In this document: piece after piece, positions 1 through 20,054 of the stretch | Position numbering within the stretch: the stretch's first letter is position 1 | Layout: each line of letters opens with the position of its first letter | DNA from: a virus | Direction: 5' to 3' (one strand) | Virus record (IMG/VR): IMGVR_UViG_3300046559_000054 | Location: 1 to 20,054 of that record | Length of the DNA: 20,054 nucleotides | The notes under the pieces: generated by a model | What the model was told of the DNA's origin: nothing | What the model saw: only the letters and a program-made list of their open reading frames with translations | The model's database searches: none | Translations under genes and position numbers: made by a program

Positions 1-695
1 ATTCGCTGGTTCAAATCGACGAAGATGCACAGAAGGCAGATCGCCTCGAATTTATCGAAATGGTCAGCAAGTTCTTGCAACAGGCCGTGCCGGCCGCTCA
101 GTCTCAGCCCGAGCTCGCCCCGGTGCTGGTCGAGATACTGAAGTTCGGCGTGTCGGCGTTCAAGGCAGGCAAGACGCTTGAGGGGATGATCGACAACGCT
201 GCGGAGACGCTGACGAAGCAGATCCAAGCGCAGGCCGGACAACCTAAGCCGCCTCCGATCGAAATCCAGAAGGTGCAAGCCGAGTCGCAAGCGCGCATCC
301 AAGAGAAGCAGGCCGGCGCGCAGATGGATATGCAGATGGAGCAGCATCGCACGCAGCTCGAATCCGCCAAGCTTCAGCAGGAAGGCCAGATCGAAATGCT
401 GAAGGCTCACTTGGAGCAGCAGACGGCCGAAGCCGAGCAGCGCTACCAGGCGCAGCAAGCGGCCCAAGAGACGGCGATGGAAATGCAGCGCGACGAGATG
501 GAGCGGCAGAGCCAAGAGCGTTTGGCACAGATGCAAGCCATGCTTGAAGCGGACAAGGCCGAGCGCGATCGCCAATTCCAGATGCTGATTGCTGCGATGA
601 ACAATCAGGTCAAGCTCGAAGTTGCCGAAATCGGCGCACAAACCACTCTCGAAGCCTCGCAGATCAGCGCGGCCAAGTCGGGTTCCGAAGAATAA
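1..695 (+). CDS. Portal protein, C-terminal part (5' truncated by window)
   Basis: The reading frame is open from base 3 through the ATG at 60 to the stop at 693-695, so the ATG at 60 is probably internal and the gene starts outside the window. About 230 residues are visible. The first ~80 (acidic EDAQKADRLEFIE, then PVLVEILKFGVSAFKAGK) look like the part of P22-type podovirus portals that precedes the barrel. The remaining ~150 are very rich in Gln, Glu, Ala and Met without Gly or Pro breaks, as expected for a long helical coil. P22 portal ends in such a helical barrel, and this tail is inferred to be its counterpart. The portal is the dodecameric DNA gateway at one capsid vertex. The position directly before scaffold and capsid genes supports the call. 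A separate coiled-coil protein starting at 60 is less likely because there is no clear ribosome site. Confidence 0.72.
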   Translation, partial: SLVQIDEDAQKADRLEFIEMVSKFLQQAVPAAQSQPELAPVLVEILKFGVSAFKAGKTLEGMIDNAAETLTKQIQAQAGQPKPPPIEIQKVQAESQARIQEKQAGAQMDMQMEQHRTQLESAKLQQEGQIEMLKAHLEQQTAEAEQRYQAQQAAQETAMEMQRDEMERQSQERLAQMQAMLEADKAERDRQFQMLIAAMNNQVKLEVAEIGAQTTLEASQISAAKSGSEE

Positions 696-698
696 CCC

Positions 699-1046
699 AT
701 GCCTATCTACGCAACGAAATGCCAGTCCTGCGGCAGGGACGATGCTGTCTATCGCTCCGTTGCAGAGCGCGATAAGGACATCCCTGCATGTGAGTGCGGC
801 GGCGCAGTGCAGCGCGTCGTCAGCGCTCCCTATGTGGCTGCGGACATGTCCCCGTACCGCTCGATGATTACGGGCGAAATGATCACTTCCCGGTCGCATC
901 ATCGCGCGCACCTGAAGGCGCACAACTGCATCGAGATCGGCAATGAAACGAAGTACCTGAAGCCAAAAGAAAAGATCGACCTTGCGCCCGAGTCGAAGAA
1001 GGCGCGCAAGCAAAAGATCATTGAGCAAGTCAACGCACTTAAATAG
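699..1046 (+). CDS. FmdB-like zinc ribbon protein
   Basis: This 115-residue protein begins MPIYATKCQSCG, the signature opening of FmdB-family zinc ribbon proteins. Likely metal ligands are Cys8 and Cys11, then Cys31 and Cys33. The second pair is CxC rather than the usual CxxC. The C-terminal half is basic, with many Lys and Arg (KKARKQKIIEQ), and unlike the ribbon it has no family I recognise. It sits 3 bases after the portal gene and 14 before the next gene, inside the head module. Similar small ribbons are common between portal and capsid genes of podoviruses, where their job is unknown. The ribosome site is weak (GAAGA upstream), so translation may depend on read-through from the portal gene. 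Zinc binding is inferred from the motif. Confidence 0.75.
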   Translation: MPIYATKCQSCGRDDAVYRSVAERDKDIPACECGGAVQRVVSAPYVAADMSPYRSMITGEMITSRSHHRAHLKAHNCIEIGNETKYLKPKEKIDLAPESKKARKQKIIEQVNALK

Positions 1047-1060
1047 CCACGGAGAAAGCA

Positions 1061-1474
1061 ATGAACATGGCAGTCCATACGCCGTTGACCGGCGACCAGC
1101 AGATCGAAAGCGAGATTGTTCGCAAAGGCAAGATTGCGCCGCGCGTGACGCCGGCGGACATCGATGCAGCAATTGCAAGCGAGCATTACTTTACGGCCGA
1201 AGAAGGACTCGAAGGGTCGGTAGGTGGTGCAGCGTCGTATGCAGATGCCGTAATTCGAGGTGATGAAGAGCGTATTCCAGTTTCATTGGGCTTGCTCACG
1301 TTCTGCGTGCTCGTGCTTCGCAATGGCTTCGCCGTGACAGGTGAGAGCGCATGCGCATCGGCCGAAAACTTCGACGCCGTGATTGGCCGCAAGATCGCGC
1401 GCCAAAACGCTGTCGAGAAGATCTGGCCGCTCGAAGGCTATTTGCTGAAAGACCGTCTCGCATCCAACAAATAA
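1061..1474 (+). CDS. N4 gp49 / Sf6 gp66 family protein
   Basis: This 137-residue protein carries the conserved block of the phage N4 gp49/Sf6 gene 66 family in its C-terminal half (about residues 77-134): LLTFCVLVLRNGF, then VTGESACASAENFDAVIGRK, then NAVEKIWPLEGYLL. The family is widespread in phages and its biochemical role is not established. The first ~70 residues are variable. A ribosome site GGAG lies 6 bases before the ATG at 1061. A second ATG two codons later is possible but worse placed. The gene lies between the zinc ribbon and scaffold genes and is likely co-transcribed with the head genes. The family assignment is firm, the function open. Confidence 0.82.
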   Translation: MNMAVHTPLTGDQQIESEIVRKGKIAPRVTPADIDAAIASEHYFTAEEGLEGSVGGAASYADAVIRGDEERIPVSLGLLTFCVLVLRNGFAVTGESACASAENFDAVIGRKIARQNAVEKIWPLEGYLLKDRLASNK

Positions 1475-1491
1475 GAAGAGGCTGAGCCATC

Positions 1492-2547
1492 ATGGGAACC
1501 CGCAGAGAAGATCTAGCCGAAGCGCTCGAAGCGATCGACGAGCACGTAGGCGACGCACCTGAAGCAGTGCATGAAGTTGTCGTGGACGCGCCGAGCGTCG
1601 AGAACATCAGCGCAGAACCGGTCGAAAACGAAGGCCGAGCGCGGGACGAATCGGGCCGCTTTGCCCCGAAGTCGCCTGCCGCTCCGTCTGCTGAGGCTGT
1701 GGCAGGCGTCGAGACGCAGCCGGTCACGTTGGAGCGCCCCGAACCGCCGAAGTCATGGAAGGCCGAGCAGCGCGCCCATTGGGACAAGCTTGATCCGGAA
1801 GTCGCGAAGTACATCCACCAGCGCGAGCAGGAAAGCCAACGCGGGTTCGATGAATACCGCTCGAAGGTCGAGCCGATCGTCCAGCAGATCCAGCCGCATA
1901 TCGACGAGCTGCGCCAACAGGGCGTTCAGCCGGAAGTCGTGGTGCGCGATCTGCTCTATACGCGAAAGCTGCTGGCGACCGGCGACGAAGCGACCAAGCT
2001 GCAAACGCTGGTGAATGTGGCGCACGCCGTGGGAATCCCGCTGCAACAGATGCTGCAACAGAGCGCAGCGCTTCCGCAGCACATGCAGCAGCACATCGAT
2101 CCGCAAGTGATGGCAGCGCAACAGCGCGCGCGTGATCTGGAAAACCAGATGGCGCAGCACCAACAGAGCCAGCACGCACAGATGCAAGCGGCTGCGGTGG
2201 CTGAAGTCGAAAACTTCAAGTCTTCGCATCCGTATGTAGACCAATTGGGGCCGCAGATGCAGCAACTGCTACAAGCAGGGCTGGCTACGGATCTTGATAG
2301 CGCCTATTCGAAGGCGCTCCGCTTGAACGACGAACTTTTCCAGAAGAGCCAAGCGACACAACGCGAAGCCGCTGAAAAGCAACGTCGTATCGAGGCGGAT
2401 AAGGCGGCGAAAGCTGCCAAAGCGAACGCAGTCAGCACGCGAACGACCACACCCGGCGCGATCGCGGCAACGACAGGCGGGGCACCGAAAGGACGGCGCG
2501 CGGCTCTCGAAGATTCCTTCGAGCAGATGACCGCAAGCCGTATTTGA
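1492..2547 (+). CDS. Scaffold-like head assembly protein
   Basis: This is a 351-residue, strongly charged protein with no membrane segment. It has an acidic N-terminus, the linker RDESGRFAPK at about 50-60, a conserved-looking PPKSWKAEQRAHWDKLDPEVAK block near residues 82-105, a long Gln-rich helical middle (about 105-280), and a basic, Lys/Ala-rich end (KQRRIEADKAAKAAKA). This pattern and the position immediately before the major capsid gene are typical of podovirus scaffold proteins, which bind coat protein through a basic helical C-terminus and leave the procapsid. A weak ribosome site (GAGG) lies about ten bases before the ATG. No protease domain is seen. The scaffold role is inferred from composition and context. 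Confidence 0.7.
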   Translation: MGTRREDLAEALEAIDEHVGDAPEAVHEVVVDAPSVENISAEPVENEGRARDESGRFAPKSPAAPSAEAVAGVETQPVTLERPEPPKSWKAEQRAHWDKLDPEVAKYIHQREQESQRGFDEYRSKVEPIVQQIQPHIDELRQQGVQPEVVVRDLLYTRKLLATGDEATKLQTLVNVAHAVGIPLQQMLQQSAALPQHMQQHIDPQVMAAQQRARDLENQMAQHQQSQHAQMQAAAVAEVENFKSSHPYVDQLGPQMQQLLQAGLATDLDSAYSKALRLNDELFQKSQATQREAAEKQRRIEADKAAKAAKANAVSTRTTTPGAIAATTGGAPKGRRAALEDSFEQMTASRI

Positions 2548-2568
2548 TTTCACTGATAGGAGCTACAC

Positions 2569-3573
2569 ATGGCATTCGCCAATAGCGCAATCAGCGACAT
2601 CATCGCCACGACCATCCAATCTCGTAGCGGCGAACTCGCTGACAACGTAACAAACAACAACGCACTTCTGATGGTTCTTCGTGAGCGGGGCAACGTGCGC
2701 CCGTTCGGCGGTGGTAACGTGATTTTGGAAGAAATCATGTACACCGACTCGACGACGACCAACGTCAACTCATACTCGGGCTACGAAGTGCTGAACATCA
2801 GCCCGAATAGCCCGATCTCGGCTGCTCAGTTCAGCATCCAGCAGTACGCGGCGGCCGTGACCATCTCGGGTCTGGAAATGCTCCAGAACTCGTCGAAGGA
2901 AGCGATCATCGATCTGCTCGACTCGCGCATGGACATTGCCGAGTCGCAACTGATCAACCGTATCGCCGCGGACATCTATCTCGACGGCACGGGTAACTCG
3001 GGCAAGAACATCACCGGTCTGGCCGCGGCTATTCCGGATGCGCCCGGCTCGGGTACGTATGGCGGTATCTCGCGCTCGGCGTTCCCGTTCTGGCAATCGC
3101 AGGTGTTCTCGGGCGTGACCAACGGTGGCGCGGCTGTGTCGGCAGCGAACATCCAGAACTACATGACGCAGCTGTCGCTCAAGGCGGTTCGCGGTCGTGA
3201 TCGTATGGATCTGTTCGTCGCGGACAACAACTACTACTCGATGTATATCGCATCGATGCAGGCTCAGCAGCGCGTCATGAGCGACGGCAACACGAAGCTC
3301 GCGGGCGCCGGTTTCCCGGCCGTGAAGTTCTATGGCGGCGGCATGGCGGCTGACGTGGTGTTGGACGGCGGTATCGGCAGCAATGCCACGGCCAATCACA
3401 TGTGGGGGCTGAATACGAAGTACATCAGCTTCCGTCCGCACCGTGACCGTAACTTCGTGCCGATCGGCGGCGAGCGTCAAGCGGTCAACCAAGATGCGGT
3501 TACGAAGCTGATTGGCTGGGCCGGCAACCTCACGTCGCGCGGGCCGCAATTCAGCGGCGTGCTTATCGGATGA
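2569..3573 (+). CDS. Major capsid protein
   Basis: This 334-residue protein begins MAFANSAISDIIATTIQSRS and has the alternating hydrophobic and small-residue texture of HK97-fold coat proteins. Features include GGGNVILEEIMY near 46-57, a helix with SSKEAIIDLLDSRMDIAESQLINRIA around 106-131, and a C-terminal RPHRDRNFVPIGGERQ segment. Its place after a scaffold-like gene and before a decoration-like gene supports the coat role. The ribosome site AGGAG lies 6 bases before the ATG. GC content is high, roughly 65% in a sampled line, in contrast with the next gene. There is no sign of an N-terminal delta domain, consistent with a separate scaffold. The fold is inferred. The capsid role is well supported by context and by resemblance to podovirus coat proteins. 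Confidence 0.82.
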   Translation: MAFANSAISDIIATTIQSRSGELADNVTNNNALLMVLRERGNVRPFGGGNVILEEIMYTDSTTTNVNSYSGYEVLNISPNSPISAAQFSIQQYAAAVTISGLEMLQNSSKEAIIDLLDSRMDIAESQLINRIAADIYLDGTGNSGKNITGLAAAIPDAPGSGTYGGISRSAFPFWQSQVFSGVTNGGAAVSAANIQNYMTQLSLKAVRGRDRMDLFVADNNYYSMYIASMQAQQRVMSDGNTKLAGAGFPAVKFYGGGMAADVVLDGGIGSNATANHMWGLNTKYISFRPHRDRNFVPIGGERQAVNQDAVTKLIGWAGNLTSRGPQFSGVLIG

Positions 3574-3591
3574 TTCTGCGGAGGCTGATCA

Positions 3592-3630
3592 CCTAAGAAT
3601 GGTAAAATATCCTAACTAACCCTTAGGAGT
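3592..3630 (+). promoter_or_regulatory. Possible hairpin masking the HNH ribosome site, with a -10-like box
   Basis: CCTAAG at 3592-3597 is the exact inverted complement of CTTAGG at 3622-3627. The right arm overlaps the TTAGGAG ribosome site of the HNH gene, so pairing would hide that site in transcripts that read through from the capsid gene. Between the arms lies TAAAAT (3603-3608), five of six matches to a sigma-70 -10 box, but no good -35 box is visible. The stem is only 6 bp with a 24-base loop, so stability is doubtful. Confidence 0.35.
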
Positions 3631-3635
3631 TTTCC

Positions 3636-4091
3636 ATGCCCGGTGGTCGTCCTCCAGTTGATCCTGTTAAGCGGTTTTTGAGCAAAGTAAAGCATGTCGA
3701 ATCCGGCTGTCATGAATGGCAAGCCGGATTAGCTAGAGGCGGTTACGGCAAATTCCAGCACGGTAAAACTGTGCAAGCCCACCGTGCCTCGTACCAGTTC
3801 TTCAAAGGAAACATCCCGGAAGGCATGTGCGTCATGCACAAGTGCGACAACCGTTTGTGCGTCAATCCTGAGCACTTGATGATTGGCACACTGACGGACA
3901 ACATTGCCGACATGGATTCGAAGGGCAGGCGAGGTACGAAAAGCAGGCTGACGCGCGCGCAAGCCGCCGAAATCCTGAATTTGGTCGGAACCGGCTTAAG
4001 TCAGAAGCAAATTGGTGACATGTTTGGCGTTGACCAGACGACCGTCAGCAGGATCGCTCTAGGCAAGACAACCAAATTTAAGGAGCAGTGA
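3636..4091 (+). CDS. HNH endonuclease, free-standing homing type, with C-terminal HTH
   Basis: This 151-residue protein has an HNH_3-type nuclease core: GCHEWQAG at 24-31, HRASYQFF at 49-56, IPEGMCVMHKCDNRLC at 60-75 and VNPEHL at 76-81. Likely active-site or metal residues are His49, His68, Asn77 and His80, with Cys70 and Cys75 structural. A helix-turn-helix segment follows (about 121-141, LSQKQIGDMFGVDQTTVSRI) and probably helps bind DNA. Such genes spread by cutting alleles that lack them. The capsid gene upstream ends normally, so this is a free-standing insertion rather than an intron. Sampled lines are about 45-48% GC against about 65% in the capsid gene, which suggests separate ancestry. 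The ribosome site TTAGGAG precedes the ATG, and the gene ends 1 base before the next ATG. Confidence 0.88.
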   Translation: MPGGRPPVDPVKRFLSKVKHVESGCHEWQAGLARGGYGKFQHGKTVQAHRASYQFFKGNIPEGMCVMHKCDNRLCVNPEHLMIGTLTDNIADMDSKGRRGTKSRLTRAQAAEILNLVGTGLSQKQIGDMFGVDQTTVSRIALGKTTKFKEQ

Positions 4092-4092
4092 A

Positions 4093-4389
4093 ATGCCTGT
4101 GTATTCCGTAACGCCTCAGATCGGCTTCGATCTGATCAACACGATCCTGGCTACCGATATTGCTTCGGGCGCTCGGACTGTGCCTGTCAACCTCGGTGAG
4201 CAAGTGTTCGGCAGCGACGGTAAGCGGTACGTCTTCGCCAAAGCCAACGCTTCGATCTCCGCGTCCACGGCTGTCTGCACGGTCGCTCCGACGACGTTCC
4301 TCGCGACGGCATCGGGTGGCGCATACACGTCGCCGGCAACGGCAATGAGCACTGGCGATTACGGCTGGTTCTCGGCTGCGTCGGTCTAA
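4093..4389 (+). CDS. Small decoration-like head protein
   Basis: This 98-residue protein is rich in Ala, Thr, Ser and Val and has an all-beta look. It has a central GSDGKRYVFAKANASISA segment and ends with GDYGWFSAASV. A closing DYGW motif after a Gly-x-Asp-Gly-Lys-x-Tyr strand recurs in small proteins encoded right after podovirus capsid genes, some of which are capsid decoration proteins. The role here is inferred from that pattern and from position. The ribosome site AAGGAG lies inside the last codons of the HNH gene, so this gene keeps a strong site of its own although the endonuclease separates it from the capsid gene. A strong terminator follows. Confidence 0.6.
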   Translation: MPVYSVTPQIGFDLINTILATDIASGARTVPVNLGEQVFGSDGKRYVFAKANASISASTAVCTVAPTTFLATASGGAYTSPATAMSTGDYGWFSAASV

Positions 4390-4412
4390 AAAAGCTTTCT
4401 CCCGTGGGTCTT

Positions 4413-4440
4413 GGGGCGTCGATTCTGGCGCCCCTTTTTT
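4413..4440 (+). terminator. Rho-independent terminator after the head genes
   Basis: GGGGCGTC (4413-4420) pairs with GGCGCCCC (4427-4434), one G-T pair included, around a 6-base loop, and six T residues follow (4435-4440). It closes the capsid/decoration unit. A further 7-bp pair, TCCCGTG at 4400-4406 with CACGGGA at 4441-4447, encloses the hairpin and its T-tract. Confidence 0.85.
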
Positions 4441-4471
4441 CACGGGACTTCACCCATAACAGGAGAAAAGC

Positions 4472-5068
4472 ATGTACGAAGCACTGGAAAGTGACACGCA
4501 GAATCCGCGCGCCGGCCTGTATGTCGAGTTCTTCCCCGGCAAGCGTTACAACGAATTCCGCAGCAAAGAGAGCGGCAAGCCTGAGTTCGATCTGGTCCCG
4601 ATGATTAAGAAGTGCAATCCGGGCGATCCGACGAACATCATCGAGCGTCCAGCACGCGACGACGACAAAGACGAATGGCCGGGTCAGTGGGCAGCCTATG
4701 AGCGCCGCACGTCCTACCGTCCGGAATCGGGTACGCCGGTTGAAGACTGGCCGCGCCTGGATGTCGCGACCGTCGCGAAGTTGAAGGCGCTCGAGTTCCA
4801 TACGGTCGAACAGTTGGCCGAGTGCTCGGATCAGCAATGCCAGCGTATCGGTATGGGCTGCTACGAGCTGCGCACGAAGGCGGCTGCATATATCGCTGCG
4901 GCGAAAGACTCCTCGCTGGCTCAGAAGCAAGCCGAAGACCTCATGCTGCGCAATCAGGAAATCGAAGACCTGAAGGCAACGGTCCTGCGCCTCGGCTCGC
5001 AGTTGGAAGCAATGCAAGCGATGGACCCCGAAAAGCGCGGCCCCGGCCGCCCGCGTAAAGAGGCGTAA
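4472..5068 (+). CDS. Head/tail-region protein with C-terminal AT-hook-like motif
   Basis: This 198-residue protein is charged and soluble-looking. The first ~95 residues have no recognised domain. A segment near 95-132 (VATVAKLKALEFHTVEQLAEC and onward) resembles a helix-hairpin-helix fold. A short coiled coil follows, and the last ten residues, KRGPGRPRKEA, match an AT-hook: a Gly-Arg-Pro core with basic flanks that inserts in the minor groove of AT-rich DNA. Proteins of this kind occur in podovirus structural clusters between capsid and tail-adaptor genes, function unknown. DNA binding during packaging or head completion is a guess. The ribosome site AGGAG lies about 7 bases before the ATG, and the gene starts 25 bases after the terminator T-run. 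Confidence 0.6.
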   Translation: MYEALESDTQNPRAGLYVEFFPGKRYNEFRSKESGKPEFDLVPMIKKCNPGDPTNIIERPARDDDKDEWPGQWAAYERRTSYRPESGTPVEDWPRLDVATVAKLKALEFHTVEQLAECSDQQCQRIGMGCYELRTKAAAYIAAAKDSSLAQKQAEDLMLRNQEIEDLKATVLRLGSQLEAMQAMDPEKRGPGRPRKEA

Positions 5069-5070
5069 AT

Positions 5071-5994
5071 ATGTCGTCGACCATGTTGCAGCTAGTGCAG
5101 CAAGCTACCGGTGAATTGGGGCTTGCCGTGCCGTTCTCAGTTGCGGGCAATACTGCCCAAGACACGACGCAGCAGCTTGCACTGCTCAACGCGGTCGGCT
5201 ATGACTTGTTACGCGAGCCAGCTTTTAATTGGCAGGCTCTGACGACCGAATATCGCTTCACCAGTCTGTGGACGATCCAGACGGGCAACGTGACGAGCGG
5301 ATCGGCCGTCATCACCAATATTCCGTCTACCGCTGCGATCGCTGCCGCCACGTACATGGTGACTGGCAACGGCATCAATCAAGATACGTATGTGCAGTCG
5401 GTCGACTCGGCTACGCAAATCACGATGACTCAGCCGGCCGCGGCAAGCGGAACGGCGGTGTCGCTCACGTTCGCGAAGACGAAATACGCGTTTCCCGTGG
5501 ACTATCAGCGCATCATCGACCGCACGCAATGGGACAAGTCGAAGCATTGGGAAATGCTGGGGCCCGAGAGCCCGCAGCAGTGGCAATGGCTGAAATCCGG
5601 CTACATCGCCACTGGCCCGCGTATTCGCTGGCGCATTCTCGGTAACACGTTCCAGATTTGGCCTGGCGTGAGCACGTCTGAATATCTCGGTTTTGAGTAT
5701 GTCTCAAAGTACTGGGTAACTGATGTCAGCGGCACGGCCAAGGGAAACTTTACCTCCGATACCGACACATGTCAGTTCGACGATCGGCTGATGGTCGCGG
5801 GGCTGAAGCTCAAATATTGGGGTATCAAAGGATTCGAGACGCAGATTCTGCAGGACGAATACGACGCGATTCTTTCGTCTATCAAGGCAGAGGAACAGGG
5901 TTCGCCATTGCTCTCGCTTGCCCCGCGCGTTTCGAGCTATCTGCTTGGTCCTGAGAACATCCCGGATTCGGGCTTTGGCGTGGCTCAGCCGTGA
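5071..5994 (+). CDS. Head-tail adaptor-like protein
   Basis: This 307-residue protein begins with an amphipathic helical region (MLQLVQQATGELGL, then DTTQQLALLNAVGYDLLRE), characteristic of podovirus head-tail adaptor or packaged-DNA stabilisation proteins (P22 gp4/T7 gp11 role). A beta-rich insertion at about 70-138 (GNVTSGSAVITNIPS, VTGNGINQDTYVQSVDS, ATQITMTQPAAASG) resembles an Ig-like module found in many phage proteins. The C-terminal half has WDKSKHWEMLGPESPQQWQWLK and a helical tail FETQILQDEYDAILSSIK. It follows the AT-hook gene by 2 bases and overlaps the next gene by GTGA. The adaptor role is inferred from layout and position. Confidence 0.65.
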   Translation: MSSTMLQLVQQATGELGLAVPFSVAGNTAQDTTQQLALLNAVGYDLLREPAFNWQALTTEYRFTSLWTIQTGNVTSGSAVITNIPSTAAIAAATYMVTGNGINQDTYVQSVDSATQITMTQPAAASGTAVSLTFAKTKYAFPVDYQRIIDRTQWDKSKHWEMLGPESPQQWQWLKSGYIATGPRIRWRILGNTFQIWPGVSTSEYLGFEYVSKYWVTDVSGTAKGNFTSDTDTCQFDDRLMVAGLKLKYWGIKGFETQILQDEYDAILSSIKAEEQGSPLLSLAPRVSSYLLGPENIPDSGFGVAQP

Positions 5995-7571
5995 CAAACA
6001 TTACAGGTATTGCAGCAGCGGCCCAACGGAAACGTCGGCAGGCCCAAGGGCAGCGCTCGACTACGGTTAACCTGCCGGCGCCTATTGGCGGATGGAATGC
6101 GCGTGATTCGCTCGCGCAGATGGCGCCCGAAGATGCGGTAACGCTCACGAACTGGTTTCCAACGACTTCCGATGTCATGGGGCGCGCAGGCTTCACGAAG
6201 TGGGCGACTGGGTTTGCGGGCGACGTGAACACAGTAATGCCGTTCAACCCCGCGACGGGCATTAGCAAGCTATTCGCGGCATCCGGTGCATCGATCTATG
6301 ACATCAGCGGCGGCGGTGCGATCGGTGCGCCTTCCGTGACCGGATTCACTAACGACAAGTGGTCATACACCAATTTTGCGACGAGCGCCGGCCCGTTCAT
6401 GTGTCTTGTGAATGGACAGGACGGGTATTACGTCTATAACGGCACGACGTGGCAGAACGTGACTTCTGGTTCAACGCCTATCTCTATCACCGGCGTCAAT
6501 CCGAACAATCTGTCGTTTGTCGAAGTCTTCGCGTCGCGCGTCTGGTTCATCGAAAAGAACACGTTGCACGCTTGGTATTTGCCTGTCGGCCAGGTCGGCG
6601 GTGCGGCATCGCAGTTCGACTTCTCGCCTATTTTCAAGCGCGGCGGCTCGCTCGTCGCAATTGGCGTCTGGACTGTCGACGGCGGCGAAGGAATGCAGGA
6701 CTATCTAGCTCTCGTGACCAGCGAAGGTGAGGTTGCGATTTATGGCGGCACTGACCCATCTCAGGCATCCACCTTCGCGAAGAAGGGCACATATCAGGTC
6801 GGTACGCCGATGGGCTTCCGATCGTTCATGAAGTACGGCGGGGACTTGCTCTATATCGGCAAGGATGGTCTCGGGCCGATCTCAGCGCTGCTCGGTTCAA
6901 CTCGCGTCAACAGCAATTTGAACCTGACCGGAAAGATTCAGGGCGCCATTTCTCAGGCGACAAGTCTTTATCCGAATAACTACGGATGGTGTCTCGTTCT
7001 GTTTCCGCTAGAAAACATGCTGATCCTGAATATTCCGGTTGGGTCAGGGCAGCAACAGCAATATGTGATGAACACGATTACCGGAGCCTGGTGCAACTTC
7101 ACCGGATGGAACGCGAACCATTGGGAACGCTACAGAGATCAGATTTACTTTGCCAGCACGGGCTTTGTCGGTCTTGCATGGAACGGCCTGTCGGATAACG
7201 GCACGAACATCAACACAATCGCGCAGCAGGCATTCAACGAGTTCGGAACGCCGCTTCAGAAGCGCTTCACGATGATGCGTCCGATCCTCTGGACGAACGG
7301 CTCGCCGGCTTTGTCGGCAGGGATCAATGTCGACTATGACCAGAACGTCCCGCAATCGACGCTTAACTATTTGCCGCTCAATTTTGGGCTGTGGGATACG
7401 GCTATCTGGGACTTGGGAACGTGGGGCGGAAATCTTCAGATCGCAAAGGCATGGCAGGGCGTTACTGGGGTCGGCATGACCGGTTCTCCGACGCTTAAAG
7501 CCGCTGTGAATGGTACTGAAACGCATTGGGCCGCGTCCGACATCGTATTCGAAACTGGCTGGACAGTTTAA
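5991..7571 (+). CDS. Tail nozzle/hub-like protein
   Basis: This 526-residue protein starts at a GTG overlapping the upstream stop (GTGA). After a short basic N-terminus comes VNLPAPIGGWNARDSLAQM, a typical opening of podovirus tail-hub proteins. The body is beta-rich with repeated W/Y/G-containing strands (GQDGYYVYNGTTWQNV, HAWYLPVGQVG, GDLLYIGKDGLGPIS, HWERYRDQIYFASTG), which suggests a propeller-like fold. P22 gp10 and T7 gp12 build the short tail tube below the portal and hold packaged DNA. The same role is inferred here from size, texture and position directly after the adaptor-like gene. It overlaps the GNAT gene by TAATG. Confidence 0.68.
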   Translation: MTNITGIAAAAQRKRRQAQGQRSTTVNLPAPIGGWNARDSLAQMAPEDAVTLTNWFPTTSDVMGRAGFTKWATGFAGDVNTVMPFNPATGISKLFAASGASIYDISGGGAIGAPSVTGFTNDKWSYTNFATSAGPFMCLVNGQDGYYVYNGTTWQNVTSGSTPISITGVNPNNLSFVEVFASRVWFIEKNTLHAWYLPVGQVGGAASQFDFSPIFKRGGSLVAIGVWTVDGGEGMQDYLALVTSEGEVAIYGGTDPSQASTFAKKGTYQVGTPMGFRSFMKYGGDLLYIGKDGLGPISALLGSTRVNSNLNLTGKIQGAISQATSLYPNNYGWCLVLFPLENMLILNIPVGSGQQQQYVMNTITGAWCNFTGWNANHWERYRDQIYFASTGFVGLAWNGLSDNGTNINTIAQQAFNEFGTPLQKRFTMMRPILWTNGSPALSAGINVDYDQNVPQSTLNYLPLNFGLWDTAIWDLGTWGGNLQIAKAWQGVTGVGMTGSPTLKAAVNGTETHWAASDIVFETGWTV

Positions 7572-8020
7572 TGAAGAGAATTGTTTGGGATCAGCCGGAG
7601 CGCGTTATGCGCTTCGTAGCGGCGAAGGTTGGCGAGAAGGAATTACTCGGATACAGCGCGATCGGGCTTGAGAGGGACGGCGAGCTAGTTGCCGGCGTGC
7701 TCTACGAGCAGCACAACGGTCCTAACGTGATGATGCACGTCGCATCGGACGGCTCTCGGCATTGGATGACGCCAGCATATATGGCTGCATGCTTTCGCTA
7801 CCCGTTCCTTCAACTCGGAGTAAATCGCGTGAGCGGCCTTGTGCGCGCTGACAACAAAGACGCGCAGCGTTTCGATGAAGCACTTGGATTCAAACCTGAA
7901 GGCGTATTACGGGAAGCCGCAGCAGATGGCACCGATCTGATCCTGTACGGGATGCTTAAACGGGAGTGCAGGTATCTAGATGGGAAATATCATGACGCGC
8001 TGCTCAAGGAAAGAAAATGA
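7571..8020 (+). CDS. GNAT-family acetyltransferase-like protein
   Basis: This 149-residue protein starts at the ATG that overlaps the upstream stop (TAATG at 7569-7573). An in-frame start further upstream at 7526 would overlap the nozzle gene heavily and is rejected. The C-terminal half has the GNAT texture: a helix, PFLQLGVNRVSGLVRADNKDAQ, then the RFDEALGFKPEGVLREAA motif that follows the acetyl-CoA site, then a final strand LILYGMLKREC. The classical Gln/Arg-x-x-Gly-x-Gly/Ala pyrophosphate loop is not obvious, so activity is uncertain. Acetyltransferases in the tail-gene region recur in podoviruses and their substrate is unknown. Its overlaps on both sides indicate co-expression with virion proteins. 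Confidence 0.72.
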   Translation: MKRIVWDQPERVMRFVAAKVGEKELLGYSAIGLERDGELVAGVLYEQHNGPNVMMHVASDGSRHWMTPAYMAACFRYPFLQLGVNRVSGLVRADNKDAQRFDEALGFKPEGVLREAAADGTDLILYGMLKRECRYLDGKYHDALLKERK

Positions 8021-9642
8021 ACGCTTTTAAGCTTCTTAAATATCTGTTTGTTGACGCCTTTACGTTCTATGGCGGAGGTGGAAAGGGCGGTGGCTCCGCT
8101 CCGTCTGCGCCTGACCCGAACGTCGTAGCAGCAGCCACGACTAAGACGAATACGGATACGGCAGCCTTCAATAAGGCGCTTAACCTCAATAACTACTCGA
8201 ATCCGTTCGGGTCGCAGCAGACCACGCAGACCGGTACTGATCCGAATACGGGCGCACCGATCTACAACACGAATGTTTCGGCGAATCCTCAACTTACCGG
8301 AGCATTGAACGGGCTTCTCAGCCAAGCTAGCCAAAGCGGAAATATCAATAGCAATGCACTGAATGGGCTTTATGGCGTCAATAACCTATATGCCGGCTCT
8401 GCGAACAATTTCGGCAATCTCGCGCAATCTCAGTTAGGCCTTAATGGCAGCATAGCGGCCCTTCAACCACAGTATCAGAACATTTCGAACGGCATTGGCG
8501 GTCTGCAAAATCAGTTCGGTGCTGTTAACAACAATTTTGGGAACCTCGCCAATCAATATCAAGGTATCTCGAACAATATCAGCAACAGCGCGGGGTCCTA
8601 TTCCGGACTTAACTCGCAACTTTCCGGTTTGGGCGATCAACTAAGCCAAGGGCAGGCACAGCAAGCAGGACAGCAAGGTCAAAATGCTGCGTATGCAGCG
8701 CAGAAGCAATACCTTGATCCGCAGTTCTCACAGCAAGGCGAATCGCTCAGCGCGCAGCTCGCAAACCAAGGGCTGACGCCGGGTTCGGAGGCATACAACA
8801 ATGCCATGACGAACTTCAATAATCAGAAGCAGCAAGCCTATAGCAATGCGCAGAACCAAGCGATCATGACTGGATCGCAGATCGGCGCTCAGAACCTACA
8901 GAACCAAATTTCCGGCATTAATACGCAGGCAGGTCTGCTCGGGCAGCAAGGCCAAAATATTGGCAATACGATTAATGCCTATGGCGCGCAGGCTGGCGCC
9001 CTCGGCGGAGCTGGTAATGCCTACGGCCAGCAAGGGAACGCGCTGAGCAACCAGGCTGGTTTGTACGGGCAACAGGCCGGTCTCGTCGGCAATCAGGCTG
9101 GCTTGTTCGGTCTGATGGGGAACAATTATCAATCTGCAGGTGGCCTATATGGTCAGCAGGCCGGGACATATGGCAGCCAAGCCGGTCTGTACGGACAAAT
9201 GGCCGGAGTCGGGAATATGCCGTATTCGCAACTCGGCAGCATCGCGAGCATGATCCCTGGCTATTCCGGGACGGGTCAAAGCAGCGCAGCGCCTGCCGAT
9301 ATCGCCGGACTTTATAACAACCAGTATCAATCGCAGCTTGCGAACTATAACGCGCAGCAGCAGAGCGCGAACAATACGCAGAGCGGGATCATGGGCCTTG
9401 GCAGCGCGGCGATTATGGCGTCTATGTTCTCGGATCGTCGCCTCAAGCGTTCGATAAAGCGTGTTGCAACGTGGGCGAACGGACTTGGCGTCTATACCTA
9501 TCGTTACAAGTGGGAAGCGAAGGGCGTCCGACATCTTGGCTTCATGGCCGACGAAGTACGGAAGATCGCGCCATTTGCGGTGCTGCGTGACACGAACGGC
9601 TTTGACCGTGTGAATTATCAACTGGCAGGGAGCGCGCGATGA
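8017..9642 (+). CDS. Gln/Asn/Gly-rich virion protein with S74 intramolecular chaperone end
   Basis: This is a 541-residue protein. Its N-terminus holds a Gly-rich GGGGKGGGSAPSAPDP stretch and NNYSNPFGSQQTTQTGTDP, an opening recurrent in podovirus tail/virion proteins. The middle ~400 residues are extremely rich in Asn, Gln, Gly, Ala and Ser and include clear 7-residue repeats (N/Q-Q-A-G-L-aromatic/V-G, residues 345-365). Residues 471-541 form a Peptidase_S74 domain: SDRRLKRSIKRV, then VYTYRYKW, then HLGFMADEVRKIAP. In this family cleavage occurs before the Ser of SDxRxK, assisted by the Lys, and both residues (Ser472, Lys477) are present. The domain normally trimerises fibres and then leaves. 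Ribosome site AAGGA; the start overlaps the GNAT stop (ATGA). It may be a tail fibre/needle or an internal virion protein. Confidence 0.75.
   Translation: MNAFKLLKYLFVDAFTFYGGGGKGGGSAPSAPDPNVVAAATTKTNTDTAAFNKALNLNNYSNPFGSQQTTQTGTDPNTGAPIYNTNVSANPQLTGALNGLLSQASQSGNINSNALNGLYGVNNLYAGSANNFGNLAQSQLGLNGSIAALQPQYQNISNGIGGLQNQFGAVNNNFGNLANQYQGISNNISNSAGSYSGLNSQLSGLGDQLSQGQAQQAGQQGQNAAYAAQKQYLDPQFSQQGESLSAQLANQGLTPGSEAYNNAMTNFNNQKQQAYSNAQNQAIMTGSQIGAQNLQNQISGINTQAGLLGQQGQNIGNTINAYGAQAGALGGAGNAYGQQGNALSNQAGLYGQQAGLVGNQAGLFGLMGNNYQSAGGLYGQQAGTYGSQAGLYGQMAGVGNMPYSQLGSIASMIPGYSGTGQSSAAPADIAGLYNNQYQSQLANYNAQQQSANNTQSGIMGLGSAAIMASMFSDRRLKRSIKRVATWANGLGVYTYRYKWEAKGVRHLGFMADEVRKIAPFAVLRDTNGFDRVNYQLAGSAR
9049..9111 (+). 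repeat. Heptapeptide-coding 21-bp repeats, three copies
   Basis: Three consecutive diverged 21-base units encode NQAGLYG, QQAGLVG and NQAGLFG. Related units recur downstream (GGLYGQQAG, SQAGLYGQMAG, to about 9212). The DNA has drifted while the peptide pattern is kept, which suggests selection on the protein rather than recent slippage. Confidence 0.8.
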
Positions 9643-9989
9643 ATTGGGGCGGAACGATTCTTGGAAGTTTGGCCGGTGGCTTGGGTGGTGGCCTTCTTGG
9701 TAGCGGTGCTCTCGGTGGTGAGGGCAACACGTCAAAGGCCATCATGGGCGCTCTGGCTGGTGGCGGTTTGGGTGGACTCGCTGGGGCTGGTGGAATGCCG
9801 GCTACTACAAGCGGCGTTGCCGGCATGCTTCCCGCACTGATGATGGGAAAACAGCAGCAACAGCAACCCGCAGCGCAGCCACAAGCGGCCCAATTCGCAA
9901 TGCCGCACATGCCAGGCGTTCAGTATGGTGCTAGCTCGCCGGGTTATCAGAACGCGCTTGCACAAGCGCTCGCTCAATATCAGGGGTAA
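9639..9989 (+). CDS. Glycine-zipper protein
   Basis: This 116-residue protein starts at an ATG overlapping the upstream stop (ATGA). Residues 4-52 are a dense run of Gly with Leu, Ala and Ile in GxxxG spacing (TILGSLAGGLGGGLLGSG, IMGALAGGGLGGLAGAGG), which is a glycine-zipper pattern able to pack in or across membranes. A run of five Gln (residues 72-76) and a Pro/Gln/Ala-rich tail follow. Its position between the repeat protein and the large ejection-type proteins suggests a minor virion component that may enter the cell envelope during DNA delivery, but that is inference. I know of no named family for it. Confidence 0.6.
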   Translation: MNWGGTILGSLAGGLGGGLLGSGALGGEGNTSKAIMGALAGGGLGGLAGAGGMPATTSGVAGMLPALMMGKQQQQQPAAQPQAAQFAMPHMPGVQYGASSPGYQNALAQALAQYQG

Positions 9990-9992
9990 AGC

Positions 9993-11852
9993 ATGGCCGG
10001 TGCTACTAGCGGAATGACGATCCTTCCTCAGTTCCAGGGAGACGCGTATTCGCTTCAGAATCAGCAGGCGCTCGCGCAAGCTCTGATGCAGCAGTCGTTC
10101 CAGCCGCAAAACACGCAAGCGGTTGGATCGGGCCAATATACGGTCGTTCCGAAATACAGCGGCCTGGGCGGACTAGCGCAGCTTGGACAAGCGCTGATTG
10201 CGGCGAAGATGCAAAACAACGTGGCGCAGGGGTATGGTCAACTCGGCCAGAACCAATGGGCGGCGCTTACTGGCTCGCCGGCTTCGTCCGGTGTCGGTGG
10301 CTCGGGTAATGGCTCCAGCGCGTCTGGCTCAAGCCCGCAGGCGCTTGCGTCGGCACTTGGTGGCGGTGGCTCGTCTGCTCAGCCTGCTCCGCCACAAGGC
10401 GGATTGCTGTCGCCTGGCGGCCCGCTGAATCCTAACGGCATCCCGACGACGGCCGCGGCGATGATGTATATGTCTCCTGAAGGCCAAAAGGAACTTTTCA
10501 AGTCGACGGCATCGGCATATGCGCCGACTGCGGCGACGATGCAAGCCCGTCAAGGTGGTTTCGACACTGCGCAGGCGAATCAGGCTCAATTCAGAAAAGA
10601 CAGCTATGTTGCGCCGATCACCGGCACTGGCATCATGCGCAACCCGTTCAATCCGTCGCAACCTGTCGCGTTCAATCCTGAAATCCCGGCCGGCGCGCAA
10701 CCGCTGTTCGATGCATCGGGCAACGTCGCCAAGGTGCAGCCGATCCAAGGCGCGCAAGGCGTCATGCAGGGCAACGCCGCGGCGAGCGCAGCCGGTGGCG
10801 CTCAGTTCAAGCCCGTTCAGGTGTACAACCCGCAGACGCAGCAAATGGAATTCTCGAACGAGGCGCAGGTTACGAATCCGACCGCTCCGGCAGGGATTCG
10901 CAACAACAACCCCGGCGCGATGATGCCGGGTGGCAAGCTCGCGCAATATCCGGATATGCAAACGGGGCTTGCAGCGCTGGACGGGAATCTCGCGAGCTAC
11001 GGCAAGCAGGGCGTCAATACCGTTGCCGGCGTGATCTCGAAATGGGCGCCTCCGAACGAGAACGATACGCAGGCATATATCAAGGACGTTTCGCAACGTC
11101 TCGGAATTCCGCCTAATCAGAAAATCGACCTGACAAATCCGCTTCAGCGCCAGGCTCTGTCGACGGCGATCGCGTTGCATGAGAATGGGCCGTCTGGGGT
11201 GTTCGGCGGTGGTGGGGCTGCTCCGTCCGGCCGTGCTGCGGCGAGTGCTCCGATGGGCGCGCAGGCGAATGCGGAAGCGCTGGTGAAAGGTCAAGTCGAC
11301 ACGATGCAGAAGTCGTATCAGAACCTGCAGACGGTTCGCTCTGGTGCGCCGGCTGCACTGCAGGATGTCGACAACATGAAGAAACTGGCACAAGGCGCCT
11401 CCATCGCCACAGTCGGTCCGGCCGGCGCAAAACTGGCTGGGCTTTTCAGCGCAGACGCGGCTGAGTACGAGAAATCGCGCGATAACCTCGTCACTAACTT
11501 GGGCTCGCAGCTCGGCATCAACTCCGACGCTGCGCGCGATCTGGTCTACGGCTCGATCCCTTCGTATGGCGCCCCAAAGACAGCCGTTCAGAATGGACTT
11601 GATACCCTCCGCGGACAGATCCAAACGCGACTCCTGAAATCTGACTATCTCTCCGATGCGTATTCGTCTGGGGACGCCAAGGCATACAACCAGCGCGAGA
11701 ACCAGTTCGACCAGAAGATTACGCCGGCAATCGCGAACGTCGTCTCTATGCCATCCGGACCGGAACGAGCAGCGGCCCTTCAGGCGGTCGCTAAAAACCC
11801 GACTATGCGGGCTCGGCTCGAGTGGGCTGCACAGAACGGGATCCTGAAATGA
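9993..11852 (+). CDS. Ejection-type virion protein with murein hydrolase-like domain
   Basis: This 619-residue protein has low-complexity Gln/Gly/Ser-rich sequence to about residue 140 and a mixed region to ~290. A compact domain at about 300-400 follows: AGIRNNNPGAMMPGG, QTGLAALDGNLASYGKQG, VISKWAPPNENDTQAYIKDV, QALSTAIALHENG. This NNPG...TGL...YG...KWAPPxENDTxxYI pattern is typical of lytic-transglycosylase-like domains annotated as structural protein P5-type in phage virions. It would open the peptidoglycan for DNA entry. The rest (~420-619) is helical. Ribosome site GGGG about 6 bases before the ATG; the stop overlaps the next ATG (ATGA). The hydrolase assignment rests on pattern memory and catalytic residues were not mapped. 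Confidence 0.7.
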   Translation: MAGATSGMTILPQFQGDAYSLQNQQALAQALMQQSFQPQNTQAVGSGQYTVVPKYSGLGGLAQLGQALIAAKMQNNVAQGYGQLGQNQWAALTGSPASSGVGGSGNGSSASGSSPQALASALGGGGSSAQPAPPQGGLLSPGGPLNPNGIPTTAAAMMYMSPEGQKELFKSTASAYAPTAATMQARQGGFDTAQANQAQFRKDSYVAPITGTGIMRNPFNPSQPVAFNPEIPAGAQPLFDASGNVAKVQPIQGAQGVMQGNAAASAAGGAQFKPVQVYNPQTQQMEFSNEAQVTNPTAPAGIRNNNPGAMMPGGKLAQYPDMQTGLAALDGNLASYGKQGVNTVAGVISKWAPPNENDTQAYIKDVSQRLGIPPNQKIDLTNPLQRQALSTAIALHENGPSGVFGGGGAAPSGRAAASAPMGAQANAEALVKGQVDTMQKSYQNLQTVRSGAPAALQDVDNMKKLAQGASIATVGPAGAKLAGLFSADAAEYEKSRDNLVTNLGSQLGINSDAARDLVYGSIPSYGAPKTAVQNGLDTLRGQIQTRLLKSDYLSDAYSSGDAKAYNQRENQFDQKITPAIANVVSMPSGPERAAALQAVAKNPTMRARLEWAAQNGILK

Positions 11853-13552
11853 GTGCACTTGACGACATCATCGCGCGCGACTCAGCGCCGCAGCAAGCGT
11901 CGCCGCTCGATGCAATCATTGCGCGTGACTCTTCCGCACAAGCGCAACCCGCTGCGCCATCAACCCCTGCTGCGCCTCCCCAGCAAGGACAGCAGCCGGG
12001 GATGCTTGCATCGCTCGGCGCTGGCCTTGGTCATGGTTTCGGTAGCACGGTGCTCGGTGCTCAGGAGCTACTAGGCAAGGGGCTCAGCGCGGTCGGATCT
12101 GACCATGTTGGGCCGTGGCTCGTGAACGATGCGCAGCAGGGCGTGAAGAACTTAGCTTCACAGAATCAGCCTTATGCCTCTGCCAACCCGATTACGAACA
12201 CGGTCGGCAATATCGGCGGCAATATTGGCGCTACTGCTCCACTTGCTGCTTTGGCTCCCGCTGCAGCGACGGCTAGCGCGCTTGGCCGCATTGGGACCGG
12301 TGCTGCACTGGGCGCTACCAGTGGTGCGATGGCGCCGTCAGATAGCAGCAATCCGGACTACTGGGGCCAAAAGCTGAATCAAGCCGGTACTGGCGCCGCG
12401 TTCGGTGCAGGTGGATCCGTTCTGGCGAACGCGCTGGGCAAGGTGATTACTGGCGCGACCGGCACGGCTCAGCGGCAACTCGCAGATGCCGGCGTGACGA
12501 TGACGCCCGGTCAAGCGCTTGGCGGCGGATTTGCACGCACTGAGGAAAAGCTGACAAGCGTTCCTATCCTCGGGGACATGATTAAGAATGCGCAGCAGCG
12601 TTCAGTCCAAAGCTTCAATAAGGCAGTCTATAACGACGTGCTTGCGCCGATTGGAAAGACCTATGATGGTCCCGTAGGTCAAGATGCCGTCCAAGCCGTC
12701 AAGTCGCAGATCAGCAACGCATATGATGGCGCGCTTTCGAATATGACGTTCAAGGCGACCGACCCGCTGTTTCAGAAAGACATCTCGAATCTTACCGGCC
12801 TCGCTCAGAATCTCCCTGGCCAGCAACAGCAGACGTTTATGAACGTCCTGAAGACTCAAGTCTTTGGAAAGCTCGGACCGCAGGGAAACATGGACGGCCA
12901 GACGCTTAAGGGCGCGCAGAGCGAGCTTTCACGCATTGCCAGCGGCTATTCTAGCGACGCGTCATTCGATCAGCGCCAGTTGGGCGCGGCGATCGGTGAA
13001 GTCAAAAACGCGATCGATAGCTCGCTGACGCGATATAACGCACCAACGGACGTGCAGGCTCTTTCTGCTGCCAACGCGGCATATGCGAAGTTTGTCCGAT
13101 TGCGAGCTGCAGCCGGCTCGCAAGGTGCGATGAATAACGATGGCATCTTCACTGCAGGTCAATTGCAGAACGCCGTCCGAAGCGCAGACAAGTCGGTAGG
13201 GAAAGGAAACGTCGCGACCGGTAACGCTCTTATGCAGGATCTGTCGAGCGCCGGCCAACACGTGTTGGGGTCTAAATATCCTGACAGCGGAACGCCGGGG
13301 CGCGCGGCTTTGATGGGTCTGCTCGGCGCGCTAGGTGGCGGCGGTGCGGCTGCGGCTGGTTTCGGTGCTCCGACGTTGGCCGCTGGCACTGCTGCGACAC
13401 TCGCTGCTCTACCTTATACCGGACTAGGCCAAAAGGCGGCGCAAGCGGCTCTTATGGCTCGCCCAGCGTTTGCCCAACCGGTAGGCCAGTTCGTTCAGAA
13501 AGGTGCGTCTCCCTTCGCGGCTGCGCTTGGCGCGGCTCTCGTTAATCACTGA
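11849..13552 (+). CDS. Large ejection-type virion protein with duplicated N-terminal motif
   Basis: The ATG at 11849 overlaps the upstream stop (ATGA), giving 567 residues. The in-frame ATG at 11822 lies inside the upstream gene and is less likely. Residues 4-12 and 20-28 are near-identical (LDDIIARDS, LDAIIARDS). Pro/Gln-rich linker follows, then Gly/Ala-rich segments that could insert in membranes (about 52-71, 120-158 and 484-527). The middle (~220-460) is charged and helical, with QQRSVQSFNKAVYNDVLAPIG and QTLKGAQSELSRIASGYS. Podovirus ejection proteins are large, helical, envelope-crossing proteins placed late in the tail cluster, so that role is inferred. No enzyme motif is seen. A terminator follows about 85 bases downstream. 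Confidence 0.62.
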   Translation: MSALDDIIARDSAPQQASPLDAIIARDSSAQAQPAAPSTPAAPPQQGQQPGMLASLGAGLGHGFGSTVLGAQELLGKGLSAVGSDHVGPWLVNDAQQGVKNLASQNQPYASANPITNTVGNIGGNIGATAPLAALAPAAATASALGRIGTGAALGATSGAMAPSDSSNPDYWGQKLNQAGTGAAFGAGGSVLANALGKVITGATGTAQRQLADAGVTMTPGQALGGGFARTEEKLTSVPILGDMIKNAQQRSVQSFNKAVYNDVLAPIGKTYDGPVGQDAVQAVKSQISNAYDGALSNMTFKATDPLFQKDISNLTGLAQNLPGQQQQTFMNVLKTQVFGKLGPQGNMDGQTLKGAQSELSRIASGYSSDASFDQRQLGAAIGEVKNAIDSSLTRYNAPTDVQALSAANAAYAKFVRLRAAAGSQGAMNNDGIFTAGQLQNAVRSADKSVGKGNVATGNALMQDLSSAGQHVLGSKYPDSGTPGRAALMGLLGALGGGGAAAAGFGAPTLAAGTAATLAALPYTGLGQKAAQAALMARPAFAQPVGQFVQKGASPFAAALGAALVNH

Positions 13553-13621
13553 CTTTATCGCGGGGATTGCCCCGACGACTGCTGATGAAATCGCCAGTTG
13601 CCAAAACTGCGCATTAGTCAT
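13424..13621 (-). CDS. Possible small reverse-strand protein overlapping the ejection gene end
   Basis: The 65-codon reverse-strand frame starts at an ATG preceded by GAGGGAG with a 5-base spacer, a very good ribosome site. The N-terminus, MTNAQFWQLAISSAVVGAIP, looks like a natural small membrane or amphipathic protein, and its first ~23 codons lie in the otherwise non-coding gap 13553-13621. The rest is basic and antisense to the ejection-protein gene, where a frame could be a by-product of GC-rich coding. No promoter was identified. It may be a real small gene, a remnant of one cut by recombination, or chance. Confidence 0.3.
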   Translation of the reverse strand: MTNAQFWQLAISSAVVGAIPAIKSVINESRAKRSREGRRTFLNELAYRLGKRWASHKSRLRRLLA

Positions 13622-13636
13622 TTCCACTCCCTCAAG

Positions 13637-13658
13637 GGCCGCCCAGTGCGGCCTTTTT
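13637..13658 (+). terminator. Rho-independent terminator before the tail fibre gene
   Basis: GGCCGC (13637-13642) pairs with GCGGCC (13648-13653) around the 5-base loop CCAGT, followed by five T. It lies in the 122-base gap between the ejection and tail fibre genes. Apart from a second small hairpin, CGGGG/CCCCG at 13561-13574, and the reverse-strand frame, nothing else is visible in the gap. Confidence 0.85.
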
Positions 13659-13674
13659 CATTTTAGGTGACGCG

Positions 13675-14844
13675 ATGCCATTTAACGGCGCAGGAACGTT
13701 CACGTTGGTGGCCGGCAATCCGGTCATCACCGGGACGACGATTAGCTCAACCTGGGCGAACAATACGCTTTCCGACATCACTGCGAACGGGCTGACTAAC
13801 TGCCTTACTAAAGACGGCCAGCAAACGCCTACGAATAATATCCCAATGGGCAACTTCCGGATCACCGGATTGGGTGCTGGGACCGCTAGGACCGATGCGG
13901 CCCAAGTTGGGCAGGTTCAAGACGGGGCACTCACCCTGCTTTCGTCCGTATCTGGATCAAACACTATTACAGCAAACACTTCTCCGGTCTTTACTGCCTA
14001 CGCCACCGGACAGGAATTCTCTTTCGTTGCTGCGGCTAATAATACTGGTGCAGTCACTCTGAACATTAATTCTATCGGAGCGAAAGCAATCACGCGAAAC
14101 GGCACCGATCCACTTGCTCAAGGAGACATTTTTTCCGGGGCGATGGTTTCGGTTTTGTTCGATGGGACTCAATTTCAACTTCAGAACACCCCAACGACAG
14201 GGCGATTTTTAGGTGTTCAAGTGTTCCTCGGAAATGCGACGTACACGCCAACATCTGGAATGAAGACCGTTATTTTTGAGGTTCAAGGCGGCGGGGCGTC
14301 AGGTGGAGGAGCAACGCTTCCGAGTAGCGGTAACGTTTCATGTGGAGCGCCAGGAACCTCCGGCGCCTATGCGAAAGGCATTTTCTCATCGGCCTCTGTT
14401 GGAGCGTCTCAAGCAATCACGGTTGGCGCGGGGGCATCCGGCCAGACAGGTGGAGGCGGGCTTGCTGGCGGAACCTCTTCGGTCGGCGCATTGATTTCAG
14501 CAAACGGCGGCGTTGCCGGGTCAATGCTAAATAACGTTGGTGCCGGCGCACTTAATGGGAATGGGAATTTTCAAAATACCGTCAGCGGTGCGAATATTTT
14601 GACTTGTCCGGGCGGCGCCGAAAACGTATCAATTGCCACGACTACAGTATTTGGTTTTGGTGGCTCTGGAGGACGCTCATTGTTTGGAGTAGGAGGGGTT
14701 CCGGTTGCATACAACTCGGTCGGAGGGGCAGGTATTGGTTACGGTTCAGGCGGCAGCGGGGTAGTTGCAAATCAATTCCTTCCTGGAAGCATTGCTGGTG
14801 GTGCTGGCAAGTCAGGAATCGTGCTCGCTTGGGAGTACGCATGA
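13675..14844 (+). CDS. Tail fibre protein with glycine-rich C-terminal domain
   Basis: This 389-residue protein has a beta-rich N-terminal part, including FRITGLGAGTARTDAAQVGQ near 62-81, which is a common fibre motif. A module at about 100-165 (FSFVAAANNTGAVTLNINS, then DIFSGAMVSVLFDG) matches fibre stalk repeats. From about residue 200 on, Gly dominates (FEVQGGGASGGG, GAGASGQTGGGGLAGG), and the protein ends KSGIVLAWEYA, like the glycine-rich receptor-binding domains that end many phage fibres. It therefore probably contacts the host surface. Ribosome site AGGTGA precedes the ATG. No variable-region/template-repeat pair or reverse transcriptase is visible. The gene sits between two terminators and has AT-richer stretches than the ejection genes. 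Confidence 0.78.
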   Translation: MPFNGAGTFTLVAGNPVITGTTISSTWANNTLSDITANGLTNCLTKDGQQTPTNNIPMGNFRITGLGAGTARTDAAQVGQVQDGALTLLSSVSGSNTITANTSPVFTAYATGQEFSFVAAANNTGAVTLNINSIGAKAITRNGTDPLAQGDIFSGAMVSVLFDGTQFQLQNTPTTGRFLGVQVFLGNATYTPTSGMKTVIFEVQGGGASGGGATLPSSGNVSCGAPGTSGAYAKGIFSSASVGASQAITVGAGASGQTGGGGLAGGTSSVGALISANGGVAGSMLNNVGAGALNGNGNFQNTVSGANILTCPGGAENVSIATTTVFGFGGSGGRSLFGVGGVPVAYNSVGGAGIGYGSGGSGVVANQFLPGSIAGGAGKSGIVLAWEYA

Positions 14845-14882
14845 TGGATGCCAATTATGCGGTCGTTGGATCTCTCACTTAG
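14841..14882 (+). other. 13-codon leader-like ORF, possibly a truncated gene start
   Basis: An ATG overlapping the tail fibre stop (ATGATGG) opens a frame of 13 codons, MMDANYAVVGSLT, ended by TAG just before the terminator. The NYAV start recalls small accessory proteins encoded behind tail fibres, so it could be a cut-down remnant. It may equally be chance. Confidence 0.2.
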
Positions 14883-14890
14883 AAAACAAT

Positions 14891-14914
14891 AGCCGCCTAT
14901 AGAGCGGCTTTTTT
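14891..14914 (+). terminator. Rho-independent terminator after the tail fibre gene
   Basis: AGCCGC (14891-14896) pairs with GCGGCT (14904-14909) around a 7-base loop, followed by a run of T to 14914. It separates the tail fibre gene from the lysis cassette and ends only 11 bases before the next ATG, so some read-through or a nearby promoter is needed for the lysis genes. Confidence 0.85.
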
Positions 14915-14925
14915 CGGGGCTTGGA

Positions 14926-15255
14926 ATGCCAATACACGAAGAAATAGCAGCGGCGATTCATGCCCTTTCGATCTCGATGGATCAGAGGCACAGCGAAAAC
15001 ATCACGGCTCAATCTGTAACGGAGCGGAAAGTGGACGAAATCATACGCAGGGTCGACGACCTGCATAAAGCCTTCCCTGGCGGCGATTGGGAAGGGCATC
15101 GACGTTATCACGAAGGCTTGATTCGGAAGATGGAAGCTCGGACCGAGTTCTACGAAGACTTGCGGTCCGAGCTCGCCAAGAAAGGTATCTGGGCCGTTCT
15201 GGTGGTTCTCGGCCTCGCTATGTGGCAATACTTGAAAACCAAGGTGACAACGTGA
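14926..15255 (+). CDS. Lysis-cassette protein with coiled N-terminus and C-terminal membrane segment
   Basis: This 109-residue protein has a soluble, charged N-terminal part (EIAAAIHALSISMDQRHSEN, then ERKVDEIIRRVDDLHKAFP), then GGDWEGHRRYHEGLIRKME, and one hydrophobic segment at about 88-102 (GIWAVLVVLGLAMWQYL) near the end. A single C-terminal membrane anchor next to a holin suggests an antiholin, a second holin or a membrane-linked lysis regulator. Similar GHRRYHE proteins are encoded near phage lysis genes without known function. The stop overlaps the GTG of the next gene (GTGA). The ribosome site is weak (GGGG upstream). Confidence 0.6.
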   Translation: MPIHEEIAAAIHALSISMDQRHSENITAQSVTERKVDEIIRRVDDLHKAFPGGDWEGHRRYHEGLIRKMEARTEFYEDLRSELAKKGIWAVLVVLGLAMWQYLKTKVTT

Positions 15256-15470
15256 CGCTTTCCCCGAACTGGCGAACTACCTACAAACGATATTCGGTGA
15301 TCTCTTTGGCCGCAAGTACGTTCCTCCAAGTAGTGTGGGGCGTCGTACAGAATCCCCCGATGTGGGCGGTTCTGGTGGCCAATGGGCTTATCGGTGGACT
15401 CGGCCTTATTGGCTCGTATCTCGCGCAACCTGAAGTGATCGGCGGCGCTGATGCCAACTCTACCGAATAG
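15252..15470 (+). CDS. Holin-like membrane protein
   Basis: The frame starts at GTG 15252, overlapping the preceding stop (GTGA), and gives 72 residues. It has a basic N-terminus (NWRTTYKRYS), a first membrane segment at about 15-31 (VISLAASTFLQVVWGVV), a short NPPM turn, a second segment at about 37-60 (WAVLVANGLIGGLGLIGSYL) and a polar tail. Two membrane segments with both ends probably in the cytoplasm fit a class II holin, which permeabilises the inner membrane at the time of lysis. Because the next gene encodes a SAR endolysin, it may be a pinholin. The call relies on topology and on its place directly before the endolysin. Confidence 0.72.
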   Translation: MTLSPNWRTTYKRYSVISLAASTFLQVVWGVVQNPPMWAVLVANGLIGGLGLIGSYLAQPEVIGGADANSTE

Positions 15471-15963
15471 GCCGGGTAAGAAGTCGCTAGCGGTCGTTAT
15501 CGGCACGGTCGCGGCGTCGATGGCTATCTCGCTGACATCTTCGCAGGAAGGCGTATCGCTTCGGCCGTATAACGACAAGCTGGCCGGTGATCTGCAGACC
15601 GTGTGCTTTGGCGAAACGAACGTTCAGATGCGTGCTTATACGCTCGACGAGTGCAAAGACATGCTGAGCGACAGCCTCTCTGGCTACGCGATCGAAGTGC
15701 GGAAGATGACGCCCGGATTCGACGATCTGACAGACGGGCAAAAGGTCGCGGTGATTGACCTAGCCTACAATATTGGCCTTGGCAACTACGGCGGATCGAC
15801 GCTCCGCAAGCGCTACATCGCGAAAGATTTTCCGGACGCCTGCTCAGAATTTGCCAAATGGCGCTTCGTGCGCGGCCGTGATTGCGCGATCGCATCCAAC
15901 CAATGCGGCGGGATCTGGAAGCGTCGCCAACTCGAACGCAACGCATGCAGGGGTGAACAGTGA
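15451..15963 (+). CDS. SAR endolysin, GH24 lysozyme family
   Basis: This 170-residue lysozyme starts at an ATG inside the holin gene (20-base overlap). After a basic PGKKS comes a weakly hydrophobic Ala/Gly/Ser/Thr-rich segment at 13-29 (LAVVIGTVAASMAISLT), typical of a signal-anchor-release domain: the enzyme is exported by Sec, held inactive, and freed when the membrane is depolarised. The catalytic block follows as Glu33, Asp42 and Thr50 (QEGVSLRPYND, then LQTVCFGET). The Asp-Thr spacing is 8 rather than the 6 of T4 lysozyme. The rest (FDDLTDGQKVAVIDLAYNIG, GIWKRRQLERNAC) is canonical GH24. It cuts the glycan strands of peptidoglycan. The stop overlaps the Rz start (GTGA). Confidence 0.9.
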   Translation: MPTLPNRPGKKSLAVVIGTVAASMAISLTSSQEGVSLRPYNDKLAGDLQTVCFGETNVQMRAYTLDECKDMLSDSLSGYAIEVRKMTPGFDDLTDGQKVAVIDLAYNIGLGNYGGSTLRKRYIAKDFPDACSEFAKWRFVRGRDCAIASNQCGGIWKRRQLERNACRGEQ

Positions 15964-16496
15964 GCCCGTTCCTTATTACCGGCCTCGCTGCCGGCGCGGT
16001 TGGCGTGGCGCTCGGCTTCGGCACCGCACATACTATAGACGGCCGCACGCTCGCTAGAGAGCAGGCAGCCCATCAGCAGATGGTCGCTCAAATCAACGCG
16101 GAATCAGCCAAAGCTCTTTCTGCGGCGCTTGCCAAGCAACAGGCGGCGGAGAGCGACATAGCCGCGATACAGCAGAAATTCACAGATGAGGTTTCTAAAC
16201 ATGCACAAGACTCCCTCGATTTTCGCGCTCGCCTGTCTGCTGGCACTGACCGCGTGCGCGTCCGGATCGCAGGTTGTTCTGCCTCCGTCCCAGGTGAAAG
16301 CGCCGCCTCCGCCAGCAGCTCTGATGGTCCCGCCGCCTACGGAGACATCTACGGCCCGACTGCAAGCGGCATTTTCAAAGTAGCTGCCGACGATCAGGCG
16401 GAGATTGACAAACTCTCCGGGTTACAGGCATACGTGCGCGCATTGCAGGAGCAGGGTTTTATTGCATCCCCTTCCGATCATACCGGTTTCCGTTAA
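15960..16496 (+). CDS. Rz: Rz-like inner-membrane spanin
   Basis: The frame starts at GTG 15960 overlapping the endolysin stop and encodes 178 residues. An N-terminal membrane segment at about 4-22 (FLITGLAAGAVGVALGFGT) is followed by a long Ala/Gln/Glu-rich coiled coil (AREQAAHQQMVAQINAESAK, then KQQAAESDIAAIQQKF). This is the topology of Rz, the inner-membrane half of the spanin that fuses the inner and outer membranes in the last step of lysis. The C-terminal part includes a Ser/Ala-rich stretch read in the other frame by Rz1. The gene is followed immediately by the tailspike ATG. The call rests on topology, order and the embedded Rz1. Confidence 0.85.
   Translation: MSPFLITGLAAGAVGVALGFGTAHTIDGRTLAREQAAHQQMVAQINAESAKALSAALAKQQAAESDIAAIQQKFTDEVSKHAQDSLDFRARLSAGTDRVRVRIAGCSASVPGESAASASSSDGPAAYGDIYGPTASGIFKVAADDQAEIDKLSGLQAYVRALQEQGFIASPSDHTGFR
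16201..16383 (+). CDS. Rz1: Rz1-like outer-membrane spanin lipoprotein, nested inside Rz
   Basis: In another frame wholly inside Rz, a 60-residue protein starts MHKTPSIFALACLLALTAC. It has a signal peptide and the lipobox LTAC with the acylated Cys at 19. The mature part is short and Pro-rich (LPPSQVKAPPPPAAL, VPPPTE), which is the hallmark of Rz1. It would sit in the outer membrane and bind Rz across the periplasm. The ATG at 16201 has a GAGG site 10 bases upstream and is preferred to the in-frame ATG at 16186, which overlaps that site. Confidence 0.88.
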   Translation: MHKTPSIFALACLLALTACASGSQVVLPPSQVKAPPPPAALMVPPPTETSTARLQAAFSK

Positions 16497-17831
16497 ATGA
16501 CATTCCAACTGAGCGGAGCAGAAAGCATATCGCTATGCAGTCCGGGTCTGCGCTCGTTGACCGCGCAGGATTTAGCGACGTGGATTCTTTCGAAGGCTTC
16601 CGGTACAAACAGACCTACCGTAATAGACTATGGTGCCAAAGGAGACGGCATAACGGACGATAGCGCCGCGTTTCAGGCCGCGATCAATAGCGGCTTCGTC
16701 CGGATTCCGAAGACCGCCGCAGGCTACATGATCCGTCATCCCCTGAACGCAACGAACTTGGATCAGTTGACCATCGAAGGTGATGGCATGATTGCGCCAG
16801 ATTGGGGATTGGTCTATATTCTGCCGCCCTCGGGGAGTACGCTACTCGCTGGAACGGGCGGTGTAGTGCTCGACGTTACCGGATCAAACAACATTACGAT
16901 GCGGAATTTCAACATCTCCGCGCTCGGCGTTTCAGCCAATCCCTCATCGGTCGGTATCATGGGTGGGACTTCTACCAATCAGCGTCTTGGTGCGCCTGGT
17001 GGTTCGAACCTAATCATGGAAAACGTCGCAGTGTGCATGCAGAATACCGGCGCGTCGATCCCGATCTATCTTAATAACGTCAATATCTCACGCTTCAATA
17101 ACGTCACGACGGCCGGGAAGTATGGCGTCATACTATGCTCTAACAACGTCCTGAATCTGGCCAGTCCATTTACTACCTTTGGGCCAGTTGTACAGAGCGA
17201 CGGGAACACGTTCGTAGGCTGCTGCTTATTGAATTATGGGACGAATCCTGCTCTGTGGTTGGAGTATGCCAACGACAATGATTTCGTCCAGCTCTATACC
17301 GTTTATGTGGGAATCGGGCAACCGTCCTATACCGGATGCGGATACGCTATCCAGATTGATAACTGTGTCGACCTGCGCATCAAGGTCGAGAACGATTATT
17401 TCCCGTACCTGCTCTATTTGAACGGAGCCAATGAACTATTGGACATTTCCGGTATCTGCTTTCCTGGTGCCAATCCGCCGTCAGGTGGTCAACCTGCCAT
17501 CGCATTTTTTAACGGCTCAACGGTCAAGAATTCGAATTTCAACGTCATTACGCCGGGAACGGGCTATGCGGCTGGAACGTATCTATATGCGACCAAAGGC
17601 ACCGCCCCGACAATGCAGCAGTTCAGAAATTGTGAGTTCTTGTTCGACACCGCGGCGACTTCGAATGTGGCCTACTTTAACGTCACGGCAGATTCTCCGG
17701 CCCCTTTTTTCGACCTGCGATTCCACGGCGACGTGGATTCCTCAGGCGTAAATCTGATGGTCGGAGGAGTCACCGCAACATCGGCAAAGCAGCGCTACTT
17801 CATGAACGGCCTAAGGCATGGAACGGCATAG
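16497..17831 (+). CDS. Tailspike, pectate-lyase-type beta-helix
   Basis: This 444-residue protein has a Pectate_lyase_3-type start at about residues 40-66 (VIDYGAKGDGITDDSAAFQAAI), the usual entry into a right-handed beta-helix. Repeating strands follow (NNITMRNFNISALGVS, NLIMENVAVCM, IYLNNVNISRFNNVTT, NTFVGCCLLNYG). Such spikes bind and often degrade capsule or LPS polysaccharide. Catalytic residues cannot be assigned by eye. The part before the helix is only ~38 residues, so any virion-binding domain is very short. It starts directly after the Rz stop (TAA-ATG) with no visible ribosome site, suggesting coupling to the lysis genes. Strong similarity is not recalled beyond residue ~70. Confidence 0.78.
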   Translation: MTFQLSGAESISLCSPGLRSLTAQDLATWILSKASGTNRPTVIDYGAKGDGITDDSAAFQAAINSGFVRIPKTAAGYMIRHPLNATNLDQLTIEGDGMIAPDWGLVYILPPSGSTLLAGTGGVVLDVTGSNNITMRNFNISALGVSANPSSVGIMGGTSTNQRLGAPGGSNLIMENVAVCMQNTGASIPIYLNNVNISRFNNVTTAGKYGVILCSNNVLNLASPFTTFGPVVQSDGNTFVGCCLLNYGTNPALWLEYANDNDFVQLYTVYVGIGQPSYTGCGYAIQIDNCVDLRIKVENDYFPYLLYLNGANELLDISGICFPGANPPSGGQPAIAFFNGSTVKNSNFNVITPGTGYAAGTYLYATKGTAPTMQQFRNCEFLFDTAATSNVAYFNVTADSPAPFFDLRFHGDVDSSGVNLMVGGVTATSAKQRYFMNGLRHGTA

Positions 17832-18043
17832 CATCGTCTAATACAGCGTTGTAAGTCATTGTTTTTATTGGTGAGTGTATGTGCATTCTTGGGCCATCAC
17901 AAGGCCAACCAAAAATAGCATAGTGCTTTGATTTTGTTAATGAAAACGTGTTTTGTAAGGCTTTACGCGGGAGGCAATGTAAATCGGCCGCAAAGCCTTA
18001 TGCAGTCAGGACTCGTCTACTATCGTTGCAATCGCGTCTAGAA
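17832..18043 (+). other. AT-rich convergent gap; candidate attP region
   Basis: No gene is visible in these 212 bases between the convergent tailspike and integrase modules. TAAGGCTTT (17956-17964) and AAAGCCTTA (17992-18000) form a perfect 9-bp inverted repeat with a 27-base spacer. The left half is AT-rich. Neither arm is followed by a proper T-run, so a terminator is not clear. Position next to int makes it the likely attachment region, but the core cannot be defined without a bacterial partner sequence. Confidence 0.4.
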
Positions 18044-18292
18044 TCACCAACTTGGATCGCCTTCTCGGAACTCGCCGCACCACGCTGATTTAGCCACTCT
18101 CGGCCAGACTCCAACACCATCTTTGTTCGCAGTTGGCGGGCTTCGATAGCACACTAAAACCTGCGTTGTTTCGTATGGGTTAAAGCCAATCCCCGGGAGA
18201 GAATGATGTGGAACCTCAACGATGCGATCTTCCGGCCGCCGAAATTTGCATATCTCACATCGATCGCCTTTTCTTTCAACAAATGAAAACAT
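18044..18292 (-). CDS. Four-cysteine small protein coupled to integrase
   Basis: The start codon is the ATG that overlaps the integrase stop (TAATG), giving 82 residues. An upstream in-frame start at 18325 is not needed. A ribosome site GGAGGG lies 8 bases before the ATG. Conserved-looking features are Cys12 and Cys15 (RCEICKF), Cys48 in VCYRSPP, then VWPRV and Cys72 in WCGEF. The order CxxC, C-x-R-x-P-P, W-P, W-C-G-E-F recurs in small proteins of phages and proteobacteria that I cannot tie to a function. The four Cys could bind zinc or iron. Expression is expected to follow integrase. A role in recombination control, or simply a passenger gene, is possible. Confidence 0.72.
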   Translation of the reverse strand: MFSFVERKGDRCEICKFRRPEDRIVEVPHHSLPGIGFNPYETTQVLVCYRSPPTANKDGVGVWPRVAKSAWCGEFREGDPSW

Positions 18293-19404
18293 TACGCCAT
18301 CCCTCCTGGTTTCACTTCGACCCACTCCGCTCCTCGCACATCCCGGTACATTTCGGTCATGCTGGCCGACTTATGTCCAAGGATCGCCTGTGCGAACTCG
18401 GGGCTGTATTGCTCAGCGTAAAGCCGTGCTGCCAGGCTGCGTAGCTCATGAAACGATGCCGGTGTCTTCCCTTCTTCCCACTTCACGCCGGCCGCTGTTC
18501 TAGCTAGACGAAAGCCTCGCGTGAGCGAGTCAGGGTCGACCGGATAACCCGGCTTCTGATTCCCGACGACCCGCGCATGGTGAATCATCGATTTCGACAC
18601 GACCTTATCCCGGCAGCGCTTGATTACGTCTTCCAGAGATAACCCGATCGCGTCCATTCGAACGGCCAGCGGAATCCGAAGCTTCATTTTCGTCTTCTGC
18701 TGAGCGACGAACAGAAAGCCGTCTTTCGCGTCAGAGAAAAGCATGTTGGCAACGTCTTCCCGACGCTGGCCCGTCAACAGGGCTAATTCGAAACTGCGCG
18801 CGACCCACGGCTCCATTTCCAAAGCTTTCGCGTAGATCAATTTGAACTCGGGAAGCATGAGTCTGGATCGCTCGACCGTAATTTCTGGCGTTCTGGTGAC
18901 TGATACAGGATTCTTTCCAGAATCGATAATCCCTTTCGTTTCAGCCACGCGCATCATGTCGGAAAGTGTCTTCCGGGCAAGCTTCGCCATATTCGGCTTA
19001 TCGATCCCGTCCAGAAACTCGGCTATCTCGCGCGTTTGTATCTTCCGAAGGTGCTTATCAGAGAACGGTGCTTTCAATACAACACGAAGGCCAGCCCGTA
19101 CCGTCTGCATGGTGCTCGGCGTCGGATTACGAGTTTCCTCGTAAATCTTCTGGTACTCGGTCGACCATTCCAGCAGCGTTTTTTCGTCAGGAGCAGTCAT
19201 TCGCTGCACGACTGAGCGATAACCGCGGCTGTTTTCCAATTCAGCATTGGCGGCTCGCGCTTCCCCGAACGCTTTTGCCTGATCGCGTCCGATCCCGTAG
19301 TCTTTCTTCGTGTCGGGATTTCGGTAGTAGAAATACCCTGCGCTGTTCTGATACAGATTGGCCGGCCAGTGCCGGCGCTTCGCTTCCCTACGCCGTGCGG
19401 CCAT
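18292..19404 (-). CDS. int: Lambda-type tyrosine integrase
   Basis: This 370-residue recombinase joins attP and attB. The ATG at 19404 is chosen: it has a GGAG site 8 bases upstream and gives the usual basic start MAARRREAKRRHWPANLY. An in-frame ATG at 19437 lacks such a site. The arm-binding N-domain (1-60) is followed by a core-binding SAM-like domain (~75-170) and the catalytic domain. Arg214 (TGQRRED), Lys237 (QQKTKMK), His319 and Arg322 (FHELR), His344 (LGHKS) and the nucleophile Tyr353 (EMYRDV) are all present with spacing close to lambda Int. It overlaps the excisionase gene by 17 bases and the four-Cys gene by TAATG. Confidence 0.95.
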   Translation of the reverse strand: MAARRREAKRRHWPANLYQNSAGYFYYRNPDTKKDYGIGRDQAKAFGEARAANAELENSRGYRSVVQRMTAPDEKTLLEWSTEYQKIYEETRNPTPSTMQTVRAGLRVVLKAPFSDKHLRKIQTREIAEFLDGIDKPNMAKLARKTLSDMMRVAETKGIIDSGKNPVSVTRTPEITVERSRLMLPEFKLIYAKALEMEPWVARSFELALLTGQRREDVANMLFSDAKDGFLFVAQQKTKMKLRIPLAVRMDAIGLSLEDVIKRCRDKVVSKSMIHHARVVGNQKPGYPVDPDSLTRGFRLARTAAGVKWEEGKTPASFHELRSLAARLYAEQYSPEFAQAILGHKSASMTEMYRDVRGAEWVEVKPGGMA

Positions 19405-19600
19405 TCCCCAGTCTCCGTTGCATCTCGCCAGCGTCATCGTAATAGACGGCGTGTGGCTCGACGAAATATTTCGTGCCGCATTTTATCGGCTGCGGGACGA
19501 TTCGCCCGTTTTTCCGCCAGTTGAGCAGCGTGTTTCGGTGCGGCTTCGAGCTGCCAAACAAGGCTTCGGCCCATTGGTCGAGAGTGACTAGCTTCGCCAT
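19388..19600 (-). CDS. xis: Excisionase, lambda Xis-like
   Basis: This 70-residue protein reads MAKLVTLDQWAEALFG, then NTLLNWRKNGRIVPQPIKCG, then KYFVEPHAVYYDD. This is the winged-helix layout of lambda Xis, with a conserved TL-x-x-W start, a recognition helix, a wing near PxPxKxG and a closing Ala-Val. Xis bends DNA and directs integrase toward excision. The ATG at 19600 has AAGGAG 8 bases upstream and overlaps the preceding stop (TGATG). A GTG one codon earlier is a possible but worse start. The gene overlaps int by 17 bases, so the two are made together. Confidence 0.88.
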   Translation of the reverse strand: MAKLVTLDQWAEALFGSSKPHRNTLLNWRKNGRIVPQPIKCGTKYFVEPHAVYYDDAGEMQRRLGNGRTA

Positions 19601-19773
19601 CACGATTTCTCCTTTTCTCTCTGCTCTACCGCCCGCGCATATGCCTCGCGCAACTCGCCAAAACTTCCACGGCGAGTGTTGAAAGGCACGACAGCCGGTT
19701 CTTCGTATCCTTCCAGATAGGCATCTGCTGCCTGGATCAGGTTTCTTACTGCTATCAGGAGTTCGTCGTTCAT
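19600..19773 (-). CDS. Small acidic protein of the integration operon
   Basis: This 57-residue protein starts at an ATG overlapping the upstream stop (ATGA at 19770-19773). A longer in-frame start at 19872 would lie almost entirely inside the preceding gene. It has a helical first half (MNDELLIAVRNLIQAADAYL), an acidic YEEP segment and a Lys/Glu-rich C-terminal helix. I recognise no family. Position before xis suggests a small phage accessory gene expressed with the recombination genes. Confidence 0.6.
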   Translation of the reverse strand: MNDELLIAVRNLIQAADAYLEGYEEPAVVPFNTRRGSFGELREAYARAVEQREKEKS

Positions 19774-20054
19774 TTCGGCTCCTTCACTGCCTGCTCGATG
19801 GCGCTCAGAAAGTCTTTCTCCGAAGGGGGAACGCCGACGCATCTGAGCGTCAGATACGCTTCGATGCCGCATTCGATGTTCCGGCGCATGAGCACTTTGA
19901 AAAGCGCCGACAACGACTCATCCGTCAGCGCACGCGGCGCGGCACGCTCAGGCGTCTCCTTGTTCGCGGCTAGGATTGCGATACTAGCGATAGAACGCGC
20001 TTCTTCTATTTCGTCCCAATCTCCGCCGTACATTTTGTTTTCGATGGCTGCAAT
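19770..20054 (-). CDS. Unrecognised protein, 5' end beyond the window
   Basis: The frame is open to the right edge. The first ATG in the window (20033) has no ribosome site, so the true start probably lies outside. At least 94 residues are visible: an acidic GGDWDEIEEARSIASIAILA region, then LTDESLSALFKVLMRRNIECG, then LTLRCVGVPPSEKDFLSAIEQ. It looks soluble and helical with two Cys. I recognise no family. It is the most upstream visible gene of the reverse operon leading to xis and int, and overlaps the next gene by ATGA. Confidence 0.6.
   Translation of the reverse strand: MAAIENKMYGGDWDEIEEARSIASIAILAANKETPERAAPRALTDESLSALFKVLMRRNIECGIEAYLTLRCVGVPPSEKDFLSAIEQAVKEPK

Follow-up and report, generated by a model that had tools for sequence, protein, structure and literature searches.

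A four-cysteine gene at the end of a phage integrase gene: candidate cargo from a widespread family of probably HiPIP-like mini-proteins

Results

The integrase end of the window

The DNA analyzed here, called the window in what follows, is a viral record of 20,054 bases. We are concerned with a small gene, P0001, and the features on both sides of it:

19388..19603, minus strand: excisionase (phrog_629, 6.9e-15); its 3' end overlaps the start of int
18292..19404, minus strand: tyrosine integrase (int), 370 amino acids (PHROG integrase families, best 1.3e-52)
18292..18312, minus strand: junction; the last int codons (KPGGMA) with AGGAGGG, then the TAATG overlap
18044..18292, minus strand: four-cysteine gene P0001, 82 amino acids plus stop (profile match of 42.3 bits); WPRVAKSAWCGEF
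17832..18043, no strand: att-like non-coding region, common to int relatives (alignment of 7 sequences)
17956..18000, no strand: inverted repeat TAAGGCTTTACG / CGCAAAGCCTTA, downstream of P0001, with 21 nt separating the arms

The two genes upstream of P0001, integrase and excisionase, are both identified by PHROG match. The integrase has an alternative in-frame ATG further upstream, at 19437, which would give a protein of 381 amino acids; among the matches listed (40 of 115), it is 38.6-40.7% identical to phage records.

P0001 reads on the minus strand, which the original prediction had left unstated, from 18292 down to 18047, with its stop codon extending to 18044. Its cysteines are C12, C15, C48 and C72, and the frame has the 82 residues and the CxxC, CYRSPP and WCGEF motifs that the original prediction had described. 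The junction had also been read correctly there, as an ATG overlapping the integrase stop behind a strong GGAGGG site: the int stop TAA and the ATG of P0001 have one base in common (gcgTAATG), and AGGAGGG ends 8 nt 5' of the ATG, within the last int codons.

The non-coding region 17832..18043 is a putative att region. In the alignment of 7 sequences it contains TTCTAGACG-type repeats; the word ACTTACARCGC is found in all seven sequences, and [AG]CCTCCCGCGTAAA in five of them. The inverted repeat at 17956..18000 could be a terminator or an element stabilizing the int mRNA. Its fold has a z of -1.84, 7 of 200 shuffles doing as well, and it is missing from the output of the terminator scan. By eye, the same inverted repeat is seen in a related locus, L129, and partly in another, L123. 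In the window as a whole, promoter and terminator scans stayed at chance level, Rfam gave no match at gathering scores, and the tRNA scan found none; a tRNA was found in one of the 10 int-relative loci scanned, of 14 such loci. A megablast of the whole window against annotated phages gave no match.

A widespread family of four-cysteine proteins

Taken as a single sequence, P0001 matches no Pfam family at E up to 10, nothing in PHROGs or NCBIfam, no PDB sequence at E up to 10 and, by tblastn, no annotated phage at E up to 1. Against viral contigs it finds one sister contig. Two other members of the family described below were compared with annotated phages by tblastn: L085 gave no match at E up to 0.01, and L110 gave one match, which is unannotated.

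Relatives were collected with a DNA pattern for WPxVx4WCGE[FY], which occurs in at least 120 stretches of viral contigs. Among the matches listed, an upstream CxxC is present in 118 of the 120 contigs, the remaining two being cut at the contig start, and these 118 contigs form 58 clusters at 65% core identity. The family can be written CxxC..CRRxxP..WPxVxxxDWCGE[FY]. In an alignment of 40 rows, P0001 and 39 other clusters, the four cysteines, the proline after the third cysteine, WP, V and WCGE are invariant, in line with the conserved cysteine and Trp-Pro pattern that had been predicted; of these, WPxV and WCGE had been part of the search, and CxxC had guided the trimming. The third cysteine with a proline within six residues, which the viral search did not demand, is present in all 57 other representatives. 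P0001 itself has the four cysteines, the proline after the third and WPxVx4WCGE, the last of these being the search key.

The same DNA pattern occurs at 81 loci of bacterial and archaeal genomes. When the matches were parsed, in 80 of these loci, 75 of 81 passed a test for the four cysteines; the six failures comprise two cut sequences, two apparent members whose spacing or residues differ, and two apparent chance matches, both in Thiomonas. By record title, the family is found in Alphaproteobacteria, Planctomycetes, Lentisphaeria, Burkholderiales and others.

Two tests bear on P0001 as a member. A profile of 76 relatives, from which P0001 was left out, gives P0001 42.3 bits; over 384 frames of the window, the runner-up after P0001's own frame scores 7.5 bits. 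Because P0001's C-terminal motif had served to find the relatives, a separate test addressed the N-terminal half, with a profile built from 57 phage cluster representatives truncated ahead of WP: residues 1-62 of P0001 score 15.9 bits, a value that none of 1000 shuffles reached (shuffle maximum 10.4). When the alignment of 76 rows is used for this test, the margin is narrow, 11.9 against a shuffle maximum of 11.8. By these profiles, P0001 is a real gene and a member of a widespread, unnamed family. Its loop between C15 and C48 has 32 residues; in 192 relatives, redundant ones counted, the median is 12 and the maximum 32.

The absence of a recorded function, also predicted, extends to the libraries searched: Pfam, PHROGs, NCBIfam, PDB and annotated phages. 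PHROG 15838 has no assigned function; with a threshold of E 0.1 it recognizes 26 of 40 family members, the best at 3.1e-6, and does not match P0001 itself. The strings DWCGEF, WCGEF, DWCGEW and WCGEY were not found printed in the open-access literature searched.

Some members have a larger architecture. In L021, L025 and L079, the four-cysteine domain comes first in a longer protein, 142-171 amino acids in all, and is followed by an extra C-terminal domain, which in L025 looks Ig/TIG-like by eye. In L090 and L104, a longer open frame has a second cysteine-rich segment (CKDCECW..CPDKC) upstream of the four-cysteine domain.

Comparison with iron-sulfur mini-proteins

The family was compared with 11 HiPIPs using hhalign. 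The A4 profile, of 76 members, reaches a probability of 61% and a score of 26.2 with all four cysteines aligned, and the A1 profile a probability of 42%; the aligned segments are CxxC, GxC and V-x3-[GD]-W-C. When columns were shuffled with the cysteines kept in place, under two schemes of 150 shuffles each, the A4 score was reached by none in either scheme, and the A1 score by one in one scheme and none in the other. Control comparisons gave 0.7% and 1.0% for a DksA-type zinc finger, and 0.8% (A4) and 0.3% (A1) for rubredoxin (13 rows). P0001 alone shows no similarity to HiPIP by hhalign (probability 0.2%), and no significant match to the HiPIP profile PF01355.

Single members give scattered matches, not all of them pointing to HiPIP. 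With a threshold of E 0.1, 6 of 40 members match Pfam HIPIP (best 7e-4) and 2 of 40 match BssC_TutF (PF08201; best 4.9e-4); one member of 40 matches BssB_TutG (PF18512; E 0.036), and there are single matches, again one of 40 each, to Pollen_Ole_e_1 (0.0083), the recombinase zinc ribbon PF13408 (0.014) and DUF5032 (0.088). Among 76 members, with a threshold of E 0.01, five match HIPIP, two BssC_TutF and one Pollen_Ole_e_1. NCBIfam gave two weak single-member matches, 0.019 and 0.057. Among the PDB sequences listed for the A4 profile, 6 of 8 are HiPIPs, at E 0.28-0.92, none significant alone; for the A1 profile one of the 4 listed is a HiPIP, and RACK1 and a kinase-labelled chain rank higher. 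AlphaFold models were weak (pLDDT 69 and 59), and Foldseek searches with these two weak models returned no HiPIP: 15 chance-level matches from one and none from the other.

The order of elements is the same in PF01355 as in the family, CxxC .. GxC .. V-x3-[GD]-W-C-x-x-aromatic, and the spacing from V to W-C is identical. The family differs from HiPIP in its additional motifs, CRRxxP and WPxV, in a longer third segment, and in the position of the aromatic residue after CxxC, which is +2 in the family and +3 in HiPIP.

Glycyl radical enzymes have HiPIP-like [4Fe-4S] small subunits that bind a large partner, one of them described with a CX2CXnCXnC motif (PMC12358834). Those of the BssB/BssC type (PF18512, PF08201), from fumarate-adding glycyl radical enzymes, are small and HiPIP-like with a [4Fe-4S] cluster, as we propose for the P0001 family; a difference is that they are known as parts of a catalytic complex. 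The PF08201 profile gave zero matches over 369 genomes, where its controls were equally zero. From the family profile comparison with its controls, the P0001 family is probably a distant relative of the HiPIP/benzylsuccinate-synthase-type [4Fe-4S] mini-proteins.

The slot between int and the att-like region

Over the records examined, a family gene lies beside int in two cases only, the window and one sister contig. Over 14 kb the sister contig, which appears under the labels L002, L028 and L128, has 94.7% identity to the window; within 10731-18655 a single base separates the two, insertions in the sister being left out of the count. Since the two share this near-identical block, the position of P0001 beside int counts as one event. 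Within 4731-18655, identity to L028 is ~81-99% per 500-base block before 10731 and nearly complete after it; window and L028 are a recombination mosaic.

The ends of the int genes differ in what follows them. The common tail in relatives is WVEVKLAV and a stop codon, then directly the shared att-like region (L124, L125, L127, L129); the tail is WVEVKLAG in L218 and L219. The window's int ends in WVEVKPGGMA, and the four-cysteine gene follows: compared with near relatives, its last codons differ and carry the Shine-Dalgarno sequence, and the P0001 ATG overlaps the stop. In L123 and L126 the tail is WVEVKLGANGG, followed by an ORF whose GTG overlaps the int stop, with AGGAG six bases before the GTG. 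This ORF shares the design of P0001, with its altered int tail, embedded Shine-Dalgarno sequence and overlapping start. Its product, encoded at L123:6109-6687 and at the corresponding place in L126, looks by eye like a fusion of an Int N-terminal-like domain and a GIY-YIG-like nuclease. Two different cargoes of the same design in near relatives suggest, on a small sample, that the slot is real.

With the A1 profile, none of the six other close int relatives (77-99% identity, viral contigs) has a family member at this locus. In the genus of Paraburkholderia dilworthii WSM3556 (L156), an int relative is present at E up to 1e-50 in at least 14 of 144 genomes; by the same profile, none of these 14 relatives, 35-66% identical, has a family member within flanks of 1.5 kb. 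Four-cysteine members are found at E up to 0.001 in at least 6 of 299 genomes of the family to which this strain belongs. An int query in genome contigs gave 31 stretches, none of them confirmed.

The converse tally starts from the four-cysteine gene. A match to PF00589 is present in 7 of the 58 cluster-representative records, one of them below the curated cut-off; it is adjacent to the four-cysteine gene only in the sister contig, and lies ~6.5-29.5 kb away in the other six. This tally counts tyrosine recombinases only, and the 51 records without a match, many of them fragments, are silent on distance. In two Burkholderiaceae genomes, among the matches listed in a 20-genome search, an integrase lies ~15 kb and ~51 kb from the four-cysteine gene. 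A recurrent linkage of the family to tyrosine recombinase genes was not found in the 58 representatives or at the 6 + 14 int loci.

Neighbours of other members

Tight packing is common in the four-cysteine family, and the partner gene varies: in 25 of the 55 representatives with an upstream ORF, as delimited by a simple ORF caller, the distance from the four-cysteine gene to a co-directional neighbour is between -20 and +6 nt, and in ten of these it is -4 or -1. Partners among the 25 that have a PHROG name are portal (L008, L012), primase/helicase (L011, L073), ParB/methyltransferase (L007, L021), RecE-like exonuclease (L057), terminase (L097) and dehydrogenase (L035). The tally of neighbours covers 25 of 117 families, and single integrase neighbours are possible among the rest.

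In two sphingomonad-type genomes (L154, L209), the four-cysteine gene is seen directly 3' of a short ORF that looks, by eye, like an AlpA/excisionase-type HTH protein; in L154 a primase-polymerase-like ORF comes after it. These two loci are possible satellite elements.

Discussion

On balance, if by no wide measure of confidence, we favour reading P0001 as cargo in the slot between int and att, encoding a HiPIP-like mini-protein that is not a recombination factor. This reading draws on the int tails, the slot that is empty in relatives, the GIY-YIG-like ORF found in the same slot, the block shared with the sister contig, the 14 Paraburkholderia loci lacking a family member, and the tight packing of 25 of 55 members behind differing genes. 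In this phage lineage, a moron-like gene would have entered the space that separates the 3' end of int from the att region. The direction, an insertion in the window and not a loss in the relatives, is suggested by six close and 14 more distant relatives, compared without a tree.

Ribosomes finishing Int would then re-initiate on P0001, which would be made whenever int mRNA is translated, and the gene would stay beside int in the prophage. From the family profile comparison, C12, C15, C48 and C72 may hold a [4Fe-4S] cluster, with the V-x4-W-C-x-x-aromatic turn closing the pocket around it and with an extra loop of 32 residues between the second and third cysteines of the predicted HiPIP-like fold. 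Cluster and function are both predicted: the protein would most likely be a small accessory subunit or a redox module that attaches to a partner, in the way that the HiPIP-like small subunits of glycyl radical enzymes bind their large partners.

The order xis-int-att in the window is that of the int-xis modules of lambdoid phages, and the window's Int is related to those of HK97 and 434. Conversion genes adjacent to int/attP are likewise cargo at the int/att end. The arrangement differs: P0001 is placed between int and the att-like region, its start overlapping the int stop, whereas int and gtrA flank the SfIV prophage (PMC3851460).

A CxxC followed by two single cysteines is also a common zinc pattern. 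P0001 could have the same cargo history and encode a structural zinc-binding (C4) mini-protein, a module binding proteins or nucleic acids; this is a possibility that we hold to be tentative. The weak match of one member in 40 to the recombinase zinc ribbon is on its side, as is the position of some relatives next to primase/helicase, ParB/methyltransferase or exonuclease genes. However, the pattern ends in a single cysteine within WCGEF, with no second CxxC, and the family profile resembles HiPIP and neither of its two controls, the DksA-type zinc finger and rubredoxin. On these controls, the zinc-finger reading ranks below the HiPIP-like one. A gene for lysogenic conversion or against competitors, such as superinfection exclusion or defence, using the four-cysteine fold, would suit the presumed position at the edge of the prophage; however, PADLOC matches none of 40 members at E up to 0.01 and some members lie directly behind portal or terminase genes, and we consider this reading rather unlikely.

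The original prediction had raised the chance of a role in integration, excision or lysogeny. P0001 would then be a partner of Int, a factor for directionality, stability or regulation kept beside int for that purpose. The signals for translational coupling at the junction and the position between int and the att-like region speak for such a partner. Against it, none of the 6 close and 14 Paraburkholderia int relatives carries the gene in the stretches examined, in the six other representative records with a PF00589 match the gene lies kilobases from it, a different ORF occupies the same slot in L123 and L126, and the window already has an excisionase. We regard it as very improbable. Much the same low standing goes to a combined reading, a large, unnamed superfamily of HiPIP-like [4Fe-4S] mini-proteins of phages and bacteria, with one of them here translated together with Int, so that iron or oxygen status, sensed through its cluster, could influence the integration decision or some other partner produced alongside. 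The coupling signals and the conservation that the prediction described stand, and its functional link to int is not supported: the pattern search with a tally of int adjacency, proposed as a check, found adjacency, among the 58 cluster-representative records, only in the sister contig. The sequence half of the prediction's own refutation test, which asks whether homologs are scattered without a link to recombinase genes, points against an integration role.

These findings matter at two levels. For the family, the pattern of four cysteines is a recognizable signature for a widespread group of small proteins without known function, and the comparison with HiPIP gives it a testable chemistry, iron-sulfur instead of the expected zinc. 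For the phage, the junction illustrates how cargo may be loaded compactly by a temperate phage, the ribosome-binding site of a gene placed behind int being supplied by the last codons of int.
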